Positions 1 to 64,000 of a DNA stretch of 64,000 nucleotides are shown in pieces. How positions within the stretch are numbered: the stretch's first letter is position 1; every line of letters begins with the position of its first letter. Source of the stretch: Myxococcaceae bacterium (GTDB taxonomy: Bacteria; Myxococcota; Myxococcia; Myxococcales; Myxococcaceae); assembly GCA_016793095.1 (NCBI GenBank), contig JAEUJQ010000035.1, forward strand, positions 186,001 through 250,000, read 5' to 3'. The position numbers and the translations under genes were made by a program. The notes beneath the pieces are model-generated. The model was not told where the DNA came from, made no database searches, and saw only the letters and a list, made by a program, of their open reading frames with translations.

Positions 1-2584
1 TCGGCGCGCCCGCGTCGGCGTTGCACAGCGTGCCCGTCTGCGCCGCGTTGCACACGATGGAGCCCGACCGCAGGCACACCCCCACCCCCGCCGAGCACGA
101 GGTGCCCACCCCGGGGAACGGCTCGTCGACGCCGCCGGTGCAGTCATCGTCCAGACCGTTGCACCGCTCGGGAGACGGCTCCACGTTGCGCACGCACGAC
201 AGGCCACCCGACACGCACGTCTGGGTGCCCGCGTTGCACACGCCCGCCTGCCCCGTGAGGCACGCCGCCCCGCCACCCGGGTTCCCCTCGTCCACCGCGC
301 CGCTGCAGTTGTCGTCCACGTTGTTACAGAGCTCGGCCACGCCCGGCCTCACCGCCGCGCTGCCGTCGTTGCAGTCGAGGTTGTTCGTCACCCGCCCGCT
401 CTGCACCGCGCACGACACCACCGCCTGCCCCGTCGCGTGGCCGTAGCCGTCCGAATCGCCGTCCACCCACCAGTTCTGCGTCGGCAGCCCCTCGTCGGTG
501 AGCCCGTCGCAGTCGTCGTCGATGACGTTGCACGTCTCGGTCGCGCCAGGGCGAATGGCCGCCACCGCGTCGTTGCAGTCCTGGTCGTTCGTCACGCGCC
601 CGGGCACCGGCTGACAGCTCGACTGCCCCGCCGACATTCGCGCGCCATAGCCGTCGACGTCCGCGTCCACGTAGTACGTGAGGAAGGTGAGGCCCTCGTC
701 CGTGCTGGAGTTGCAGTTGTCGTCGATGCCGTTGCACACCTCGACCGCGGTCGGCTTCACCGCCGCGTTGAGATCGTTGCAGTCCGACGCGTTCGTCACC
801 CACCCGCTGATGGGGGCGCACGAGTTCTGCGGCGACGAGCCCGCGCGGCCGAAGCCGTCACCGTCGCCATCGAGCCAGTAGTTCTGCGCCATCGCGCCGT
901 TGTCGACCAGCATGTCGCAGTTGTCGTCGAGCCCGTTGCACACCTCGACCGCCCCTGGACGAATGGAGGCGTTCAGATCGTTGCAGTCGTCATTCGACAG
1001 GACGTGGCCTGGCGGCGCGTTGCACCGGTTCACCGCCATCGCGCCCAGCCTGCCGCGCCCGTCACCGTCCCCGTCGGGGTACCAGGCCTGCGTCGCGAGG
1101 CCCTCGTCCACCAGCATGTCGCAGTCGTCGTCCACCTGGTTGCACGTCTCGGTCGCGCCGGGTCGAATCGCCGCGTTGCCGTCGTTGCAGTCGGTCGCGT
1201 TCGTCACGCGCCCCGTCACCGGCTCGCACGCGCTCATCGGGGTGGAGCCCGCCTGCCCGGCGCCGTCACCGTCGCCATCGACGTAGTAGCTCGAGAAGGT
1301 GAGCCCGTCGTCTGGCGTCCCGTCACAGTCGTCGTCGGCGCCGTTGCAGCGCTCGGGCGCGCCGGGCTTCACCGTCGCGTCACCGTCGTTGCAGTCGCTC
1401 GCGTTCGTCACCCGGCCGGGCACGCTCTGGCAGGCGTTGAGCGCCGCGCCCGTGCCGAAGCCGTCGCCGTCCATGTCGGCGTAGTACGCGGTGAACGTGA
1501 GGCCGTCGTCGGGCGTGCCGTCGCAGTCGTCGTCGGCGCCGTTGCAGCGCTCGGGGGCGCCGGGCTTCACCGTCGGGTCGGCGTCGTTGCAGTCGGTGCC
1601 CACGGTCACACGCCCGGGCTGCACCGCGCACGACGACACGGCGGTGCCCATGGCTCCGAAGCCGTCGCCGTCACCGTCCACGTACGAGGTGATGAGGGTG
1701 AGGTTCTCGTCCACCTGCCCGTCGCAGTTGTCATCCACCTGGTTGCAGGTCTCGGGAGCGCCCGGCTTCACCGTCGGGCTCGCGTCGTTGCAGTCGGCCT
1801 GGTTCGTCACCTTTCCGGCGATGGGCGAACAGCTCGACTCAGGCGCGCTGCCGGTCGCGCCGAAGCCGTCGCCGTCCTGGTCCACGTAGTAGCTCTGGAA
1901 GGTGATGCCGTTGTCCACCTGCCCGTCGCAGTTGTCATCGACGCGGTTGCACAGCTCGCTCGCGCCCGGCTTCACCGTCGGGTCCCCGTCGTTGCAGTCG
2001 CTGCGGTTCGGCACCCGGCCCTGCACCATCGCCTCGCAGGCCTGCATGGCGGCGCCTCCAGAGGCACCGAAGCCGTCGCCGTCAGCGTCGGGGTAGAAGT
2101 CCTGGAACGGGATGCCGTTGTCCCGCGCGCCGTCGCAGTCGTCATCGATGCCGTTGCAGACCTCGGCCGCGCCCGGACGGATCGACGGGTTCCCGTCGTC
2201 GCAGTCGCCGCTCGCCGTCACCGCGCCCATCGGTGGCGCCTGGCAGCCCTCCCCCACGCGCATCGCTCCGACACCGTCGCCGTCGCCGTCCCGGAACCAG
2301 GCCGTGCGGGGGAGCCCCTCATCCACCTCGCCATCACAGTCATCGTCGGTGGCGTTGCAGAGCTCCGACGCCCCGGGGAACGCGAGCGGGTCGTTGTCCT
2401 TGCAGTCCACCCGCGGCTCGTCGCGGCAGCTCCCGGTGCCGGGAATGCCGTCGCCATCAGCGTCGAGGCAGCTCACCGGCGCCGGCAGCGGTGGCCCGGC
2501 GTCGACGGTGTTCATGAGGCGACCTTCGCGGCCGCACCCAAGGGCCGTCGCCACCAGCACCGCGAGGATGTGACGCTGCGACAT
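1..2584 (-). CDS. MopE-type metal-binding repeat lipoprotein, 3' end beyond window
   Basis: The reading frame starts at an ATG at 2584 and stays open to base 2 (861 codons), so the C-terminus lies outside the window. The first residues end in the lipobox ALGC, with the lipid-acceptor Cys at residue 17, so an outer-membrane or surface lipoprotein is likely. About ten repeats of 65-70 residues follow. Each has a D-x-DGDG-x-G calcium-type segment, then DC(D/N)D, then PGA-x-E-x-CN, then DD(D/N)CDG-x-(V/R)D. This is the Cu-binding MopE / putative metal-binding motif common in myxobacterial surface proteins. Near the left edge the pattern shifts to a Cys-rich variant (CNNVDDNCSG, then CSAGVGVC), as in the C-terminal parts of such proteins. 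Function is unknown beyond probable metal binding. The plus strand is open over most of this region only because of GC bias. Confidence 0.85.
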   Translation of the reverse strand, partial: MSQRHILAVLVATALGCGREGRLMNTVDAGPPLPAPVSCLDADGDGIPGTGSCRDEPRVDCKDNDPLAFPGASELCNATDDDCDGEVDEGLPRTAWFRDGDGDGVGAMRVGEGCQAPPMGAVTASGDCDDGNPSIRPGAAEVCNGIDDDCDGARDNGIPFQDFYPDADGDGFGASGGAAMQACEAMVQGRVPNRSDCNDGDPTVKPGASELCNRVDDNCDGQVDNGITFQSYYVDQDGDGFGATGSAPESSCSPIAGKVTNQADCNDASPTVKPGAPETCNQVDDNCDGQVDENLTLITSYVDGDGDGFGAMGTAVSSCAVQPGRVTVGTDCNDADPTVKPGAPERCNGADDDCDGTPDDGLTFTAYYADMDGDGFGTGAALNACQSVPGRVTNASDCNDGDATVKPGAPERCNGADDDCDGTPDDGLTFSSYYVDGDGDGAGQAGSTPMSACEPVTGRVTNATDCNDGNAAIRPGATETCNQVDDDCDMLVDEGLATQAWYPDGDGDGRGRLGAMAVNRCNAPPGHVLSNDDCNDLNASIRPGAVEVCNGLDDNCDMLVDNGAMAQNYWLDGDGDGFGRAGSSPQNSCAPISGWVTNASDCNDLNAAVKPTAVEVCNGIDDNCNSSTDEGLTFLTYYVDADVDGYGARMSAGQSSCQPVPGRVTNDQDCNDAVAAIRPGATETCNVIDDDCDGLTDEGLPTQNWWVDGDSDGYGHATGQAVVSCAVQSGRVTNNLDCNDGSAAVRPGVAELCNNVDDNCSGAVDEGNPGGGAACLTGQAGVCNAGTQTCVSGGLSCVRNVEPSPERCNGLDDDCTGGVDEPFPGVGTSCSAGVGVCLRSGSIVCNAAQTGTLCNADAGAP

Positions 2585-2692
2585 GACGCTCCGCGACCGC
2601 TCTCAGCCCTTTGGAGCCGCCCTTAACGCACCGGCCGAACGAGACGCAAACCCCACCCCTGCCTGTCACCCCGACGCGTCGCTGCGGGGACG

Positions 2693-3403
2693 TCAGAGGG
2701 CCTTCGAAGCCTCCCGCACCGAGAGGCGACTGAGCCGGCCGCGCCAGCGCTCGAGCCAGGCACGCACCACTTCGGGGCGATCGCGTCCGACCGCGCGCAT
2801 CGCCCAGCCGATGCCCTTGCGCAGGAAGAAGTCCTTCCCGTCCACCGCGCGCTCGATGGCGTAAGCGAGCAGCTCGAGGTCCGTGGCCTCGTGCCGGAGC
2901 ACCTGACAGACCAGCGCCGCCCGCTGCAGCCACAGCTCCCCGGACGCCGCCCAGCGCCGCACCACCTTCGTCATGCCCACCGGATCGTTCTCGAGGGCGG
3001 TGGCCACCACGTGCGTCGCGAGCTCGTCCACCAGGTCCCACCACGCCCCCGAGCGGATGAGCGTCTCGAGCAGCGGCGCGGCCTTCGCGGTCAGCCATCG
3101 GCGGTGGGGGCGCAGGCGCAGCACGTTGAGGGCGACGAAGCGCTCCTCGCGATACCGCGCGCCGTTCCACAGGAGCAGCACGTGCGCGGAGAGCGCCTCG
3201 AGGGACTCGAACGGCTCGTCGAAGAGCTCGCGCGCCACCTTGCGCGCCACGGGCACCTGCACGCCGAGGCACGGCATCGAGGACTTGAGGTAGGCGCGCA
3301 TGCCCTCGGCCTTGTCGGGGCGCGCGTGAAGCCTCAGCGCCGCGCGGACTGGGTCACTGCGCGCTCGCCCTGCCCGCTTCGCCTTCCCCACCGCGCGCGC
3401 CAT
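2693..3403 (-). CDS. AlkD-like DNA alkylation repair glycosylase
   Basis: A 236-aa protein of the DNA alkylation repair (AlkD/AlkC, HEAT-like repeat) family. These enzymes excise positively charged N3- and N7-alkylpurines from DNA in the cytoplasm. Visible signature residues are W122 and D126 in the segment GAWWDLVDE, and W200 in FLRKGIGWAMR. The spacings (4 and 74 residues) equal those I recall between Trp109, Asp113 and Trp187 of Bacillus cereus AlkD, so the active site appears intact. The N-terminus is basic. The gene begins 4 nt after the stop of the HEAT-repeat gene at 3408-5036, so the two are probably co-transcribed. Confidence 0.9.
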   Translation of the reverse strand: MARAVGKAKRAGRARSDPVRAALRLHARPDKAEGMRAYLKSSMPCLGVQVPVARKVARELFDEPFESLEALSAHVLLLWNGARYREERFVALNVLRLRPHRRWLTAKAAPLLETLIRSGAWWDLVDELATHVVATALENDPVGMTKVVRRWAASGELWLQRAALVCQVLRHEATDLELLAYAIERAVDGKDFFLRKGIGWAMRAVGRDRPEVVRAWLERWRGRLSRLSVREASKAL

Positions 3404-3407
3404 CGAC

Positions 3408-5036
3408 TCAGAGCTCGAGCAGCTTCATCTTGTTCTTCGCCGCCTTCGCCATCTTCCCCTTCCCACCCGCCGCGAGCTTCTCGAGCACCTCGGCGCCGAC
3501 GTTCTTGAGCTCGAACTGCGGCTTCTCGGCGAAGTGCACCCCCACGTAGTACCGCGCCTCGTCCGAGAGGGCCTTCGCCTTCATCACCGCCTCGGCGATC
3601 TGATAGCCCTCGCTGTGCAGCTTCTCGATCTCAGCGAGCGACGGGTCGCGCTGGCGCGCCCGGGGATGCGGATCGAGCGAATGGTGAACGAGCTGCTGCA
3701 CGACCGCAGCGAAGCGATCGTCGGGAGTCGCCACCACCGAGTGGGCCAGCATCTGGCTGATGGCCTCGGCGCGGGCCGGGTCCCGCTTGCCCAGGCTCTT
3801 CGCTTTGTCGCGCAACAGCTCGGCCCACGCCTGCGGATCCACCGCGCGCACCGGCTCGAGCTGCCTGCGGGCCACGGCGAGCGCGTCGGCCAGGTTCTTC
3901 CCGCCCGCGTCGAGCAACCGCTTGAGGTCCTTCTTCGAGAGCTTGTGCGCGAGCGGCGAGAGAATGTCGGTGAGCACCTGGGCCCCGGCCTCCTCCTCGG
4001 CGTCCGCGAGCGCCTCTGCCAGCAGGGCCTCTCCTCCGTCGAGCGCCACCACCACCTTCGCCGCGGCCTCGGACCGGGCGCGGTCCTTCGAGCGCGCCAC
4101 CGGCAGCAGGGTCTTCGCCGCCAGCTTGCCCGCAGCGCCCTTCTGGGACACCGCGAGCTCGCCGAGATGCGCGATGGCCCAGAGCGCCACCGAGGCGTCC
4201 TTCGCCTCGCAGAGCTCGGCCAGCTCGTCGGCGAACTCGACGCCGATCTTGAGCACCGTGAGCGAGTCACGGGCGCCGCGCGCGACGTGCACGTTCTCGT
4301 CCTGCAGGAGGTCCATCAGCTTGCGCAGCGCCTTCTTCGACGGCCCCTTCGCGCAGGCGAAGCGCATCGCGGTGGCGGCCTCCATGCGCACCAGCGGCGA
4401 GTGCTTGTTCGAGAGGAAGCCGATCAGGTCGTCCTGGGTCTCCGGCAGCTCGAGGAAGCCGAGGATCTTGAGCGCCCCGCGGGTCGCGTCTTCGTCCTCG
4501 AGCGTCTTCTTCTTCTCGAGGAACTTGAGCGCCTGCGTCTTCATGACCCGGCGCTGCGCCTCGGACATCTCGCGGGCCTCCTGCCGCACCGAGAGCGTGA
4601 CCTTGTTGATGGCGTCGAAAGGCTGCCCGCGCAGGCCCTCGAGGGCGAGCTCGAAGGACTGCTTGCCGCCCACGGCCGGGAGCAGCTGCGAGAGGATGGC
4701 GCGGGCCTCGGGAGTGGCGTCGGCGAGGCGGGCCTTGAGCTCGGGCAGGGCGGCCTCTCCGAGGTTGGCGATGGCGGCGCGGGCCGCGGCCTGTACGTCG
4801 CGCGAGCGGTTGAGGCTGTCGAGCAGCACCGGCAGCGCCTTGAGCGCCTGCACCTGGCCCAGCGCCTCGATGGCCGCCTCGGCGTACGCGTCGAGCTCGT
4901 CCTTCGCCATGGCGGTGAGCCGCGCGACGACCGCCGGGTCCTTCACCTTGAGTTCGCCCAGCACCACGGCCGCGGCGATTCGCTTGCGGGGGGTCTGGTC
5001 GTCGAGCAGCTCGACGATGCGCTTGATGGGGTCCAT
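3408..5036 (-). CDS. HEAT-repeat protein
   Basis: A 542-aa soluble protein made of consecutive helical pairs. Examples are the segments around VVLGELKVKDPAVVARL and AAIEALGQVQALKALPVLL near the N-terminus, which are HEAT/PBS-lyase-like scaffolds. The C-terminus is Lys/Ala-rich (AKAAKNKMKLLEL). The start at 5036 (MDPIKRIVELL) is chosen because AGGAGGG lies just upstream. The frame stays open for another 900 bases upstream but reads through low-complexity repeat DNA. No catalytic motif is seen, so it is probably a protein-interaction scaffold. It sits 4 nt upstream of the alkD-like gene. A role in the same repair context is inference from position only. Confidence 0.8.
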   Translation of the reverse strand: MDPIKRIVELLDDQTPRKRIAAAVVLGELKVKDPAVVARLTAMAKDELDAYAEAAIEALGQVQALKALPVLLDSLNRSRDVQAAARAAIANLGEAALPELKARLADATPEARAILSQLLPAVGGKQSFELALEGLRGQPFDAINKVTLSVRQEAREMSEAQRRVMKTQALKFLEKKKTLEDEDATRGALKILGFLELPETQDDLIGFLSNKHSPLVRMEAATAMRFACAKGPSKKALRKLMDLLQDENVHVARGARDSLTVLKIGVEFADELAELCEAKDASVALWAIAHLGELAVSQKGAAGKLAAKTLLPVARSKDRARSEAAAKVVVALDGGEALLAEALADAEEEAGAQVLTDILSPLAHKLSKKDLKRLLDAGGKNLADALAVARRQLEPVRAVDPQAWAELLRDKAKSLGKRDPARAEAISQMLAHSVVATPDDRFAAVVQQLVHHSLDPHPRARQRDPSLAEIEKLHSEGYQIAEAVMKAKALSDEARYYVGVHFAEKPQFELKNVGAEVLEKLAAGGKGKMAKAAKNKMKLLEL

Positions 5037-5139
5037 GCGTTCCCTCCTGACGCTGACAGGGGGACCGTAGCCGCCCGGGCCCGCGGGGGAAGCCGATTCT
5101 CTTGTCAGGAACCGCGGGGACCGCCAGACGACCGGGCGC

Positions 5140-5502
5140 ATGCGCGACGTGACGTGGTGGCGAACGACGTTGAAGCAGGCGCTGCGCGATGGCCTGCGCG
5201 CGAGAGACGCGAGCGCGGTGAGCTTGTGGCGCGAGACGCTCTCGGCGATCGAGCACGCCGAGGCAGTGGACGTGGCGCACGCGCCCCGCGCCGAGGACGG
5301 GCCCATCGCAGGCGCGGTGCGTGGCCTCGGCGCCGCGGAGGTCGCTCGCCGAACCCTCTCGCCCGGCGACATCGAGCAGGTGCTGCGCCGCGAGCTGGCC
5401 GAGCGACGTGGCGCGGCGGACGAGCTCGCTCGCCTCGGGAAGGCCGGCGAGGCTGCACGACTGCGCACCCAGGCGGCCCTGCTCGAGCGGCTCCTCGCCT
5501 GA
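5140..5502 (+). CDS. GatB/YqeY-like protein
   Basis: A 120-aa protein resembling the YqeY family, the helical domain also found at the C-terminus of the GatB subunit of Glu-tRNA(Gln) amidotransferase. The family pattern of an N-terminal helix with basic residues, a (D/E)-x-x-x-V/L-x-LW/R-x-x-x-S-A-I-E segment (AVSLWRETLSAIEHAE), then a Glu/Arg-rich helical C-terminal half is visible. It is shorter than the usual ~150 aa. Family members are thought to act near tRNA, but their role is unsettled. It is divergent from the HEAT-repeat gene, with ~100 nt between the starts. The frame is clean and the start ATG is unambiguous. Confidence 0.65.
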   Translation: MRDVTWWRTTLKQALRDGLRARDASAVSLWRETLSAIEHAEAVDVAHAPRAEDGPIAGAVRGLGAAEVARRTLSPGDIEQVLRRELAERRGAADELARLGKAGEAARLRTQAALLERLLA

Positions 5503-5591
5503 GGCCCACGCCGAGAGCCCCGCAGACCACGGTGCGCTCGGGCCAGGAACGGCGCCCTGCCGCGGCCGCGGCCTTTCACCGACGACAGGTC

Positions 5592-5993
5592 GCCACCTGC
5601 CCTCTCGGCGAGCGTGGGTGTGAGCCCGGTCGATGACGAGCCAGCCGGCCTGAACGCGCGGCGGTCGTGACCCAGAACCTGGCCGACGCACTCCTCCCGC
5701 ACCCGTGCGCCACCTGCGCTCCCGGCGAGCGTGGGTGTGCGCCCGGTCGATGACGAGCCAGCCGGCCTGAACGCGCGGCCGTCGCGACCCAGAACCTGGC
5801 CGACGCGCTCCTCCCGCACCCGCGCGCCACCTGCGCCCTCGGCGAGCGTGGGTGTGCGCCCGGTCGTTGACGAGCCAGTCGGCCTGAACGCGCGCGGCGC
5901 GGTCGCGACCCAGAACCTGGCCGACGCGCTCCTCCCGCACCCGCGCGCCACCTGCGCTCTCGGCGAGCGTGGAGCCCGTCGCCCTGAACGCGG
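5592..5993. repeat. Tandem repeat array, 117-121 bp unit, 3 full copies plus a partial
   Basis: Copies begin at 5592, 5709, 5826 and 5947 with the same GCCACCTGC box, giving unit lengths 117, 117 and 121 bp. The fourth copy decays after about 45 bases. Copies agree at most positions, including blocks coding-like in both directions such as GTGGGTGTG, GACGAGCCAG and CAGAACCTGGCCGACGC. The array fills most of the gene-free stretch 5503-6179 between the YqeY-like gene and the OmpA-type lipoprotein gene. No start with a ribosome site, domain or conserved stop was found, so it looks non-coding, although frames are open on both strands because of high GC. The last ~180 bases before 6180 presumably carry the promoter of the next gene. 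Confidence 0.8.
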
Positions 5994-6179
5994 CCGAGGT
6001 GGCAGCGAGTCTCAGGGTCGGCCGCACAGAACCTGGCCGGCGCGGCGCTGCTGACCAGGCTGGGCGGGGCCGTCGCTCCGCTGCGCGGCAACGAGGAGAC
6101 ATCGGCCAGGCAACCCGGGAAGCGGGCGGCCTGACTGAAGCTCGTCCCTCGGCCCCGCGCTCTGGCAGACTGCCGCGCC

Positions 6180-7031
6180 ATGCGACGATCCACCACGTTC
6201 CTCGTCCTCGCCCTCGCGGGCACCGGCTGTGTCACCCAGAAGACGTATGACGCCCTCAAGGCCGAGCGCGACGCCCTCGACGTCACGCTGGGCGAGAAGA
6301 ACGCCGAGCTCGCCGCCCGCGAGGCGAGCCTCAAGAAGCGCGAGGGCCGCATCACCGAGCTGGAGCAGGCGCTGGCCGCCGAGCAGGACAAGGCGAAGGA
6401 CCTCGGCGCGCGCATCGATCGCCTCGTCGCCGACCTCGCCGCCATCACCCGCGACAAGTCGAAGCTGCAGGGCAGCGTCGAAGAGATGACCGCCGCCCTC
6501 GCCGATCTCGAGAAGCGCCGCGCCGAGGCCGAGGCGCGCGTGCAGGAGTTCCGCTCGCTGCTCGCCCGCTTCCGCAGCCTCATCGACGCCGGCAAGCTGA
6601 AGGTGCGCATCGTCGACGGCCGAATGGTGGTGGTGCTCGCCACCGACGTGCTCTTCGGCTCGGGCTCGGCCACGCTCTCGAAGGACGGCAAGGCCGCCAT
6701 CGTCGAGGTCGCGCAGGTGCTCGCCAGCATTCCGAACCGCGCGTTTCAGGTGGAAGGCCACACCGACTCGGTTCCCATCGCCTCCGCGCAGTTCCCGTCG
6801 AACTGGGAGCTCGCCTCGGCCCGCGCCATCACCGTGACGAAGGCCATGGTGGACGCCGGCCTGCCCCCCGGGCGCGTCTCCGCCGCCAGCTACGCCGAGC
6901 ACAAGCCCGTCGCCCCCAACGACACCCAGGAGAGCAAGGCCCTCAACCGGCGCATCGAGATCACCATCGTGCCCGATCTCTCGACGCTTCCGGGCTTCGA
7001 CGAGCTGAAGAAGCTGGACAGCGGCCGCTGA
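6180..7031 (+). CDS. OmpA-family lipoprotein with coiled coil
   Basis: A 283-aa outer-membrane lipoprotein. Residues 1-17 form a lipoprotein signal ending in GTGC (Cys17). Residues ~20-135 are a charged coiled coil (repeated K-x-E-x-x-A/L patterns, LEQALAAEQDKAKDL). The C-terminal ~140 residues are an OmpA/MotB-like peptidoglycan-binding domain: VLFGSGSATLSKDG near 155, GHTDSVPI near 193, NWELASARA near 208 and the closing NRRIEI near 256. Such proteins tether the outer membrane to the cell wall through meso-diaminopimelate. The coiled coil would span the periplasm. The gene is convergent with the Hsp33 gene, and the 290 bases between them hold no recognisable feature. Confidence 0.9.
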   Translation: MRRSTTFLVLALAGTGCVTQKTYDALKAERDALDVTLGEKNAELAAREASLKKREGRITELEQALAAEQDKAKDLGARIDRLVADLAAITRDKSKLQGSVEEMTAALADLEKRRAEAEARVQEFRSLLARFRSLIDAGKLKVRIVDGRMVVVLATDVLFGSGSATLSKDGKAAIVEVAQVLASIPNRAFQVEGHTDSVPIASAQFPSNWELASARAITVTKAMVDAGLPPGRVSAASYAEHKPVAPNDTQESKALNRRIEITIVPDLSTLPGFDELKKLDSGR

Positions 7032-7321
7032 CCTGGCGCCTGAAGCGACGAACGGGCGCGACGGGCGGAGTTCTTCCGTGGCGGGCGCCGGAGATTCACT
7101 CGACTGGCGGCGTGGGAGAGACGAACGGGCGCGGAGCGAGCGCCCCGACACCTCACCGGCGCTCCCCTGCGTGCCCCTGAACAGCGACTCGAATGACAGC
7201 GACGTCGTTCGGCTCGCGTTGCAGGTGGCGCGTAGTCCTGGGCGTACGTCATTACCCGCCGGCAGAGGGGCATCCTCCGCGTGGGAACCGCCCGCGCGAA
7301 CGCCGCTCGTCGGCGGAGGAC

Positions 7322-8209
7322 TCAGTTCTTCGGCTCGCCTTGCGTGAGCTCGCCCAGCAGCGTCAACAGGTCAGGCAGGGTGACCTCGTAGCGACTCGCG
7401 CAGAAATGACAGGTGACAGCGGTGCTCCCTGCGGTGTCGATGATGTCCTGCACCTGCGCGCGCCCGAGCGATCTGAGCGTCTCGAGGGTGCGCGCCTTCG
7501 AGCAGGTGCACGCGAACCGCGCGGGGGTTCGCAGGGCGACCGCGACGCCTGGAAAGAGCCGGGCGAAGAGCGTCTCAGCGTCGATGACCGCGGAGTCGGC
7601 GAGCGCGGCCTCGAGCGAGGGCTGCAGCGTCACCCGCAGGCGCTCGAGGACCGACAGCTCCCCCTCGGGCAGCGCCTGAACCAGCACCGCCGCCACCTTC
7701 CCGAGCGGCTCGTCGCCCCGTGGCGCCGAGGCGATGGCCAGGTGCGTCTTCACCTGCTCCGACGTCTCGAAGAAGTGGTTGAGATCGCCGGCCAGCTCGA
7801 ACGCGGTGAGCTCGACCGATGAGCGGTAGTACTCGTGGCCGAGGTCGCGGAGGACCGAGAGGAAGCCTCGGTTCCCGAGCGCGGCGCGCCAGCGGAACTC
7901 CCGGCCCAGCTCGACGCCGACCAGCTGGTTCTTCACGTAGCCGCGCATGGTGCCATCGGCGCCGGCATCGACGAAGAGGCCACGCAGCGCGCCGTCGCAC
8001 TCGAGCTGCAGGTTGAGGCGCGAGCTGCCCTTCTGGAGGGCCGCCATGACGGCCGCCCCGGCGAAAGCCTGGCCGAGGAGCGCTGCTGAGACGAGCTCGA
8101 GCTGGTGCCGCCGGCGAGCCTCCTGCGCCACGTGCGGGACGAAGGCCACCGCCACGGTGAGGTTGGTGGCCTCCATGAGGCCCTTGAGCACTGCGTCCGT
8201 CGTCTCCAC
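7322..8209 (-). CDS. hslO: Hsp33 redox-regulated chaperonin
   Basis: A cytoplasmic holdase chaperone activated by oxidation. The N-terminal domain shows family segments such as RRHQLELVSAALLGQ, LECDGALRGLFVDA and GYV. The C-terminal redox switch carries the four zinc-binding cysteines as CTC (near residue 233) and CHFC (near 265), with usual Hsp33 spacing. Length from the GTG at 8209 is 295 aa, close to the family norm. This GTG follows GGAGGAGCC and begins where homology to Hsp33 begins. The frame extends to an ATG at 8278, but that extension covers a GC-rich hairpin (8231-8259) that looks like the terminator of the upstream gene, so the shorter start is preferred. Confidence 0.88.
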   Translation of the reverse strand: METTDAVLKGLMEATNLTVAVAFVPHVAQEARRRHQLELVSAALLGQAFAGAAVMAALQKGSSRLNLQLECDGALRGLFVDAGADGTMRGYVKNQLVGVELGREFRWRAALGNRGFLSVLRDLGHEYYRSSVELTAFELAGDLNHFFETSEQVKTHLAIASAPRGDEPLGKVAAVLVQALPEGELSVLERLRVTLQPSLEAALADSAVIDAETLFARLFPGVAVALRTPARFACTCSKARTLETLRSLGRAQVQDIIDTAGSTAVTCHFCASRYEVTLPDLLTLLGELTQGEPKN

Positions 8210-8230
8210 GGCTCCTCCGACAAAGACGAA

Positions 8231-8259
8231 GGGCGGCCCCGCGAAGTGCGGAACCGCCC
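8231..8259 (-). terminator. Hairpin terminator-like element after the Cys-rich lipoprotein gene
   Basis: Read on the minus strand, GGGCGG pairs with CCGCCC, and inside it CCGC pairs with GCGG around a short loop. TTCGTCTTT follows. It lies 47 nt downstream of the stop of the gene at 8306-9928 and just before the preferred hslO start at 8209. A Rho-independent or weak terminator is plausible, but no folding energy was calculated. Confidence 0.45.
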
Positions 8260-8305
8260 TGTCGAGCGGCGGGCCCATGCGGGACCCGCCTTCAGCGCGT
8301 CAGGC

Positions 8306-9928
8306 TCAGCAGCCGCCGTCGGGGAAGAACGCGCCGCCGTCCGGACAGGTCGCCGAACCGCCGGCCGAGCCGCCCGCCGAACCGCCGGCCGAGCCACCCG
8401 CCGAACCGCCGGCCGAGCCACCCGCCGAACCGCCGGCCGAGCCACCGCCGGCTGAGCCGCCAGCCTCGCCGCCGGCCGAGCCACCGCCAGCCGCGCCGCC
8501 GCCCGCGGAGCCACCGCCAGCCGCGCCACCACCGGCTGAGCCACCGCCGGCCGAGCCACCGCCGGCCGAGCCACCACCGGCCGAGCCACCGCCAGCCGAG
8601 CCGCCGCCCACGTTCGGGCGCGGGAAGTCGCAGTAGCCGTTGGAGAGACACGCCCGCGCGCCGCCATCAGGGTAGTTGCCGCAGGTCTGGCCACGCTGCT
8701 CGCAGCGCGCTTCGCAGTAGCCGGTCGGCAGAATGCCGCCGTCGCGCAGCGTCAACTGCTCGCAGACGTACTCAGGACGGCAGTTCGACTGCCCACCGTT
8801 CGGCGCGCCGCAGCCCTTGAAGCAGCGGCCCTCGGTCTGGGTGATGGGGAGGCAGACGCCCTCGTCGAGATGATCGTTGTTGTCGATGGTGAGGTAGCAC
8901 TCATCGTCCAGCCGGCAGGCGCGGCTGCACTGGCCCCCGGGGTTGCCCAGGTAGTCCTGACCACCGTCACGAAGCAGGGTGATGCCGCCGTCGGCCCCGC
9001 GGCGCACCTCAGGGAGGCACACCCCGCCGACAGCGGGCGCGCCCATAGCGGGCGGCTGGCAATCGCCGTTGAAGGTGCACTCGGTGTGCAGGTTGTTGAC
9101 CGTGTCGAACACGGCGTTCTCGGAGAACATGTCGGCTGGCAGACACGCCGCCTGGTTGTTGCCGATGTTCAGACAGGCATAGCCGCCCCGGCAGTTGCCC
9201 TGCACCAGCCCCGTCTGCGAGACCGGCGTGCAGCCTGTAGCGAAGCACGACGGCGTGTCCTCGCCGAAGTACCTGGGCAGGTTCAAGCAGGCCGAGCCGC
9301 CGACGGCGCCCATCAGACCGCCCTCAGGAGGACACGAGTTCGCCGTGCAGTTCTCCAAGGTGCACATGCCGCTGGGGTACGGCGTGGTGCCGGCCTTGTT
9401 CGACTGCTTGCACCGCGCGGTGGGCCCGAGCGTACCCTGGCAGTCGCTGTCCATGAGGCAGCTGTCGCCAACGCGCTTGGGAGGGGCGATACAGGCGCCG
9501 TTCTCGCAGGTCGGGGTGGGCGGCGCGCACGCGCGGCACGTCTCGCCGTTCGAGCCGCAGATGTTGTTGTTCTGCCGCGACGACCCGCGCTGCTGGCAGG
9601 TGCCGTTCGCGAGCCGGCAGCCATCGCAGCCCGTGCCACCACCCGTGCCGCCGCCCGTCCCGCCCGCCGAGCCGCCGCCCGTGCCACCCGTGCCGCAGGT
9701 GAACGTCGTGGAGTCACACGCCGAGCTCGTCGCCGAGCAGTCCTGGCACGCGTTCCCCGAGGTGCCGCACGTCGTGTTGTTCGAGTTGTTGGGCTTGTCG
9801 ACGCACTTCCCGTCCTTGCCGCAGCAGCCACCACAGCTGGCTGGGGTGCAGGGGGCGGGACCACACGAGGGGGCGATGGCCGCGAAGAAGCCGATGGCGG
9901 CTCCAAGGGCGAGGGCTTGCATCTTCAT
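8306..9928 (-). CDS. Cys-rich lipoprotein with GGGSAGG repeat tail
   Basis: A 540-aa lipoprotein. The signal sequence ends in APSC with lipidated Cys22. The start at 9928 is supported by AGGAG 8 nt upstream. Residues ~25-430 are Cys-rich, with repeated motifs of the type C-x-x-x-x-x-C and Asp/Gly-rich DGG segments, suggesting many disulfides in an exported protein. Near the C-terminus about 85 residues are GGGSAGG, GGGAAGG and GGSAGG repeats (DNA about 8354-8610), ending in CPDGGAFFPDGGC. Such Gly-rich stretches are typical of myxobacterial surface lipoproteins. No enzymatic domain was recognised. It lies between ssb and hslO on the same strand, with a palindrome upstream (10069-10094). Confidence 0.85.
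   Translation of the reverse strand: MKMQALALGAAIGFFAAIAPSCGPAPCTPASCGGCCGKDGKCVDKPNNSNNTTCGTSGNACQDCSATSSACDSTTFTCGTGGTGGGSAGGTGGGTGGGTGCDGCRLANGTCQQRGSSRQNNNICGSNGETCRACAPPTPTCENGACIAPPKRVGDSCLMDSDCQGTLGPTARCKQSNKAGTTPYPSGMCTLENCTANSCPPEGGLMGAVGGSACLNLPRYFGEDTPSCFATGCTPVSQTGLVQGNCRGGYACLNIGNNQAACLPADMFSENAVFDTVNNLHTECTFNGDCQPPAMGAPAVGGVCLPEVRRGADGGITLLRDGGQDYLGNPGGQCSRACRLDDECYLTIDNNDHLDEGVCLPITQTEGRCFKGCGAPNGGQSNCRPEYVCEQLTLRDGGILPTGYCEARCEQRGQTCGNYPDGGARACLSNGYCDFPRPNVGGGSAGGGSAGGGSAGGGSAGGGSAGGGAAGGGSAGGGAAGGGSAGGEAGGSAGGGSAGGSAGGSAGGSAGGSAGGSAGGSAGGSATCPDGGAFFPDGGC
8354..8610. repeat. Low-complexity GGC/AGC-type minisatellite coding GGGSAGG
   Basis: In-frame runs of 12-bp and 15-bp units (CCGGCCGAGCCACCG and variants on the plus strand) encode GGSA and GGGSA repeats of the lipoprotein at 8306-9928. 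Units are nearly identical at DNA level and could vary in copy number by slippage without shifting frame, since both unit lengths are multiples of three. Confidence 0.85.
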
Positions 9929-10068
9929 TTCGACAGCTCCTGCTTCCGCCGCCCTCCGGGCCAGGCGACGGTGTGGGAAAAGGTGATGCTCCGAAGGGCG
10001 GCGCTCAAAACAGAAGGCCGACCGCTTCGTCAAGTGCAGACTCGAAGCGACCGGCCCGTTTCTTCGCC

Positions 10069-10094
10069 CCGTTTGACGTTCTGCGTTCAAACGG
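10069..10094. repeat. Inverted repeat between ssb and the Cys-rich lipoprotein gene
   Basis: CCGTTTGA and TCAAACGG are exact inverted repeats separated by 10 bases that themselves nearly pair (CG...CG). The palindrome lies 20 bases past the ssb stop (10115) and ~140 bases upstream of the next minus-strand start (9928). No T-run follows on either strand, so it could be a terminator without tract, an mRNA 3' hairpin or an operator for the 9928 gene. The sequence does not decide between these. Confidence 0.5.
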
Positions 10095-10114
10095 TGCCAG
10101 CACCCTAGTGTGGA

Positions 10115-10576
<462 letters not shown>

Positions 10577-10702
10577 GTGTGCCTGCCTTTCAGTGTCGAA
10601 ACCACCCCGTCACGGGGCGGTGATCGAGGCTGTAGCACGCAGGGCTGACATCGGATCAAACCGTGCGCTGATCCACAGCAGGTCCGCGGACTTGCCCGGG
10701 CC

Positions 10703-11236
10703 TCACTCCCAGGTGGAGCGGAAGCTGGCGTGGGTCGCCGACACGTTCACGAGGCGGGTCTTCGGGTGCTTCGCCCCGGCGAGCTCGAGCACCTTCTCGA
10801 AGAAGCCCGGGTAGCGGTGGGGGAGCACCACCTCGTTCATGGTCAGCTCCCAGTCGCGAGGCCCGTGCTGCACGGCAGAGGTCTCGAGGAAGTTGGTGGC
10901 GGTGCGGAAGCTGCGGGTCGCGCGGGCGATGGTGCGCTCGGGGCCGATGAGCCGCATCATCGTGTACATGGCCTTGCCGACGAGCGTCTCGCCGTAGACC
11001 TCCACGAGCCGCACCCCGAAGTGACTCTGCTTCTGCTCGTGCGTGAGCGCTGGGTCGAAGCGACTCATGGCGAGCTCGATGCCGGCGTACCAGGTCTCCA
11101 TGGGGTACGCGGGGAGGATGTGATCGAGGTCGATGCCGATCGCCTCGAGGCGCTGAACGGTCGGCGCGTCGAGCGGCGCGAGGATGCGGCCGAGGCTCTC
11201 GATCAGGGACGAGAAGGCGACGCGTGGTTCCCCCAT
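10703..11236 (-). CDS. DUF2378 family protein (Myxococcus paralogous family)
   Basis: A 177-aa protein matching the DUF2378/TIGR02265 family, which is expanded in Myxococcus-type genomes and nearly restricted to them. Family segments are seen: PVSxYPxExW-like YPMETWYAGIELAMSRF, GVRLVEVYGETLVGKAM near the middle, and the NFLETSAVQHGPRDWEL strand. Length fits the family. Function is unknown. Members look like small soluble ligand-binding or sensory domains. The start at 11236 gives a 57-nt divergent gap to the hemerythrin gene, so both promoters must share this short region. Confidence 0.85.
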   Translation of the reverse strand: MGEPRVAFSSLIESLGRILAPLDAPTVQRLEAIGIDLDHILPAYPMETWYAGIELAMSRFDPALTHEQKQSHFGVRLVEVYGETLVGKAMYTMMRLIGPERTIARATRSFRTATNFLETSAVQHGPRDWELTMNEVVLPHRYPGFFEKVLELAGAKHPKTRLVNVSATHASFRSTWE

Positions 11237-11293
11237 GAGGGTCCCTTCTACATCACTCGTGACGCCGTCGTGGAACGGAGTAGACGAGCGCGC

Positions 11294-11728
11294 ATGACGA
11301 CCATCTCGGACCTCTACCAACCCCACCATCGCAGGTGCGACGACCTGTTCTCCGAGGCAGAGGCGGCGGCCTCGGAGGGCCGGTGGGACACCGCGAGGGA
11401 CGCCACCGCGAAGTTCGCGAAGGTGCTCGAGGCGCACCTGGCGTCGGAAGAGGGCACGCTCTTCCCCGCGCTCGAGCAGGCCACCGGCATGCGCGGCGGG
11501 CCGACGGCGGTGATGCGCTCGGAGCACCAGCACATGCGCGCGATGGTGAAGTCGCTCGAGGGCGCGGTGGAGCGCCAGGCGAAGGACGACTACCTCGGCA
11601 CCGCGGAGACGCTGCTGGTGCTGATGCAGCAGCACAACATGAAGGAAGAGCACATCCTCTACCCCCTGTGCGACCGCGAGCTGTCCGACGCAGGGCTGCT
11701 CGAGAAGATCGGTCAGCAGCTGGCATGA
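11294..11728 (+). CDS. Hemerythrin-domain protein
   Basis: A 144-aa four-helix hemerythrin-like protein expected to bind a di-iron centre used for O2 or NO sensing or detoxification. Candidate ligands follow the family order: H11/H12 near the N-terminus, H48-x3-E52 (HLASEEGTLFPALE), H78/H80 (SEHQHMRAM) and H114...H120 (HNMKEEHILYPL). The gene overlaps the DUF2249 gene by ATGA, so translation is coupled. The three-gene set hemerythrin / DUF2249 / multi-pass membrane protein is a recurring arrangement in bacteria facing nitrosative or microaerobic stress. That role is inferred from the families. Confidence 0.88.
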   Translation: MTTISDLYQPHHRRCDDLFSEAEAAASEGRWDTARDATAKFAKVLEAHLASEEGTLFPALEQATGMRGGPTAVMRSEHQHMRAMVKSLEGAVERQAKDDYLGTAETLLVLMQQHNMKEEHILYPLCDRELSDAGLLEKIGQQLA

Positions 11729-11943
11729 GCGAGGTGGAGATCGACGCGCGCGACCTGATGCCGCCCGAGCCCATGCTGAAGGTGAAGGCGGCCCTGGCGA
11801 CGCTGAACCGGGGGGCGCGGGTGCGGCTGTTGCTGTACCGGGAGCCCTTCCCCCTCTACGAGGTGCTGCGGCGCGAGGGCTTCGCGTGGACCACGACGCT
11901 GGAGCCCGACGGCACGTACGTCATCACCATGCGGCACGCATGA
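11725..11943 (+). CDS. DUF2249 (TusA-like fold) small protein
   Basis: A 72-aa protein of the DUF2249 family, which shares the small alpha/beta fold of TusA/SirA. It has the IDARDLMPPEPM N-terminal strand-loop and RLLLYREPFPLYEVLRREGFAW segment typical of the family, whose members often accompany hemerythrins and NnrS-like membrane proteins. The start ATG overlaps the previous stop (ATGA), and its own stop overlaps the next ATG in the same way. Biochemical role is unknown. Metal or sulfur/heme handling has been suggested for such families. Confidence 0.8.
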   Translation: MSEVEIDARDLMPPEPMLKVKAALATLNRGARVRLLLYREPFPLYEVLRREGFAWTTTLEPDGTYVITMRHA

Positions 11944-13241
11944 GCGCGCTCTCGTTCGAGCAGGCGCCGCCCATCTCGGCGCCGCTGCGCTTCTTCCTGA
12001 CGGCGCCGTGGTTCGGCGTGGCGGCGGGGCTGGCGCTCGCGTGGAGGTGGGAGGCGGTGACGGCCTCACGGTGGACGCCGGAGGCGGTGGGGGTGGTGCA
12101 CCTGATGACCGCGGGGTTCCTCCTGCAGGTGATGGTGGGCGCGCTGCTGCAGGTGATGCCGGTGGCGGTGGGCGCGAACGTGGCGAAGCCGTTGTGGCTG
12201 GCGGCCGTGGTGCACCCGTGCCTCACGCTGGGCGGGGCGCTGCTCTCGGCGGGCTTCCTCGGCGTGGGGCCGTGGGCGATGCAGGCCGCGGCGGTGCTGC
12301 TCGGAGTGGGGGTGCTGGGGTTCGTCGTGGTGACGGGCCTGGCGCTGCTCCGCTCGGCGGCGATCGGCCCGACGCTGCTGGTGCTGCGACTGGCGGTGGG
12401 TGGGCTGCTGGTGGCGGCTGCGCTGGGCGTGGCGCTGACGAGCATCTTCGGGTTCGGCGCTGCGCTGCCGCTGGTGGAGCTGCTCGACCTGCACGTCGCG
12501 TGGGCGTCGCTGGGCTGGGCGCTGCTGCTGGTGATGGGCGTCGGCTACCTGGTGGTGCCGATGTTCCAGCTCACCCCGGCGTACCCGGTGCGCGTCGCGA
12601 GGGCGCTGCCGGCGCTGGTGACGGCGGCGCTCGCGGCGTGGACGGTGGGCACGGTGTGGAGCGTGGACGCGGCGCGCTGGCTGGGCGTCGGCCTGGGCGT
12701 GGCTGGCGTCGCGGGGTTCGCCGTGACGACGCTGCGGCTCCAGTCGCTCCGCCGGCGCAAGGTGACGGACTCGACGCTGCTCGCGTGGCGGGTGTCAATG
12801 GGGTGCCTGCTCGCGGCGGCGGTGGCACAGGGCGCGCTGCGGTGGCTCCCCGAGGGCGGCGCGGCGCGGTCCCGGCTCGAGACGTTCACCGGCCTCGCGC
12901 TCTTCGCTGGCGCATTCCCCGCCGCGATCAACGGCATGTTGCCGCGCATCGTGGGCTTCATCGGCTGGCTGCACCTGCAGCGGGTGACGCTGACGCCTCC
13001 AACGATGCAGCAGCTGATGCCCGAGGCGCGGGGGAAGTGGCAGCTGCGCACGTTCCTCGCGGCCCTCGCCCTGCTCGCAGCGACTCCACTCTGGGCCCCA
13101 ATCGTCGTGCCCGGGGGGCTGCTCTTCGCGCTCTCGTGCGCGCTCCTCGGCTGGCACGTGTCGCTCGGCGCGCGGGCGTACGCACGCCATCGGCGGGAGG
13201 CGACGTCGGCGCCGCTGACGCCGACCGACGTGCCGCACTGA
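11940..13241 (+). CDS. Polytopic membrane protein (NnrS / heme-copper-oxidase-subunit-I-like)
   Basis: A 433-aa protein with about 12 hydrophobic helices. Helical segments carry conserved-looking histidines: VGVVHLMTAGFLLQVMVGALLQVMPV (His near 51), HPCLTLGGALL, ELLDLHVAWASLGWALL and FIGWLHLQ. The W-x-x-x-H-x-x-x-x-G-F style resembles NnrS and cox1-like membrane proteins that bind heme or copper and are linked to NO stress. It is the third gene of a coupled operon with a hemerythrin and DUF2249. Assignment to a named family is not certain. The membrane topology and operon position are clear. Confidence 0.75.
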   Translation: MSALSFEQAPPISAPLRFFLTAPWFGVAAGLALAWRWEAVTASRWTPEAVGVVHLMTAGFLLQVMVGALLQVMPVAVGANVAKPLWLAAVVHPCLTLGGALLSAGFLGVGPWAMQAAAVLLGVGVLGFVVVTGLALLRSAAIGPTLLVLRLAVGGLLVAAALGVALTSIFGFGAALPLVELLDLHVAWASLGWALLLVMGVGYLVVPMFQLTPAYPVRVARALPALVTAALAAWTVGTVWSVDAARWLGVGLGVAGVAGFAVTTLRLQSLRRRKVTDSTLLAWRVSMGCLLAAAVAQGALRWLPEGGAARSRLETFTGLALFAGAFPAAINGMLPRIVGFIGWLHLQRVTLTPPTMQQLMPEARGKWQLRTFLAALALLAATPLWAPIVVPGGLLFALSCALLGWHVSLGARAYARHRREATSAPLTPTDVPH

Positions 13242-13254
13242 GCGGCACCCGACA

Positions 13255-13782
13255 TCACTCGGAGCAGAACACGCGGCCGTTGGTCGTCACGCATCGGCCC
13301 CACGGCACCTGCGAGCACGCCACCGTTCCGTTCGTGGCCCTGCAGTCGTACCCGCACGCCGCGGTGCCGTTATTGGTGAGGCACTCCATGCGGGTCAGCC
13401 CGGTCGCGAAGTGGAGCGCGCGGGCTGACGGATCTCCGCAGAACACCCGACCGTTGGTCGCGACGCACCGCCCCCACGGCGTCGCGGCACAGGCGACGGT
13501 GCCGTTCGTCGAGGTGCAGTCATAGCCGCAGGCGGCGGTGCCGTTCGTCGCCAGGCACTCGAGCCCGGACAGATCGACCCCCGTGTGCAGCGCCCACCCC
13601 GGAGGGTCGCCGCAGAAGAGCCGCCCGTTGGTGGCGACGCAGCGTCCCCACGGGGTGCGGGCGCACGCGACCTGTCCATTGGTGGCTTTGCAGTCGTAGC
13701 CGCACGCCGCGGTGCCGTTCGTCGTCTTGCACATCGCCTGCGGGTATTGAGAGAGGAGCAGCACCGCCAGCGTCGTCAACAT
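13255..13782 (-). CDS. Secreted Cys-rich protein with three CGYDC repeats
   Basis: A 175-aa protein. The N-terminus MLTTLAVLLLSQYPQA is a short hydrophobic signal. The rest is three near-identical units of ~50 residues, each reading C-x-TNGTAACGYDC, then ATNG-x-VAC, then PWGRCVATNGR-x-FC. This gives six to eight Cys per unit and predicts a disulfide-stabilised repeat. I recall related CGY(D/N)C-x-x-x-x-G-x-V-x-C proteins in other bacteria, without a known function. The start at 13782 is chosen because signal-like sequence begins there. The frame is open further upstream without support. It is convergent with the membrane protein gene, 13 nt away. Confidence 0.75.
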   Translation of the reverse strand: MLTTLAVLLLSQYPQAMCKTTNGTAACGYDCKATNGQVACARTPWGRCVATNGRLFCGDPPGWALHTGVDLSGLECLATNGTAACGYDCTSTNGTVACAATPWGRCVATNGRVFCGDPSARALHFATGLTRMECLTNNGTAACGYDCRATNGTVACSQVPWGRCVTTNGRVFCSE

Positions 13783-13829
13783 GCCCGCGACTGACGGCGC
13801 CGGGGCGTCAGAATTCACCAGCGCGCGGG

Positions 13830-16043
13830 TCAGCCCCCGGGAGCGGTCGGCTGCGCAGGCGGCTCGGCTGGCGTCGGCACCACGACCGGCTCGGCAGGCG
13901 ACTTCGGGGCCTTCGCCTCTGCGATGCGCTGGCTCAACTGCACCTCGAGCTCCTTCGCGAAGGCGGCCATGGCCGGCTCCACGCTGCCCTGCGCCGTCTT
14001 GAGGGCGCTCCACAGCGGCGCGTCGGCCTGGGACTGCTTCACCAGGCCCGTCACCAGCGCGTCGAGGGCCGCGGCGCGATCGACGTCGCTCGCGGACCGC
14101 AGCGCCGACAAGAGCTCCATCGGGGCGTCGTGGGCCACCACCGCGAGCTGCTCGGCGAGGAACGCGGCCGACAGCTCGTCGCTCGCGTTGAAGCGCACGA
14201 ACTCGAACAGCCGCGACACCGCCTCCAGGTGGCCCGACGCGGCGAGCTCCACCAGGCTGGGCAGCACCGGCACGTCGAGCTGCGCCCGCTTCGACGCGTC
14301 TCGCAGGCGGCCGAACACCTCGCCGCTCGCCACCGCGCTGTCGAGGAAGATGCGCACGTTGGCGGGCTCTTTCGGATCCGAGAGGATCAGCGCGTCGGCG
14401 ATCACCGCGCGCACGGCCGGGTCCTTCTCGCTGCGCCACGCGGTGCGAAGGAAGGGAGCGTTGCGCCGATCGGCCCTCTGGCCCATCGCCACGTACGTCT
14501 TGAGGCGCGTCTCGAGCTCGGCCGCCGACGTCACCACGGACGGCGGCCGCATGATCGACGCCACGGCCGCCGACGGCCCCTGGGCCGAGCCCAGCGACGC
14601 CACCGCCGCGCCCAGCGCGTCGATGTGCTGCACGACCGACGAAGCCCGCCCCGGGAAGTCGTTCACCATGATGGAGAACACGAAGCGCTCGCCGCCCACT
14701 GCCTGCACGTAGCCCGACAGCGCCGACACGTTCTCGAGCGTGCCAGTCTTCGCCCGCAGCCGCCCCACTGCCTCGCTCCCCTCGAAGCGGTACTTCAGGG
14801 TGCCGTCCTTCGCGGCGATGGCCAGCGCCGAGAGGTACTCGGGGGCGATGGGGAAGCGCTGGATCATGTGCGCGAGCACCTGGTTCGTCTGCGCTGCCGA
14901 GAAGCGGTTCGAGTCGTTGAGCCCCGAGCCGTTCTTCATCACGAAGGTGCCGCGGGCGATGCCGACGTCGCGCTCGAGGAAGTCCTCCACCGCCTCGATG
15001 CCCTTCACGTGGCTGCCGGGCACGCCCTTCACCTCGGCGCCGATCACCTTGATGAGCTGCTCCGCCACGAAGTTCGACGAGTTCTTGTTGAGGCGCTTGA
15101 GCACGATGTCGAGCGTGTCGCTGGCAGACGCCGTCAGCAGCTTCGCGGTCGTCGGCACGCCGCCGGCGCGGATGCGGCCCTTCACCTTCACGCCCCGGGC
15201 CTGCAACATCTGCTTGAGGGTGAAGCCGAAGTAGAGCGCCGGTTGGTCGATCTTCTTCCACTGGCTCCAGACGCCCTTGTCGATCGGCACCACGCCCTTC
15301 ACCTCGATCTTCTGGCGCACCTTGTCCTTGTCCACGCTGGACGACACCGTGTAGCGGCGCTGCGTCTTCGTGCCGGTGACGGCCTCGGACTCGATGACGA
15401 AGAAGTCCGACGGGGGCTCGACCTCGGTCGCCGCCGGCTGGCCCACCTTGTCGCCGGGCCGCAGGTAGACCCCCACCGAGTTCCAGTTGAGCGAGAGCGC
15501 GCCGGTGGGCGCGAGGTACGACTTGTCTCCCGTCTCCTGATCGAAGCCCGGGGCGGTGCGCTCGCCGTCGAAGTACGACTCGTCGAGCACGATGCCGTCG
15601 GTGATCTCCTTGAGGCCAGCGTGCACCAGGTCCGCGGTGATGCCGTAGAGCCGCTCGGTGGTGATGGTGGGATCTCCGCGGCCTCGCACGTAGAGCACCT
15701 TCGCCTTCCCCTCCTTGAAGTCGTGATCGGTGAGGAAGTCGGTCTCGAAACGGAAGTCGGGCCCGAGGGCCGTCAGCGCGGTCGCGGCGGTGAAGAGCTT
15801 CACGTTGGACGCGGGGTTCAGCAGCTCGTCGCCATCGCGCGAGTAGACGAAGGCGCCGTCGTCGAGGCTCTTCACCTGCACCGTCACCCGCGCGCCCTTC
15901 AGCGTCGAGGTCTCGATGACCGAGGTGAGGGCGCGCCTGAGCTGCTCACGCTCCTTCTCCTTCAACGTCGGGTCCGGAGCCGCCAACGCCGTCAGCGCCC
16001 ACCCCAGCACCACCCCCACCCCACAAATCCCGAGTCGTCTCAC
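13830..16043 (-). CDS. dacB: D-Ala-D-Ala carboxypeptidase/endopeptidase, PBP4 (DacB) type, with C-terminal extension
   Basis: A 737-aa periplasmic class C penicillin-binding protein that trims or cuts peptidoglycan cross-links. The N-terminal signal peptide (GICGVGVVLGWALTALAAP) ends near residue 22. The S-x-x-K nucleophile motif is SNVK near residue 78, the SGLNDSN segment carries the second motif and KTG lies near 431 in LRAKTGTLENVSALSGYV. Beyond the PBP4 domain (~480 residues) there are about 250 further residues, helical and HEAT-like (LEAVSRLFEFVRF, DRAAALDALVTGLV), ending in a Pro-rich tail. The extension is unusual for DacB. The start is taken as GTG 16043. No clear ribosome site is visible, so the exact start is unsure. 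Confidence 0.88.
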   Translation of the reverse strand: MRRLGICGVGVVLGWALTALAAPDPTLKEKEREQLRRALTSVIETSTLKGARVTVQVKSLDDGAFVYSRDGDELLNPASNVKLFTAATALTALGPDFRFETDFLTDHDFKEGKAKVLYVRGRGDPTITTERLYGITADLVHAGLKEITDGIVLDESYFDGERTAPGFDQETGDKSYLAPTGALSLNWNSVGVYLRPGDKVGQPAATEVEPPSDFFVIESEAVTGTKTQRRYTVSSSVDKDKVRQKIEVKGVVPIDKGVWSQWKKIDQPALYFGFTLKQMLQARGVKVKGRIRAGGVPTTAKLLTASASDTLDIVLKRLNKNSSNFVAEQLIKVIGAEVKGVPGSHVKGIEAVEDFLERDVGIARGTFVMKNGSGLNDSNRFSAAQTNQVLAHMIQRFPIAPEYLSALAIAAKDGTLKYRFEGSEAVGRLRAKTGTLENVSALSGYVQAVGGERFVFSIMVNDFPGRASSVVQHIDALGAAVASLGSAQGPSAAVASIMRPPSVVTSAAELETRLKTYVAMGQRADRRNAPFLRTAWRSEKDPAVRAVIADALILSDPKEPANVRIFLDSAVASGEVFGRLRDASKRAQLDVPVLPSLVELAASGHLEAVSRLFEFVRFNASDELSAAFLAEQLAVVAHDAPMELLSALRSASDVDRAAALDALVTGLVKQSQADAPLWSALKTAQGSVEPAMAAFAKELEVQLSQRIAEAKAPKSPAEPVVVPTPAEPPAQPTAPGG

Positions 16044-16124
16044 GATGGGGTTCAGTAAACTCCGAAACGGGCGTCGGCCGGAAGTTCGTGGCCGCCCGTC
16101 CCGACCAACCAGAGGGGGTTGTCC

Positions 16125-16847
16125 ATGGCTGAGAGAATCGAAGTGTCGCGGGTCATCAAGGCGCCAGCGCGCCGCATCTACGAGGCGTGGCTCGACCCGG
16201 AGGAGCACGCGCTCATGACGGGAGCCTCCACCTCTGGAGGTGAGGGGGGCGCCTACACCGCCTGGGACGGCTACATCGAGGGCCGCACCACCTCGGCCGA
16301 GCCCTACACGCGCATCGTCCAGAAGTGGCGCACCACCGAGTTCCCCGACAGCCACCCGGACAGCACCCTCACCATCGAGCTCACCGAGGTCGCCGGCGGC
16401 ACCGAGGTGAAGCTCACCCACACCGGCCTCCCGAAGGGGCAAAGCGCGGACTACGACACCGGGTGGAAGGACTACTACTTCGACCCGATGGAGAAGTACT
16501 TCGCCAGCCCCCGCGAGAAGCTCAAAGAAGGCGTCGAGGCCCTCGAGGAGGCCGCCGAGCGCGCGGGAGGGGCGATCGAAGACGCCGTCGAGCAGGCCGG
16601 CGAGGCGCTCGAGACCGCCGCGAAGAACGTGGGCAAGGCCCTCAAGGACGCCCGGCAGCAGGCCCGCAAGCAGGCCGTCAAGGCGGTGAAGAAAGGCAAG
16701 CAGGTGCAGAAGAAGGTGGCGGCGCAGGCGAAGTCCCTCGGCAAGAAGGTGCGTGCCCTGGTGAGAGGCAAGAAGGCGGCCACGCCGAAGAAGCGCGTCG
16801 TGAAGAAGAAAACCGCGGCGTCAGGGAAGAAGAAGAGCCGGCGGTGA
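16125..16847 (+). CDS. SRPBCC (AHSA1-type) domain fused to histone-H1-like Lys/Ala tail
   Basis: A 240-aa protein. Residues 1-~125 form a START/SRPBCC-like ligand-binding domain of the AHSA1 type (IEVSRVIKAPARRIYEAWLDPEEHALMTG, then WRTTEFPDSHPDSTLTIEL and GTEVKLTHTGLP). Residues ~130-165 are a Glu/Ala-rich amphipathic helix. Residues ~175-240 are strongly basic with KKAATPKK, VKKK and KKKSRR patterns like bacterial histone H1-type tails. The tail suggests nucleic-acid binding or nucleoid association, which is odd for this fold. The ATG at 16125 follows AGAGGGGG at a 6-nt spacing. It is divergent from dacB. Confidence 0.8.
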   Translation: MAERIEVSRVIKAPARRIYEAWLDPEEHALMTGASTSGGEGGAYTAWDGYIEGRTTSAEPYTRIVQKWRTTEFPDSHPDSTLTIELTEVAGGTEVKLTHTGLPKGQSADYDTGWKDYYFDPMEKYFASPREKLKEGVEALEEAAERAGGAIEDAVEQAGEALETAAKNVGKALKDARQQARKQAVKAVKKGKQVQKKVAAQAKSLGKKVRALVRGKKAATPKKRVVKKKTAASGKKKSRR

Positions 16848-16918
16848 GCCACGCGCGCGGGCGCTGAGCCACGGCGTCAAGCGAGACCGCCTGCACGTCC
16901 ACGCGGTGACGCTGCAGA

Positions 16919-17743
16919 TCACTTCTGGCGGCTGGCCTTGAGCGTCTGCTGCTTCTTGCGGCCCTGCTCGACGAAGGTGGGGCCCAGGCCCATCACCGCG
17001 CCGGGCACGAACGAGGCGAGGCGCGCGATGAGGCCGCGCGACATGGGGATGGTGACCTCGAGGGGGCGGTTCGGCAGCACCTCCTCGATGAAGACGCGCT
17101 CGATGTCCTGCACGGTGAGCGCGCGGGCGCCCGAGAACGTCATCGCCGCCTCGGCGTAGTCCACCTGCAGGTCGAGCATCGGCGTCTGCACCGCGTCGGG
17201 CATCACCAGCGAGACGTGCACATGGAAGGGCTCGAGCTCTTGCGCGAGGGCGAGCGTGAAGCCCCGCACCGCATACTTCGACGCGACGTAGAGGCTCAGC
17301 CCCGGCGCCGGCGCGAGCGAGGCGAGGCTGCCGATGTTGATGATGTGCCCGGCCTTCTGAGCGGCGAAGTGGCGACCGAAGACGCGGCACCCGTGGATGA
17401 GGCCCTTGGCGTTGACGTCGAGGTGCTTGTCCACCTCGGCGGCGTCGACCTCGTGCGCGAAGCCGGGCTTCAGGTAGCCGGCTCCGTTCACCAGCACGTC
17501 GGCACGGCCGAAGGTGGCGAGGGCGACGCGCAGGCACTCCTCCCACTCGCCCGCGTTGCGCACGTCGAGCTTGAGCGTCTTGACGTGCTCGTCGGGCCAG
17601 CCGTCGTCGCGGGCGCACTGCTCGAGGCCGGTGACGTTCACGTCGGTGGCGACGATGCGGTAGGCGCCGGCCAGGGCCTTCGTCAGGTGGCGGCCGATGC
17701 CGCTCGCGCAGCCCGTCATCACGAGGACCTGGGTCGTCTGCAT
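16919..17743 (-). CDS. SDR family NAD(P)-dependent oxidoreductase
   Basis: A 274-aa short-chain dehydrogenase. The dinucleotide-binding motif TGCASGIG spans residues 10-17, NGAG 86-89, and the catalytic triad is S139, Y152 and K156 (YVASK). Family members interconvert alcohols and ketones on lipids, steroids or polyketides. The substrate here cannot be told. The start is placed at ATG 17743, where the Rossmann strand begins and GAGG lies upstream. An in-frame GTG at 17782 would add 13 residues. It is convergent with the SRPBCC gene and divergent from the lipoprotein gene at 17845. Confidence 0.85.
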   Translation of the reverse strand: MQTTQVLVMTGCASGIGRHLTKALAGAYRIVATDVNVTGLEQCARDDGWPDEHVKTLKLDVRNAGEWEECLRVALATFGRADVLVNGAGYLKPGFAHEVDAAEVDKHLDVNAKGLIHGCRVFGRHFAAQKAGHIINIGSLASLAPAPGLSLYVASKYAVRGFTLALAQELEPFHVHVSLVMPDAVQTPMLDLQVDYAEAAMTFSGARALTVQDIERVFIEEVLPNRPLEVTIPMSRGLIARLASFVPGAVMGLGPTFVEQGRKKQQTLKASRQK

Positions 17744-17844
17744 GCGGCGTTGGCCTCTATCCGGGACAGGGGTCGCGGTCACGCAACACGGTGCGGCACC
17801 CGCCCCGGTGCGCTGGGCAGGGACTCTCTGCTACACGCCCGCGC

Positions 17845-20019
17845 ATGGTTCGGACTGGAAAGCGCTTCCCCTGGCTCGTCCTCGTCGGCGTCTTCGCGGC
17901 CTGCGGAGGCATGGGCGGCGGCGGCTGCGGCGGTGGGTGCGCGGGCTTTCAGCAGCTCCCGCAGGGCACGTACACGGGCCCCAGGCTCGACTCGGCCGGA
18001 GCCATTCGCGTCTCGCAGCAGGGCTTCGCCTACCTGAACTCGGACGCCGGGGTGGCGACGGTGCTGTCGGTCATCGCGCCCGGCGGGACCCTGCGCGTGC
18101 CCATTCCCTGCTCGGTGCAGACGAGCACGCTGTTCGGCATTCCCGCGCTGCAGCTCGTCGTCGGGGACGAGGGCTCGCTGCTCTGCACCCAGGAGTCCTG
18201 CGGCCAGATGGACGGGCGCTGCACGATGGCCGACGAGCCGCGCGAGGTCGTCATCAACATCACGTCGCTGCGCTTCACGCCGAAGTCGCCTGATCTCATC
18301 GAGGCTCGCATCAGCGCCACCCTGCAGACGGGGCTCATCCACATCTCGTCGGTGAGTCGCAACGCGTGCCTCTTCACCGGGCCCATCAAGTGCAGCGTGG
18401 ACTTCGACACGGCTCGCGCGGCGCCGGCCTTCACCGAGCTCGGCCTCAACATCAAGCTCGCCATCGACACCCGCTGGGACCGGCTGCTCGCGCTCGAGGT
18501 CGCGGACGTCGAGGGCTCGACGACCTGCACCGGCGGCGCCTCGCCTCCGACGTGCATCGACGGGAACGACATCGTGCTCGCGCGGCCACCGGGCACCAAC
18601 TGCTCGCTGTGCACCATCACGAACATCGGGCCGGTGAAGAACCTCATCATCGGCCAGCTCACGGACTCGCTGCAGAAGCAGCTCAACAAGGCGCTCGCCG
18701 AGGTGAACTGCGCGAAGTGCTCGAACGGCATGTGCCCCATGTCCACCCAGGCGGGCATCACCTCCATGTGCGTGCCAGAGGACGGCGGGCCCGGCACCTG
18801 CGCCGAGTCGGGCAGCGGCCGCTGCGTTCCGGGCCTCATCGGCGTCGAGGGCCGGGCGGACGTCTCGACGGCGCTGCAGGGCCTCGTGCCACGCGGGAGC
18901 GAGCTCGAGCTGGCGTTCGGCGCTGGCGGGCTCGTGGCGTCGAGCCCCCAGGGCACCACCATCGGCCTGCGGGGCGGCGTGCGTGAGGTGCAGCCAGCCG
19001 CGTGCGTCGCGCCGAAGAGCCGGCCAGCGCCGGTGATGCTGCCGTTGCCCGACTTCGATCTCGACGCCCCTGCCACCGGGTATGACCTCGCCTTCTCGCT
19101 CTCGCAGCAGGTGCTGTCCGAGACGCTCTATCGCGTGCAGCAGTCGGGAGCGCTGTGCATCGAGGTCGGCAACGAGACCGTCGCGCAGCTCGAGTCCGGA
19201 GTGCTCGCCGCGCTCCTGCCCTCGCTGGCGAAGTTCACCGACAACCAGAGCGTGCCGCTGCGCATCGCCATCAGGCCGGTGAACCCGCCGACGATGGTGG
19301 TGGGCCAGGGCACCGTGGACATGAGCGGGCAGATCATCGACCCGCTGCTGACGCTCGACTGGCCGGCGCTCGAGATCGACGTCTACGCCCTCCTCGAAGA
19401 CCGCTACGCGCGCCTGTTCACCGTGCAGGCGGATCTGAAGCTACCGCTGGGCCTCGACGTGCAGGGCTGCGACCGCCTCCGCCCGGTGGTGGGGAACCTG
19501 ATGATGGCGATCCAGCGCCCGAAGGTGATCAACAGCGAGCTGCTCGCCGAGAACACCGCGGCGCTCGAGGCGCTGGTGCCGCAGATCCTCTCGCTGGCCG
19601 AGCGGCAGCTCGCGGCGGGCTTCCCCACGTTCCAGCTGCCCGACCTGCAGGGCTTCGCGTTCCGCATCCAGTTGCTGCGCGCGCGCGGCGTCGGGCAGAT
19701 CGCCGGCACCACGACGTACAACCACCTCGGCCTCTACGCGCGGCTGTACCCGCGCACCGACGCGTGCCCGGTGCCCCTGCAGGCAGAGGAGGCCGCGCTG
19801 TGGCTGTCGTCGCGCGACGACACCACGGTGCGCGTGATGGGACTGGGGACGCAGGAGATCTCGTTCCGCGTGGACGAGGGCTTCTGGTCCGTGTGGCAGC
19901 CCGCCGACGCCTTCGGTCAGGCCGTCGTGCAGCACCCGATCCTGAAGCTGCGCGGGCGGCACGTCGTCGAGGTGCGCGGCGCCGACGGCCGTGTGGGCCG
20001 GCTCGAGCTGGAGAACTGA
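17845..20019 (+). CDS. Large myxobacterial lipoprotein, function unknown
   Basis: A 724-aa protein. The signal sequence ends in FAAC with lipidated Cys20, followed by a Gly/Cys-rich stretch (GGMGGGGCGGGCAG). The rest alternates beta-rich segments with a Cys-rich insert near residues 230-330 (CTITNIGPVKN, CAKCSNGMCPM, MCVPEDGG). The segment LIIGQLTDSLQKQLNKAL, then VLSETLYRVQQSGALC and VLAALLPSLAKF, resembles the helix/strand pattern of BPI/LBP/TULIP-like lipid-binding proteins, but this is a weak impression. No catalytic motif is seen. It probably sits in the outer membrane facing the periplasm or outside. Confidence 0.75.
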   Translation: MVRTGKRFPWLVLVGVFAACGGMGGGGCGGGCAGFQQLPQGTYTGPRLDSAGAIRVSQQGFAYLNSDAGVATVLSVIAPGGTLRVPIPCSVQTSTLFGIPALQLVVGDEGSLLCTQESCGQMDGRCTMADEPREVVINITSLRFTPKSPDLIEARISATLQTGLIHISSVSRNACLFTGPIKCSVDFDTARAAPAFTELGLNIKLAIDTRWDRLLALEVADVEGSTTCTGGASPPTCIDGNDIVLARPPGTNCSLCTITNIGPVKNLIIGQLTDSLQKQLNKALAEVNCAKCSNGMCPMSTQAGITSMCVPEDGGPGTCAESGSGRCVPGLIGVEGRADVSTALQGLVPRGSELELAFGAGGLVASSPQGTTIGLRGGVREVQPAACVAPKSRPAPVMLPLPDFDLDAPATGYDLAFSLSQQVLSETLYRVQQSGALCIEVGNETVAQLESGVLAALLPSLAKFTDNQSVPLRIAIRPVNPPTMVVGQGTVDMSGQIIDPLLTLDWPALEIDVYALLEDRYARLFTVQADLKLPLGLDVQGCDRLRPVVGNLMMAIQRPKVINSELLAENTAALEALVPQILSLAERQLAAGFPTFQLPDLQGFAFRIQLLRARGVGQIAGTTTYNHLGLYARLYPRTDACPVPLQAEEAALWLSSRDDTTVRVMGLGTQEISFRVDEGFWSVWQPADAFGQAVVQHPILKLRGRHVVEVRGADGRVGRLELEN

Positions 20020-20112
20020 CGCAACCCGCGGGACGCACGGCGGGCCAACGCTCGGCGCGGCGCGAAGGCGCTCGTCTCCAGGCCGACCTCCCCGGCTGCT
20101 CGTCGCGATGAC

Positions 20113-20679
20113 TCACGCGTGGGGGCGAGGGAGGCCGGCGTGCCACTCCCGTCCCCGGTGCAGCACGTGCGCGCGCCCGGCCTTCGCGAGCCAGCCCCGC
20201 GCGCCATCGAGGGTGCGGGCCAGGCGCTCTTCCCGGAGCCACGGGGCGGCGGAGCGAACGGTCTCGGGCGGAATGAGCTCGACCACTCGCAGCGAGCGGA
20301 GGTGCGGTGAGGCGAGCTCCTTCGGCTCGAAGGCGGTGAGGCAGCCGACGAGCCGCTCCACCGTCGCCCAGGCCTTCAGCTCGACGTGATCGCCGACCAG
20401 CCGCACGGTCGCGGACACGACGAAGCCGTGCCGCCAGACCTCGGTGCCGACGAAGATCGCGCTCTCCAGCCGGCCCAGGAAGCGGCGGCGGTGCCGATCG
20501 AGCAGCTTCTGCGCCCGCTTGCGCGCGCGAGCCGAGGTCTCGAACTGCAGCGCGATGAACTCGCCGCGTGGGTCGCCGGCCTCGAGCAGGGCGTCCGCGA
20601 GCACCAGCCGCCGGTCGAGCTCGTGCGGCGCGGCCCAGACCGCCTCGAACATCTCGTTGACGTGCTCGTTCGGGTCCAT
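20113..20679 (-). CDS. TIGR02996 domain protein
   Basis: A 188-aa protein whose first ~60 residues match the TIGR02996 domain, a short N-terminal module of myxobacterial and planctomycete paralogous proteins. The visible core is ADALLEAGDPRGEFIALQ (residues 28-45). The remainder has leucine-rich character (LRSLRVVELIPPETVRSA), as these proteins often carry LRR-like repeats. Function is unknown. A second member is encoded at 32385-33428. The start ATG at 20679 is clear. Confidence 0.85.
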   Translation of the reverse strand: MDPNEHVNEMFEAVWAAPHELDRRLVLADALLEAGDPRGEFIALQFETSARARKRAQKLLDRHRRRFLGRLESAIFVGTEVWRHGFVVSATVRLVGDHVELKAWATVERLVGCLTAFEPKELASPHLRSLRVVELIPPETVRSAAPWLREERLARTLDGARGWLAKAGRAHVLHRGREWHAGLPRPHA

Positions 20680-20740
20680 GACGGCAGCCGCTCCACGTCC
20701 CGACGGGGACGATGTGCGGGCGGACTGTCGGAGGCGCCCG

Positions 20741-21418
20741 TCACTGACCGGCCCCCGACTGGGCCCAGCGGAGGAACGGGGTGAACCGCTTCGAGGTGAG
20801 GAGCACCTCCGCGGCGCCAGGCGCGTCCGCGATGAGCACCCGGCTGTCGTCGAGGTCCCAGGCCCGCCACGAAGGTCCGCGCTGCGCCGGCGGCCCCAGA
20901 CTCCGTTCCAGCGCCGCCGCGACGTCGGCGAACGTCGAGCCGACCGCGCGCAGGTGCAGCACCGCGAGCGCCGGTGGCCTGAACCCGACGCCGGCGTCCT
21001 CCCCCGTCGGGCCGAAGACGAAGTGCGGCGTGGCGAAGAAGCGCACGGCCCACGCCTCCACCGGCGCGGGCTGGCGAACGAAGGCCGTCCGTGCGGCGTG
21101 CGCGACCTCGTCCGGCGTCATGCCCCAGGCGAGGCGCGGCACCGGGGAGGCGAGGCGAAGGGACTGGGGAGGCGTCTGGTCGGCTGGCCGGTCGAGCGCG
21201 CGCCGCGCAGCGCCCGGGCCTGGCGCGGACGACAGCTCGTCGATCAGCTCTCGCCACGTCGGGTCTGCCCGCCACCAGCCCGCGACCACGCCGGCATCGG
21301 GCCCGGCCGACGGGTCGATCAGCCCCACGTCGCACGGGTACGGGCACGAGCCCGGCTGGGTCACGACGGTCGCGAAGAGGAGCGCCAGCACGTCGCCAGT
21401 CTGGCCCACGCGCCGCAT
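20741..21418 (-). CDS. Hypothetical exported protein
   Basis: A 225-aa protein that I do not recognise. The N-terminus MRRVGQTGDVLALLFATVVTQ is a plausible signal peptide, followed by PGSCPYPCD. The mature part is mixed alpha/beta with an Arg/Ala-rich composition. A segment MTPDEVAHAARTAFVRQ then VRFFATPHFVFGPTGEDAGV and VAALERSLGPP is followed by DDSRVLIADAPGA, suggesting a compact globular domain. The start at 21418 is chosen as the ATG preceding the signal-like stretch. The frame is open ~150 bases further. It is divergent from the nuclease-like lipoprotein, 54 nt apart. Confidence 0.6.
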   Translation of the reverse strand: MRRVGQTGDVLALLFATVVTQPGSCPYPCDVGLIDPSAGPDAGVVAGWWRADPTWRELIDELSSAPGPGAARRALDRPADQTPPQSLRLASPVPRLAWGMTPDEVAHAARTAFVRQPAPVEAWAVRFFATPHFVFGPTGEDAGVGFRPPALAVLHLRAVGSTFADVAAALERSLGPPAQRGPSWRAWDLDDSRVLIADAPGAAEVLLTSKRFTPFLRWAQSGAGQ

Positions 21419-21472
21419 CGCTCCAATCGTCGCGCCGCCGCCCCCGGTGCCCGGCGTATGGTGTCGTCCGCG

Positions 21473-22228
21473 ATGCGCTCCCTCGTCTGTCTGTCGTTGC
21501 TGCTCCTGACCGCCTGCCACACCATCGTCACCCGCTACGGCGGGCGTCGCTCTGCGAAGGACGACGCGCACGAGGCTGACGGCGTCATCCTCCTGAACGG
21601 CCAGAAGACGCAGGTGCGCTGGTCAGACGGAGACAGCTTCGACTTCCTCGACGGTCCGTACGAGGGTCAGGGCTCGCGCCTCGTCGGCTACAACACGCTC
21701 GAGTCCTACGGGCCGGTGCACCGGTGGGGGCTGTGGCAGCGGGAGGAGCTGTACGAGATGACGAAGGGCGACGCGCAGGTGTGCGCCTCGCAAGAGTGGG
21801 AGTGCACCACCGGCGGCGAGCCAGACGCCTACCAGCGCGTGCTGGTGAACTGCCCGAAGCTCGCGCTCGAGATGGTGAAGAAGGGCCGCGGCCTCGCCTA
21901 CGCGGTGCGCGGAAAGCCGGACCCCATCGTGCTCGACGCGATGCACCAGGCCCAGCGCGCGCGGCGAGGCATCTGGGAGCGGGGCGTGCCCCGAGGCCTC
22001 ATCACCGCCCTGCACTCGTTCGCCGAGAACACCGACCCCAGGTACAAGACGTCGTCGAACCGCGTGCTCGACACGCGCACCGGCGAGGCGTTCCTCCGCA
22101 AACACACCGACACCTACGAGCTCTGCGAGGAGATCTGCCTCACCACCGAGGGCGACTTCTCGTGCATGGTCTACGTGCCCTACGAGCGCCGGTACAAGAA
22201 CCAGCCGCCGTGCCTCATCGGTGAGTGA
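21473..22228 (+). CDS. Thermonuclease (SNase)-like lipoprotein
   Basis: A 251-aa lipoprotein with lipobox LTAC (Cys15). The central part resembles the staphylococcal nuclease fold: DGDSFDFLDGPYEGQGSRL, then VGYNTLESYGP (cf. R-L-x-G-x-D-T-P-E in family members), an Arg in the AYQRVLV strand and the closing GRGLAYAV helix. The catalytic Asp/Glu/Arg set appears partly altered (NTLES in place of D-T-P-E), so nuclease activity is uncertain. An ATG at 21458 would add five residues. The stop overlaps the start of the cyclo-ligase gene by one base (TGATG), so the two are probably translated together. Confidence 0.7.
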   Translation: MRSLVCLSLLLLTACHTIVTRYGGRRSAKDDAHEADGVILLNGQKTQVRWSDGDSFDFLDGPYEGQGSRLVGYNTLESYGPVHRWGLWQREELYEMTKGDAQVCASQEWECTTGGEPDAYQRVLVNCPKLALEMVKKGRGLAYAVRGKPDPIVLDAMHQAQRARRGIWERGVPRGLITALHSFAENTDPRYKTSSNRVLDTRTGEAFLRKHTDTYELCEEICLTTEGDFSCMVYVPYERRYKNQPPCLIGE

Positions 22229-22908
22229 TGTCCGTCGCCGATGAGAAGAAGGCGCTGCGGGCGAGCCAGCTCGCGCTCCGGGAGCAGCTCGCGCAGGCGA
22301 CCCCGGACGCGGGTGCGCGGGCCAGCTCGGTGTTTCCGGTGGAGGTGCTCCGAGCGTGGCAGCAGGCCCAGCCGGGCGACCCTGGCGAGGTCCGGCTTCG
22401 TGAAGGAAGTCCCCGTCTCGCTGGCCAGCGCCCGCCGGGGCCGCCGGATCCGGGGGAGCGCGTCACGGTCGTCGCCGGCACCTTCCCCATGAAGAGCGAG
22501 CTCGACCCGCGCCCGTTGATGCGCCGCCTCGAGGCCCTCGGCGCCACGCTCGCCCTGCCCCGCGTCATCCGGCGCGGTCAGCCTCTCGTCTTCCACGCGT
22601 GGACGGCGGCGACGCGCTTCGTCACCAGCCGCTTCGGCGTGACCGAGCCTGCCCCCGAGACGCCGGTGGTGGAGCCGGACCTGCTGCTGGTGCCGCTGCT
22701 CGCGTTCGACAGAACGGGTGCGCGGCTCGGGTATGGCGGCGGCTTCTACGACGCAACGCTGTCGTCGCTGCGGGCCCGTCGCGCCGCCCTCGCCATCGGA
22801 GTCGCCTGGGCCGGCCTCGAGGTCGCCGCCGTGCCGGTGGAGCCCCACGACCAGCGGCTCGACGCCGTCTGCACCGAGCGCGAGTGGATCGCGCCGCCCG
22901 TGACGTGA
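22228..22908 (+). CDS. 5-formyltetrahydrofolate cyclo-ligase family protein
   Basis: A 226-aa cytoplasmic enzyme that converts 5-formyl-THF to 5,10-methenyl-THF with ATP, salvaging folate one-carbon units. The family signature GYGGGFYD is present near residue 172, preceded by DLLLVPLLAFDRTGARL, and the N-terminal helix begins KKALRASQLALREQL. Residues ~48-78 form a Gly/Pro/Arg-rich insertion (GDPGEVRLREGS, PPGPPDPG), longer than in typical homologues. The ATG at 22228 overlaps the preceding stop by one base, suggesting coupling to the nuclease-like lipoprotein gene. Confidence 0.88.
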   Translation: MSVADEKKALRASQLALREQLAQATPDAGARASSVFPVEVLRAWQQAQPGDPGEVRLREGSPRLAGQRPPGPPDPGERVTVVAGTFPMKSELDPRPLMRRLEALGATLALPRVIRRGQPLVFHAWTAATRFVTSRFGVTEPAPETPVVEPDLLLVPLLAFDRTGARLGYGGGFYDATLSSLRARRAALAIGVAWAGLEVAAVPVEPHDQRLDAVCTEREWIAPPVT

Positions 22909-22936
22909 CCGGCGCGACTTGACAGACTGCCAGCCC

Positions 22937-23713
22937 ATGCGCGCTCTGCTCCTGGCTGTCGCCGTCACTGCCGCCCCTGCCCTCGCCGACGAGCGACCCC
23001 TCACCTTCACCCGGCCGCTCACCGCCGACGACCTGTCCGGGCGGTCGCTCCGGGAGCTGACGTTGATGCGCAACTGGATCTACGCGCGCCGCGGCAACGA
23101 GTTCAGGCGGAAGTGGCTGCGCGACTTCTTCGTCGCGCAGAAGTGGTACTCGGCAGACCAGCGCGCCTTTTTGTCGGGCGAGTGGAAGGCCAACAGCGAC
23201 GATGGACCGGAGGTCTGGGCGCGCGAAGACAAGAACGCCGAGATGATCGCCGAGTACGAGTCGGCCCTCACCGTCGAGCAGCTGGTCGCGATGCGCGACG
23301 CGGCGCGCGCACGGCTCAAGGACGCGAAGACGCCGGACCCGAACGACGCCGTCGAGCTGCGGCTGCTGTCGGTGCGCCTCGGTGGGTGGGCAGGCGAAGG
23401 AGCGGCCCCGGCCGACCTCACCCCGCTCGAGAACCCGAAGCGCCTCGACGGGCTGCTCAAGCTGTCGGACCTCGACGATCTGTCGGCGCGCGATCTCAAG
23501 CTGCTGCGCAACACCATCTTCGCGCGCAAGGGCCGGCCCTTCGAGACGCCGCTGGTGAAGGGCCACTTCAAGACGGTGCAGTGGTACTCGCCGAACCCGA
23601 AGTACGCCGACGCGATGCTCAGCGACCTCGACAAGAAGAACGTCAAGCTCATCCAGTCGGTCGAGCGCGCGCTGAAGCGCGAGAACGAACAGAACTACAT
23701 GGTGGCGGCCTGA
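22937..23713 (+). CDS. Exported protein with two YARHG domains
   Basis: A 258-aa protein with signal peptide MRALLLAVAVTAAPALA cleaved near residue 17-18. Two copies of the YARHG module are visible. The first is LTLMRNWIYARRGNEF with KWY near residue 68, and the second is LKLLRNTIFARKGRPF with WYSPNPKY further on. YARHG is an extracellular domain thought to act at peptidoglycan or the cell surface. A charged helical linker (EDKNAEMIAEYESALT) separates the two. It is convergent with the acyl-CoA dehydrogenase gene, with a short hairpin between. Confidence 0.88.
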   Translation: MRALLLAVAVTAAPALADERPLTFTRPLTADDLSGRSLRELTLMRNWIYARRGNEFRRKWLRDFFVAQKWYSADQRAFLSGEWKANSDDGPEVWAREDKNAEMIAEYESALTVEQLVAMRDAARARLKDAKTPDPNDAVELRLLSVRLGGWAGEGAAPADLTPLENPKRLDGLLKLSDLDDLSARDLKLLRNTIFARKGRPFETPLVKGHFKTVQWYSPNPKYADAMLSDLDKKNVKLIQSVERALKRENEQNYMVAA

Positions 23714-23723
23714 TAGGCCGCCT

Positions 23724-23740
23724 GTCCCCCGGGTGGGGAC
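23724..23740. terminator. Short hairpin between convergent genes
   Basis: GTCCCC and GGGGAC pair around a 5-base loop, between the stops of the YARHG gene (23713, plus) and the gcdH-like gene (23778, minus). The stem is six G/C-rich pairs. It has no T-run on either side. Position suggests a bidirectional terminator. The evidence is structural only. Confidence 0.4.
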
Positions 23741-23777
23741 TCCACCGCTGAGGCGAGGAGGTGCGCGGCCCTGACCG

Positions 23778-24965
23778 TCACGCGGCGCCGAAGGCGTCGA
23801 TGCCGGTGATCGCCTTGCCGACGATGAGCGTGTGCACCTCGTGGGTGCCTTCGTAGGTGTACACGCTCTCGAGGTTGAGCATGTGCCGCACCGGGGGGTA
23901 CTCGTCGGTGACGCCGTTGGCGCCGTAGATGCTGCGCGCGAGCCGGGCGATCTCGAGGGCGACCTTCACGTTGTTGCGCTTGCAGAGCGAGACCTGCTCG
24001 GGGAGCACCTTCTGGCCCGAGTCCGCGAGCTGCGCGAGCCGCAGCGCCAGCAGCTGGCCCTTCACGATCTCCTGCAGCATGTCGGTCAGCTTCTCCTGCG
24101 TCAGCTGGAACGCCGCGATCGGCTTGCCGAACTGCACGCGCGACAACGCGTACTCCCGCGCGCCCTCGAAGCACGCCACCGCCGCGCCCATGGCCGCGAA
24201 CGCGATGCCCATGCGCGCCTTGTTGAGGCACGAGAGCGGGCCGCGCAGGCCCTGCACGTTGGGCAGCATGTTCTTCGCCGGCACCTTCACGTCCTGCAGC
24301 GCCAGCTCGGCGGTGAACGACGCGCGCAGCGAGAACTTGCCCTCGATCTCCTTCGCCACGTAGCCGGGCATGCCCTTCTCGACGAGGAACCCGCGGATCG
24401 ACTCGGCCCCGCCGTCATCGACCTTCGCCCACACCACGGCGACGTCGGCGATGGTGCCGTTGGTGATCCACATCTTCGAGCCGTTGAGCACGTAGTGATC
24501 GCCCTGCCTCACCGCGCGCGTGCGCATGCCCCCGGGATCGGACCCGAAGTCGGGCTCGGTGAGGCCGAAGCAGCCGATGATCCTGCCCGCGGCCATGCCG
24601 GGCAGGAAGCGCTCCTTCTGCTCGTCGGAGCCGTACGCGTGAATGGGGAACATGCACAGCGACGACTGCACGGAGGCGAAGCTGCGCAGGCCCGAGTCCG
24701 CGCGCTCGAGCTCCTGGAGGATGAGGCCGTAGGCGAGGTTCGAGAGGCCCGCGCAGCCGTACCCTTTGAGCGTCGCGCCGAAGATGCCCAGCTCGGCCAG
24801 CTTCGGGATGAGGTGCGTGGGGAACGTGTGGTTGCGGAAGTGCTTGCCGATGATCGGCAGGTACTCCTGGTCCACGAAGCGCGCGACCGTGTCGCGAATG
24901 GCGCGGTCCTCGGGCGAGAGCAGATCGTCGATGCGGTAGAGATCGGTGACGGGAGCGCGGGCCAT
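23778..24965 (-). CDS. Glutaryl-CoA dehydrogenase-type acyl-CoA dehydrogenase
   Basis: A 395-aa FAD enzyme of the acyl-CoA dehydrogenase family. Glutaryl-CoA dehydrogenase oxidises and decarboxylates glutaryl-CoA to crotonyl-CoA in lysine, tryptophan and aromatic-acid catabolism. The C-terminal YEGTHEVHTLIVGKAITGI is characteristic of that subfamily, with the catalytic base at E372. FAD and substrate segments CFGLTEPDFGSDP and KMWITNGTIADV are present. The start at ATG 24965 gives the usual length. It stands as a single gene. It could serve the aromatic-acid genes at 28.7-32.4 kb, but that link is inferred. Confidence 0.87.
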   Translation of the reverse strand: MARAPVTDLYRIDDLLSPEDRAIRDTVARFVDQEYLPIIGKHFRNHTFPTHLIPKLAELGIFGATLKGYGCAGLSNLAYGLILQELERADSGLRSFASVQSSLCMFPIHAYGSDEQKERFLPGMAAGRIIGCFGLTEPDFGSDPGGMRTRAVRQGDHYVLNGSKMWITNGTIADVAVVWAKVDDGGAESIRGFLVEKGMPGYVAKEIEGKFSLRASFTAELALQDVKVPAKNMLPNVQGLRGPLSCLNKARMGIAFAAMGAAVACFEGAREYALSRVQFGKPIAAFQLTQEKLTDMLQEIVKGQLLALRLAQLADSGQKVLPEQVSLCKRNNVKVALEIARLARSIYGANGVTDEYPPVRHMLNLESVYTYEGTHEVHTLIVGKAITGIDAFGAA

Positions 24966-25028
24966 GGTGCGCCCGTAACAACGGCCCGCCGGGAAGGTCA
25001 ACGCCGGTGACGGCCTGGTTGACTCATC

Positions 25029-26294
25029 TCAACGGCGGCCGCGGATGATGACGTAGCCGTTGTTTCCGCTGCCCACGAGGAAGACCTCGCGATCTCCGTT
25101 CGCCGCGGCGTCGTTCACCGTCTGCAGCGCGGACGGCGGGGGGTTGGGCGTCGCGACCCAGGCCGTGCCGTTCCACCCGAGGAAGCGCGGAGTGGACATC
25201 GACGAGCCCGGCGAGCCCGCCGCGATGTACTCGTTCGGCGCCACCGTCACGATCGCGTTGAGGCTCGTGCCCATCATGGGAATGGGCAACACCGTCCACC
25301 CGCCCCCGCCCGGGTTGCGCCGCGCGTAGCGGTAGCTCGTCACCGAGCCGCCGCTCCCGATGCCGCCCACCAGGAACGCGTCGAGCACGCCCGTCGCTGA
25401 GAAGGTGAAGGCCATGTCATTCCACTCCGCCGGGGACTGACCCATGAGGTCGACGTTCTCCTGCCCGAACCCGCCAGCCTCGTAGCGGACCACGAAGGTC
25501 TTCCCGAGCACGTAGATCTCTCCCGACGGGCCCACCACGCAGCGCTTGGCGCCGGTGAAGCCGAGGTCGTTGCTGATCTTCGTCCAGCCGCTGCCGTTGA
25601 ACTCGAAGAGGATCGCCTGGCTGCTGGAGCCGTTGCCGATCGCGTAGACGGCCTCGCCCCGGTTGCACAGCCCGTCGAAGTAGTCCGACGAGCCGCCGCT
25701 GGGCGCCATCGTGTAGTTGGTCGCGACCGAGCAGTCCGGGCCCGTGCAGATCATCGAGCCCGGCCCGTTCGAGACGACGAAGACCTTGCCCACGGGCGTG
25801 ACGAGCACGTCCTTGATCGACGAGAGGCTCAAGTTGGGGATCTCGTTGAACGACATGCCGGTCGATCGGTAGAGCCGCGGGCTGATCGCGACCCAGGCCT
25901 CACCCGCGCGCGCGCTCACCGCCACCGCCACGGAGCCAGAGGGCGCTGGCACCGCCGACATGCTGAGCCAGGTGAAAGCCCCCAGGCCGCCGCCGACACC
26001 ACCCGCCGTGCTGCCGCCACCCCCTCCGCCAGCGCTCCCCCCAGCGGTGGAGCCGCCCGCGGTCGAGCCGCCCGCGGTGGAGCCGCCCGCCGTGGAGCCG
26101 CCCCCCGTGGAGCCGCCCCCCGTGGAGCCGCCCGCGGTGGAGCCGCCCGCCGTGGAACCGCCGCTCGTCGAGCCCCCGGCGAAGGTGAAGCCTCCCCCGG
26201 CCGTGCCACCACCGGTTGCGCCCGCGTCAGGGCGGAGCGGCGTCAGCGGACCGCACGCAGAGAGGGCGAGGAGGGCGAGGACTTGAGCGCGCAT
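25029..26294 (-). CDS. Gly/Ser/Thr-repeat lipoprotein, beta-propeller-like; paralogue of the next gene
   Basis: A 421-aa lipoprotein (lipobox LSAC, Cys14), starting CGPLTPLRPDAG like its neighbour. Residues ~35-100 are 4-residue GGST repeats encoded by an almost perfect 12-bp DNA repeat (about 26030-26180). The C-terminal ~310 residues contain repeated strands with GEAWVAISPRLYRS, KVFVVSNG, EIYVLGKTFVVRYE and REVFLVGSGNNGYVIIRGRR, consistent with a propeller of several ~50-residue blades such as Kelch- or galactose-oxidase-like proteins. It is probably surface-exposed. Arrangement and sequence show tandem duplication with 26346-27542, 51 nt upstream. Confidence 0.82.
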   Translation of the reverse strand: MRAQVLALLALSACGPLTPLRPDAGATGGGTAGGGFTFAGGSTSGGSTAGGSTAGGSTGGGSTGGGSTAGGSTAGGSTAGGSTAGGSAGGGGGGSTAGGVGGGLGAFTWLSMSAVPAPSGSVAVAVSARAGEAWVAISPRLYRSTGMSFNEIPNLSLSSIKDVLVTPVGKVFVVSNGPGSMICTGPDCSVATNYTMAPSGGSSDYFDGLCNRGEAVYAIGNGSSSQAILFEFNGSGWTKISNDLGFTGAKRCVVGPSGEIYVLGKTFVVRYEAGGFGQENVDLMGQSPAEWNDMAFTFSATGVLDAFLVGGIGSGGSVTSYRYARRNPGGGGWTVLPIPMMGTSLNAIVTVAPNEYIAAGSPGSSMSTPRFLGWNGTAWVATPNPPPSALQTVNDAAANGDREVFLVGSGNNGYVIIRGRR

Positions 26295-26345
26295 GGCCCC
26301 GGCGCACTAGCACGCTCGGGTGCGGACGCGACAGAGCGGCCCTGC

Positions 26346-27542
26346 TCACCGGCGGCCGCGGATGATGGTGTAGGCGCTCGCGCCATCGAGCCCGACGAGG
26401 AAGACCTCTCGCTCGTCGGTCGCCCACGCGTCCCGGATGCTGCTGATGGTGTTGGGCGGCGCGGGCGTCGCGGGCCCCCACGCCGCGCCGTTCCACGCCA
26501 TGAAGCGGGTGGAGCCCGAGCCGGCCGCGAGGAACTCGGACGGGCGAAGCGCGAGGACGGTGTTGAGCGTCGAGCCAGCCCCCGGGTTCGGGGGGAGCGA
26601 GGTCCAGGTGGCGGTCTGGTTGTTGCGCCGCGCGACGCGGTAGCCGCTCCCACCTCCGACTGCGAACGCCTCGACGATGACGCCGCCCTGCACCGCCAGC
26701 GCGATCGACTGCCAGGTGGCGGCGGGCTGCCCCATGAGATCGATCGGCTCCGGCGTGGTGGCGCCCCCCTCGTAGCGGACGATGCCCGTGTCGCCGATGA
26801 CGTAGACCTCTCCTGCGGGACCGACCGCGCAGTCCTTCGGAGTGGAGACGCCGAGGTTGTTCGACACCTTCGTCCACGGACCAACGCCGTCGAACTCGTA
26901 GAGCACGCCCGTCGAGGTGTCGCGCACGCCATAGGCGACGACGCGCTCGCCCGAACCGCAGAGCCCCCGAAAGGAGTCGGTGGAGGCGGTCGCGCTCATC
27001 ACGGTGGTGAACGCGCCCGCCGTGGAGCAGTCGGCGGCCAGGCAGTGCGCCGCGGTGCGACCCTGCGCGACGGCGTACACCTTGCCCGATGACGAGACGA
27101 AGAGATCGGTGAGGCCGCTCAGGACGAAGGCCGTCAGCTCGGTGAACGGTCCGCCGGTCGAGCGATAGAGCTTGCCGCTGTCCATGCCCACCCACGCCTC
27201 GCCGGGACGCGCGGCTACGGTCACGGCCCAGGTGAGCGAGCCCGGCGCCGGCTGCGCGACGAGGTTCGACCAGGTGAAGGAGCCCAGGCCTGCGTCGGCG
27301 GTGCCCCCTGCCGTTCCCCCGGCAGCTCCGCCCGCGGTCCCGCCACCCGTCCCGCCGGTGCCACCCGCCGCGCCACCTCCGGTGCCCCCGCTCGCCCCGC
27401 CGGCTGACCCGCCTGCCGCGCCTCCGCCCTGAACGCCTCCCGCAGCGCCACCCGCCCCTCCGCCCGTCCCGGCGTCCGGCAGCAACGGCGTCAGGGGCCC
27501 GCATGCCGACGCCAGGAGAAGGAGCAGCGACGAGATTCGCAT
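26346..27542 (-). CDS. Gly/Ala-repeat lipoprotein, beta-propeller-like; paralogue of the previous gene
   Basis: A 398-aa lipoprotein (lipobox ASAC, Cys14), followed by CGPLTPLLPDAG. The linker (residues ~25-80) is GGAGG/GGTGG-rich and differs from the GGST linker of the paralogue at 25029-26294. The C-terminal domain is clearly homologous: SFTWSNLVAQP, GEAWVGMDSGKLYRSTG, GEVYVIGDTGIVRYEG, DLMGQPAATWQ and the final AYTIIRGRR. The linker therefore evolves separately from the blade domain. No metal-binding or catalytic residues are recognised. It is divergent from the CxxCH lipoprotein gene, 131 nt apart. Confidence 0.82.
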   Translation of the reverse strand: MRISSLLLLLASACGPLTPLLPDAGTGGGAGGAAGGVQGGGAAGGSAGGASGGTGGGAAGGTGGTGGGTAGGAAGGTAGGTADAGLGSFTWSNLVAQPAPGSLTWAVTVAARPGEAWVGMDSGKLYRSTGGPFTELTAFVLSGLTDLFVSSSGKVYAVAQGRTAAHCLAADCSTAGAFTTVMSATASTDSFRGLCGSGERVVAYGVRDTSTGVLYEFDGVGPWTKVSNNLGVSTPKDCAVGPAGEVYVIGDTGIVRYEGGATTPEPIDLMGQPAATWQSIALAVQGGVIVEAFAVGGGSGYRVARRNNQTATWTSLPPNPGAGSTLNTVLALRPSEFLAAGSGSTRFMAWNGAAWGPATPAPPNTISSIRDAWATDEREVFLVGLDGASAYTIIRGRR

Positions 27543-27673
27543 CGGCCCGTCGATAGCCGTGACAAGGCAGGGTCCACAAGCCCCTGACTGGCCGACGGCT
27601 CGATGTGGCCGGTCCGCTTCACGAGAGGTCCACTTCTGGCTATTGAGGTCTCGAGGCCGGCTGGGAGTGGTGC

Positions 27674-28591
27674 ATGTCGAAGTCGCTTTTCGTCGCAGTC
27701 GCGGCAGTCGTCGCGGGAGTGGTGGTCGCCTGTGGAGCGCCCGCGAGCAGCTTCACGCCCTCGACGGAGGACGGCGGCACGGGCACCGGGAGTGCTGGCG
27801 GAGGCGCGGCCACCTTCGATGCCGACGCGGGCCTCAGCGGCCTGCCCTGCGACGTGGCAGCGCTCCTGCGCACGCGCTGCATCTCGTGTCACCGGACGCC
27901 GCTGACGGGTGGCGCGACGATGCCCCTCACCTCGCGCGACGAGCTGCTCGCCATGAGCCCCATCATGGGCACCTACGCCGCGCGCAGCCTCTTCCGCATG
28001 CGAGACACCATGGCGCCCATGCCGCCGGGAAACCTGCCGCCAGCGACCGAGGTCGCCGCCTTCGAGGCCTGGCTCAACGCCGGGGCGCCGGCCGGCTCGT
28101 GCATGGCGCCGGTGGACGCCGGGGTCGTGACGCTCACCTGCGCGTCCAACCGCACCTGGACCGACCGCTACCAGGGCAGCGGCGACATGAACCCGGGCAT
28201 GGCGTGCCGCGCCTGCCACGCCGGACAGAACTTCAACGGGCAGAACCCGGCCGGGCAGTCCGAGCTCGGGCGCCAGTACTGGTTCGGCGGCACCGTGTTC
28301 CCCGGCCCCAACGAGAAGGACGGGTGCCTCGCGGCTCCGCCGGCGGGCGTGTCGGTCGAGATCCTCGACCTCGACGGCGGCGTTCGGCTCACGATGCCGG
28401 TCCGCACCTCCTCGGGGAACTTCTTCAACACCACCATCCGCACGGCGCCGACCTGGCTGCCCTACCGGGCGCGCGTGAGACGCAACGGCGTGGTCGTCTC
28501 GACGATGACGACGCCGCAGATGAGCGGCGACTGCAACCTCTGCCACACCGAACGCGGCGAGCAGGGCGCGCCCGGCCGCATCACCTGGTGA
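27674..28591 (+). CDS. Lipoprotein with three CxxCH motifs (cytochrome-c-like)
   Basis: A 305-aa lipoprotein with lipobox VVAC (Cys20). Three CxxCH heme-attachment motifs occur: CISCH (near residue 69), CRACH (near 179) and CNLCH (near 288). The first sits in a domain reading PCDVAALLRTRCISCHR, then LAMSPIMGTYAARSLFRMRDTMAPMPPG, which is a common myxobacterial Cyt_c-like module (a gallery with conserved PMPP). The middle part, with a GGTVF and VEILD-x-DGG stretch, resembles carboxypeptidase-regulatory-like strands found in such proteins. Heme binding is predicted from motifs only. It precedes the catabolic operon by 76 nt. Confidence 0.78.
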   Translation: MSKSLFVAVAAVVAGVVVACGAPASSFTPSTEDGGTGTGSAGGGAATFDADAGLSGLPCDVAALLRTRCISCHRTPLTGGATMPLTSRDELLAMSPIMGTYAARSLFRMRDTMAPMPPGNLPPATEVAAFEAWLNAGAPAGSCMAPVDAGVVTLTCASNRTWTDRYQGSGDMNPGMACRACHAGQNFNGQNPAGQSELGRQYWFGGTVFPGPNEKDGCLAAPPAGVSVEILDLDGGVRLTMPVRTSSGNFFNTTIRTAPTWLPYRARVRRNGVVVSTMTTPQMSGDCNLCHTERGEQGAPGRITW

Positions 28592-28667
28592 GCTGCTGGC
28601 ACGCAGACGTCGCCTGAGCGTGGGGGCGTGCTAGACGCGGCAGGTCCCTCGACAGGAGCCCCTGCCC

Positions 28668-29414
28668 GTGAAGACCGTCGCCGTCACCGGAGCCGCCCGC
28701 GGCATCGGCCTCGCCATCGCCGAGCGCTTCCTCGACGCCGGCTGGCGGGTCTTCTGCCTCGTGCGCAGCGAGCAGGCGATGGGTGCGCTGACGTCGAAGG
28801 GCGACGCCCGCTTCGTGCCCTTCGACGCGAGCCGCGACGACCAGGTGCTGGCGGCGGCGAAGGCGGTGCTGGGCCAGACGGACACCCTCGACGCGCTGGT
28901 GAACAACGCCGGCGTCGCGCTGTCAGCGCCCTTCGCGAAGACGACGACCGACGACTTCCTGCGCCTGCAGACCGTCAACGTCACCGCGCCCTTCGTGCTG
29001 ACGCGCGAGCTGCTGCCCGCGCTGGTGAAGGCGAAGGGCCGCGTGGTGAACGTGTGCAGCACCGCCGCCCGCAAGGGCTTCAAGTACACCTCTGCCTACT
29101 GCGCCTCGAAGCACGCGCTGCTGGGGCTGACGCGCGCGCTCGCCGTCGAGCTGGCCGGAAAGCAGGTGACGGTGAACGCGGTCTCGCCGGGGTGGACCGA
29201 CACCGACATGCTCGCCCAGAGCGTCGAACGCATCGCGTCGGCCACCAACCGCTCGGCCGCCGAGGCCCGCGCCGCCATCGAGCAGATGAACCCCATGGGC
29301 CGCGCAGTGAAGCCCGCCGAGGTCGCCGCGCTGGTGCACTTCCTCGCCACCGACCAGGCCGCCGCCGCCATCACCGGAGCCGACTACACCATCGACGCGG
29401 GAGAGACCGTCTGA
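28668..29414 (+). CDS. SDR family oxidoreductase (hydroxyacyl-CoA dehydrogenase-like)
   Basis: A 248-aa short-chain dehydrogenase: TGAARGIG (residues 7-14), NNAG near 79-82, Ser131, and catalytic Y144 and K148 (YCASK). The closing DYTIDAGETV is like FabG-type enzymes. The start is GTG 28668 preceded by AGGAG at 8 nt. It is the first gene of a tightly packed series: its stop overlaps the RidA start by one base. The most likely job is oxidation of a 3-hydroxyacyl-CoA intermediate, given the neighbouring hydratase and acyl-CoA dehydrogenase. That is an inference from context. Confidence 0.87.
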   Translation: MKTVAVTGAARGIGLAIAERFLDAGWRVFCLVRSEQAMGALTSKGDARFVPFDASRDDQVLAAAKAVLGQTDTLDALVNNAGVALSAPFAKTTTDDFLRLQTVNVTAPFVLTRELLPALVKAKGRVVNVCSTAARKGFKYTSAYCASKHALLGLTRALAVELAGKQVTVNAVSPGWTDTDMLAQSVERIASATNRSAAEARAAIEQMNPMGRAVKPAEVAALVHFLATDQAAAAITGADYTIDAGETV

Positions 29415-29827
29415 TGCCACACACGTTCATTCACCCCGAGGGCTGGGTCCCTCCGAAGGGCTACGCCAATGGCGTCGTCGCGAAGGGCCGCATGCTCTTC
29501 ACCGGCGGCATCGTGGGCTGGGACAACACGCAGGCGAAGCCCACCTTCCCGCCCACCTTCGAGGCGCAGTTCGAGCAGGCCATCTCGAACGTGCTCACCG
29601 TGGTGCGCACCGCCGGCGGCAAGCCGGAGGACATCGTGCGCATGACCGTCTACGTGACGGACAAGCGCGAGTACCACGCGAGCCTCAAGGCCATCGGCGC
29701 CACCTGGCGCAAGCACCTCGGCAAGCACTATCCGGCGATGGCGCTCGTGCAGGTCGCCGCGCTGGTGGACGAGGGCGCGAAGGTGGAGATCGAGACGACC
29801 GCCGTGCTCGAGGAGGCCACGCCATGA
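29414..29827 (+). CDS. RidA/YjgF family protein
   Basis: A 137-aa member of the RidA family (enamine/imine deaminase or related), which hydrolyses reactive imines. Features are GYANGVVAKGRMLFTGGIVG, the QFEQAISNVLTVVRTAGGKPEDIVRMTVYVTD block and the strand KVEIETTAVL. The family's catalytic Arg region lies in these loops and appears conserved (RMTVYVTD). Overlaps on both sides are 1 and 4 nt (TGATG, ATGA). RidA-like proteins recur in clusters for amino-aromatic acid degradation through CoA thioesters, where a 2-amino-enoyl intermediate has to be deaminated. Confidence 0.87.
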   Translation: MPHTFIHPEGWVPPKGYANGVVAKGRMLFTGGIVGWDNTQAKPTFPPTFEAQFEQAISNVLTVVRTAGGKPEDIVRMTVYVTDKREYHASLKAIGATWRKHLGKHYPAMALVQVAALVDEGAKVEIETTAVLEEATP

Positions 29828-30621
29828 AGCAGCCGACGTCGTTCCGGTTCGAGGTGAAGGACAGCGTGGGCGTCATCACCTTCACGCGCCCCGACACGCT
29901 CAACTCGCTCACCTTCCAGGTGTACCGCGAGCTGACCGACCTCTTCTTCGAGCTCGAGAAGGAAGCCTCGGTGCGCGCCGTCGTCATCACCGGCGAGGGG
30001 CGCGGCTTCTGCTCGGGCGGCGATCAGCACGACATCATCAAGCCGCTCTTCTCGCGCGACATGCCGGGCCTCGTCGACTTCACCCGCATGACGTGCGACC
30101 TGATCCGCAACATGCGGCTGCTCCGGAAGCCCATCGTCGCGGCGCTCAACGGCACGGCGGCGGGCGCAGGGGCCGTCATCGCCCTCGCGTCGGATCTGCG
30201 CGTCGCCAGCGACAAGTCGAAGATCGCCTTCCTCTTCGTGAAGGTGGGGCTCGCGGGCGCCGACATGGGCGCGGCGTACCTGCTGCCCCGCGTGGTGGGG
30301 CTGTCGCGCGCGACCGAGCTGCTGATGCTCGGCGACATCGTCGACGCGCCCACCGCCGAGCGGTTCGGGCTCTTCAACAAGGTGGTGCCGCACGAGCAGT
30401 GCCTGAGCGAGGCGATGGCGCTGGCGACGCGGCTCGCGAAGGGCCCCACGTTCGCGCTCGGAATGACGAAGGAGATCCTCAACACGCAGCTGCACATGGA
30501 CCTGTTCCAGGCCCTCGACAACGAGGCCCGTGCGCAGGCGGTGTGCATGCAGACGCAGGACTTCCGCGAGGCCTACGATGCCTTCTCGAACAAGCGCGCG
30601 CCGAACTTCCAGGGCCGCTGA
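29824..30621 (+). CDS. Enoyl-CoA hydratase/isomerase family protein
   Basis: A 265-aa crotonase-fold enzyme. The oxyanion-hole segments are GEGRGFCSGGDQHD (near 58-71) and NGTAAGAGAVIALASDLRVA (near 110-130), and the C-terminal helix matches the family. Members hydrate or isomerise enoyl-CoAs, and the exact reaction is not readable. The ATG overlaps the RidA stop (ATGA). A downstream frame begins inside its 3' end (30578), giving a 44-nt overlap. Genes on both sides point to beta-oxidation of an aromatic ring-cleavage product. Confidence 0.86.
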   Translation: MKQPTSFRFEVKDSVGVITFTRPDTLNSLTFQVYRELTDLFFELEKEASVRAVVITGEGRGFCSGGDQHDIIKPLFSRDMPGLVDFTRMTCDLIRNMRLLRKPIVAALNGTAAGAGAVIALASDLRVASDKSKIAFLFVKVGLAGADMGAAYLLPRVVGLSRATELLMLGDIVDAPTAERFGLFNKVVPHEQCLSEAMALATRLAKGPTFALGMTKEILNTQLHMDLFQALDNEARAQAVCMQTQDFREAYDAFSNKRAPNFQGR

Positions 30622-31246
30622 GCTCTCGCTCAAGCTGCTCGAGCGGGCGCTCGAGGCCGGCGCCTTCATGCTGCGCCTCACCGAGACGCTGACGCCGTAC
30701 GCGGTGGTGGCGGACTCGAAGGGCGAGCCGTCGCTGGTCGCCATCGACGCGCGCACCGCCGACCCGGACGAGCTCGAGATGCAGCTGGTGGGCGCGCTGA
30801 AGAGGGACGCGGCGGAAGGCCTCATCCTCGGGGCCGCGTGGGCCTACACCATCGACGTCAAGACGCCGGAGTACGAGGGGCCCGCGCTGAAGGCGTACGT
30901 CGACGTTCGCGGCGAGCGGCCGTTCGTCGCCTACACGCCGTATGTGTTCTCGCTCGGCGACCCGGCGCGCCTGGGTGACACCCACCGCCTCGACGCCGAG
31001 GCGAGCGTGCTCTTCCACGAGTCCGTGCAGGCCGCGAGTCCGGGCGCCGCGAAGTCCGCGCGCGCCAGGAAGTCTGCCGGCGCCACGAAGTTGGCCGGCG
31101 CCACGAAGTCTGCCGGCGCCACGAAGCCGGCCCGCGCCACCAAGCCCTCCGGCGGCACGAAGTCCACAGCCGCCACGAAGTCCGCGCGCACGAAGGGCGC
31201 GAAGGCCCCGGCCGCGCGGAAGTCCACGACGAAGCGCTCCCGCTGA
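30578..31246 (+). CDS. Unknown protein with Lys/Ala repeat tail, overlapping the hydratase gene
   Basis: A 222-aa product from ATG 30578, overlapping the 3' end of the enoyl-CoA hydratase gene in another frame. A shorter start at 30668 is possible, but the helix AELSLKLLERALEAGAFML upstream of it looks native. Residues ~15-150 form a mixed alpha/beta domain that I do not recognise (TPYAVVADSKGEPSLVAIDA, ELEMQLVGALKRDAAEGLILGAAWAYTIDV). Residues ~155-222 are KSAGATK-type repeats, strongly basic and histone-H1-like. It is part of the same co-directional cluster, 14 nt before the acyl-CoA dehydrogenase. The 44-nt overlap and tail make the exact start uncertain. Confidence 0.6.
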   Translation: MPSRTSARRTSRAAELSLKLLERALEAGAFMLRLTETLTPYAVVADSKGEPSLVAIDARTADPDELEMQLVGALKRDAAEGLILGAAWAYTIDVKTPEYEGPALKAYVDVRGERPFVAYTPYVFSLGDPARLGDTHRLDAEASVLFHESVQAASPGAAKSARARKSAGATKLAGATKSAGATKPARATKPSGGTKSTAATKSARTKGAKAPAARKSTTKRSR

Positions 31247-31260
31247 CGCGAGACACGCCC

Positions 31261-32388
31261 ATGGCAGCCTCCTTCCTGACCCCTGCCCACCTCGCCCTCA
31301 AGCAGCGCGCCGCCGAGGCCTTCGTCGCCATCGACGCTGACGTGGCGCCCCACGACGACGTCGAGCTGGCCGAGGCCGTCGCGCGGCTGGGCTTCTACCC
31401 GTACCTCGTCCCACAGGCCTACGGCGGCGCGGCGCCCTCCGTCGAGGCGATGTCGGTCTGCGTGCTGCGCGAAGAGCTCGCCTTCCGCAACGCCGCCGCC
31501 GACTCCCTCTTCGCGGTGCAGGGCCTCGGCAGCCACCCGGTGCTGCTCGCCGGCACCGAGGCGCAGAAGCAGGCGCTGCTGACGAAGGTGGCCAGCGGCG
31601 CGGCGCTCTTCGCGTTCGCGCTCACCGAACCCGAGGCGGGCAGTGACGTGGCGGCGCTCTCGACGAGGGCCGAGAAGACCGCGGAAGGCTGGCGGCTCTC
31701 CGGCCACAAGCGCTTCATCTCGAACGCGGGCGTGGCCACGCACTACACGGTGTTCGCGCGGACCGGCGAGGGGTCGAAGGGCCTGTCTGCCTTCGTCGTG
31801 CCCGCCACCGCGACCGGCTTCCGCGTCGCGCGCCGCATGGAGCTGCTCGGCGAACACCCCATCGGCGAGCTCGAGCTGACCGACTGCCTGGTGCCGCACG
31901 ACGCCCTCCTCGGCGACGAGGGGGCCGGCATGAGACTGGCGCTCTCGACGCTCGACGTCTTCCGGAGCACGGTGGGCGCGGCGGCCGTGGGCATGGCGCG
32001 ACGAGCGCTCGAGGAGGCGCTCACGTACGTGAAGGCCCGCAGGCAGTTCGGTGCGCCGCTGGCCGAGCTGTCGGCCGTCCAGGCCCTCCTGGCTGACTGC
32101 GCGGTCGAGCTCGAGGCCTCACGGCTGCTCGTCCACATGGCCGCCACCACGAAGGACCAGGGCCAGGCGCGCGTCACCTACGAGGCCGCCGTCTGCAAGC
32201 TGTTCGCGACCGAGGCGGCCCAGCGCATCATCGACCGCTGCCTCCAGGTGCACGGCGGCAACGGCGTCGTGAAGGGGTTCGCCGTCGAGCGGCTCTACCG
32301 CGACGTGCGGGCGCTGCGCATCTACGAGGGCGCCAGCGAGGTGCAGCGGCTCGTCATCGCGAGGCACCTGCTCGGCGCGAAGGCGTGA
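31261..32388 (+). CDS. Acyl-CoA dehydrogenase
   Basis: A 375-aa FAD-dependent acyl-CoA dehydrogenase. FAD and substrate segments are FALTEPEAGSDVAAL and HKRFISNAGVATHYTVF, with QVHGGNGVVKGFAVERLYRDVRALRIYEG near the C-terminus, where E356 is the predicted catalytic base (YEGASE). It introduces the alpha-beta double bond in an acyl-CoA, passing electrons to ETF. It closes the probable CoA-thioester catabolic series starting at 28668, and overlaps the next GTG by GTGA. Confidence 0.9.
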   Translation: MAASFLTPAHLALKQRAAEAFVAIDADVAPHDDVELAEAVARLGFYPYLVPQAYGGAAPSVEAMSVCVLREELAFRNAAADSLFAVQGLGSHPVLLAGTEAQKQALLTKVASGAALFAFALTEPEAGSDVAALSTRAEKTAEGWRLSGHKRFISNAGVATHYTVFARTGEGSKGLSAFVVPATATGFRVARRMELLGEHPIGELELTDCLVPHDALLGDEGAGMRLALSTLDVFRSTVGAAAVGMARRALEEALTYVKARRQFGAPLAELSAVQALLADCAVELEASRLLVHMAATTKDQGQARVTYEAAVCKLFATEAAQRIIDRCLQVHGGNGVVKGFAVERLYRDVRALRIYEGASEVQRLVIARHLLGAKA

Positions 32389-33428
32389 GCGACCTCGAAG
32401 GGCTCGCCGCGGCGGTGGCCTCGAGCCCCGAGGAGCCAGGGCCGCTCCTCGTCTGGGCCGACGCCCTGCTCGCCCGCGCGGAGCCCCTCGGCGAGTTCAT
32501 CTCGGCGTCGTTCTCGCTGACGAGGGAGACCGAGGCGGGGCGCTTCGTCGAGACCCGCAAGCGGGCAGAGGCGCTGCTGGCGGCGCACCGGCGAAGCTGG
32601 CTGGGCGGCGCGGACGTGGCGGACGAACAGTGGCGGTGGGGCCTGCTGCGGCGGTGCGCCCTGCGCGTCGAGCCCGAGCACCTCTTCCAGGCGCAGATGG
32701 CCTCCGAAGACGCGCCGCTCACCCACCTCACCCTCCTTCTGGACGAGCTCGTGCGACTGCGCAGCTCGCCAGCGGGCCGCTTCCTCGAAGGGGTCGCGCT
32801 GCAGCTGCCGGCCGGGCTTTCGACGCTCGCGCCAGTCGCGGCCGCGGTCGCGCAGACGCCGACAGTCCACGAGCTGGTGCTCTCGGAGCCGTCCGGCGCC
32901 CGCTCCGTGCGCCTCGACGCCTTCCCCACCATCACGCGCTGGCGCCTGCTTGGCGTCCCCCTCCACCCCGCGACGACGCTCCTCCCTTCCCTCGAGCGCC
33001 TCGAGCTGCTCGACGCCCCGCTCTTCCCGGGCGCCGAGGACCTGCTCGCCGCGCCCGCGCCCCACCTGCGAACGCTGGGGCTGGGCGACGAGCGCCTCGA
33101 GGTGGCGCGCCTCCTCACGCGGCTCACCCGGGCGACGCACCCGGCGCTCCGGCGACTCTCCATCACCGACGACCTCGCCGACGACGTGCTGCTCGCCCTC
33201 GCCGACAGCCCCCTCCTCGCGCAGCTCGACACCCTCGAGGTGCAGGGCCCGTTCACCGACGAGGGCCTCCGGGCGGTGAGCGACGCGGCTGCGCGCTTCG
33301 ATCGCCTGCAGCGCGTCTCGTTGGTCGGCGGAGGCGTGTCAGCGAGCGTCAAGAAAACGGCGCTCAAGCGCCTGCCCCGCCTCGAGGTGCTGGGAAGGAA
33401 ACCGCGCGGCTCGTGGACCGGCTGGTAG
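32385..33428 (+). CDS. TIGR02996 / leucine-rich-repeat-like protein
   Basis: A 347-aa protein starting at GTG 32385, which overlaps the preceding stop (GTGA). The N-terminal module PGPLLVWADALLARAEPLGEFI matches TIGR02996, although the usual D-P-x-G-E is changed to E-P-L-G-E. The rest consists of ~25-30-residue leucine-rich units (PSLERLELLDAPLFPGAEDLL, PHLRTLGLGDERLEVARLL, LAQLDTLEVQGPFTDEGLRAV), so a curved solenoid is expected. These proteins are presumed interaction modules. The link to the upstream catabolic genes is only positional. Confidence 0.8.
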   Translation: MSDLEGLAAAVASSPEEPGPLLVWADALLARAEPLGEFISASFSLTRETEAGRFVETRKRAEALLAAHRRSWLGGADVADEQWRWGLLRRCALRVEPEHLFQAQMASEDAPLTHLTLLLDELVRLRSSPAGRFLEGVALQLPAGLSTLAPVAAAVAQTPTVHELVLSEPSGARSVRLDAFPTITRWRLLGVPLHPATTLLPSLERLELLDAPLFPGAEDLLAAPAPHLRTLGLGDERLEVARLLTRLTRATHPALRRLSITDDLADDVLLALADSPLLAQLDTLEVQGPFTDEGLRAVSDAAARFDRLQRVSLVGGGVSASVKKTALKRLPRLEVLGRKPRGSWTGW

Positions 33429-33438
33429 GCTGCTCGTC

Positions 33439-34722
33439 GTGGAGCGGTTCGAACCCTACCCGTCCCTGGCGCTGGCCCTGCTCGTCGGCCTGCTGATCGG
33501 CCTCGAGCGCGAGCACTCGAAGAAGCCTTCCCCCGAAGAGAAGCGCGGCTTCACCGGCGGCGTGCGCACCTACCCGATCTTCGCGCTGCTGGGCGCCACC
33601 AGCGCGCTCATGTTCGAGGCGGTCGGTCCACTCCCGCTCTTCGGCGCGACGCTCGGCCTCATCGTCTTCCTCGGCATCGGCTACTGGCTCGACGCCGCGG
33701 CCGGGCACGTCGGGCTCACCAGCGAGGCGAGCGCCCTGCTCACGTTCTTCCTCGGCGCCCTCTCGACGGCCCACGTGCTCGAGCCGCTCAACCAGCGCAT
33801 CTTCGTCGTGGGCACCATCGCGGTCGCGGCGACCTTCCTGCTCTCGGCGAAGACCGAGCTCCGGCAGTTCTCGGCGCGGCTGTCCCGCGACGACGTCATC
33901 GCCACCGTGAAGTTCCTCATCATCGCGGTCGTGATGCTGCCGGTCCTGCCGAACCAGGCGTTCGGCCCGTACGGCGTGCTCAACCCGTACCGCATCGGCT
34001 TCATGGTGCTGCTGATCGCCGGCATCGGCTTCGTCGGCTACGTGGCGATGCGCCTGTTCGGCCATGGCAAGGGGCTGCTGATCACCGGCGCCATCGGCGG
34101 GCTCGCCTCGTCCACCGCCGTCACCCTCGCGTCCGCCGCGCGCGCCAAGCAGACGCCTGCGCTCGCGAAGGTGAGCGCGCTCGCGGTGCTGATCGCCAGC
34201 ACCATCATGTTCGTGCGCGTGCTCATCACGGTGGCCGCCGTCGAAGCCTCGCTGCTGGGGCGCCTCGCGGTGCCGTTGGGGGCGATGGCGGCCGTCAGCC
34301 TCGTCTCGGTGGCGGTGATGGCGCTGCGTGACCGGTCGCACCGCGCGGAGACGGGTGAGGTCGAGCTCACCAACCCCTTCGAGCTGGGCAAGGCGTTCCA
34401 GTTCGGCGCCTTCTTCGTCTTCATCCTCGTGGTGTCCCGCTGGGCGACGGACACCTTCGGCACCGCGGGCACCTACCTCACGGGCCTGCTCGCCGGCCTC
34501 ACCGACGTCGACGCCATCACCCTGTCCATGTCGAACCTGGTGAAGAGCAACGGCATCGAGAGCGACGTGGCCACCCGCACCATCGTCATCGCGGTGGCGA
34601 GCAACACGGCGGTCAAGGCGGGCATGGCCGTGGTGCTGGGAGGGTGGGCCTTCGGGCGCCGCATCGTCGAGGTGTCGGCCGCGACGCTCGTCATCGGGCT
34701 GGCCCTCGCGGTCTTGCTGTGA
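33439..34722 (+). CDS. MgtC/SapB + DUF4010 membrane protein
   Basis: A 427-aa protein with about 11-12 hydrophobic helices. The N-terminal part shows the MgtC/SapB core (ALLVGLLIGLEREHSKK, then GVRTYPIFALLGATSAL). The C-terminal part is the DUF4010 region (KGLLITGAIGGLASSTAVTLASAARAK, TDVDAITLSMSNLVKSNG, VATRTIVIAVASNTAVKAGMAVVLGGW). Members sit in the inner membrane, and their transport role is unknown. The start is GTG 33439, 10 nt after the preceding stop. There is no sign of the Mg2+ riboswitch or similar upstream. Confidence 0.9.
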   Translation: MERFEPYPSLALALLVGLLIGLEREHSKKPSPEEKRGFTGGVRTYPIFALLGATSALMFEAVGPLPLFGATLGLIVFLGIGYWLDAAAGHVGLTSEASALLTFFLGALSTAHVLEPLNQRIFVVGTIAVAATFLLSAKTELRQFSARLSRDDVIATVKFLIIAVVMLPVLPNQAFGPYGVLNPYRIGFMVLLIAGIGFVGYVAMRLFGHGKGLLITGAIGGLASSTAVTLASAARAKQTPALAKVSALAVLIASTIMFVRVLITVAAVEASLLGRLAVPLGAMAAVSLVSVAVMALRDRSHRAETGEVELTNPFELGKAFQFGAFFVFILVVSRWATDTFGTAGTYLTGLLAGLTDVDAITLSMSNLVKSNGIESDVATRTIVIAVASNTAVKAGMAVVLGGWAFGRRIVEVSAATLVIGLALAVLL

Positions 34723-34770
34723 CGGGCCGCGCGTTGCCGACGCGGGGTGGTTCGGGCTAGCCACTGCCTC

Positions 34771-37700
34771 ATGCGTCACGTCGCGTCCGGTCTCGTCGCG
34801 CTCCTCGCCGCCCTCTCGCCCCACCTCGCCGAGGCCCAGTGCGGCCGGCCCGGGGTGAACGGGTACGCGAACTTCACCTTCCCCGACGGCAGCACGACCG
34901 GAGACACCATCACCTACTCCAACGTGGGCATGCTCGGCGGCCAGGCGGTGGATCTGCGGGTGACGCGGCTGTCCACCACGCCGTCGACGGGCTTCACGCA
35001 CACGCTCCAGGGCATCAGCGGCGCGGCGGTGGTGACGTTCGCGAGCGCGATGCCGCCCGGCGCGCCCGGCACCGCGACCCTGCGGCTCCGGTATGAGTTC
35101 TTCGCCACCGGCACCCTGACGCCGGCGATGGGCGACTTCTCGGCGGAGATCGGTGACCTCGATCGCACGGCGAACTTCACGGAGCGCATCATCCCCTCGT
35201 TGGGTGGCCTGACGGCCTATGAGCTCGCCCGCGCCCCGGCCACCACGGTGCAGGCCGGCGCCCGCGCCACCGAGCTCGTCTTCTCGGGCACGGCCGACAA
35301 CGGCGTCGGCTCGGGCGCGGTGGACAACGCGGTGGTGCTCACCTTCCGCAACCGCTCGTCCTTCGACATCGCCTACGAGGTCGAGCACGACGGCAGCACC
35401 TTCAACCGCTTCTTCGCGCTGGACGCGTCGCTGCCCAACTTCATCACCGCCGCGACGTCGACCGTCTGCGTGCCCGTCACCGACACGGACCTCGACACCG
35501 TGCCCAACCTCATCGACGTGGACGACGACGGCGACGGGCTGGACGACGCGGTCGAAGGCTCGGGCGACGTGGACGGCGACGGCATTCCGAACGCGCTCGA
35601 CCTCGACTCCGACGGCGACGGCATCACCGACACGCTCGAGGCCGGGGGCGCTGACGGCAACGTGAACGGCCGCCTCGACGGCTGCCCACCGGTGCAGGCG
35701 AACGGCCGCTGCCAGTCCGGCGGCATCACCACGCCCAGGTCCACCGACGGCGACGGCCGGCCCGACTTCCTCGACGCTGACTCCGACGACGACGGCGTTC
35801 CCGACGCGCGCGAGTACGGCTACGCGGACGCGAACGGCGACGGGCGGGTGGACGCCGCCCTCGACGCCAACAACGACGGCCTGCTCGACGCGCCGCGCAC
35901 CTCGGGCGTGAACACCGACGGCGACCTCTTCGCCGATCACCTCGACACCGACAGCGACGCCGACGGCGTGAGCGACTTCGTCGAGGCCTTCGACACCAAC
36001 AACGACGGCACCGCCGATCGGCTGAAGGCGAACGCCGACTCGGACTCGGACGGCATCGACAACGCCTTCGACGTCACCTGCACGGGCGTCGGCGTGCCCA
36101 CGGGCTGCGCGGCGGCGGGCCTGGGCGTCACCTCGCCGCTCTCGGCCGCGCGCGATCGCGACGGCGACGGCGTGCCCAACTGGCAGGACACCTGCGCCGA
36201 CGGGTACCTGCGCGGCGCCGAGGCCTGCGACGACGGGAACGGGCAGAACGGCGATGGCTGCTCGTCGGTCTGCGCGCTCGAGCCCGGCTTCTCGTGCACG
36301 GGCACCACCCCCACGCGCTGCACGCAGGTGACCGCGCCCACCATTCAGACGCCGGCGCAGAACGCCACCGTCGGGCCCAACCCGTCACTGTCGGGGACCG
36401 GGCTCGCGGGCGCCCTCGTCACCGTCACGCGCGTGGGCGGCGCGAGCGTCTGCACTGCCACGCCGAACGCAAGCGGCAACTGGTCGTGCAGCACCGTGCT
36501 CGGCAACGGCACCTACACCGTCACCGCCACCCAGACGCTGAACATGGTGACGGGCCCCGCCAGCGCTGCCCGCACCTTCACCGTCTCGGGCACCCTGCCC
36601 AGCGTCGTCATCGCCATGCCCCCGCCCATCAACGCGATGAACGCCGGCGCCTACGCCGTCACAGGAACCTGCACGACGAGCGCGGGCACCATCTCGCTCT
36701 CGGTCGGCGCCGTGACGGCCATGGCGAGCTGCACCGGTGGCATGTTCTCGGCCACCCTCGACGTGCGGGCCGTGCCCGACGCGGCCCAGGTGTCCATCTC
36801 GGGCTCGCAGACGAACTCGAGCGGCACCGTCGTGGACACGCGGTACGCCCTCAAGGACACCGTCGTTCCGGCGGCGCCCGTCATCACTTCGCCGGCCAGC
36901 ATGAGCCGCAGCACGGAGCAGCGGCCCGCCATCACCGGCACGGCGGAGCCGAACGCCACCGTCACCGTGACGATCGGCGGCAGCGTCGCCGGCACCGCTG
37001 TCGCCGACGGCAACGGCCTGTGGACCTTCACCGCTGCCAACCCGCTGCCGCTGGGCATGAACACCGTCAGCGCCACGCAGACCGACGTGGCCGGCAACAC
37101 CGGGCCAGCGAGCGCCCCTGTCACGTTCTTCATCGACGCGCCCAACCCGCCGCCGGTCATCACCACCCCCCAGGACGGCGCCATGCTGTCCACCCGCACG
37201 CCGTCGATCGGCGGCACCGCGAGCCCGAACGTGACCATCACCGTCAGGCTCAACGGCAACGTGCTCGGCACCACGATGTCGAACGCGCAGGGCTCGTGGA
37301 GCCTCACGCCGACGACACCGCTCATGCCCGGCACGTACTCGGCCGTCGCGACGGCGACGAACGTGACGGGCAACGTGAGCGCGAACAGCAACACCGTCGT
37401 CTTCACCATCGCCGCGGGGCAGACCGACGCGCCCACCGTCACCTCGCCTGCCAACGGCTCCAGTACGCAGGACTCGACGCCCGACGTCGAGGGCACGGCG
37501 TCACCCGGCGCCACGGTCACGATCGTCATCGATGGACAAGACGTGGGCACCACCATCGCCGACGGCAACGGCCGCTGGGTGTTCTCCGCGACGCCGAGGC
37601 TCGCCGAAGGCCCGCATGACGTCCGCGCGCGTCAGTCGCTCAACGGCGCCACCAGCGGCGACAGCGCCTCCAATCGCTTCACCGTCGACACCATGGGGCC

Positions 37701-38088
37701 GCCCACCACCCTCAAGGTCGATCCGTCCGACACCTGGGAGCGCACCCGCGTGACCGCGAGCGGCGTCACCGAGCCGGGCGCCTCCGTCACGGTCTTCGTG
37801 AATGAGCAGCCGATCGGCACGACGGTGGCCGACGGCAACGGCTTGTGGACGTTCCCCTTCCCTGACGCGTCGCTGCCCGTCGGCGAGTACCAGGTCGGCG
37901 CTCACGCGACGGACGGCGTCGGCAACCGGGGCCCTCGCGCCCAGGTGGTGGCCGTCATCATCCGCAGGCTCAACCAGGCCTGGGGTGGCGGCGGCATCGG
38001 CGGCGGCAACGGCTGCGCGGCGACAGGCGTCGAGCTCTCGGCGCTGGCCTTCGCGGTGCTCCTGAGGCGGCGGCGCGGATCGCGGTGA
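34771..38088 (+). CDS. Large exported protein with Ca-binding repeats, Ig-like repeats and MYXO-CTERM-like tail
   Basis: A 1105-aa protein, signal peptide cleaved after AEA (residues 20-22). Domains in order: beta-sandwich N-terminal region (23-240); about a dozen thrombospondin type 3-like D-x-D-x-D-G-x-x-D repeats (~240-465) that should bind Ca2+; a Cys-rich DUF4215-type unit (ACDDGNGQNGDGCSSVCALE); then 5-6 Ig-like domains of ~90-100 residues with the recurring GTAEPNATVTVTIGG / GNGLWTFT pattern (~530-1060). The tail GGGNGCAATGVELSALAFAVLLRRRRGSR is a Cys-turn, hydrophobic helix, Arg cluster of MYXO-CTERM type, implying anchoring or sorting at the outer membrane. Adhesin-like role inferred. 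Confidence 0.87.
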   Translation: MRHVASGLVALLAALSPHLAEAQCGRPGVNGYANFTFPDGSTTGDTITYSNVGMLGGQAVDLRVTRLSTTPSTGFTHTLQGISGAAVVTFASAMPPGAPGTATLRLRYEFFATGTLTPAMGDFSAEIGDLDRTANFTERIIPSLGGLTAYELARAPATTVQAGARATELVFSGTADNGVGSGAVDNAVVLTFRNRSSFDIAYEVEHDGSTFNRFFALDASLPNFITAATSTVCVPVTDTDLDTVPNLIDVDDDGDGLDDAVEGSGDVDGDGIPNALDLDSDGDGITDTLEAGGADGNVNGRLDGCPPVQANGRCQSGGITTPRSTDGDGRPDFLDADSDDDGVPDAREYGYADANGDGRVDAALDANNDGLLDAPRTSGVNTDGDLFADHLDTDSDADGVSDFVEAFDTNNDGTADRLKANADSDSDGIDNAFDVTCTGVGVPTGCAAAGLGVTSPLSAARDRDGDGVPNWQDTCADGYLRGAEACDDGNGQNGDGCSSVCALEPGFSCTGTTPTRCTQVTAPTIQTPAQNATVGPNPSLSGTGLAGALVTVTRVGGASVCTATPNASGNWSCSTVLGNGTYTVTATQTLNMVTGPASAARTFTVSGTLPSVVIAMPPPINAMNAGAYAVTGTCTTSAGTISLSVGAVTAMASCTGGMFSATLDVRAVPDAAQVSISGSQTNSSGTVVDTRYALKDTVVPAAPVITSPASMSRSTEQRPAITGTAEPNATVTVTIGGSVAGTAVADGNGLWTFTAANPLPLGMNTVSATQTDVAGNTGPASAPVTFFIDAPNPPPVITTPQDGAMLSTRTPSIGGTASPNVTITVRLNGNVLGTTMSNAQGSWSLTPTTPLMPGTYSAVATATNVTGNVSANSNTVVFTIAAGQTDAPTVTSPANGSSTQDSTPDVEGTASPGATVTIVIDGQDVGTTIADGNGRWVFSATPRLAEGPHDVRARQSLNGATSGDSASNRFTVDTMGPPTTLKVDPSDTWERTRVTASGVTEPGASVTVFVNEQPIGTTVADGNGLWTFPFPDASLPVGEYQVGAHATDGVGNRGPRAQVVAVIIRRLNQAWGGGGIGGGNGCAATGVELSALAFAVLLRRRRGSR

Positions 38089-38095
38089 GCCGGGC

Positions 38096-39982
38096 TCACT
38101 GCCGCGGGCCGACGGGCTCGCCCTTCGCCTCACGCGCCCGCAACGCACGGGTCTGCAGCGTGAGGATGACGACCATGTTCACCAGCAGCGCCGCGTTCGC
38201 GACGAAGGTGAACTCGTAGCGCCATGCAGGCCACTGCACGGCGGCGACCGCCGCTCCCAGGAAGGCCGCCGCCGTCGGCCACACCTCGCGCACCAGCGCG
38301 GCCGCGAAGGCGCCAGCGATGATGGCCCAGTAGCCGAGCAGCACCGACATGGTCGAAGCCCCGAGGCCGCCCAGGACGAACCAGAGGTAGACGATGCCGC
38401 CGAGCTGCACCGTCAACGCGTACAGGAGCAGGTGGCCGATCTGGACGTTGAGGGGTGTGCGCACCGCGCGGGTCCGCGAGATGGCGGCGATCAACGCGGC
38501 GAGGCTCACCACCCCCACCGGCAACACGCCGAGCGTCTCGTCGCCGTCCGGGTAGGTGCGGTGGAACCAGCCCCCGATCAACGGGCTCGTCGCCCAGATG
38601 AGGCCGAGCCCGATGGCGATCAACATCCGGGTCCGGCTCCCCGTGAGCGGGTCCGCTGCCTCCTCGAGGGACTGCAGGCGGGCCAGCTCCTTCGCCTTCG
38701 CGAGCTCGGCCTCTTCGGCCCGCCGCACCGCCCCGGTGAGCTCAGCTGGAGGTGCTGGAAGCTCCGCCAGCAGCGTGCGCGCCGCCCGCACGGCCCCCTG
38801 CGTGAGCTCGAATGCCACCATCTGCTCGGTGAGCCGCGTCAGCCCTTCGCGCGCCGCGGGGTTCTCGGGCCAGATGCGCAGCGCCTGCTGAAAGCCGAAG
38901 CGGCACTCCGAGTGAAGGCGGGCCACCCGCACCGGGTCCGGCGAGGGGTCGGCGATGAGCGCCGCCAGCTCCTGTCCCCGGGCCCGCGATTGCTGCTCGA
39001 GCTCGCGGGAGCCCTGGTGCTCGAGGAACGACTCCAACGCGTGTCGAACCTCGAGCGCGGAGCCCGGCCGCGAGCTCGGGTCTCTCGCCATGCAGCGGCG
39101 GATGAGGTCGGCCAGCTCGCGCGGCGAGTCGTCAGGCAGCTGTGGCGCCGAGCGCACGACGCTCTCGAACATCTGCTGGGGCGTGTCGCGCAGGTGCGGC
39201 GGCGCGCCGGTGACGACCTCGTGGAGGATCGCACCGAGCAGGTACACGTCAGTGCGCGCCGAGAGCGTGGCGCCGTCGCCGCCGATCATCTCGGGCGCCA
39301 TGTACGCGGGCGTGCCAGCGAACTGCGTGGTGGGGCCGGGCGCGGTCGCGATGCCCCAGTCCACCAGGTAGACCTCGCCGAAGCGGCCGAGCATGACGTT
39401 GTCAGGCTTGAGATCGCGGTGCACGACGCCGCGCGAGTGCGCGAAGTGGAGCGCGTTGCAGACCTGCATCGCGACCCGCAGGTGGGACTCGAGCGGGGTC
39501 GCTCCCGGCGCGTAGGTGGACAGCTCGGCCTGCCCCGAGAGCAGCCTCGACCAGGTGACGCCCTCGATGCGCTTCATCACCACCGCGGGCAGCCCGTCAG
39601 GGCCGAGGGACAGCGCGTAGATCGGGAGGATGCCCGGGTGTTCGAGCGAGCCCGCGAGCCAGGCCTCGCTCAGCAGCGCCTCGACGTCCTGGTGCGAGGT
39701 CGCGCCGCGCAACGTCTTCACCGCGACCTGTCGATCCAACGCGACCTGCCGCGCCAGCTTCACGACGCCCATGCCGCCCTCGCCCAGCACCGCCTCTTCG
39801 ACGAGGGCGCGGTGATCGTGAGAGAGCCCCTGCAGCACCTCGAGCGCGCGACGACCGCTCCTGACCTCCCGTGGCGGCTCCACCGTCGAGCGCGGGTTGC
39901 GTACGACGGTCTCGGCCGAGCTCCCCAGCGTTCGCATGAGGGACGAGACGCGCTGCGCGATGTCGGGGGTGTCAACGCCCAT
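38096..39982 (-). CDS. Membrane Ser/Thr protein kinase with C-terminal multi-helix domain
   Basis: A 628-aa protein. The kinase domain (residues ~62-340) has the Gly loop G67-EGGMG-72, K89 in VAVK, H188-R-D190 with N195 (HRDLKPDN) and D208-W-G210 (DWG in place of DFG), so it should be active. Residues ~350-450 contain a helical, TPR-like region (FQQALRIWPENPAAREGLTRL). Residues ~470-628 hold about six hydrophobic helices, with the last residues charged. Such PKN-type kinases signal at the inner membrane. An in-frame ATG at 40036 is a possible alternative start. It is divergent from the hydrolase gene at 40125. Confidence 0.88.
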   Translation of the reverse strand: MGVDTPDIAQRVSSLMRTLGSSAETVVRNPRSTVEPPREVRSGRRALEVLQGLSHDHRALVEEAVLGEGGMGVVKLARQVALDRQVAVKTLRGATSHQDVEALLSEAWLAGSLEHPGILPIYALSLGPDGLPAVVMKRIEGVTWSRLLSGQAELSTYAPGATPLESHLRVAMQVCNALHFAHSRGVVHRDLKPDNVMLGRFGEVYLVDWGIATAPGPTTQFAGTPAYMAPEMIGGDGATLSARTDVYLLGAILHEVVTGAPPHLRDTPQQMFESVVRSAPQLPDDSPRELADLIRRCMARDPSSRPGSALEVRHALESFLEHQGSRELEQQSRARGQELAALIADPSPDPVRVARLHSECRFGFQQALRIWPENPAAREGLTRLTEQMVAFELTQGAVRAARTLLAELPAPPAELTGAVRRAEEAELAKAKELARLQSLEEAADPLTGSRTRMLIAIGLGLIWATSPLIGGWFHRTYPDGDETLGVLPVGVVSLAALIAAISRTRAVRTPLNVQIGHLLLYALTVQLGGIVYLWFVLGGLGASTMSVLLGYWAIIAGAFAAALVREVWPTAAAFLGAAVAAVQWPAWRYEFTFVANAALLVNMVVILTLQTRALRAREAKGEPVGPRQ

Positions 39983-40124
39983 GCGGAGACGACCAGCGTA
40001 TTCCAACCCCCGCGGGAAACGTGCTTCGTCGACCATCTCGCGCCCGGGTCGGCGGCCGGACGCGCGCCGAGGCTCGAACGTCGCTGGGCTTGCGGGGCCA
40101 GCGGGGCGGTGCTGTGAGGCGGCG

Positions 40125-41126
40125 ATGCGGGTCTCGCTCCTCATGGTCCTCGCGTGTGCGTGCGGGCGCGGCAGCGGCTCTCCCGACGGCGGACCGCCCA
40201 CCTTCCGCGACGGCGGGCCGGTTGGCGACGGCGGGGCGGCGCTCCGGCTGCGTGCGTGCCCGACGACAGGCGCCGGCGCGATGGAAGGCGACGTCTGTTT
40301 CGTGCTCACGCCGGCCGAGACGGGGCTGCCAGCCTCGGGTGCCGGAGCCACGGTCGACCAGTACGCGCTGCGGCCCCCATCGAACCCGCGCGGCGTGCTG
40401 CTGCTCTTCTTCAACGGCAGCGGCGGATCCCCGCGGGCGGGCACGGGCACCGCGACCGGGAGCTGGTACGGCGTGGCGCGCGCCGGGGGGTTGCACGTGC
40501 TGGCCCCGAGCTACGTCAGCGGCTCGGCGGTGGGTCAGCTCTGCGCCAACAGCGACGCCTGCTTCGAGCCGACGCGCACCTCGATCCTCCTGGGCGACTT
40601 CGTCACCGGCAGCGCGCCGTCGCTCAGCGATCTCACCGTCGACGAGGGAGCGTACGAGCGCATCGCCGCGGCGCTGCTGGTGCTGGCCGACTCGGACCCC
40701 GCGGGCGGCTGGGCTGACTTCCTCGATCGCGCGAAGCTGCCCGACGCCGAGGCGGCGATCCGCTGGGACAAGGTGATGGTGTCGGGGCACTCGCAGGGCG
40801 GCGGCCACGCGGCGCTCATCGGCAAGCGCAACCAGGTCGCGCGGGTGATCATGCTCGCCTCACCGTGCGACAGCGTGGGCGCGAGCGTCGCGAGCTGGCT
40901 GTCGACCTCTGCAGGGTGGAAGACCGACCCGGCGACGCGCTTCTTCGGCTTGTGGGCGATGGGGGACACGATCTGTTCGCGCGCGCCCGAGGCGTGGAGG
41001 GCCCTGGGCATGCCGGCCGCCTCGCGCCTTGAGACGGCCTCCACCTGCGCGGGAGAGACGCCCCACGCGGCCCCGCTCAGGTGCGAGCCGAACGCGGCGT
41101 GGTGGGCGAACGCGCTCGGGCCCTGA
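40125..41126 (+). CDS. Alpha/beta-hydrolase-like lipoprotein
   Basis: A 333-aa exported lipoprotein (C11 or C13 in LACACG is the lipidated residue). The nucleophile-elbow motif GHSQGG lies near residue 221 (VMVSGHSQGGGHAALIGK), preceded by LLLFFNGSGGSP as a likely oxyanion loop. This indicates an alpha/beta hydrolase with Ser nucleophile. The acidic residue and His are expected near DSVGAS and in the C-terminal THAAP, but I cannot assign them firmly. A family of BPSS1187-like lipoproteins is similar. It is divergent from the kinase with 142 nt between the starts. Confidence 0.8.
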   Translation: MRVSLLMVLACACGRGSGSPDGGPPTFRDGGPVGDGGAALRLRACPTTGAGAMEGDVCFVLTPAETGLPASGAGATVDQYALRPPSNPRGVLLLFFNGSGGSPRAGTGTATGSWYGVARAGGLHVLAPSYVSGSAVGQLCANSDACFEPTRTSILLGDFVTGSAPSLSDLTVDEGAYERIAAALLVLADSDPAGGWADFLDRAKLPDAEAAIRWDKVMVSGHSQGGGHAALIGKRNQVARVIMLASPCDSVGASVASWLSTSAGWKTDPATRFFGLWAMGDTICSRAPEAWRALGMPAASRLETASTCAGETPHAAPLRCEPNAAWWANALGP

Positions 41127-41267
41127 GTCCAGGAAGGAGCAGGGCGTGCAGGCGGCTGCCACCCGAGCGCCCTGCGAGAGCGTGAAGGAGCGCCCGGTCG
41201 AGTCCTGCACCTCGTACCGCTCGCGAAGCACCGAGCCGCTGAGGAAGCGCAAGCCGAGCGGCTGCGC

Positions 41268-42365
41268 TCATCCCATGGTGACCGTGTCCCACTCGACGCC
41301 CTTCTTCTGCGCCGCCGCGGCGAGCTGCGCGTCGAGGTTCGAGAGCAGCGTGCGGTTCCCGTCCTGGGTGTAGGCAGCGAGCGACTTCTGGCAGCCCGGC
41401 ACGCGCTCGAGGAAGCGGGCCAGGACGTCGCCCTCGAGCGAGCTCGCGTGCATGCCGTAGTTCAGCTTCTCGAGGTACAGGGCGTTGAGCACCTGCTCGA
41501 ACTGGCCGCCGATGGGCACCGACAGCATCGGCTTGTGCAGGTAGACCGCCTCGCTCATCAGCGTGTACCCGCCGCCGCCCACCACCGCGCGGCAGGTGCG
41601 CAGATCGTCGATGAAGCCGGCCTCGGAGAACGGCCGGAACAGCAGGTTGCCGTCGCGCTCGTCCGCCTTCAGGTCGCGCTTGTACCCATAGATGCGGCAC
41701 TCGCGCCCCGAGCGCTTGAGGTCGTCGATGAGCTGCACGTTGCTCGTGCTCGTCTGGTACACGAGCAGGTGCTCGCCCGGCTCGCTCTTCGCCGCGAGGA
41801 TCTCGGGCCGCAGGATCGACGGCACCAGCGTCGTGCGCTCCTTGCGGATGCGCGGGTAGAAGAACGTGGTGACGAGGTAGTGGAAGCAGCCGGGCAGCTT
41901 CGACTTCACGATGCCGCGCGTCAGCTCGAAGCTGTCTTCGTGGCCCGCGATGATCTCGGGCTCGTGCTCGCAGCGGTTGATGATCTGCATGTTGTCCACG
42001 CTGATCACCGGCAGCCGGTGGTTGCGGCCGTAGAGGTAGCTGAAGGACTCGAAGTCGCTGATGACGACGTCGGGCTCGAAGGAGTCGACCAGCTCGAAGT
42101 ACTTCTTCACGTTCTGCGGCCAGCCGGTCACCGCGCCCTTGAGGTTCTGCAGCAGCGTCTGCCACTTCGAGACCGAGTTGCCCTCGTAGCTGATGGTGAA
42201 GCCCCAGATGTTGTGCACGTTCGCGAAGCGCTTCGCCAGGTAGTCGCGCGCCCGGCCCGACACCACGATGTGCACGTCGTGGTACTTCGTGAGGTGCTCG
42301 AGCACGACGCGCGAGCGGGTCGCGTGGCCCATGCCTTCACCGACGACGCCGTAGAGGATCTTCAT
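41268..42365 (-). CDS. Glycosyltransferase (MJ1255/VC2487-like, GT-B fold)
   Basis: A 365-aa cytoplasmic GT-B-type glycosyltransferase. The N-terminal GVVGEGMGHATRS (residues 6-18) is the typical G-x-G-H-x-x-R-S loop of MurG-related and TIGR00661-type transferases. The C-terminal half has the donor-binding FIDDLRTCRAVVGGGGYTLMSEAVYLHKPMLSVPIGGQFEQ, with the E-x-x-x-x-x-K-P/P-x-x-x-Q pattern. The acceptor is unknown. A role in cell-surface glycans is plausible. GGAGA lies 9 nt before the ATG. The 141-nt gap to the upstream hydrolase stop holds no confident gene. Confidence 0.82.
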   Translation of the reverse strand: MKILYGVVGEGMGHATRSRVVLEHLTKYHDVHIVVSGRARDYLAKRFANVHNIWGFTISYEGNSVSKWQTLLQNLKGAVTGWPQNVKKYFELVDSFEPDVVISDFESFSYLYGRNHRLPVISVDNMQIINRCEHEPEIIAGHEDSFELTRGIVKSKLPGCFHYLVTTFFYPRIRKERTTLVPSILRPEILAAKSEPGEHLLVYQTSTSNVQLIDDLKRSGRECRIYGYKRDLKADERDGNLLFRPFSEAGFIDDLRTCRAVVGGGGYTLMSEAVYLHKPMLSVPIGGQFEQVLNALYLEKLNYGMHASSLEGDVLARFLERVPGCQKSLAAYTQDGNRTLLSNLDAQLAAAAQKKGVEWDTVTMG

Positions 42366-42498
42366 GTGGTGGCTCTCCCTGGGTGTGCGAGCGTAGCCAC
42401 TTGCACGCAGAAGGCCCGCCCGGAAATGACCGGCGGGTGACGGCGGTTCGCGGGGTTGGGCGAAGGTGGCTGCGCACGGCGCTGCGCAGGGAGTGCGC

Positions 42499-42756
42499 AT
42501 GGAGCAGACGTCCATCGGCAGGCGGCTCGGGCGCTCGGCGGCGGCGGGGCTCTGCGGCGCGCTGGCGATCGCCGCGGTGGTGCTGCTGGGGCTCGCGGTG
42601 CTGCGCCTGCAGGTCGATTGCGCGGCCCTCTCGGCCGAAGAGTGCTCGTTCGAGAAGGGCCTCGCCGCCAACATCGCCCGGCTGCAGGCGTTCGCGGCGC
42701 TGGGCTGTGGCGCGGTGGCGGCGGGCGGCTTTCTGCTGCTCAAGCGCCGCACCTGA
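42499..42756 (+). CDS. Small membrane protein
   Basis: An 85-aa hypothetical protein with two hydrophobic helices (AAAGLCGALAIAAVVLLGLAV near 14-35 and FAALGCGAVAAGGFLLL near 66-82) and a hydrophilic Cys-containing loop between (DCAALSAEECSFEKG). The frame is good and lies between the glycosyltransferase and the CoA ligase. There is no family I recognise, and coding status rests on the helix pattern and on spacing. The start ATG at 42499 is the one closest to the hydrophobic segment. Confidence 0.55.
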   Translation: MEQTSIGRRLGRSAAAGLCGALAIAAVVLLGLAVLRLQVDCAALSAEECSFEKGLAANIARLQAFAALGCGAVAAGGFLLLKRRT

Positions 42757-42822
42757 CACGGCACGTCAGCGCCTGCACGAGGCCGCAGCGCGGCGACGGA
42801 GTTCAGCTACCTTGCGCGCCCC

Positions 42823-44367
42823 ATGACGCTCGACCCCTTCAAGCTCCCCGAGGCGCTGAACCTCGCCGAGGTGTTCCTCTTCCGGCAGGCGGCGAAGCAG
42901 CCGAACGCGCCGGCGATCTACTTCGAGGATGAGGTCGTCACCTACGGGCAGCTCGCCGACGCGACGAACCGCGCGACCGCCGTCTACAAGGGCCTGGGGC
43001 TCGAGCTCGAGCAACGCGTGCTGTTGATGCTGCCCGACGTGCCGCAGTTCGCGTCGGCGTGGTTCGGCGCGGTGAAGGCCGGCGGCGTGGTGAGCGCGGT
43101 GAACCCCGGGCTCAAGCCCGACGAGGTCGAGTACTACCTGAACTACACCCGCGCGAAGGTGGTGGTCGCCGACGAGGTGACGGCGTCGATCATCGATGAG
43201 GTGCGCGCGAGGTGTCCGTTCGTGAAGCACGTGCTCGTCGTGGGCGCGCCGCGCAAGCACCTTTCGTACGACGCCGAGCTGGCGCGGGTGACGCCCGACG
43301 CCTCGTTCGCGCCGACGCACAGGGACGACACCTGCGTGTGGCTCTACACCTCGGGGTCCACGGGCTTCCCGAAGGGCGCGGTGCACAAGCAGCACGACTT
43401 CGTCTTCAACGCGCTGACGTACGGGCTGCCGGTGATCGGCTACGGGCCGAAGGACATCGGCTTGTCGGTGCCGCGGCTCGCGTTCGGCTACGCGCTCGGC
43501 TCGAACCTGCTCTTCCCGCTGCTGGCGGGCGGGGCGTGCGTGCTCTTCAAGGAGAAGCCGACGCCCGAGAAGCTGTTCCCGCTCATCGCGAGGCACCGGC
43601 CCACGGTGCTGACGGCGGTGCCGACGGCGCTCAACCAGATCCTCAACGCCGAGAACGTCGAGCGGGTGGACTTCTCGTCGCTCCGCCTGGCGATCAGCGC
43701 GGGCGAGGCGCTGCCGGCCGAGCTGTACCAGCGGTGGAAGAAGCGCACGGGCGTCGAGATCCTCGACGGCATCGGCTCGGCCGAGATGTTCCACATCTTC
43801 ATCACCAACCGGATCGGCGACGTGAAGCTGGGCTCGCTGGGGCGGCTCGTGGAGGGCTACCGCGCGAAGGTGTGCGACGACGAGGGGCGCGAGCTGCCGC
43901 GGGGCGAGGTGGGCACGCTCTGGGTGTCGGGCGACTCGATGGCGCTCGAGTACTGGCAGCAGCACGAGAAGTCGAAGGCGACGTTCCGCGGCGACTGGTG
44001 CGTGTCGGCCGACAAGTTCCAGCAGGACGACGACGGCTACTTCTTCTTCTGCGGGCGCGGCGACGACATGTTGAAGGTGAGCGGCAAGTGGCTGTCGCCG
44101 GTGGAGGTCGAGAACGCGCTCCTGCAGCACCCGGCGGTGCGCGAGGCGGCGGTGATCGGCTTCAAGGACGCGGACGGGCTGGAGAAGCCGAAGGCCTTCG
44201 TCGCCCTGAACGAGGGGCATCAGGCGAGCGACGCCCTCGGCGAGGCGCTCAAGGCGCACGTGCGGGAGTCCCTCGCGGCGTTCAAGGCGCCCCGGCAGGT
44301 CGTCTTCCTCGACGCGCTGCCGAGGAGCGACCGCGGCAAGGTGCTCAAGACGGCGCTTCGTGGGTGA
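42823..44367 (+). CDS. Benzoate-CoA ligase family protein (aromatic acid:CoA ligase)
   Basis: A 514-aa adenylate-forming enzyme that activates an aromatic acid to its CoA thioester via an acyl-AMP. The A3 motif YTSGSTGFPKG is near residues 173-183, the family signature DGIGSAEMFHIF follows, and GRGDDMLKVSGKWLSPVEVE is the A8 hinge region. The catalytic Lys is K506 in DRGKVLKTALR. Segments fit the benzoate/2-aminobenzoate/4-hydroxybenzoate ligase group, not acetyl-CoA synthetases. The cluster at 28.7-32.4 kb makes 2-aminobenzoate or benzoate the most likely substrate, but this is inference. Confidence 0.9.
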   Translation: MTLDPFKLPEALNLAEVFLFRQAAKQPNAPAIYFEDEVVTYGQLADATNRATAVYKGLGLELEQRVLLMLPDVPQFASAWFGAVKAGGVVSAVNPGLKPDEVEYYLNYTRAKVVVADEVTASIIDEVRARCPFVKHVLVVGAPRKHLSYDAELARVTPDASFAPTHRDDTCVWLYTSGSTGFPKGAVHKQHDFVFNALTYGLPVIGYGPKDIGLSVPRLAFGYALGSNLLFPLLAGGACVLFKEKPTPEKLFPLIARHRPTVLTAVPTALNQILNAENVERVDFSSLRLAISAGEALPAELYQRWKKRTGVEILDGIGSAEMFHIFITNRIGDVKLGSLGRLVEGYRAKVCDDEGRELPRGEVGTLWVSGDSMALEYWQQHEKSKATFRGDWCVSADKFQQDDDGYFFFCGRGDDMLKVSGKWLSPVEVENALLQHPAVREAAVIGFKDADGLEKPKAFVALNEGHQASDALGEALKAHVRESLAAFKAPRQVVFLDALPRSDRGKVLKTALRG

Positions 44368-44373
44368 GCGGCG

Positions 44374-44748
44374 TCACTCGACGCGCGTGGGCGTCTCGAG
44401 GCGGGGCGCGCTCTGCGGGGTGAACAGGCGGGAGAGCGCGTCGAAGAAGCGCGTCATCGGCGCGCGACCGTTCAGCGCGTACGGCGTCATCAACCAGAAC
44501 GCCGGGTAGACCCAGAAGACGAGCGGCCCGGTGACGGCGAGGCTGGCCACCGCGAGGATCCGGACGAGCGTGACGTCGACGCCGAAGCGGCGGGCGATGG
44601 CGGCGCAGACTCCGCCGAAGACGCGCTCGGGGACGTCGCGGTAGAGGCCGGGAGCGTCGGGCTGGCGCTCGGTGCACGAGGGGCAGCGCGTGGCCGCGGC
44701 GTTGATGGTGCTGAGGCAGGCGGGGCAGCTCTTGGTGGCGTCGGTCAT
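44374..44748 (-). CDS. PspC-domain membrane protein with N-terminal zinc ribbon
   Basis: A 124-aa protein. The N-terminal CPACLSTINAAATRCPSC is a short zinc-ribbon (C-x2-C...C-x2-C). The PspC domain (residues ~35-100) shows LYRDVPERVFGGVCAAIARRFGVD, followed by the hydrophobic segments VTLVRILAVASLAVTGPLVFWVYPAFWLM. PspC proteins sit in the inner membrane and often modulate phage-shock or envelope stress signalling. The ATG at 44748 is chosen. An ATG at 44802 would add 18 residues that look unlike a domain. It is convergent with the CoA ligase gene, 6 nt apart. Confidence 0.85.
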   Translation of the reverse strand: MTDATKSCPACLSTINAAATRCPSCTERQPDAPGLYRDVPERVFGGVCAAIARRFGVDVTLVRILAVASLAVTGPLVFWVYPAFWLMTPYALNGRAPMTRFFDALSRLFTPQSAPRLETPTRVE

Positions 44749-44824
44749 GCCCGGGAGAACGCAGCAGCGCGCAGCCGATTGCGGCACGGAGTTCCCGTGC
44801 AATCACCGCCAGCGCAGCGCGCCG

Positions 44825-45865
44825 CTAGATCGTCTTCGCGTCGATGACGAACCGGTAGCGCACGTCGTTCTTGATCATCCGCTCGTACGCGGTGTTCACG
44901 GCCTCGGCGGGGATCACCTCGACGTCGGCGCCGATGCGGTGCTGGCCGCAGAAGTCGAGCACCTCCTGCGTCTCGCGCATGCCGCCGATGGACGAGCCCG
45001 CGAAGCGCTTGTTGCCACCGACGAGGGAGCCGGCCTTCAGCTCGAGCGACTTCGGCGGAATGCCGACGATGACGAGCGCGCCGAAGGGCTTGAGCAGGCG
45101 GAAGAGCGCGTCGACGTCGTGAGTCGCCGCGACGGTGTCGATGAGCAGGTCGAAGCGGCCGGCGTGCGTCTTGAAGGTGGCGCGCTCGGTGGTGAGCGCG
45201 AAGTCTGACGCGCCGAGGCGCTGCGCGTCGGCCTTCTTCGCGGCGGAGGTGGACAACATCGTCACCTCGGCGCCGAGCGCGTGCGCGAGCTTCACCGCCA
45301 TGTGGCCGAGCCCGCCGAGGCCGACGACGCCGACGCGGGAGCCCTTCGTGACGGCCCACTGCTTGAGGGGCGACCAGGTCGTGATGCCGGCGCAGAGCAG
45401 CGGCGCGGCGCTGGAGAGCTCGAGCGTCGAAGGCACCTTCACGACGAAGTGCTCGGTGACGACGACGTGGGTGGAGTAGCCGCCGAACGTCGGCGTCTTC
45501 CGGTCCAGCTCGGTGCCGTTGTACGTCCACGCGGGGCCGGCCTCGCAGAACTGCTCGTGGTGCTCCGTGCAGGGCGTGCAGGTGCGGCAGGCGTCGACCA
45601 TGCAGCCGACGCCGGCGAGATCGCCCGGGGCGAACTTCGTCACCTTCGCGCCGACGCGGGTGACGCGGCCGACGATCTCGTGGCCGGGCACCATGGGGAA
45701 CGCGGAGCGGCCCCACTCGCCCCGCGCCTGGTGGATATCGGAGTGGCAGATGCCGCTCCAGAGGATCTCGATCTCCACGTCGCGCTCGGTCGGGTCGCGA
45801 CGGTCGATGCTGAACGGGACGAGCTTCGAGTCGGCGGACATCGTGGCCCAGGCGCGGACTTTCAT
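44825..45865 (-). CDS. Zn-dependent alcohol dehydrogenase (cinnamyl/YahK-type)
   Basis: A 346-aa NAD(P)-dependent medium-chain dehydrogenase with zinc. The catalytic Zn ligands are C40 in GICHSD and H62/E63 in PGHE, with the third Cys near 157 (LLCAGITTWSP). The structural zinc lobe is the four-Cys segment MVDACRTCTPCTEHHEQFC. The nucleotide motif VVGLGGLGHMAVKLA is near 185. It resembles the CAD/YahK group reducing aldehydes to alcohols with NADPH. It is followed by another dehydrogenase (45908-46930) on the same strand, 42 nt upstream. Confidence 0.92.
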   Translation of the reverse strand: MKVRAWATMSADSKLVPFSIDRRDPTERDVEIEILWSGICHSDIHQARGEWGRSAFPMVPGHEIVGRVTRVGAKVTKFAPGDLAGVGCMVDACRTCTPCTEHHEQFCEAGPAWTYNGTELDRKTPTFGGYSTHVVVTEHFVVKVPSTLELSSAAPLLCAGITTWSPLKQWAVTKGSRVGVVGLGGLGHMAVKLAHALGAEVTMLSTSAAKKADAQRLGASDFALTTERATFKTHAGRFDLLIDTVAATHDVDALFRLLKPFGALVIVGIPPKSLELKAGSLVGGNKRFAGSSIGGMRETQEVLDFCGQHRIGADVEVIPAEAVNTAYERMIKNDVRYRFVIDAKTI

Positions 45866-45907
45866 GGCGTGGGGATAACCGGGCTCCGCCGGCGCGACAA
45901 GCCGGGT

Positions 45908-46930
45908 TCAGGGGACCACGGCCACCTTGCCCCGCACGGCCCCGCGCGCGAGGTCGTTCATCGCCTCGGCCACCTGCGCGAGCCCGACGACGCGCTCCAC
46001 CACCGGCGCCACCGAGCCGTTCGCGAGGAAGACGGCGAGGCGCTCGAGATCGACGTGTGACTCGCTGGCGAGCAGGGTGACGAAGCGCTGGCGGGTGAAC
46101 GGCGCGAGGAAGAGCGTGCCGAGCTGGCGGGTCATGCCGCCGCTCAACGAGTCACCGCCCTCTCCCCCGACGAACACGAGGCGTCCGCTCGGCGCCAGCA
46201 CGCGACGCAGCTTCGCGACCGGCGTGCGCCCGCCCACGTCGAGGATGACGTCGAACTGCTCGGCCCGCGCGGTGAAGTCCGCCTGCGAGTAGTCGATGAC
46301 CTGCTCCGCGCCGAGCGTGCGCACGAGCCCTGCCTTGGCGCCGCTGCACACCGCGGTGACGTGGAGCCCCATGGCGCGCGCGAGCTGCACCGCGAACGAG
46401 CCCACGCCGCCCGACGCGCCGACGATGAGCACCCGCTCGCCCGGCTGCACCTTCGCGGCCTCGAGCGCGTCGAGGGCCGTGAGCCCGCTGATGCCGCTCA
46501 CCGCTGCCGCCTCGAAGCTCAGCGCCGCCGGTTTCTTCGCCAGCTTGTCGGCCTTCGCCCGCGCGAGCTCGGCGAACGTGCCCTCGCCGATGCCGAAGAC
46601 CTCGTCACCGACGCGCAGCCGCGTGACGCCCTCCCCCACCGCCACGACGACGCCCGCGACCTCGCGCCCGGCGACCGGGTTCTTCGGCGCGCTGAGGCCG
46701 AAGACGAGCCGCAGCAGGTACGGCCGCCCCGTCACGAGGTGCCACGCCGCGCGGTCGAGGCCTGCCGCCCTCACCTGCAGCACGACCTCGCCCTTCGCCG
46801 GCGCTGGACGAGCGACCTCCGTCACGCGCAGCACCTCGGGCGGCCCGTACGTCCGGTGCGCCAACGCCCGCATCGACACTGCCGTCTGCGCCATCGCCGC
46901 CACGTCGCTCTGCATCGTCGCTGTCGTCAT
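45908..46930 (-). CDS. Zinc-free medium-chain dehydrogenase (quinone oxidoreductase-like)
   Basis: A 340-aa NADPH-dependent oxidoreductase without the zinc-ligand residues (the catalytic Cys position and structural Cys lobe are missing). The nucleotide motif is VLIVGASGGVGSFAVQLARAMG (~residue 170), and the segment QPGERVLIVGASGGVG is typical of quinone oxidoreductases/enoyl reductases. The N-terminal TYGPPEVLRVTEVARPAPAKGEVVLQV fits the family. AGGAG lies 7 nt before the ATG at 46930. The gene is divergent from a TetR-type gene, with a shared operator region (46945-46989), so it is the likely TetR target. Confidence 0.9.
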   Translation of the reverse strand: MTTATMQSDVAAMAQTAVSMRALAHRTYGPPEVLRVTEVARPAPAKGEVVLQVRAAGLDRAAWHLVTGRPYLLRLVFGLSAPKNPVAGREVAGVVVAVGEGVTRLRVGDEVFGIGEGTFAELARAKADKLAKKPAALSFEAAAVSGISGLTALDALEAAKVQPGERVLIVGASGGVGSFAVQLARAMGLHVTAVCSGAKAGLVRTLGAEQVIDYSQADFTARAEQFDVILDVGGRTPVAKLRRVLAPSGRLVFVGGEGGDSLSGGMTRQLGTLFLAPFTRQRFVTLLASESHVDLERLAVFLANGSVAPVVERVVGLAQVAEAMNDLARGAVRGKVAVVP

Positions 46931-46944
46931 CCACGTCTCCTTGA

Positions 46945-46989
46945 CTTACGGTGTAAGGTTCTGGACAAGAAATAGCCGTACACCGTAAG
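46945..46989. promoter_or_regulatory. Operator pair for the TetR-type regulator
   Basis: CTTACGGTGTAAG (46945-46957) is a perfect palindrome around GGT. CGTACACCGTAAG (46977-46989) is its inverse with one symmetric mismatch. Centres are ~32 bp apart, within the 71-bp gap between the divergent dehydrogenase (start 46930, minus) and TetR gene (start 47002, plus). It is likely that the repressor binds both sites and controls both genes. Confidence 0.75.
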
Positions 46990-47001
46990 GTCGTCAAGCC
47001 G

Positions 47002-47697
47002 ATGAAGCGCACGAAGAAGAAACCTCGAGAAGTCCGGCAGCCTGTGACGCGGGAGCTCGCGCTGGCGAAGGCGATGGAGCTCGCCGACGCGGAGGGGCTC
47101 GAGGGGCTCTCGATGCGGCGCCTGGCGCAGGCGCTCGGGGTCGAGGCGATGTCGCTGTACCACCACGTGCGGAACAAGGACGAGATCCTCGACGGCATGG
47201 TGGACCTCGTCTTCGGGGAGATCGCGGTGCCTGGAGAAGACGAGGACTGGCGCGTGGGGGTGCGGCGGCGCTGCGAGTCGGCGCGCGAGGTGCTCAAGCG
47301 GCACCGCTGGGCGATCGGCGTCATGGAGTCGCGCAAGGCGCCAGGGCCCCGCACCCTCGCCCACCACGACGCGATGCTCGCCTGCTTCATGCGCGCCGGC
47401 TTCTCGCTGCCGATGACGGGCCACGCGTACGCGGTCATCGACGCCTTCGTGTTCGGCTTCGTGCACACCGAGCTGCAGCTGCCCTTCGACACGGGGCCAG
47501 AGTCGCAGGCCGTCGCGAAGGCCGTCTTCGAGGCGATGCCAGAGGGGCAGTACACGGCGTTCAAGGCGTTCACGGTGGGGCACGTGCTGCAGCCGGGCTA
47601 CGCGTTCGGCGACGAGTTCGGGTTCGGGCTCGAGCTGCTGTTCGACGGGCTGGAGCGCGCGCGCAAGCGAGAGCAGGCGCGGCCCGGCCAGAAGTGA
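47002..47697 (+). CDS. TetR/AcrR family transcriptional regulator
   Basis: A 231-aa repressor-type regulator. The N-terminal helix-turn-helix (residues ~18-62) is REVRQPVTRELALAKAMELADAEG, then MRRLAQALGVEAMSLYHHVRNKDEIL, as in the TetR/TetR_C group. The remaining ~165 residues form a ligand-binding helical domain. It is divergent from the zinc-free dehydrogenase. Palindromic sites at 46945-46957 and 46977-46989 suit it, so autorepression and control of that dehydrogenase are expected. The effector is unknown. Confidence 0.92.
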   Translation: MKRTKKKPREVRQPVTRELALAKAMELADAEGLEGLSMRRLAQALGVEAMSLYHHVRNKDEILDGMVDLVFGEIAVPGEDEDWRVGVRRRCESAREVLKRHRWAIGVMESRKAPGPRTLAHHDAMLACFMRAGFSLPMTGHAYAVIDAFVFGFVHTELQLPFDTGPESQAVAKAVFEAMPEGQYTAFKAFTVGHVLQPGYAFGDEFGFGLELLFDGLERARKREQARPGQK

Positions 47698-47739
47698 GGC
47701 TCCTCCGCGGAGCGGGGTTGCGGCGACGAGGCAGGACGC

Positions 47740-48309
47740 TCAGGGGCGCTCGAGGCGCGGCTCCGGGCCCGGCGCCAGGACGAGGCGAAGGGAGGCGCGC
47801 CCGCCGGAGATCGTGTCTGGCCGGGTCGAGAGCGCCGGGCCGAGCTGGCCGCAGCGGTCGGGGCTGGCGAGGCCGATGCCGGTGTCGATGGCCCGCGGCG
47901 TCCACGAGATGACCACCGGCATGGTGCGCGTGGGCACGGGTTCGAAGCGCACGTTCGGTCCATCGCGGCGGGAGGGCAGCGGGCCGTCCGGCGTGTCGAT
48001 GGTGACGTCGACGCCGGGCTGCGTGAAGAAGGCGAGGCAGGGCCCTTCGCAGAACGAGCGCGCGAGATCGGTCGTCGGGGCCAGGAAGGCGCGGGCGAGG
48101 GTGGTGGGCGACCGGAAGCGGCTGTGCCACTGGGCGCGCAACCGACGCATTCGAGCCGGGGCTTCGCCCATGGTGATCGAGAGCGCGACGGTGCCCACGA
48201 GCAGGGCGGCGACGAGACCGGCGCGGACGAGGCGACGCATCCCGACGAAGAGAGCGCGAGTGGCTGCCCCAGCGCAAGGCCGACACCGCAGCCGAGGGCG
48301 CGCACTCAC
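47740..48309 (-). CDS. Hypothetical membrane-anchored protein, paralogue of the upstream gene
   Basis: A product of 189 aa from GTG 48309, or 166 aa from ATG 48240 (start uncertain). The GTG overlaps the previous stop as GTGA, as do the other three genes of this series, and I favour it. A hydrophobic helix (RRLVRAGLVAALLVGTVALSI) anchors or exports the protein. The mature part is beta-rich with ITISWTPRAIDTGIGLAS, CGQLGPALS and RLVLAPGP. The protein aligns with the neighbour at 48306-48914 at the segment (V/L)-x-WTP-x-(A/S)-(I/L)D-x-GYGL-x-x-PP-CGQ. No family known. Confidence 0.6.
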   Translation of the reverse strand: MSARPRLRCRPCAGAATRALFVGMRRLVRAGLVAALLVGTVALSITMGEAPARMRRLRAQWHSRFRSPTTLARAFLAPTTDLARSFCEGPCLAFFTQPGVDVTIDTPDGPLPSRRDGPNVRFEPVPTRTMPVVISWTPRAIDTGIGLASPDRCGQLGPALSTRPDTISGGRASLRLVLAPGPEPRLERP

Positions 48310-48914
48310 GGCACGAAGGGCTGGTCGCCGTGCAGGTGCTCGCGCACGGCGTCGACCGACGGCACGAGCGTCAGCTTCACGCCGACCCGGCCACGCGCGA
48401 GCCGCTTCGGACGGACGCCGATCTCACTGAGCGCCTGCCCGCAGGGCGGCGGCGAGAGGCCGTAGCCGGGATCGAGGCTGTCGGGCGTCCACGTGAGCCA
48501 GGCGTCGGTGGGGCGGTCGAGGGCGAGGTCGAAGCGCAGGCGCTCCTCGCCGGTGAAGCCGCCGGTGGCGAGGCGCGGCGTGACGACGGCGCCGGACTCG
48601 AGCTCGAGCCGGGCGTTGAGGCCGAGGGGATCTGGAACATCGATGTCGAACTCGATGCAGCCCGGGCCGCAGGCAGGGCCCCACGCGGCGGGGCGGAGCT
48701 CGGACTGCGGCGCGACGAGGAAGGCCAGCGCGTACGACGCACGGAAGGGGTGGTGCTCGTACTCAGCCCACGCGCGGAGCACGCGGTGCGGAGCGCGCAG
48801 GCCCCAGGTGAGTGAGCCGAGGAGCGCGAGGAGGAGCCCGGCGGTGACGAGGCGCAGCCGCATGACGATGTGATGCGACGATGGCCCCGGTCGAGCGCCG
48901 GGCGCATCGGTCAT
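48306..48914 (-). CDS. Hypothetical membrane-anchored protein, paralogue of the next gene
   Basis: A 202-aa product from ATG 48914, which overlaps the stop of the RNA methyltransferase gene (ATGA). A shorter start at 48863 begins directly at the hydrophobic helix MRLRLVTAGLLLALLGSLTWG. The mature region carries Cys-containing beta segments (GPACGPGCIEFDIDVPDPLG) and the motif WTPDSLDPGYGLSPPPCGQ shared with its downstream neighbour. I do not recognise the family. Membership in an operon with rsmB-like and HD genes is visible from the spacing, but the functional link is unknown. Confidence 0.6.
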   Translation of the reverse strand: MTDAPGARPGPSSHHIVMRLRLVTAGLLLALLGSLTWGLRAPHRVLRAWAEYEHHPFRASYALAFLVAPQSELRPAAWGPACGPGCIEFDIDVPDPLGLNARLELESGAVVTPRLATGGFTGEERLRFDLALDRPTDAWLTWTPDSLDPGYGLSPPPCGQALSEIGVRPKRLARGRVGVKLTLVPSVDAVREHLHGDQPFVP

Positions 48915-50125
48915 CGGGTGGATGCGTGCTGGAGCACCACGCCGAAGAAGCCGTCGGTGCCGTGGCGGTGCGGGAAGGTGCGCAGGGCGCCGTGCGCGTC
49001 GAGGAGCCCGGTGGGCAGTGGTGGGCGCACGCGGTGGAAGTCGGGGTGCGCGGAGAGGAAGGCGGCGACGACGTCGTCGTTCTCGTCGGAGCGCAGCGTG
49101 CAGGTGGCGTAGACGAGCGTGCCGCCGGGGACCAGGTGGCGCGCGGCGCTGTCGAGCAGCTCGCGTTGAAGGGGCGGCCAGCGGGAGAAGGCGGCCGGGT
49201 CGAGGCGCCAGCGCAGGTCGGGGCCGCGGCGGAGCGCGCCGAGCTCGGAGCACGGCGCGTCGATGAGGACGTGGTGCACGCGGAGGTCGGCGGGGAGCGC
49301 GTGGTGGATTCGAACGGTCGCGCCGGCGCGGGTCGCGCGGGTGCGCAGGCGCTCGAGGCGCTCGTGATCGACGTCGGTGGCGTGGAGGGTGACGTCGGTG
49401 GAGCGGGCGGCGAGCGCGAGGCTCTTGCCTCCCGCGCCGGCGCAGAGATCGAGCACCGACTCGCCGGGCCGCGCGACGACGAGCTGGGCGAGCAGCTGGC
49501 TGCCTTCGTCCTGGAGCTCGAAGAGGCCGTCGCGCCAGGCGCGGGTGGCGGTGAGGTTGGCGGGGCGGGTGGTGACGTGGAGCGCGTCGGGGCTGAAGCG
49601 GCCGGGCTCGGCGTCGCGGTGCTCGGCGGCGAGGAGGGCGCGCAGCGCGTCGCGGGTGCAGCGGGCGCGGTTGACGCGGACGGTGACGGGCCCGGGCACG
49701 TTGAGGGCGTCGGCGAGGGCTTCTGCCTCGGGGCCCACTGCGGCGAGGAGCGCGTCGGCGAGCCAGTCGGGCACCGAGGTGCGGTCGCGCCAGTCGGTGA
49801 GGGGGCGCGCGGGCGGAACGTCGACGCCGAGGAGGCGGGGCGCGTCGGCGGACCCTCCGAGGTCGCGCGCGAGGCAGGCAAGGAGCGCGAGCGGCGGGAG
49901 GTCGCCGACGTGCGCGCGCAGGCGACGGCGCCAGAGGCCCACGCCGAAGAGGGATTCCGAGGTGACCTGGCGCTGGGCGGCGGTGGAGGCCGGGTTCGCG
50001 CGGAGGAGGCGGTCGAGGACGTCGGCGGCCGAGGCGCCCGAGAGGATGGCGTCGAGGGCGGGCGCGAGCGTGGGAGCGAGGCCGTCGAGGGCCCGCCAGG
50101 GGATGTCGCGCAGCCGGGCGATCAT
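48911..50125 (-). CDS. RsmB/NOP-type class I SAM-dependent RNA (cytosine-5) methyltransferase
   Basis: A 404-aa RNA methyltransferase. The SAM-binding motif VLDLCAGAGGKSLALA, the catalytic Cys in IDAPCSELGALRRGPDLRW, and a second Cys in GTLVYATCTLRSDEND match the RsmB/Nop2 group. This group methylates C5 of cytosine in rRNA or tRNA. The N-terminal ~150 residues are helical, like the NusB-like extension of RsmB. The ATG at 50125 overlaps the HD gene stop (ATGA). The exact rRNA target cannot be read from sequence. Confidence 0.9.
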   Translation of the reverse strand: MIARLRDIPWRALDGLAPTLAPALDAILSGASAADVLDRLLRANPASTAAQRQVTSESLFGVGLWRRRLRAHVGDLPPLALLACLARDLGGSADAPRLLGVDVPPARPLTDWRDRTSVPDWLADALLAAVGPEAEALADALNVPGPVTVRVNRARCTRDALRALLAAEHRDAEPGRFSPDALHVTTRPANLTATRAWRDGLFELQDEGSQLLAQLVVARPGESVLDLCAGAGGKSLALAARSTDVTLHATDVDHERLERLRTRATRAGATVRIHHALPADLRVHHVLIDAPCSELGALRRGPDLRWRLDPAAFSRWPPLQRELLDSAARHLVPGGTLVYATCTLRSDENDDVVAAFLSAHPDFHRVRPPLPTGLLDAHGALRTFPHRHGTDGFFGVVLQHASTR

Positions 50126-50715
50126 TCGCGGCCGAGGGCGCGGCGCAGGTTGGCGCGGGCGGGCGCGTCGAGGCGCTCGTGGAAGTGGGCGGAGTGGAAG
50201 AGGCGCGGGGCCTCGAGGAGCTTCGAGAGGAAGCGCCGGCGACCGAGGCGGTAGAGGAGCGCGTTGGTGACGGGGCGGAACTCGTCGGCGATGGCGGCGT
50301 CGTAGGCGTCGAAGGTGGCGGGGTCGGCGCCGAGGATGGCCATGTCGGCGTCGAGGAAGTGGGCGGCGTCGGCGTCGGGGGGCGTGGCGGTGCCGTGCTT
50401 CGCGGTGAGGTCGATGAGGGTGCGCACGTACGCGACGTCGAGGCCAGCGCGCGGGAGGAAGGTGTCGATGGCCTGCGCGGCGAGCTCGGCCGACTTCGCC
50501 TCGTTGTCCTTGCGGCCGGGGACGTAGACGGCGTCGTGGAAGAGCGCCGCGAGGTAGACCTCGGCCGGGCGGGTCCACGAGGGGACTGTCGCCAGGTGGC
50601 GGAGGACTTCCTGCACGTGCGCGAAGGAGTGGTACGCGCGCGGGGGCGTGGCGTAGGCCGAGAGGAGCGCCCGCATGAGGCCTTCAGGGACGTCAATGGG
50701 GGCGAAGGGGGCCAT
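50122..50715 (-). CDS. HD-domain metal-dependent phosphohydrolase-like protein
   Basis: A 197-aa HD-superfamily protein similar to the COG4339 group. Metal ligands occur as AYHSFAHV (H), AALFHDAVY (HD pair) and a later Asp in LDADMAI. The helix VPGRKDNEAKSAELAAQA follows with NE/SA, matching family members. The function may be nucleotide or nucleotide-analogue hydrolysis. It is the first gene of a coupled operon with the RNA methyltransferase, divergent from the tRNA-Asn gene (55 nt apart). Confidence 0.85.
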   Translation of the reverse strand: MAPFAPIDVPEGLMRALLSAYATPPRAYHSFAHVQEVLRHLATVPSWTRPAEVYLAALFHDAVYVPGRKDNEAKSAELAAQAIDTFLPRAGLDVAYVRTLIDLTAKHGTATPPDADAAHFLDADMAILGADPATFDAYDAAIADEFRPVTNALLYRLGRRRFLSKLLEAPRLFHSAHFHERLDAPARANLRRALGRE

Positions 50716-50769
50716 ATTCGTCAGGGTTGACAGGGTGATGCGTCGAACGTAGAGACGCGCGCGTCGTAT

Positions 50770-50842
50770 TCCTCGATAGCTCAGTCGGTAGAGCGGCGGA
50801 CTGTTAATCCGTAGGTCCCTGGTTCGAGCCCAGGTCGAGGAG
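50770..50842 (+). tRNA. tRNA-Asn (anticodon GTT)
   Basis: A 73-nt cloverleaf. Acceptor stem TCCTCGA pairs with TCGAGGA, followed by discriminator G. The anticodon loop CTGTTAA carries GTT at 50803-50805 (position 34-36), and the T-arm is CTGGTTCGAGCCCAG with the invariant GGTTCGA. CCA is not encoded. Anticodon GTT reads AAC/AAT, giving Asn. It lies between the HD gene operon and the defence-like island. tRNA 3' ends are frequent integration targets. Confidence 0.97.
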
Positions 50843-51139
50843 CTGAATGGAGCCGGAGACCAACCCGGCCGACATCAAGAGTTAACAGCGGCCTCGGAGA
50901 GTGATCTCCGGGGCCGCTGCCGTTTCGGCCCACGTTCCCGAGGCTTTCCACCTGCCCAGCGCCTCTCGAGTGTCTGGACGGCTTTCGAGCAAAGAGCGCC
51001 GCGGGCCGGGCTTAGCGGTCCGCGAGGAGCATCGGGACGGCGTTCAGGCGCTCTCTCAGGGCCTGCGGGGAGAGAGAAACGCAGACCGTTTAACAGCCGA
51101 GCGGGACGGCACCGCGGACGTTTAACTGGCCAGTCCGGG
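50843..51139. other. Non-coding junction after tRNA-Asn
   Basis: A ~300-nt stretch with no convincing gene. It holds a strong hairpin (50887-50918) and three related TTTAAC/GTTAAC tracts (50881-50886, 51087-51092 and 51119-51124). A 74-codon open frame starting at 50901 shows no domain and no credible start signal. This is the left junction of the possible island beginning at 51140, where an attachment site would be expected. No direct copy of the tRNA 3' end is seen in the window. Confidence 0.55.
50887..50918 (+). terminator. Strong hairpin downstream of tRNA-Asn
   Basis: AGCGGCC pairs with GGCCGCT, and GGAGA with TCTCC around a GTGA loop, with a two-base internal mismatch. It is 45 nt after the tRNA end, and GCCGTTTC follows. 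This is the probable tRNA transcript terminator. Confidence 0.7.
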
Positions 51140-52000
51140 CTACTTCTTCGACAACGCCCAGATCAGGCCGACCGCGAGCAGGCCCCCAAGAAGCAGCCCA
51201 GTCCCGTCGTCAGTCGAACTCGGAACGACCACGCTGGCTTCAGGGTTCGCCGAGACAGCGGACGCCTGCTCAGCTACCTGCCGCATCGCAGGCCTCGCCT
51301 CGGGCTGAACGGCGCACATGGCCCCCACGAGCGCCACAAAGCCGCCTGGAAGCGAATGGCCACCCAGGGTCAACGTCGTCCGCTGGCCAGTCAGCAGTTC
51401 GACGGCCACGACTCCCAGCGAGTAGACGTCACACGCATGCGTGAAGGATGCCCCCTTCAACAATTCCGGCGCGCGGTAGCCGTCGGTTCCCCAAGCGGTC
51501 CGCGTCATCAGTCCGGCCGTCTCTGGCTCTCGAGCGACCCCGAAGTCACCTACCTTGATCACAGCACCGGCCTGCGACGGGTGTCGCGCTACGAGAATGT
51601 TGTCGGGCTTGATATCGCGGTGGAAACCGCCCTGGGCGTGCAATGCCGTCAGCCCCGCTGCAGCCTGCGAAATCGCCATGGCAACCTCCCGCCACGGACG
51701 ACGGTTCTGAACCCAGGATCGAAGTGACCCGAACTGACAGAACTCCATGGCGATGAACGGCGGCACGTGGTCGAGACGGGCGTCCAAGACCTCGACAACG
51801 TTGGGATGCGCATAGTCTTGGAGCATCCGAGCTTCACGCCGGAAGCGCTCCGTCTGCGCCATGTTCGTCAGGAACTTGAGCGCGACTTCCCGGCCCGTCG
51901 ATTGATCGATCGCCGCGTAAACCGCGCCGAAAGCCCCATTGCCGATCGGCTGTACCGGTGCGTAGCGACCAGAAATCAGCTGCCCAATCCCGAGGTTCAT
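51140..52000 (-). CDS. Membrane-anchored Ser/Thr protein kinase, last gene of the MADS-like operon
   Basis: A 286-aa eukaryote-like kinase with all key residues: Gly loop G20-NGAFG-25, K42 (VALKF), E56, H127-R-D129 with N134 (HRDIKPDN), D152-F-G, and APE 177-179. It should be active. The C-terminus has one hydrophobic helix (residues ~267-283, LGGLLAVGLIWAL) and ends in SKK, so the kinase faces the cytoplasm from the inner membrane. ATG 52000 overlaps the stop of the ATPase gene as ATGA, so it is translated with it. The region is visibly less GC-rich than the flanking chromosome (37 of 60 bases G/C in 51901-51960). It is not part of the eight mad genes that I remember. Confidence 0.85.
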   Translation of the reverse strand: MNLGIGQLISGRYAPVQPIGNGAFGAVYAAIDQSTGREVALKFLTNMAQTERFRREARMLQDYAHPNVVEVLDARLDHVPPFIAMEFCQFGSLRSWVQNRRPWREVAMAISQAAAGLTALHAQGGFHRDIKPDNILVARHPSQAGAVIKVGDFGVAREPETAGLMTRTAWGTDGYRAPELLKGASFTHACDVYSLGVVAVELLTGQRTTLTLGGHSLPGGFVALVGAMCAVQPEARPAMRQVAEQASAVSANPEASVVVPSSTDDGTGLLLGGLLAVGLIWALSKK

Positions 52001-55000
52001 TTTTTCCCAGTCCCTGCGCCAACCGCCGTCTTGGTTGCGCCTCCATGGTGTGTGACGCGAGGGCGGCATCGAATCTTCACGGCGCCCTTCGTGAATGCGT
52101 CGTCGGTCGCCTTGCTAGACCAGATGAACGCTTCGCCCGGGCGCAGGTTCGACATCTTCTCGGGCGTGAGCGAGCCGAGCGCCGCGTTCGCCTTCTGAAT
52201 GTGCTTGAGCCAGGCGGGCGAGTTGAACTTGTGGAGGATGACCTGGCTGGAGAGCTCAATGAGCGAGATGGGCACCGAGGGCGGATCCTGGCTCGCGACC
52301 ATGATGCTCGTCCCCTTGTGGCGCATCTCGCGCACGACCTCGATAAGGCCGGCCACGAGGTCGGGGCTTTCGATGTACTTGTGGGCCTCGTCGAAGACGA
52401 CGAGCTTGTTGAACGAGTGCTCCGCGCCCTGCGCGTCGCGGTACTTGGCATCGGCGAAGAGTTGGAGGAGCACGACGAAGAGCCCCAGAGCTTCGTCCTT
52501 CTCGATGAACTCGTCGCGCAGGTCGACGATGATGAGACGGCCCGGGCGGATCTCGTCCTTCAGGCGAACCGAGTCGTCGATGTACTCGGCCGCTAGCTCA
52601 AGGCGCATCTTCGCCATGCCCTTGAGGTGATCGGCCAGCGATGAGGCCTCAATCCCTTGATTCAGCCCCTCGAGCGTGAGGTCGTCGCGCAGCGACTTCA
52701 TCACGCGATTGAGCTGGCGAATGTACGTAGCCTGGTTGCCCACCGCCCCCATGAGGAAGCGCCAGTGGCTGGTCTGTAGCTCGGCAGCACCGAACTTCAG
52801 CGGGCGCACCTCGATGTCCGGGTACTCTTGCTTGCGCTCGTCGAGCTTGTCCGCGGGCGCCAGAAGGAGGACGTCGGCGAGAGCGCGGGGCTCGGCGCCG
52901 AAGGTCTCCTTCAGCGCCTTCACCTGGGCGGCCTCGCTGTTCGGCGCGACCATCGACGTGAACTCCGGTCGGTAGTCCATCGTTGGGCTGTAGTGGAAGA
53001 TGACCGTCGCGAGCGGGTTCGGGAGGACGTTGATGTTCGGGATGGGCAGCGAGGCCATCTCCGCAATCGTGCCGAGCGTGTAGCTCTTGCCCCCGCCCTG
53101 GACGCCGAAGAGGCTGATGGTGTGCGTCTGGTTCAGGTCGATCGCGATGCGCCGGCCTGAGACGTCGCCGAGCAGCCCGTACTGGGGCGAGTCCCCGGTC
53201 ACGCCGAGCATGATGTCGTAGGGCACCGCGTGCGCGCTCTTCGCCTCCGGGCTCGGTGCGGGCGGTGGCACCTCCGCTGCCGGGGGCTCGGGAGGCCGCG
53301 CCACGGGCGCGACGTTGGCCACCGTGGCGGCCTTCGGCGGCGGCGCGACGGGCGGGGCCTCCGGCGCGGTGGGGCGCGCTACGGGCGTCACGACGGGCGT
53401 GGGCACGGCCTCCTGCGCGGCGACGGGCGTGTGCGGCGGGACGCTGGGCTGGCGGCCGCGCAGCTCCTCCCACGAGACCGAGCGATCGCGCGGAGAGCCA
53501 AGGAAGGCGGCCGAGTCGAGCGTCGGCACCGAGGGCGCGCGCTCGCGACGACGGCGAACCTCGCTGACACCGCGCGGGCGCGGTCCACCGCCACCGCCTG
53601 GTCCACCGCCCCCCGAGGAGCTGGCGCTGAGGCTCGCCGACGACTCGGTGCTGGGCGCGGCAGCGTCGACGAGCTGACGAATCAGGTCGACGCCGATGCG
53701 GTGGTACTCGATGCCGCTCTCGCTCTCGGGCGGCTCGGTTCCGGGCTTGGCGAAGTCGAAAATGAGAGCGCTGCGCGTGAACGCGAGCTGGTAGCCATCG
53801 TCGAGCGTATGAACAAAGTAGCGCGCCTCGTCGGCGGCCTCGCGGCTGATGGCTCCGTAGCGCTCGGCGCGCTCCAGGTAGAACTCGAGGAGCAGCGCAA
53901 GCTCGCGCGTCTTGAACGCGCGGTCCGGGCGGTCCTGGGGCGTACGCTTAGGATCGAAGTGGTGCGCGAGCACCTCCTCGCTCTGGCCGATCTGCTCGGC
54001 GATGCTCGACTTGAGCGCGTTGTAGGCAGCGAGGTCGCCGACGCCCGAGTAGCACTTCACCTCGACGAGGCGGCACGTGATGATGCGCCGGGTGGTGTCG
54101 AGATCGAAGAGCCCGAGGTCCGTGCGCTTGAAGCTGACCTCGTCGCCCAGCTCGTCGGCTCCCTGCTTCAGCACGCGGTACAGCTCGAGATGCGCGTCGA
54201 GCGGGACGACGATCTGGTTCTCGAAGACGCCCTGGTGTTCGAGGTAGAGGCGCGAGAGGGCCAGGCCCAAGGCTTCCGCCCGCTGCGTCGGCGACGAGAT
54301 GAGCTTCAGCGCGAGCCGGCCGGACAGCGACCGGAGCTGGTCGAGTAGCACCACGGCGTGGCGGCCCTCGGCCTGAAGCCCGTATTGCTCGAGGACCGGA
54401 CGCAGGAGCGCCTCGAGCTCAGCGACCGAACGGGACGTGATGACAAGCCGATGCCCCAACGTGCTCGCCATGTCCGGCGAGTGGTCGATGAGGTAATCCG
54501 GCCGCGTCGCGTGCCCGCCGTGGTCGAAAAACTCGATGCCGAGATTGCGGTCGAGCGTGAACACCCAGTCGCTCACCTCGTGAACCTGATGGAGAAGCGC
54601 ACGGTCGTCGGGACCGAGCGCCAGGCTCACGACGGGACGGAGGTCGATACCGCTCTGGCCAGTGGCGATGGTCGCTGTCGCGCTCGACATCGAGGCGGCG
54701 AGTTTGCCGAGCAGGTCGGAGAGTTCCTCTGCGTCTTCGATGGGCTGGGCCACGCCGTGGCGCGGGAGGCGGCGCCACGCAACGGTCAGCTCGTCCTCGT
54801 GGTACTCGGTCGAGAACTCCTGCACGAGGCCGTGAACGAACGCCGTCGCGTGGCGAGGATCGGACTTGCGCGCGCCAACTTCCTCGGCCGGGAAGACGTC
54901 GAAGAGCAGCGACAGGTGGGCCGCGTGGGTATCCGGGCTGATGCGGAAGTCCTTGGTCGAACGCACCGCGAAGCGCAGCTTCGGGTGAAGGTGCGTCTCG

Positions 55001-57570
55001 GCCGGAATGGAGAACGCGTCCGCTTCACGCGTGTTCGTGCCTCCATCAGGCGTGAGCAATGCGGCGATCTCGTCGCCGACCCCGGGCGCGTCGGGATCGG
55101 GCACGAAGAGCCGGATGTCGTAGCGAAGGTCGGCGAAGGCCGACTCCTTCTGCAGCTCGAGTAGCATGTCTCCGAGCACGCCAGCGCGGCCCGGATTGAA
55201 CGCGTTAATGGTCAGCGTGCGGACGTACGGGTGCTGCACGAGGTAGCGCCGCACGCGAGACGCGAGGTACTTGCCATCGATTAGCGCACCGCCGATGGCA
55301 GGCTCGGGCAGGCCCAGCGCACTGCAGACCTCGCCGACGAGGCCGCGAGGGTCCTCCTCGTTCGACGGCGCGAAGAGCGTCCAGAACGGGTTGATGCTGT
55401 CGACGGCGGTCAGCACGTGGCCCGCCTCCGTCGGCAGAACCGGCGGGAAGCTCGTTGGCGACAGCAGCTTCAGCAGCGCCTCGCGCGTCGGGACCACATA
55501 CTCCTGCGGCGCGCTCCTCGCGGCCGCAACCCACTGGGCGCCGAGCTTCGCCCACGTGGCAAACCACAACGCCCGCAGCGGGTGCGTGGGCGCTACGAGG
55601 ACGGCGTCGCGGCGACGACCACGGTGATCGACGATGGCGAGAAGCACGGAGTCGAGCGCGAGGATCTTGCGCAGGTCTGCGAAAGCCCGCTGCGAGTCGC
55701 TCTTCGCCGTCGCTTCCGCTCGCTGGGCTAGGTCCGCCAGCAGCGCGAGATAAGCACCCGCGTAATCGCTCGCGAGATCGGTGTTCGCCCCAGCGTCGAC
55801 GCCCTGCGTGACCAACTCCGAGGTGCCGCTCCGTACCGCCGCGAAGTAGCGGGTACGCGCTTCAAGGAAACGATCGCCAGCGGCGCCCTGCGGCCAGCCG
55901 TTGACCTCACCGGTGCTCGTCCCCGGCACGCCGTGATTCACCGGGATGCGCCAGCTAATCGGACCGTCGGGCGCAGCGAGGATCTTCTGCTCGATGTTCT
56001 TGAGTGCGCGAGAGACCGGCACATGCACCGCGCCCTCGCGTCCAAGCTTCACCTCCAGCATGTCGGCACCGGAGACATGCCCCTTGGTCTTCTCTGCCCA
56101 CGCGGCGTGCCCGAAAACGACGCTCGTCGGATCGCGGTCGTCGAGAATGGCCTTGAACTGCGCACGGAAGAGGGCGTGCAACGCGCTCGGCTCGCGCTGC
56201 ACGGCACGCTGCGCGGGCTCGATTTCCACCTCGGTGTCAGGCAGGACATAAAACAGATCGCTCTCGTTTGGCCGGGGCGCTGTCTCGTCCGCGTCTGCGC
56301 TCCACGCGACGGCATCGCCGTTCGCGTCGACGAGCGGAATGAGATCCCCGCTCTCGGTCTGCGCGAGGAGCCGAATGAAGTGCCAGCCCTCTTCCCAGTC
56401 GATCTTGCCGAGCGCCGAGAACGAGATTGTCGCCTTGTCAGTCGCCGTCTTCCACACGGCCTTGCTGCGGGCGAGACCGATGGGACCATGTTCCTTGGAG
56501 ATGACCTGCGCGACGAACTTCGCGAGGCCCTGCACCTTGCTCGGGTGCGGCTCCGTGCGGAACGTGACGTTGAACTTCTTGAGGTTGCTGACCGGCAGAA
56601 TGCACTGCCCGATGAGCTGCGCGAGCGGCTCCTTGGTCTCGTCGCCGGCGACCTTCGGTAGGTCCGTCTGCACCTCGCCGACAAAGATGGCGTCAGGTTG
56701 GACGCCGCCGTCTTCGAACTCCCACTTGTTGAAGGCGAGCTGCCAGAGCGCCTTGTCGACGACGATGCGGCGCGCCCACTGGCGCGGGTCGTCTGTGCCC
56801 GCCTCGGCGAGGAAGTTGCCAAGTAGGTTCTTGAAGGCGCGCTTGGAGAGCCCCAGTTCACCCACGCGACCGCGCTCCGATCGCGGCGACCAGGTCAGCT
56901 TCTCGACGCTCTCGCGGTTGCGCACGAGGCGGGTCGGGGCCTTCTCTGGCTGCACCAGCCACTCGAAGTCGGGCACCAACCCCACCTCGTAGAGCGACGC
57001 TCCGAGCGCCTCGCCGTCGTTGCCGTTCACCTTCGCCGTCAGGAGAAAGCGCACCGTCGAGAGCGCATCCGCGAAACGCCACGAACGCTCACCACCACGC
57101 TGCCGTCGGAGCGACTCATGGACGCCACCACGTAGCGTTGAAGGCAGCTCGCCGAGTAGCTTCTCGATGAGCGCCTCGTAAAGGCCGGTGACCGAGACCT
57201 CCTCGAACGTCGCCACGCCGAAAGAGTCCTCGGCCGAAGCGCGTACGTCGCTGGGAACAAACACGAGGAGCGGCGGGCGCTGGGTGCCGTCGGCGTGGGG
57301 ATTGCGCAGCTCGACGAGTTTCGTGCTCGACACCGCGAGCTCGGCGGGGATGCTCAGCTTACCGTCGGTGAGAACCACGACCGTCGTGTTGGGCAGCTCG
57401 GCGCGAAGCCGCGCGCAGAGCCGCACCATCAGCTCGGCGTCGAGGTCGCTCACGCGCATGCAGTGACCGGCCACGCGTGTGCGGAGCTGCTCGACGAGCA
57501 ACGGCACGGCGACGTTCTCCAGCTCGTTGGTGAGATGCGTCGTGGACAGCTCCTGGAACCCAGCGCTCAC
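51997..57570 (-). CDS. MAD8-like ATP-binding protein (HerA/DUF87-type ATPase fusion)
   Basis: An 1857-aa protein starting at GTG 57570, preceded by AGGAGGAACGCC. The C-terminal ~400 residues form a HerA/FtsK-like ATPase: Walker A GVQGGGKSYTLG near 1490, Walker B LVVFDEAHKYI near 1727, and arginine-rich GTSIMVASQDPPSV. The region before (~1310-1450) is a Gly/Pro/Ala linker. Around 1155-1170 lies a possible PD-(D/E)xK nuclease element (FDLDTTRRIITCRLVEVKCY). The N-terminal ~1100 residues are unrecognised. Gene order with the neighbours and the architecture match MAD8 of the methylation-associated defence system as I remember it. No search was run. Its stop overlaps the kinase ATG. Confidence 0.82.
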   Translation of the reverse strand: MSAGFQELSTTHLTNELENVAVPLLVEQLRTRVAGHCMRVSDLDAELMVRLCARLRAELPNTTVVVLTDGKLSIPAELAVSSTKLVELRNPHADGTQRPPLLVFVPSDVRASAEDSFGVATFEEVSVTGLYEALIEKLLGELPSTLRGGVHESLRRQRGGERSWRFADALSTVRFLLTAKVNGNDGEALGASLYEVGLVPDFEWLVQPEKAPTRLVRNRESVEKLTWSPRSERGRVGELGLSKRAFKNLLGNFLAEAGTDDPRQWARRIVVDKALWQLAFNKWEFEDGGVQPDAIFVGEVQTDLPKVAGDETKEPLAQLIGQCILPVSNLKKFNVTFRTEPHPSKVQGLAKFVAQVISKEHGPIGLARSKAVWKTATDKATISFSALGKIDWEEGWHFIRLLAQTESGDLIPLVDANGDAVAWSADADETAPRPNESDLFYVLPDTEVEIEPAQRAVQREPSALHALFRAQFKAILDDRDPTSVVFGHAAWAEKTKGHVSGADMLEVKLGREGAVHVPVSRALKNIEQKILAAPDGPISWRIPVNHGVPGTSTGEVNGWPQGAAGDRFLEARTRYFAAVRSGTSELVTQGVDAGANTDLASDYAGAYLALLADLAQRAEATAKSDSQRAFADLRKILALDSVLLAIVDHRGRRRDAVLVAPTHPLRALWFATWAKLGAQWVAAARSAPQEYVVPTREALLKLLSPTSFPPVLPTEAGHVLTAVDSINPFWTLFAPSNEEDPRGLVGEVCSALGLPEPAIGGALIDGKYLASRVRRYLVQHPYVRTLTINAFNPGRAGVLGDMLLELQKESAFADLRYDIRLFVPDPDAPGVGDEIAALLTPDGGTNTREADAFSIPAETHLHPKLRFAVRSTKDFRISPDTHAAHLSLLFDVFPAEEVGARKSDPRHATAFVHGLVQEFSTEYHEDELTVAWRRLPRHGVAQPIEDAEELSDLLGKLAASMSSATATIATGQSGIDLRPVVSLALGPDDRALLHQVHEVSDWVFTLDRNLGIEFFDHGGHATRPDYLIDHSPDMASTLGHRLVITSRSVAELEALLRPVLEQYGLQAEGRHAVVLLDQLRSLSGRLALKLISSPTQRAEALGLALSRLYLEHQGVFENQIVVPLDAHLELYRVLKQGADELGDEVSFKRTDLGLFDLDTTRRIITCRLVEVKCYSGVGDLAAYNALKSSIAEQIGQSEEVLAHHFDPKRTPQDRPDRAFKTRELALLLEFYLERAERYGAISREAADEARYFVHTLDDGYQLAFTRSALIFDFAKPGTEPPESESGIEYHRIGVDLIRQLVDAAAPSTESSASLSASSSGGGGPGGGGGPRPRGVSEVRRRRERAPSVPTLDSAAFLGSPRDRSVSWEELRGRQPSVPPHTPVAAQEAVPTPVVTPVARPTAPEAPPVAPPPKAATVANVAPVARPPEPPAAEVPPPAPSPEAKSAHAVPYDIMLGVTGDSPQYGLLGDVSGRRIAIDLNQTHTISLFGVQGGGKSYTLGTIAEMASLPIPNINVLPNPLATVIFHYSPTMDYRPEFTSMVAPNSEAAQVKALKETFGAEPRALADVLLLAPADKLDERKQEYPDIEVRPLKFGAAELQTSHWRFLMGAVGNQATYIRQLNRVMKSLRDDLTLEGLNQGIEASSLADHLKGMAKMRLELAAEYIDDSVRLKDEIRPGRLIIVDLRDEFIEKDEALGLFVVLLQLFADAKYRDAQGAEHSFNKLVVFDEAHKYIESPDLVAGLIEVVREMRHKGTSIMVASQDPPSVPISLIELSSQVILHKFNSPAWLKHIQKANAALGSLTPEKMSNLRPGEAFIWSSKATDDAFTKGAVKIRCRPRVTHHGGATKTAVGAGTGKK

Positions 57571-59252
57571 GGCGTTCCTCCTGTGGCCGTGTCGCCCTCG
57601 GCGATGCGGAATCTCGGCGTGATGGTCTGCGTGACGTAGGCGTCGGAGAGATCGCGGTAGAAGCCGACCTCGCGAAGCCGCCCGGTGAACGCGCGGACGT
57701 TGTCGCGTAGCGCACGACGGTCCTCGATACTGGTCGTCGCGAAGCCATCACCGCGCGGCAACTGGTCGATGAAGATGCCGTAGCGCTCACGCAAGAACAC
57801 GAGCAGCTCGTCAACGCGCATCTCGCCCGTGTGAAAGCCGCCGTCCGTACCCTGCTTCAGCACAGCGATCTGGAGCAGCACCTCGAGCAGCCGGCTGTCG
57901 AGGACGAAGCGGCGAGGCGCCTCCTTCGTTCGGCCCTGCGCGATGAGCGCGCCGGCGCGGTTCTTCAAGAGGAGTGAGTCGAGGCACTGCGTGACGTACT
58001 TGCGGTGGAACGGACCACGCAGCGCGACGATCATCTCGATGTATGCGTCGAACTCCGAGAGGCCCATCTCGGTGACGGCCTTCACCTCGGGGTCGAGCTC
58101 GGCGTCCTTCGCGCCCGACGTCTCTTCCACGAGGCCCGACACGCGCTGGCCGAAGAACTTCTCGCGCTCGGCCTTCAGCGGCGCGTCGAGGAGCTGCAGC
58201 ACCTCTCCCACCGAGAATTCGCCGCTGGTCGGCTTCGTGAGCTTGCCCCGACGAACGAGATCTGTGGCGAACTCGTCGAGCTTCTTGGTCGCGAAGTACG
58301 CTCGCAAGAAGCCCGGGATGCGCCGGTAGTGCGTGTCGGCGCTGCGTTCAGCGAGCGTAGCCATCGGAGTACCGGGCTGGCCTGCGACATCGACCAGCAG
58401 GCCCACGCGGTACGGGCAGTCGCCGAACGGGTTCTCCAGGCTCTTGGGGTTCATCGGGCACGCGCCCGTCGCGCACGTTGGATCAGCACCCTTCCTGCGA
58501 ACCAGCGCTGGCAGGAGCTTTAAGAGGCGCAAGTGATAGAGCCCGAGGTGGAAGGCGATGAGCACCTTCAGGTACTCGACCATCACCGAGCGCGGGATGA
58601 AGCGCTGGTAGAACAGCAGGCGCTGGATGTCCTCGGCGAGGAGATCGGCGGCCCCTACGCAGAGGGGCGAAAACGAATCGCGCCCCGACTTCGTGTCCGG
58701 CGCATCTCCCTTCACCTCGTCAAGGAGTCGAAGCAGCGCCTGGGTCTCGACGTCGATCACCGCTCCCGCGTTGGCCTTGCCCGTGACCTTGTCGTGGCCC
58801 TGGAAGAAGAAGTGGTGCAGGTGCTCGAGTGCCTTCTGCCCGGCGCCTTTCCGCGCCATGTAGAGCATCTCGTACAGGTGCTGCGCAGCGCCGTAGTCGC
58901 GCGAGTGCTTCGGGTTGCGGAAGCGGTACGTGAACCCGTGGAGCGGGCGCGGCGCTGCCAGGGCCTCGTTCGCCTTACCTCGGTTCACGAGGTCGAGAAG
59001 ATGCGTCTCGACCCAGCGGCGGACGACGTCGGGGTTGTCCTGGAACTTCGTGAACCACTCGGGGTGCTCGAAGGTAAACTCGACGAAGGCGTCGACGCTG
59101 AGTTCGAAGTTGCGTGTCAGGCGGCTCGGGTAGCCGTTGTGCGCGAGCCGCGCGAAGAACGCGGTGAGCACGCGGTCCATCTCGAGGTGCTTGAAGTCGA
59201 GGTAGCTGATCTTCGGGAGCCGGAACTCTCGATCGCGCTTGGACAGTGACAT
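57567..59252 (-). CDS. MAD7-like protein of the methylation-associated defence system
   Basis: A 561-aa soluble protein without a domain I can name. The ATG at 59252 overlaps the preceding stop by one base (TGATG), and the stop overlaps the GTG of the ATPase (GTGA), so it is translated as part of the operon. The N-terminal half is helical (FTFEHPEWFTKFQDNPDVV, HLYEMLYMARKGAGQKALEHLHHFFFQGHDK). A Cys cluster near residues 257-277 (CATGACPMNP, then GDCPYR) could bind zinc or an Fe-S centre. The C-terminal region has winged-helix-like character (ELLVFLRERYGIFIDQLP). Position between the kinase-like and ATPase genes is the basis for MAD7. Confidence 0.75.
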   Translation of the reverse strand: MSLSKRDREFRLPKISYLDFKHLEMDRVLTAFFARLAHNGYPSRLTRNFELSVDAFVEFTFEHPEWFTKFQDNPDVVRRWVETHLLDLVNRGKANEALAAPRPLHGFTYRFRNPKHSRDYGAAQHLYEMLYMARKGAGQKALEHLHHFFFQGHDKVTGKANAGAVIDVETQALLRLLDEVKGDAPDTKSGRDSFSPLCVGAADLLAEDIQRLLFYQRFIPRSVMVEYLKVLIAFHLGLYHLRLLKLLPALVRRKGADPTCATGACPMNPKSLENPFGDCPYRVGLLVDVAGQPGTPMATLAERSADTHYRRIPGFLRAYFATKKLDEFATDLVRRGKLTKPTSGEFSVGEVLQLLDAPLKAEREKFFGQRVSGLVEETSGAKDAELDPEVKAVTEMGLSEFDAYIEMIVALRGPFHRKYVTQCLDSLLLKNRAGALIAQGRTKEAPRRFVLDSRLLEVLLQIAVLKQGTDGGFHTGEMRVDELLVFLRERYGIFIDQLPRGDGFATTSIEDRRALRDNVRAFTGRLREVGFYRDLSDAYVTQTITPRFRIAEGDTATGGTP

Positions 59253-62200
59253 CAGACCGCTCCCTCTTGGGCGCGCGTCATCTCGAGGCGGCCATCGGCT
59301 TGGCGAGCGACGCGGTAGAAGTCATGGCCCGACGTGCTGAGCAGCACCTCCTGGTAGGGCGCAGAGCCGAGCAAGTTCTTGAAGACCGCGAGGCTCAGGT
59401 AGTAGCCCTGCTCCTCCTCGACGCTTGGGCGGTAGCCCTCGTTCAGGCGCCGGAGCATCTCGTAGACGTCGAGCGAGACGAGCAGCTCCGCATCGAGACC
59501 CGCAGAGTCGTGGTAGCGAAGTAAGAGCCCCGTGGGCATGTGTTCGACGAAGCGCGAGCGCGAGGCATGGTCGTTCAGCGACACAGAGAAGCGCTCGCGC
59601 GGGTAGAGCCGGTAGGAGCGCACGCTGCCACCTTCGACGCGGCGAACCTCCAACGCGAGGTTGTTACCGATGCGCTCAGGCCGCGTGAGCCCCTCGCCTC
59701 GGTTGATGGCGACGAGCAGCGGCTCGAGCAGCCCCTCGGCGCCCTTGTCGCCGCGCACCACCGCGAGCAGCTCGTCGGCGGTCTTGTACGGGAGCATCGA
59801 GCGCCAGCCCGCGTCACGCCGCTCGAAGAACGCGCGCCTGCGCGCCATCGCGATGAAGCGCCGGTGCGAATCGGCGCGATGCTCGCTTGCCTTGCCCGAG
59901 ACGTCACGCGGCAGCTCGTCGTAGAGGCTGCGGAGGATCTCGCGGTCGTAGGCGCCGCGCTGCTCGAATCGGAACAGCGTGCGGTCCTCGGTGGGCGAGA
60001 CGAAGTCGAGCGCGCGGTCGAGGCGCGGATCGTCGGCCGCCGCGACGTCGACCTCGGAGAGCAGCGTAAGCAGGCGATCGGCGTTGGGGGCGTCGCCGCC
60101 TTTCCAACTGTTGAAGTAGAAGCCCTGCACGATCTCGTTGCGCTGGCCGTTCTTGTACAGCGCGTGGATCTCATCGCAGTCGCGCGTGCCCACCAGCATG
60201 TACGCGAGCGCCGAGCGCAAATCGCGCAGCGTGATGTGCAGGCGCCCGCGCAGGTGCGTGATGGCGTAGAGGCTCTTCAGTCTTTCGACGACGTGCTTCC
60301 CCGCGGTCTCGTCCTGGATGGTCTGCGCGTTGTGGAACGCGTAGCAGCGGTCCTTCAGGTCGCAGCCATGGCAGGGCTCCCAGAACTTCTCATGCGTCAT
60401 GCGGTTCACGAGACGCTCGAGGATCGAGTTGTCGAAGCCTTGCGGGTCGACGACGACGCTGCGGAGATTCAAGTTCACGACGGCCACGCCATCGGTGGGC
60501 TCGCCCGTGCGGAGTCCCTCCTTCACCAGCGTGGCGAGCGCGGGAAAGTCTGCGCGGTTCGCCTCGAGGAAGTCGACGAGGCGCCCCTCGTTGATGGCGA
60601 TGAGTCGCGTCTCCTTCGTCGCTGCCCATCCCTTCGAGTCGTTGCCCTTGAAGGGGGCGAGGAAGGCGCGCAGCACATCGTCGTTCTTCTGGTCGCCCTC
60701 GTCCTGGCTGCCGTCGTAGTTCGAGAGGAACGTGCGCCCGCGCAGCTCAATGCGTGCGCCGTTCGGCAGCGAGTGGTCGACGGTGGCCTGTTCGTCGGCA
60801 GCCCTCCGTTCTAGCTTCTGCAGGAAGGCCGTCTTCCCATCGCCTGCATTGCCAGAAATGATGACGAGCGCGAATTCACCGGAGAGCACTGACGGCAGCA
60901 GCTCACGGTCGAGCGCGGTCTCGACATAGGTCTGCTCACTGATGACATCGAGGCCGCGCGTGCCCGCGTTGCTGTGCTTGCTCTGGCTGTAGACCGTGAG
61001 CAGATGGCGGACGTACGGGTTCGTGTTCGGAGGGATCGCTCCACCCGAGCCGCCGTTCCCGTTGCCATTGCGCTTGCCGTTTCCGCCGTCTCCCGGCACG
61101 CCCCACGCGATCGGCACCGGTGTGAGGGGCTGCGGCGCACGCCGCGCCGCCGGAATGCTGGTCAACGCGCTCCGCAGGTCGGCGGCGGATGCATAGCGGT
61201 CTGCACGCTTGGGCGCGATGGCCTTGAGCATCACGTCGACCAACTCGGGCGCGATGTCGGCGAGGCCCGACAGCTCGCGCGGATCGGCGGCGGGCTTGCC
61301 TGGCGGCGGGACCTGCGCGTTGTCCCACGGGTAGCGGCTCGTCATCGCCTCGTAGAGCGTGAGCCCAAGCGCGTAGAGATCACGATCGACGAGATCGCTT
61401 GCCGAAGGAACGTCCTCAAGCACGAGGTCGGGCGGCAGGTAGCGACGCGAGCCGCCGCCACGGCGCTCCTCGTCCTTCGCCGCGACCGATACGTTGAAGT
61501 CGATGATCTTCGTGCCGCGCCCAGTCCACAACAGGTTTCGAGGCTTGATGTCGCAGTGGTAGACGCCGTGCTCGTGCAGGTGCACGAGGCCTGTCGCGAC
61601 GTGCCGCCCGAGCTCGAGCGCGTCTTCGCGGGTCAGCGCGTTGCTCTCGATCATCTCGCCGACGTCAAAGCCCTCGATGAACTCGAAGACGATGAAGGGA
61701 GGACCGCCGGGGATGAGATCGGCGTCGATCACCTTCACCACGTTCTGGTGGTCGGGGATCTGAAGGAGCGTCTTGTACTCCTTCTTGAGGCGGTCGACCG
61801 TAGACACGCGGTCGCGCAACACCAGCTTCACAGCGCGCGAAACGTCGCCGAGCGTGTCGATGACCTTGTACGCGACCGCGAACGAGCCCGGCTTGCCGAG
61901 CCGCTTCTCGATGACGTACTTCGGCGTGAGCTGGGTGTTCGCGAGCAGGTTTGAGTAATCGAGCTGAGGCGCGGCGGGCTCGGCTGACGACGCCGATGGA
62001 GCCGCGCCGACTGCAGGCGCAGAGGCGGCGCTGGGGTCGAGGAGGATCTTCAGCTCGGTGAGTGCCCACGCCGCCGAGGGCCGATCGCCTGGCTCGAAGG
62101 TGCAGAGCTTCTGCAGCCAGGCGTCGAAGCCCGTGGGCAGCTCGGGGCGCGCAGAGCTGGGCTTCACCGCGAAGACGGCCTTCTGCTCGAACAGCTCGGT

Positions 62201-63421
62201 CGGCGTCTTGAACGGCCGCTCACCCGTGAACAGCTCGTAGAGCACGAGGCCAACGCTGAAGAGATCCGAGGCAGGCGTCGCGGCGGCGGGCTCGCCGTGG
62301 ATCTCGGGCGCCATGTACTTGGGCTCGAGGTCGTCGACGATCTCCTGCGCGATGGTGCGGCTGTGGTCGGTGCCCGGGCGCGCGAAGTCGAATCCTGTCA
62401 GCCGCATGCGGCCGTCGCTGCCGACGAGGATGTTCGCGGGCGAGATGTTGCGGTGAACGACCTTGTGCTGCGCAAGGTGGACGAGCGCGCTCAGGAGGTC
62501 GCCAGCGACGGTATTCTTCTGGTCGAGCGTGAGCGCAAGGGTGGGCTTGGCGATGTGGACGCGCAGCGCCTGCCCGGCGACGTCCTCGGTGACCAGGAAG
62601 TACTTGTCCTCGGCCTCGCTCGGGAAGAAGTCGCGCACGCCGACAATGCCCGGGTGGCCCGGCGTGGTGCTGAGCGTGCGGAACGCCGTCGAGATGAGGA
62701 GCTTCTGCTTCTCGCGCTCGTCCGGCGGCCTGTACGGGTCGGCCTGGTAGGCGCGGATGAGCGCCGTCGACTTCGGCCCCGCAAAGGCGTTGTGCGCGCG
62801 GTACTCGGTGTAGCTGTCGGTGCCACCCAGCCGCTCGGAGACCACCCAGCTCCCGAAGCGCAGCGGACCCGAGCGCGGCCTCGCTACGCCCTGCAGCGCC
62901 TTCATGATGATGTTGTGGTGCGCGCCGATGTTCTTCGATTTGCCGGCAGGGATGCGCGCCGCGTTCTGGAAGAAGGCCGTTGCTTTCTTGAGCGTGGTGA
63001 CATTCGGGGCGTCGCGCCCGCCCGGATCGGCCAGCGTGGCGTCAGGGGCCGTGAGCACGACGGCGGCGTCGACGTAGATGTCGTCGAGGTCGCGGCGTCC
63101 GGGCTGGCTGCCGGTGATGATGCCCTTCACCGCCTTGGCGTGCCCGCGCAGCTTGGCGAGCGGCGAGCTGAAGGCTTGGCGCCCCTCCGGGTACCACTTG
63201 GAGCCGTAGACATCGATAAGGCCGCGTGTGCCCTTCACGTCGACGAGGAAGACGGCGTGCGGCGCGATGATCGCGACGTCGACCTCGAAAGTCTCGCCGT
63301 CGCGCACGATCTCGAAGTTGTGCAGGATGAGGTAGCTCGCCGGCAGATGATCCCGCAGGGTAGCGATGGCCTGGCGCTCGGCCTCGTTCACCGGCTCGCC
63401 GATGGGAATCACCGTGGCCAT
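59252..63421 (-). CDS. MAD6-like multidomain protein: NERD + two kinase folds + P-loop NTPase
   Basis: A 1389-aa protein. Domains in order: NERD nuclease-related (~15-110; FEVDVAIIAPHAVFLVDVKG gives the D...DxK motif); first kinase fold (~225-500) with HRN in place of HRD (HRNISPANILV) and no usual VAIK Lys, so probably a pseudokinase; linker; second kinase fold (~555-800) with HCDIKPRN (HCD near 622), DFN in place of DFG, and AVK lysine, so activity is possible; Gly/Asn linker; P-loop region (~830-1389) with Walker A GNAGDGKT near 860 and Cys motif CHGCDLKDRCYAFH near 1020. Its ATG at 63421 overlaps the upstream stop by one base. Architecture corresponds to the protein kinase MAD6. Confidence 0.85.
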   Translation of the reverse strand: MATVIPIGEPVNEAERQAIATLRDHLPASYLILHNFEIVRDGETFEVDVAIIAPHAVFLVDVKGTRGLIDVYGSKWYPEGRQAFSSPLAKLRGHAKAVKGIITGSQPGRRDLDDIYVDAAVVLTAPDATLADPGGRDAPNVTTLKKATAFFQNAARIPAGKSKNIGAHHNIIMKALQGVARPRSGPLRFGSWVVSERLGGTDSYTEYRAHNAFAGPKSTALIRAYQADPYRPPDEREKQKLLISTAFRTLSTTPGHPGIVGVRDFFPSEAEDKYFLVTEDVAGQALRVHIAKPTLALTLDQKNTVAGDLLSALVHLAQHKVVHRNISPANILVGSDGRMRLTGFDFARPGTDHSRTIAQEIVDDLEPKYMAPEIHGEPAAATPASDLFSVGLVLYELFTGERPFKTPTELFEQKAVFAVKPSSARPELPTGFDAWLQKLCTFEPGDRPSAAWALTELKILLDPSAASAPAVGAAPSASSAEPAAPQLDYSNLLANTQLTPKYVIEKRLGKPGSFAVAYKVIDTLGDVSRAVKLVLRDRVSTVDRLKKEYKTLLQIPDHQNVVKVIDADLIPGGPPFIVFEFIEGFDVGEMIESNALTREDALELGRHVATGLVHLHEHGVYHCDIKPRNLLWTGRGTKIIDFNVSVAAKDEERRGGGSRRYLPPDLVLEDVPSASDLVDRDLYALGLTLYEAMTSRYPWDNAQVPPPGKPAADPRELSGLADIAPELVDVMLKAIAPKRADRYASAADLRSALTSIPAARRAPQPLTPVPIAWGVPGDGGNGKRNGNGNGGSGGAIPPNTNPYVRHLLTVYSQSKHSNAGTRGLDVISEQTYVETALDRELLPSVLSGEFALVIISGNAGDGKTAFLQKLERRAADEQATVDHSLPNGARIELRGRTFLSNYDGSQDEGDQKNDDVLRAFLAPFKGNDSKGWAATKETRLIAINEGRLVDFLEANRADFPALATLVKEGLRTGEPTDGVAVVNLNLRSVVVDPQGFDNSILERLVNRMTHEKFWEPCHGCDLKDRCYAFHNAQTIQDETAGKHVVERLKSLYAITHLRGRLHITLRDLRSALAYMLVGTRDCDEIHALYKNGQRNEIVQGFYFNSWKGGDAPNADRLLTLLSEVDVAAADDPRLDRALDFVSPTEDRTLFRFEQRGAYDREILRSLYDELPRDVSGKASEHRADSHRRFIAMARRRAFFERRDAGWRSMLPYKTADELLAVVRGDKGAEGLLEPLLVAINRGEGLTRPERIGNNLALEVRRVEGGSVRSYRLYPRERFSVSLNDHASRSRFVEHMPTGLLLRYHDSAGLDAELLVSLDVYEMLRRLNEGYRPSVEEEQGYYLSLAVFKNLLGSAPYQEVLLSTSGHDFYRVARQADGRLEMTRAQEGAV

Positions 63422-64000
63422 CAGTTCGTGGCTCCCTTCTCTATGGCGTGCTCGACCTTCTTGGTCGCCGAGCGGACACTCGCGGACGCCTCGTCTTCGA
63501 GCTTCCACGATTCGAGAACGGGCTCGGCGATCCGCTTGCGAACTGCGCTCGACGGCCAAGGCAGGCGAAGTGCCCCAATGTGTGCCGGATCCAGCTGAGG
63601 GATCGAACTGCCGAAGGCGTTTCGCGTGATCGCTCGGTACCCGTGCGGCGACGACAGCACCACGGAGAGGTAGGCGGCAGTCTCCGCGTCTTCGGGAGCG
63701 ATGCGCATCAGATGGTTGGACACGACCGACTTATCAACAGCAGGCGTAGCCCTCACGAGTCGACCGATGAGTCCTTCGAGCTGGCCAGCGTCCTGAATGA
63801 GGAGCCAGTTCTCGCGGACGATGTAGTCCTCGATCTTCGGCGCACGGCGGCTGAGGTGACCGCGCGGCTCTGGGTCGTACTGGAATAGCTCGGTGCCCGA
63901 GAAGTACGGATAGCCGTAGCTCGGGTCATCGACGTGGATGCGTTTGAAGATCCCCGGCGTGAACACCCGCGCTACTTCGTCGAGCCGCTTTGTGTCGCCA
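63421..64000 (-). CDS. HsdS-like specificity subunit (MAD5-like), 5' end beyond window
   Basis: The last 192 codons of a gene that enters from the right edge. The frame is open across base 64000 (GDTKRLDEVARVFTPGIFKR), so the N-terminus is missing. The visible region resembles the C-terminal target recognition half of a type I restriction specificity subunit: YFSGTELFQYDPE, KIEDYIVRENWLLIQDAGQLEGLIGRLV, the AYLSVVLSSPHGYRAITRNAFGSSIPQLDPAHIGALRLPWP core, and a terminal helix (KRIAEPVLESWKLEDEASASVRSA) suited to a coiled coil. In MADS an S-like protein directs methylation by the methyltransferase MAD2. TGATG links it to the next gene. Confidence 0.8.
   Translation of the reverse strand, partial: GDTKRLDEVARVFTPGIFKRIHVDDPSYGYPYFSGTELFQYDPEPRGHLSRRAPKIEDYIVRENWLLIQDAGQLEGLIGRLVRATPAVDKSVVSNHLMRIAPEDAETAAYLSVVLSSPHGYRAITRNAFGSSIPQLDPAHIGALRLPWPSSAVRKRIAEPVLESWKLEDEASASVRSATKKVEHAIEKGATN

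What the first reader, a model, noticed from the sequence alone, without database searches (positions are those of the whole stretch)
51140..64000. Half of a methylation-associated defence (MADS-like) operon at the right edge
Reading the minus strand, the coupled order is S subunit, NERD/double-kinase/P-loop protein, 561-aa protein, 1857-aa HerA-type ATPase, kinase. I recall mad5-mad6-mad7-mad8 in this order from the published MADS of Pseudomonas (2024, eight genes, with a methyltransferase MAD2 and AAA ATPase MAD3). All five genes overlap by 1-4 nt. This would be MADS in a myxobacterium, a phylum not in my memory of that work. The identification is by architecture; homology was not tested.
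Basis: partly seen in the sequence, partly recalled or inferred. Interest (0 to 1): 0.88.

Follow-up and report, generated by a model that had tools for sequence, protein, structure and literature searches.

The report
Complete MADS phage-defence operon in myxobacterium
The genes at the right edge of this window, plus the 5 kb beyond it, form a complete eight-gene copy of MADS, a bacterial anti-phage system already published in 2024; it is a correct identification but an ordinary member of a widespread family, and its DNA-attacking half looks related to another known defence module (SspFGH), which suggests how it may work.

Summary
The contig continues 5,786 bases past the window and carries the missing genes. 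PADLOC profiles for mad1 to mad8 all match, in the published order, on one strand, with neighbouring genes overlapping by 1-8 nt. The 1857-aa Mad8 and 1389-aa Mad6 are normal sizes for the family. MADS in Myxococcota is not a first: Sorangium cellulosum So ce26 and three myxobacterial MAGs carry copies with 88-89% identical Mad7, and 207 Mad7-encoding loci were found across many phyla. Three points go beyond the finding. (1) The Mad6 C-terminus, Mad7 and Mad8 are collinear, distant homologues of SspF, SspG and SspH, so the restriction half is probably a translocating nicking complex held off by methylation. (2) Mad3-Mad4 is an OLD-like ATPase plus a TOPRIM-like protein, an optional cassette absent from the closest myxobacterial relatives. 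(3) The terminal kinase is found in none of the other loci examined; that slot holds different defence genes elsewhere. Function was not tested. Verdict: new member of a known kind.

The parts
63421..64000 (-). mad5, type I-like specificity (S) subunit, C-terminal part; gene continues to window-equivalent 64818 (L003 3421-4818)
   Evidence: PADLOC mad5 149 bits full length; Methylase_S
59252..63421 (-). mad6, 1389 aa: NERD nuclease-like domain, two kinase-like domains, SspF-like P-loop ATPase
   Evidence: PADLOC mad6 433 bits; Pfam NERD, Pkinase x2; SspF 92 bits over ORF residues 896-1285
63050..63388 (-). NERD domain of Mad6 with conserved E-x-D and D-x-K
   Evidence: Pfam PF08378; E46, D48, K63 invariant and D61 95% (E in the rest) in about 80 homologues
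62072..62698 (-). first kinase-like domain of Mad6, probably a pseudokinase (HRD reads HRN)
   Evidence: N at the catalytic Asp position in 75% of homologues
61145..61918 (-). second kinase domain of Mad6, probably active
   Evidence: Lys 99%, HxD 100%, DFN 100% conserved
59705..60874 (-). SspF-like P-loop ATPase region of Mad6 with CxxC..C zinc-like motif
   Evidence: PADLOC SspF 92 bits; Walker A GNAGDGKT invariant
57567..59252 (-). mad7, 561 aa, SspG-like at its C-terminus; no similar solved fold found
   Evidence: PADLOC mad7 538 bits; all 40 homologues scanned also hit SspG
51997..57570 (-). mad8, 1857 aa, SspH/DndH-like nuclease-translocase
   Evidence: PADLOC mad8 148 bits, DndH 18 bits; about 1850 aa in annotated relatives
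54055..54120 (-). putative PD-(D/E)xK nuclease motif of Mad8 (RTD1151...E1170-V-K1172)
   Evidence: D1151, E1170, K1172 100% conserved in about 80 homologues
52021..53190 (-). HerA-type ATPase domain of Mad8, Walker A FGVQGGGKSYTLG and Walker B KLVVFDEAHKYI
   Evidence: PADLOC mad8 model 12-314; motifs at or near 100% conserved
51140..52000 (-). coupled Ser/Thr kinase, 286 aa, all catalytic motifs present, C-terminal hydrophobic segment; accessory, not a core MADS gene
   Evidence: Pfam Pkinase; no equivalent next to mad8 in the other loci examined
50770..50843 (+). tRNA-Asn at the left border of the operon (possible island boundary, not a MADS part)
   Evidence: G+C falls from about 0.70-0.77 to 0.64-0.68 here

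Best explanation
This is a complete, apparently intact eight-gene MADS locus (mad1-mad8) in a myxobacterium. Mad2 (N6 DNA methyltransferase) with Mad5 (specificity subunit) marks host DNA at a sequence set by Mad5. Mad6-Mad7-Mad8 form the attacking complex: Mad8 is a HerA-type motor with an internal PD-(D/E)xK-like nuclease motif, Mad7 is a bridging subunit with an SspG-like C-terminus, and Mad6 adds an SspF-like ATPase fused to a NERD nuclease-like domain, a pseudokinase and a kinase. By homology to SspFGH and analogy with DndFGH, which translocate on or damage DNA that lacks the self mark, the complex probably loads on unmethylated phage DNA, moves along it and nicks it, and is restrained on host DNA by methylation; the Mad6 kinase probably gates this by phosphorylating a partner. 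Mad3-Mad4 (OLD-like ATPase and TOPRIM-like protein) is an optional add-on, probably a second, PARIS-like sensor/effector arm. Mad1 is probably the operon regulator. Shown: identity, order, motif conservation, homology to SspFGH. Inferred: every biochemical step.
For: All eight PADLOC mad models hit in order. Intact reading frames and conserved catalytic motifs. HMMs built here from MADS proteins only score SspF 38.8, SspG 16.4 and SspH 17.7 bits; the best of 1000 shuffles of each (369-434 of them gave a reported score) reached 5.0, 1.1 and 3.0, and the matches are collinear with the same gene order in a real ssp locus. All 40 Mad7 homologues hit the SspG model. Mad5 is 26-44% identical to relatives whose Mad6-8 are 81-91% identical, as expected of a swappable specificity gene. 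The Mad4 model (pLDDT 87) matches OLD TOPRIM regions best, Z 9.7 (6nk8) and 8.9 (6njw), clearly unrelated folds starting at 6.5; Mad3's best solved relative is an OLD nuclease, 2.8e-14. DndFGH: 2:2:1 complex, translocation-coupled nicking repressed by the self mark (PMC11662687); SspFGH damages DNA lacking the mark (PMC8092258).
Against: No activity, methylation site or phage resistance was tested here. Mad2 scores higher against PADLOC's generic MTase_II model (901 bits) than against mad2 (312), so its label rests on context. The SspG and SspH similarities are weak (16-18 bits) and, for SspG, confined to the C-terminal 60 residues. The Mad8 E-x-K motif is not clearly aligned in SspH. Mad7 matched no solved fold. 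A 2026 review still lists the MADS restriction mechanism as unknown (PMC12904381).
Confidence: 0.72

Rival explanations
1. Two or three independent systems happen to sit side by side: a type I/II-like modification pair (Mad2-Mad5), an OLD/PARIS-like pair (Mad3-Mad4) and an SspFGH-like effector (Mad6-7-8).
For: Mad2 scores best against a generic MTase model; Mad3-Mad4 is absent from the closest relatives and lies on the opposite strand in Leptolyngbya L043.
Against: Methyltransferase, S subunit, mad6, mad7 and mad8 are adjacent and same-strand in nearly all loci with enough sequence, across phyla, and here every junction overlaps by 1-8 nt. Only Mad3-Mad4 behaves as separable.
Confidence: 0.08
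2. Defence works mainly by stopping or killing the infected cell (Mad3-Mad4 or the kinases act on host targets), not by attacking phage DNA.
For: Mad3-Mad4 resembles OLD/PARIS pairs whose TOPRIM member is a toxic tRNase (PMC12409363); the end kinase resembles PD-T4-6 (165 bits).
Against: Of the 69 loci classed by architecture, 42 lack a mad3-mad4 pair in the operon yet keep methyltransferase, S subunit and mad6-8, so the pair is unlikely to be the essential effector; the TOPRIM glutamate is not conserved in Mad4.
Confidence: 0.14
3. The coupled kinase at 51140-52000 is a ninth, functional MADS component in this strain that feeds into the Mad6 kinase.
For: 4-nt overlap with mad8; complete kinase motifs; its best PADLOC hit is mad6 (207 bits).
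Against: Only 30% identical to Mad6; not seen beside mad8 in the other loci; the same slot holds a CD-NTase-like gene in G006, a SAVED protein in L018 and a PP2C phosphatase in Bacteroides, so it looks like a site where unrelated defence genes land.
Confidence: 0.2

Closest known systems
MADS, methylation-associated defence system (Maestri et al. 2024, doi 10.1016/j.chom.2024.07.005; PADLOC mad1-mad8)
   Same: All eight genes, same order, same domain content; published as eight genes with nuclease, ATPase, kinase and methyltransferase domains (paper not held here; its content is from memory and from citing papers).
   Different: An extra coupled kinase after mad8; host is a myxobacterium.
SspFGH restriction module of phosphorothioate defence (PMC8092258)
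   Same: Three consecutive genes F-G-H collinear with Mad6 C-terminus, Mad7, Mad8; SspH 1783 aa versus Mad8 1857 aa.
   Different: No phosphorothioation genes; self mark is methylation; Mad6 adds NERD and two kinase domains.
DndFGH
   Same: F-G-H order; weak DndH similarity in Mad8 residues 950-1098; motor plus nuclease logic.
   Different: Only a weak match; no dnd modification genes in this locus.
PARIS AriA-AriB, OLD nucleases and PADLOC HEC-01
   Same: Mad3 ATPase and Mad4 TOPRIM-like fold; MADS is already listed among systems with this pairing (PMC12409363).
   Different: Split into two genes and embedded as an optional cassette between mad2 and mad5.
BREX type 2 PglW
   Same: NERD plus kinase region of Mad6 (PglW 197 bits, residues 60-802).
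   Different: No PglZ, BrxC or PglX among the operon proteins' listed hits.

Membership tests
MADS | mad1 (HTH) first in the operon | tested here: met
   71-aa HTH_17 protein, PADLOC mad1 61 bits
MADS | mad2 N6 DNA methyltransferase with intact motifs | tested here: met
   PADLOC mad2 312 bits; N6_Mtase 110 bits; NPPF motif; generic MTase_II scores higher
MADS | mad3 AAA ATPase and mad4 | tested here: met
   mad3 157 bits, mad4 48 bits, adjacent with 4-nt overlap
MADS | mad5 S subunit, mad6 kinase, mad7, mad8 ATPase in this order | tested here: met
   149, 433, 538 and 148 bits, 1-4 nt overlaps
MADS | Methylation-dependent self/non-self discrimination and phage restriction | not testable with these tools
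   needs long-read methylome and phage assays
Ssp (SspABCD-SspFGH) | Collinear F-G-H effector module | tested here: met
   HMM scores above all shuffles and collinear
Ssp (SspABCD-SspFGH) | Phosphorothioation genes sspBCD next to sspFGH | tested here: not met
   the upstream genes are mad5-mad1; no ssp or dnd modification gene between mad6 and the contig end
PARIS | AriA ATPase with AriB TOPRIM nuclease as a stand-alone pair | tested here: inconclusive
   AriA 93 bits for Mad3; OLD TOPRIM fold for Mad4; embedded, not stand-alone; catalytic Glu not conserved
BREX | pglZ and brxC/pglY in the operon | tested here: not met
   not among the listed PADLOC hits of the nine operon proteins
Type I restriction-modification | hsdR with hsdM and hsdS | tested here: not met
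   no HsdR in the operon; only an HSDR_N-like domain inside Mad2

The most novel reading that the evidence does not exclude
MADS is a three-module chimera whose parts have separate histories: a type I-like methylation marker with swappable specificity, an SspFGH-type translocating nickase put under kinase control, and an optional OLD/PARIS-like alarm cassette. If so, the unknown MADS mechanism is translocation-coupled nicking licensed by unmethylated sites and gated by phosphorylation, and the closest myxobacterial relatives are natural variants without the alarm cassette.
Probability: 0.45. Interest if true: 0.55.

Novelty: new member of a known kind. Interest (0 to 1): 0.33.

Why it matters
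It confirms a tool-free identification and adds a myxobacterial eight-gene MADS locus. The wider value is the testable link between MADS Mad6-8 and SspFGH, which offers a concrete mechanism for a system whose restriction step is still listed as unknown, and the set of natural variants with and without mad3-mad4, with one or two methyltransferase genes, and with swapped mad5, which can be compared to assign jobs to each gene.

Tried and rejected
Split or unusual mad8: rejected, because about 1850 aa is standard in annotated relatives and the PADLOC model covers only the C-terminus. Kinase as duplicate of a Mad6 domain: rejected at 30% identity. Kinase as conserved ninth gene: not seen elsewhere. 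MADS on phages: no Mad7 match in the phage collection. Fold of Mad7: good model (pLDDT 85.5) but no PDB match with E under 0.001. Foldseek alone on Mad4 was uninformative; only the realignment of its top 1000 hits brought out OLD TOPRIM. SspG search in 144 relatives and 30 MADS genomes found nothing; an order-wide search around the Aeromonas genome was needed. Second copy of the tRNA-Asn 3' end as an attachment site: none found in the assembly with up to 3 mismatches. Recombinase identity of the small ORFs upstream of mad1: no Pfam or plasmid match, left open. The MADS paper itself is not in the library.

Full report
Observation. The window is C47:186001-250000 of an 8.8-Mb genome in 93 contigs. 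Using the best start codons, junctions overlap by 1 nt (mad5/mad6, mad6/mad7) or 4 nt (mad7/mad8, mad8/kinase).

Completing the operon. C47 runs on for 5,786 bases (L003; window position = L003 position + 60000). On the minus strand it carries mad5 (to L003 4818), mad4 (4815-5447, 210 aa), mad3 (5444-6733, 429 aa), mad2 (6730-8844, 704 aa) and mad1 (8837-9052, 71 aa), with 4-8 nt overlaps. PADLOC matches all eight mad models in the published order. Mad2 scores higher against a generic PADLOC methyltransferase model, so its name rests on position.

How common it is. A genome scan with a Mad7 alignment gave 207 loci that encode relatives; the best 80 span Myxococcota, Pseudomonadota, Actinomycetota, Cyanobacteriota, Acidobacteriota and others. 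Sorangium cellulosum So ce26 (L069) and MAGs L018-L020 carry close copies (Mad7 88-89%). In the Mad7 tree the window joins those four in one supported group (SH-aLRT 96), next to Pseudomonadota such as Bradyrhizobium and Methylibium at 85-86% identity, which suggests transfer between phyla. Within the phylum it is rare: 4 of 99 relatives at E 1e-20, 2 of 195 genomes at E 1e-100. Piscinibacter carries the full set on a plasmid.

Architecture variants. Among 69 loci with enough upstream sequence, 27 have mad3-mad4, 20 have one methyltransferase and no mad3-mad4 in the operon, and 22 have two mad2-like genes and no mad3-mad4. On the Mad7 tree, presence of mad3-mad4 needs at least 13 changes (some long branches make the exact count unsure). 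All four myxobacterial relatives lack the pair. In Leptolyngbya L043 the pair sits on the opposite strand just past mad8. Mad3-Mad4 is thus a movable cassette. Mad3 resembles OLD and PtuA/AriA ATPases. Mad4 is weakly DUF4276-like (4 of 26 members) and its predicted structure realigns best to OLD TOPRIM regions. The ATPase-TOPRIM pairing in MADS has been noted in print (PMC12409363), so it is not new; its mobility was measured here.

Specificity swapping. Against relatives with 81-91% identical Mad6-8, Mad5 is only 26-44% identical, the pattern of an exchanged DNA-recognition subunit.

The restriction half. PADLOC already flags SspF in Mad6 (92 bits, residues 896-1285), SspG in Mad7 and, weakly, DndH in Mad8; all 40 Mad7 homologues hit SspG. 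A bona fide ssp locus was fetched (L117: three upstream genes, one of them a PP-loop protein like SspD by eye, then F, G, H). HMMs built from MADS proteins alone score its SspF, SspG and SspH above every shuffled control, in collinear segments. Mad8 has an invariant D1151...E1170-x-K1172 signature upstream of its HerA motor; Mad6 has an invariant P-loop, a probable pseudokinase, a probable active kinase and a NERD domain with an intact D-x-K. DndFGH is a translocation-coupled nickase repressed by the self mark (PMC11662687) and SspFGH damages unmarked DNA (PMC8092258). I therefore propose the same logic with methylation as the mark. I did not find this MADS-SspFGH link stated in the held library, but the MADS paper itself is not held, so I do not claim priority.

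The extra kinase. The 286-aa kinase overlaps mad8 by 4 nt, has intact motifs and a hydrophobic C-terminus, and has no closer relative than 41% identity in its own genome. None of the other loci examined shows a kinase there. The slot instead holds a CD-NTase-like gene followed by a two-helix membrane protein (G006), a SAVED protein (L018), a PP2C phosphatase (Bacteroides plasmid) and others. I read it as an accessory defence gene, with a minority chance of being functionally tied to MADS.

Setting. The operon ends about 300 bp from a tRNA-Asn, where G+C drops, which fits an acquired island. No second tRNA end was found and the contig ends 0.7 kb past mad1, so the far border is unknown.

Verdict. 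What remains interesting is the mechanistic link and the natural variants.

Noticed in passing
window 50770-50843: tRNA-Asn directly beside the left end of the operon with a G+C drop; possible integration site, but no second copy of its 3' end was found in the assembly.
   Followed up: partly
L003 9151-9786 (window-equivalent 69151-69786): Two small overlapping minus-strand ORFs upstream of mad1 at the contig end; the outer one resembles, by eye, the C-terminus of a serine recombinase, but no family matched.
   Followed up: partly
L008 3602-5165 (G006): A genus-mate's MADS is followed, with a 4-nt overlap, by a CD-NTase-like (SMODS) gene and a two-helix membrane protein, which looks like a small CBASS unit joined to the end of the MADS operon.
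   Followed up: partly
L018 17252-18811: A SAVED-domain protein follows mad8 in another myxobacterial MADS locus.
   Followed up: partly
L017 21118-21783: In a Bacteroides plasmid a PP2C phosphatase overlaps the end of mad8, a possible opponent of the Mad6 kinase.
   Followed up: no
L043 17347-19082: mad3-mad4 on the opposite strand just past mad8 in Leptolyngbya, showing the pair can move as a unit.
   Followed up: yes
window 48306-50696: 796-aa minus-strand ORF with a TTG start, high G+C and no Pfam match next to the tRNA.
   Followed up: no

Follow-up and report, generated by a model that had tools for sequence, protein, structure and literature searches.

Kinase-based defense against phages has precedents in the KKP system and in the Stk kinase of coliphage 933W, as described in the respective papers (PMC11341870 and PMC6356687). 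The methylation-associated defense system (MADS) comprises eight gene families, mad1 to mad8, all of which are represented beside the protein kinase gene analyzed here, although the kinase is not one of them. The gene, encoding protein P0001, lies in a 64,000-nucleotide stretch of a Myxococcaceae genome (hereafter, the window). A search of titles and the beginnings of abstracts, with most subscription papers lying outside its reach, recovered no paper describing a kinase next to mad8.

The kinase gene and the adjoining MADS operon

The intact reading frame of P0001 is located on the minus strand (Table 1). The protein scores 157 bits with the Pfam Pkinase model (cut-off, 31.7) and contains the catalytic Lys (K42), the Asp of the HRD motif (H127-R128-D129), the downstream Asn, and the DFG motif (D152-F153-G154), and thus qualifies as a Hanks-type Ser/Thr kinase. 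In an alignment of six family members, K42, H127, R128, D129, N134, D152, and G154 are invariant, so that the intact kinase recognized in the original prediction is confirmed by the open reading frame, the profile match, and the alignment alike. The Pkinase alignment extends only to profile position 195 of 263, which marks the end of the C-lobe as divergent. In the hydropathy scan, 18-residue windows exceed 1.6 only at the C-terminus, with a peak of 1.96 at residue 266, and a C-terminal hydrophobic stretch is also present in the five relatives (six members in total). These profiles agree with the single C-terminal membrane helix proposed originally, and P0001 is accordingly classified as a tail-anchored protein, with membrane insertion predicted from hydropathy. 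The structure predicted from a four-member alignment (mean pLDDT of 69) consists of a bilobal kinase fold spanning residues 13-251, followed by a low-confidence linker and a separate final helix (residues 272-283, pLDDT below 50); the matches to this model retrieved by Foldseek from the PDB are protein kinases, including mycobacterial PknB.

The ATG of the kinase gene (51998-52000) overlaps the stop codon of mad8 (51997-51999) in an ATGA arrangement, as had been reported, and this overlap (51997-52000) suggests that translation of the two genes is coupled. An alternative in-frame ATG upstream would yield a protein of 309 aa, but the shorter product is favored because the relatives begin at about the same position.

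Table 1. Features of the window discussed in the text
Feature	Position	Strand	Description and basis
Conserved chromosomal flank gene	50122..50715	minus	197 aa; found in 7/7 genomes searched from the same genus (split in two in G002)
Flank with two GTTAAACG copies	51087..51126	minus	At the island border
3' cargo slot	51132..52018	minus	Bounded by the points where mad8 and the chromosomal flank cease to be homologous to G006; contains the kinase only
P0001, predicted tail-anchored Ser/Thr kinase	51140..52000	minus	286 aa; open reading frame, Pfam Pkinase, hydropathy
mad8	51997..57570	minus	ATPase, 1857 aa; PADLOC model
mad7	57567..59252	minus	561 aa; PADLOC model
mad6	59252..63421	minus	NERD, pseudokinase, second kinase, and P-loop domains; ATG at 63421, frame open to 63559
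mad5, 3' part	63421..64000	minus	HsdS-like; gene continues beyond the window end

The MADS neighborhood noted previously was fully borne out. The PADLOC models of mad6, mad7, and mad8 match the respective genes with E-values of 6.7e-130, 6.9e-162, and 1.3e-43, and the genes upstream of mad6 match the models of mad2 to mad5. A 71-aa helix-turn-helix protein encoded farther along (L003:4837-5052) is assigned to mad1 through two near-identical homologs that match the mad1 model and that were scanned in its stead. By these profile matches, the operon is a complete MADS with all eight families. P0001, in agreement with the original prediction, lacks a specific match to any of these families. Its best PADLOC match, to mad6, is confined to one kinase region, and higher mad6 scores are reached by two unrelated kinases of this genome, so this similarity does not identify P0001 as a MADS core protein.

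MAD6 contains two kinase domains, and the earlier description of a degenerate kinase fold applies to the first of these, which has HRN in place of HRD and, in this clade, no Lys. It does not apply to the second domain, in which the Lys, HCD, Asn, and DFN (for DFG) are retained in 11/11 loci compared, with HCD replaced by the canonical HRD in two Bacteroidota loci. Given this conservation across all eleven loci, the second domain may be active.

The genes behind mad8 and the borders of the island

To establish what follows mad8, we compared 15 MADS loci whose mad8 gene is readable at its 3' end, namely, the window, L005-L009, L011-L013, four plasmids (L067, L068, L069, and L096), and two divergent loci (G081 and G104); L010, which ends before the end of mad8, and G193, G271, and G402, whose mad7 matches are weak, had been set aside before counting. 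Because the rough gene finder missed AT-richer genes, including the kinase, tblastn and profile searches are the main basis of the absences reported for the flanks. By these searches, the kinase is located 3' of mad8 in the window and in none of the other 14 loci, so that the absence next to mad8 in relatives, named originally as evidence against the proposal, was largely observed. In these 14 loci, tblastn with the kinase detected the kinase domains of MAD6 itself and, beyond these, a single clade member at the far end of the island in G006, a genome of the same genus, such that members of the clade are present in 2/15 of the MADS loci within the stretches read. Consistently, when the 11 genomes from which L005-L013, G081, and G104 derive were searched with profiles, the clade was identified only in G006, the genome of L006; among those without a clade member anywhere in the genome are the sources of L005, L012, and L013, which are myxobacterial and have strong mad7 matches.

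The position behind mad8 is occupied by different genes in different genomes. In G006, it holds a CBASS cyclase gene (PADLOC Cyclase, 2.9e-123), which likewise overlaps mad8 as ATGA, and a Cap15 gene (L006:17223-18786), and in G195, a type II CBASS consisting of genes for a SAVED-PDDEXK effector, a cyclase, an E1-E2 protein, and a JAB protein (L070:7092-12170). Given its absence behind mad8 in the other loci and the presence of CBASS in the slot at two of them, the kinase, not being conserved in MADS loci, does not qualify as a ninth gene of the system, and phosphorylation of MAD6, MAD7, or MAD8, among the possibilities raised originally, is unlikely to be its fixed role. In two Bacteroidota plasmids, the start of a gene for a PP2C phosphatase coincides with the end of mad8 or falls inside it (L069:21118-21783, and L096 from 19022); the two phosphatases are 41% identical to each other and possibly represent a conserved MADS partner in such plasmids. 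The remaining loci have other genes, or no obvious coupled gene, behind mad8. Two side observations from these flanks are genes for Tn7-like transposition behind MADS in a Piscinibacter plasmid (L067:25217-30562) and, behind MADS in a Sandaracinus metagenome-assembled genome (L012:19807-20315), a peptide repeated in overlapping frames that by eye resembles a CRISPR array.

The boundaries of the exchanged segment can be read from the DNA alignment of the window to G006, which shows 83% identity from 52019 through 63424 and 78% in the flank at 48367-51131, with the homology of the chromosomal flank ending within 10 bp of the kinase stop codon. The 3' slot between these blocks measures 887 bp in the window vs. 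1557 bp in G006 (3612-5168), where it contains the cyclase and Cap15 genes. Thus, the content of the slot has been exchanged, and the kinase is probably cargo of the island. The 5' slot also differs in size, measuring about 0.1 kb in the contig of the window vs. 4.4 kb in G006, where four proteins are encoded (a Gly-zipper protein, a sigma-54 activator, a member of the P0001 kinase clade, and a 245-aa protein), with a serine recombinase gene beyond. The genes for the Gly-zipper protein and the RtcR-like sigma-54 activator are divergent from mad1-mad2 in both G006 (L072:4483-6851) and G195 (L071:5083-7451). In the same two genomes, the spacing between mad2 and mad5 leaves no room for mad3 and mad4 (L072:1-3998 and L071:1-4532, respectively), unlike in the genome of the window, where both genes are present, and mad3 and mad4 look optional by this comparison. 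At the chromosomal border, copies of GTTAAACG are present in varying number also in the flanks of relatives, upstream of the conserved flank gene (L089, L090, L092, and L093), and L093 has a copy of about 31 bp in tandem. Conceivable explanations of these repeats are an integration site and an operator, the link to integration being a guess.

Distribution of the kinase clade

Members of the clade are rare. Among 195 genomes of the phylum, 5 encode a match at E ≤ 7.4e-100, with the next match at 2.9e-44, and of the 13 genomes that pass 1e-40, eight do so through weaker matches only. In the phylogenetic tree, six members form a clade with support of 100/99 that is separate from generic kinases and the second kinase domain of MAD6, the support applying to the clade as a whole and not to the branching inside it; L016, which has no frame with the selection motif, and L057, a near-duplicate of L019, were left out of the tree. 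The copy in G116 is broken by an in-frame stop (L062, around 9070-9969). Outside the phylum, 2/396 genomes of the phylum of an Acidobacteriota metagenome-assembled genome (G201) pass 1e-48, whereas a search of the phylum of G197 (398 genomes, E ≤ 1e-48), run without a positive control, found no member of the clade. The plasmid and phage collections yielded distant kinases only (632 and 52 records, respectively, all below 60% identity).

A strong mad7 match is present in 2/195 genomes of the phylum, that of the window (G000) and G006, with two more being divergent and one weak, and both strong-mad7 genomes carry the kinase in the MADS island. In G006, the gene shares a 26.7-kb contig with MADS but is placed at the opposite island end, where it follows the sigma-54 activator gene on the other strand. 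The two kinases share 48% identity, compared with 84-90% for mad6 to mad8 of the same pair, and, therefore, they were probably gained separately; descent of both from a single ancestral island is not supported, given this disparity and given that the two kinases do not group together. If 4 in 194 genomes are carriers, one or more of the four other myxobacterial MADS genomes would be expected to carry the clade with a probability of about 8%, a figure weakened by the shared genus of G006 and the genome of the window, and a location of the gene on the very 26.7-kb contig that holds MADS, in a genome of 9.5 Mb, would be far less probable. The link between the kinase and MADS thus looks nonrandom.

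Other relatives point to phages. In a fragment of a viral contig (L097), a member of the clade is encoded between the terminase large subunit and the portal, as annotated with PHROGs, and its G+C content is 0.56 vs. 0.71 and 0.74 for the neighboring genes. The relative from G114, which is 79% identical to the L097 kinase and is its closest relative here, follows a 50-residue terminase remnant with 80% identity. Thus, a placement as an accessory gene (moron) of prophages is observed for the L097 relative and, as a remnant, for that of G114, but not for the gene in the window. The relatives in G090 and G830 have no recognized phage or known defense genes adjacent to them in the stretches read; a DUF6119 protein is encoded directly behind the G090 relative (L061:7385-8773).

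Possible roles and comparison with known defense kinases

We consider that P0001 is a mobile, tail-anchored kinase of the virus-defense type, an exchangeable cargo of the MADS island rather than a MADS subunit, that most likely acts as a stand-alone antiviral (probability of roughly 0.57). Defense is the best bet because the clade is rare and mobile and recurs in MADS islands, because CBASS fills the slot in other genomes, and because relatives are located in prophages, and the gene is probably an add-on defense gene rather than a ninth component of MADS. The original suggestion of a defense-linked kinase of the Stk2 sort hence gains support from the G006 copy in a MADS island and from the prophage-packaging neighbors of relatives. 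Against the defense-cargo reading count the presence of the clade in only two of the 15 MADS loci, its genome-wide absence from the three other myxobacterial sources named above, the G090 and G830 relatives with no recognized phage or defense neighbors in the stretches read, and the abundance of kinases in this genome, with 151 Pkinase matches, which makes kinases common neighbors.

The same abundance of kinases would allow P0001 to be an ordinary chromosomal myxobacterial kinase located beside the island by chance. This explanation is disfavored, and we regard it as very unlikely, because the clade was not found in the five same-genus genomes that lack mad7 but possess the flank gene, because the chromosomal homology breaks off within 10 bp of the kinase stop codon, and because the clade is rare and partly prophage-borne. 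Alternatively, the kinase might be a lineage-specific regulator or effector of MADS that phosphorylates MAD6, MAD7, or MAD8. Such a role would fit the ATGA overlap, the recurrence of the clade in two MADS islands, and a possible importance of phosphorylation in this system, suggested by the kinase domains of MAD6 and the PP2C genes behind mad8 in the two Bacteroidota loci. It is nevertheless unlikely: no other locus surveyed has the kinase behind mad8, the G006 copy is remote from mad8, following another gene on the opposite strand at the other island end, and the identity between the two MADS-linked kinases (48%) does not exceed that between the kinases of G006 and G090 (53%), the latter being a genome in which no mad7 was found.

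The location of the G006 kinase directly behind the genes for the Gly-zipper-stretch protein and the sigma-54 activator (Sigma54_activat, 1.3e-50) would also be compatible with a signal relay controlling transcription, for example, through that activator, in which case the kinase in the window would be a leftover or would act on another regulator. However, tblastn detected no match to the Gly-zipper/sigma-54 pair in the window or in the continuation of the contig, and G195 has the pair without the kinase, so we deem this role improbable.

Under the preferred reading of P0001 as defense cargo, the kinase would have been gained from a small pool of genes that moves between prophages and defense islands and would have settled between mad8 and the island border, in the slot occupied by CBASS in other genomes. 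The protein is predicted to be a cytoplasmic Ser/Thr kinase held at the inner membrane by its C-terminal tail anchor, and, owing to the ATGA overlap, its translation might follow that of mad8, such that it would be made together with MADS. It would be quiet in healthy cells and switched on by an infection cue, with autophosphorylation on a conserved Thr of the activation loop being the obvious route, whereupon the active kinase would phosphorylate host or phage proteins and stop phage production, by analogy with 933W Stk, staphylococcal Stk2, and KKP. More broadly, MADS islands of this type might be two-slot platforms in which the edge genes, placed or translationally tied behind mad8, serve as interchangeable second-line abortive modules (CBASS, the membrane kinase, and perhaps PP2C-linked ones) that come into play once MADS has been overcome or blocked, with a dedicated clade of tail-anchored kinases moving between prophages and slots as a ready-made module; we consider this generalization conceivable but doubtful. 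If true, a methylation-based defense operon would carry interchangeable, possibly cotranslated second systems at a defined edge, and such loci would offer a direct test of layered defenses being swapped as cassettes.

Among the described kinase defenses, profile comparison does not place P0001 in a phage-kinase family. The PD-T4-6 profile matches P0001 with an E-value of 5.5e-49 (PDLC04053, 165 bits), but two ordinary kinases of the same genome used as controls (L001 and L002) score higher, at 259 and 244 bits, which argues against membership in PD-T4-6. Matches of P0001 to phage-kinase profiles are likewise unspecific, with both controls again scoring higher. As proposed for P0001, the prophage-borne KKP of Pseudomonas aeruginosa is a Ser/Thr kinase defense carried by mobile elements (PMC11341870). 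It consists of two kinases and a phosphatase antitoxin, whereas the slot in the window holds one kinase, predicted to be membrane-anchored, and no phosphatase, so that P0001 does not belong to KKP. The Stk kinase of 933W, described as a prophage-encoded kinase of abortive infection (PMC6356687), is similar in that a P0001 relative also resides in a prophage fragment. The P0001 relative differs in being located between the terminase and the portal. The stk gene of 933W, by contrast, is located close to the repressor. Stk2 of Staphylococcus, described as a single-gene kinase defense (PMC11341870), shares this format with the role proposed for P0001 but is host-encoded. Should the defense role of P0001 be correct, a previously undescribed clade of membrane-anchored kinases would join this short list of kinase-based phage defenses.

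What the first reader, a model, noticed from the sequence alone, without database searches (positions are those of the whole stretch)
59252..63421. Pseudokinase and active-like kinase fused to a NERD domain and P-loop
The first kinase fold shows HRN in place of HRD and lacks the usual VAIK lysine, whereas the second keeps the AVK lysine and HCD/DFN. Fusion of both to an N-terminal NERD nuclease-like domain and a C-terminal NTPase with Cys-rich CHGC/CYAFH element gives a single 1389-aa sensor-like protein. Pairing of inactive and active kinase folds is reminiscent of regulated kinases (e.g. JAK-type), and it is rarely discussed for bacteria.
Basis: partly seen in the sequence, partly recalled or inferred. 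Interest (0 to 1): 0.7.

Follow-up and report, generated by a model that had tools for sequence, protein, structure and literature searches.

The report
MAD6 pseudokinase–kinase of MADS phage defence
This is the MAD6 protein of a known bacterial anti-phage system (MADS), in which a dead kinase, a live kinase and a nuclease-like domain are fused to a DndF-type sensor; the dead kinase is real and conserved, but the arrangement has been described before.

Summary
The 1389-aa protein at 59252-63421(-) is MAD6 of a MADS operon (NCBIfam NF047741, 781 bits, cut-off 460). MAD2-MAD5 lie upstream, MAD7 and MAD8 downstream.

Kinase fold 1 is a true, conserved pseudokinase. Among 16 full-length MAD6 proteins its VAIK lysine is Arg in 15 and Gln in 1. 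HRN is kept in 13, with HRA in 1 and HRD in 2 distant ones. Fold 2 keeps every catalytic residue checked in 16 of 16. Both model as kinases.

The architecture is in print: NERD + inactive + active kinase + P-loop core with Zn insert is a DndF variant (PMC10853773), and PglW carries the same N-terminal trio (PMC12839542). The 'Cys-rich NTPase' is the DndF/SspF core.

Added here: (1) a tree groups MAD6-K1 with PglW-K1 and MAD6-K2 with PglW-K2, so the tandem probably predates both systems; (2) MAD6-7-8 read as a DndFGH-type effector, with conserved nuclease and HerA/FtsK motifs in MAD8, although a held review calls MADS restriction 'unknown'; (3) some operons couple an extra kinase or PP2C phosphatase to mad8. 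JAK-like control is untested.

The parts
59252..63421 (-). mad6: 1389-aa NERD–pseudokinase–kinase–DndF core protein
63050..63388 (-). NERD (PD-(D/E)xK nuclease-related) domain, residues 12-124; E46, D48, D61 (D/E) and K63 conserved
   Evidence: Pfam NERD; 16 of 16 keep E46, D48, D/E61, K63
61997..62872 (-). K1 pseudokinase, about residues 184-475; R223 for VAIK Lys, HRN 323-325, GFD 343-345
61127..61942 (-). K2 active-like Ser/Thr kinase, about residues 494-765; K532, E548, D624, D641
60092..61021 (-). DndF/SspF-type P-loop core with lid, about residues 801-1110
   Evidence: PADLOC SspF 850-1239; hhalign 96.9%, E 1.3e-10 against an SspF
60824..60853 (-). Walker A GNAGDGKTAF, residues 857-866
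   Evidence: identical in 16 of 16
60332..60373 (-). Cys element CHGCDLKDRCYAFH (residues 1017-1030), the probable Zn-chelating insert of the lid
   Evidence: three Cys in 16 of 16; aligned Cys also in SspF of L041; Zn insert named in PMC10853773
59255..60091 (-). C-terminal part of the DndF-like core, residues 1111-1389; fold not resolved here
   Evidence: poor model
57567..59252 (-). mad7 (SspG/DndG-like), 561 aa
   Evidence: NF047733 692 bits, cut-off 410; SspG 8.4e-07; hhalign 54.9%, E 1.2e-4
51997..57570 (-). mad8 (DndH/SspH-like), 1857 aa, with D1151…E1170-V-K1172 nuclease motif and HerA/FtsK ATPase (GVQGGGKS, FDEAH)
   Evidence: NF047742 230.7 bits, cut-off 175
51140..52000 (-). accessory Ser/Thr kinase, 286 aa, catalytic motifs intact, hydrophobic C-terminal tail; its ATG overlaps the mad8 stop (ATGA)
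63421..63999 (-). mad5 (HsdS-type specificity subunit), C-terminal part; the rest and mad4, mad3, mad2 lie beyond the window in L022

Best explanation
The protein is MAD6 of a MADS operon (mad2 to mad8 seen). It is a DndF-type subunit carrying an N-terminal NERD–pseudokinase–kinase trio. SHOWN by sequence: the family, operon and domain order; loss of K1's catalytic residues and retention of K2's; intact NERD and P-loop motifs; MAD7 and MAD8 resembling DndG/SspG and DndH/SspH. INFERRED: MAD2 with MAD5 methylates host DNA at specific sites. MAD6-7-8 form a DndFGH-like complex that inspects incoming DNA (MAD7) and nucleotides or phage factors (the MAD6 P-loop core). The constrained pseudokinase K1 docks on and gates K2 or the NERD domain. 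K2 phosphorylates itself or its partners when infection is sensed, which licenses the MAD8 nuclease/HerA motor, with NERD as an additional or backup nuclease. The extra coupled kinase here, and the PP2C phosphatase in two Bacteroidota operons, would set or reset the phosphorylation state.
For: MAD5-8 models and mad2-5 in L022. Catalytic residue counts over 16 proteins. Kinase folds for both domains: VIA Z 25.5 (K1 against PknB 5u94) and 25.6 (K2 against PknA 4x3f). dN/dS of K1 0.085-0.29 in 8 of 8 pairs tested, so K1 is under constraint. DndF core: hhalign 96.9%, E 1.3e-10. MAD8 D1151, E1170, K1172, Walker A and B residues checked in 16 of 16. Two Bacteroidota operons with PP2C overlapping mad8. 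Published precedent: PglW K677A (K2 lysine) abolishes autophosphorylation and phage resistance (PMC4365076).
Against: No experiment on this protein. No phosphorylation target is known, and no K1-K2 interface was shown: model confidence is low (mean pLDDT 58.9, pTM 0.40, NERD under 50). A Nonomuraea protein has NERD + K1 with no K2 and no mad6-C, mad7 or mad8 match within the 25-kb locus, so K1 can exist without the kinase it is supposed to gate, unless that is a remnant. MAD7/SspG and MAD8/SspH similarity is moderate (hhalign 55% each). Rakesh et al. instead propose the fused kinases as co-effectors.
Confidence: 0.6

Rival explanations
1. Backup-effector model (Rakesh et al.): NERD and the kinases are occasional add-ons to DndF that act as suicide co-effectors when the main restriction fails; K1 is only a scaffold or decoy and does not regulate K2.
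For: Stated for DndF in PMC10853773. SspF in L041 lacks kinases and NERD altogether (630 aa), so the core works without them elsewhere. NERD and K1 occur without K2 in L025.
Against: All 16 full-length MAD6 proteins keep the trio, so in MADS it is not occasional. A coupled PP2C (L026, L027) points to reversible signalling. In PglW the K2 lysine is needed for resistance itself.
Confidence: 0.3
2. K1 is a catalytically competent atypical kinase and not a pseudokinase.
For: Two of 16 relatives keep HRD, 3 of 16 keep the DFG aspartate and 12 of 16 keep the catalytic-loop Asn.
Against: No row of 16 has the VAIK Lys (15 Arg, 1 Gln), none of 8 PglW K1 domains has it either, and 0 of 8 keep HRD Asp or DFG Asp.
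Confidence: 0.05
3. K1 is decaying by drift and has no function.
For: K1 is less constrained than K2 in 6 of the 8 pairs tested.
Against: dN/dS well under 1 in all 8 pairs tested, K1 kept in 16 of 16, and the same Arg substitution shared with PglW.
Confidence: 0.03

Closest known systems
MAD6 of MADS (Maestri et al. 2024, Cell Host Microbe; paper not held, known here through NCBIfam/PADLOC models and citations)
   Same: Above the curated cut-off; operon order mad5-6-7-8 and mad2-4 upstream.
   Different: An extra kinase gene is translationally coupled behind mad8 here. mad1 was not identified.
Kinase-bearing DndF of DndFGH (Rakesh, Aravind, Krishnan 2024, PMC10853773)
   Same: NERD, tandem inactive and active S/T/Y kinases, P-loop core with Zn insert, neighbours like DndG and DndH.
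   Different: Partnered with a methyltransferase and specificity subunit rather than Dnd phosphorothioation genes. 'MADS' does not occur in the text of that paper.
PglW of BREX type 2 / Pgl (PMC12839542, PMC4365076)
   Same: Same N-terminal trio; K1 with K1 and K2 with K2 in the tree; Arg at the VAIK-Lys site in 8 of 8.
   Different: C-terminal half unlike: triple wHTH and inactive STAND in PglW, DndF core in MAD6. NCBIfam PglW scores 186 against a cut-off of 990.
JAK (JH2 pseudokinase–JH1 kinase; domain names recalled)
   Same: Pseudokinase before kinase in one chain; top Foldseek rows.
   Different: No evidence of common arrangement or descent; TM 0.26-0.27. Ser/Thr-type K2, prokaryotic relatives.

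Membership tests
MADS / MAD6 | MAD6 protein model above curated cut-off | tested here: met
   NF047741 781.3 bits, cut-off 460
MADS / MAD6 | mad7 and mad8 adjacent, above cut-off | tested here: met
   NF047733 692.4/410; NF047742 230.7/175
MADS / MAD6 | mad2-mad5 upstream | tested here: met
   PADLOC mad2, mad3, mad4, mad5 in L022 (the methylase scores higher with a Type II MTase model)
MADS / MAD6 | mad1 | tested here: inconclusive
   Only one ORF upstream of mad2 was scanned (L022:6152-6586), no match; the contig ends soon after
MADS / MAD6 | phage restriction with host methylation | not testable with these tools
   needs experiment
DndF (DndFGH/SspFGH) | P-loop core with Walker A, lid and RDL motif | tested here: met
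   PADLOC SspF 92.5 bits; hhalign 96.9%
DndF (DndFGH/SspFGH) | DndG-like and DndH-like neighbours | tested here: met
   Moderate: SspG 8.4e-07, DndH 1.2e-4; hhalign 54.9% and 55.0%; SspH itself hits mad8 at 5.5e-22, HerA part
DndF (DndFGH/SspFGH) | linked phosphorothioation genes | not tested
   None named among the genes examined next to the operon; genome not searched. PMC10853773 says the module is often decoupled from them
PglW (BREX type 2) | full-length PglW model | tested here: not met
   NF033442 186 bits, cut-off 990; matches only residues 15-760
JAK-type regulation | pseudokinase lacking catalytic residues, N-terminal to an intact kinase | tested here: met
JAK-type regulation | pseudokinase restrains the kinase through a defined interface | not testable with these tools
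   model confidence too low between domains

The most novel reading that the evidence does not exclude
NERD–pseudokinase–kinase is one ancient exchangeable phospho-switch cassette. Its K1 was inactivated (Lys to Arg) before MADS and Pgl/BREX type 2 split, and it was then plugged onto unlike sensor/effector halves (DndF core; wHTH-iSTAND). K1 allosterically gates K2, K2 licenses the MAD8 nuclease-motor, and coupled kinase or PP2C genes tune it: a prokaryotic immune analogue of JAK-like control.
Probability: 0.25. Interest if true: 0.6.

Novelty: new member of a known kind. Interest (0 to 1): 0.3.

Why it matters
A held 2026 review counts MADS among systems that restrict 'by unknown mechanisms' (PMC12904381). 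Reading MAD6-7-8 as a DndFGH-type module with a conserved nuclease site and HerA motor in MAD8 makes the effector directly testable. The K1/K2 tree points to a shared, old pseudokinase whose regulatory role can be tested in two systems at once. The pseudokinase itself is not a surprise to specialists.

Tried and rejected
Rejected: K1 inactivation as a recent random change (conserved). JAK homology (ranks reflect two kinase folds in tandem). Separate kinase duplications within MAD6 or within PglW (AU p 0.012 and 0.036; long branches remain a caveat, and p values share the model's pull). One clade of all K1 and K2 domains is not rejected (p 0.41).

Led nowhere: structure of the C-terminal 610 residues (mean pLDDT 48.7); PDB sequence search of that part (only weak nucleoporin rows); phages, viral contigs and E. 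coli genomes gave no match; paper search for MAD6/MAD7/MAD8 names gave none; Maestri 2024 is not held. The listed VIA-align rows mostly covered 181-466, so the NERD part was barely tested by fold.

For the tree, 11 of the 16 MAD6 were used, all 8 PglW, and 10 other kinases. For dN/dS 8 chosen pairs, not all 120. Genes behind mad8 were listed for 14 loci plus the window (L021 not); only those of L014, L015, L017, L026 and L027 were family-searched.

Full report
WHAT IS THERE. The reading frame 59252-63421 on the minus strand encodes 1389 aa. Pfam finds NERD (12-124) and two protein kinase domains. PADLOC and NCBIfam name it MAD6 of the methylation-associated defence system, at 781 bits (NCBIfam) against a cut-off of 460. 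Next to it are MAD7 (57567-59252) and MAD8 (51997-57570), both above cut-off, and on the other side MAD5. The window cuts MAD5; the rest of the contig (L022) carries MAD5, MAD4, MAD3 and MAD2. The mad5/6, mad6/7, mad7/8 and mad8/kinase junctions overlap by 1 to 4 bases. The genome has 85 matches to the mad6 kinase model; one covers nearly the whole model and the rest match at most its kinase part, so the pairing with NERD and the operon, not the kinase count, defines it.

THE TWO KINASES. I aligned 16 full-length MAD6 proteins: the window, nine from the genome-contig scan (ten loci, of which L018 is partial), two from Myxococcota genomes and four from plasmids. Identities to the window run from 86% down to 28%. 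K1: the VAIK lysine is Arg in 15 and Gln in 1 of 16. The HRD aspartate is Asn in 13, Ala in 1, Asp in 2. The DFG aspartate is Gly in 10, Asp in 3, Asn in 3. K2: Lys532, Glu548, Asp624, Lys626, Asn629, Asp641, Phe642 and Asn643 are in 16 of 16. So HRN is ancestral in the near group, and even the two HRD-bearing relatives (L024, L026) lack the lysine. NERD residues E46, D48, D/E61 and K63 are in 16 of 16. K1 evolves under constraint: dN/dS 0.085-0.29 in the 8 pairs tested, against 0.045-0.23 for K2.

FOLDS. An AlphaFold2 model of residues 1-785 (10 sequences) has mean pLDDT 58.9, with K1 and K2 as the better parts and NERD under 50. Foldseek's first two rows are full-length JAK, aligned over both kinases but with TM 0.26-0.27 (query) and rmsd 23-29; then single bacterial kinases. 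VIA-align 2 gives Z 25.5 for K1 against PknB (5u94; rmsd 2.8, 255 aligned) and 25.6 for K2 against PknA (4x3f; rmsd 2.8, 251 aligned). The C-terminal model is poor.

THE C-TERMINAL HALF. PADLOC matches residues 850-1239 to SspF (92.5 bits). A bona fide SspFGH operon from another genome of the phylum (L041; SspF, SspG, SspH at 1.4e-247, 2.8e-218 and 0) has a 630-aa SspF with no PADLOC kinase match. Profile comparison with it gives 96.9%, E 1.3e-10, aligning Walker A, the Cys element and the RDL motif. Weaker matches join MAD7 to SspG (54.9%, E 1.2e-4) and MAD8 to SspH (55.0%, E 1.2e-4). In 16 of 16 MAD8 proteins D1151, E1170, K1172 (a PD-(D/E)xK-type pattern; motif name recalled) and the HerA-type Walker A and B residues checked are kept; the SspH row aligns one column off there. 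I conclude that MAD6-7-8 is a DndFGH-type module. In the held library the only paper with the words MADS, phage, DndFGH and defense system lists them as separate systems (PMC12904381, passages); Maestri 2024 itself was not readable, so I cannot say the link is unpublished.

PRIOR ART. PMC10853773 (abstract, section 12 and passages read) describes DndF variants with NERD and 'tandem inactive and active copies' of S/T/Y kinase before the P-loop core, and a Zn-chelating insert in the lid. PMC12839542 (passages) gives PglW the same trio. PMC4365076 (passages) shows that the PglW second-kinase lysine is needed for autophosphorylation and resistance. So every element of the finding has a published counterpart.

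ORIGIN OF THE PAIR. In a maximum-likelihood tree of 48 kinase domains (11 MAD6 and 8 PglW proteins, both domains, plus 10 other kinases) MAD6-K1 and PglW-K1 share a branch at 100/99, and MAD6-K2 and PglW-K2 one at 88/83. Separate duplication inside MAD6 (AU p 0.012) or inside PglW (p 0.036) is rejected. Arg replaces the VAIK lysine in 8 of 8 PglW K1 domains too. The simplest reading is one tandem, already with an inactive first copy, before MADS and Pgl parted. Long-branch attraction between fast-evolving pseudokinases is the main doubt; shared order with NERD argues against it.

HOW IT MIGHT WORK. See Best explanation. Shown: parts and conservation. Inferred: sensing, gating, phosphorylation, nuclease licensing. 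Supporting hints are an intact extra kinase gene overlapping mad8 here, and PP2C phosphatase genes overlapping mad8 in two of the 15 loci whose next genes I listed (L026, L027; only five of those loci were family-searched). The same-genus locus L014 has a CD-NTase there instead, so these are accessory. A result against strict cis-gating is the Nonomuraea protein with NERD and a K1-like pseudokinase only (R, HRA, GFD; 473-aa frame) and no other MAD part found in its 25 kb.

VERDICT. Observation confirmed, explanation mostly known. New member of a known kind; interest 0.3.

Noticed in passing
window 51140-52000 (-): Intact Ser/Thr kinase with a hydrophobic C-terminal tail, start codon overlapping the mad8 stop (ATGA). 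A 48% identical kinase lies upstream of MADS in same-genus locus L014 (2725-3681, -).
   Followed up: partly
L026 16118-16783; L027 16022-16684: PP2C phosphatase genes overlapping the mad8 stop in two Bacteroidota plasmid MADS operons. L026 has only a methylase and an S subunit annotated before mad6, no mad3 or mad4.
   Followed up: partly
L025 11926-13347: Nonomuraea protein with NERD plus K1-like pseudokinase alone (473-aa frame), no K2, mad7 or mad8 match in the 25-kb locus: a standalone NERD-pseudokinase or a remnant.
   Followed up: partly
window 50122-50715 (-) and L014 23336-23923: The gene next to the MADS island looks by eye like the same gene in both same-genus loci, with different cargo between (extra kinase here, CD-NTase in L014): a likely shared defence hotspot.
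   Followed up: no
L011, L012, L013, L016 against the window: MAD6 at 81-83% identity in beta- and alphaproteobacteria, close to the 83-86% seen among myxobacteria, suggests recent horizontal spread.
   Followed up: no
L017 21288-23213: A gene matching the PADLOC Orf5/SspE models directly follows mad8 in a Desulfobulbaceae locus.
   Followed up: no
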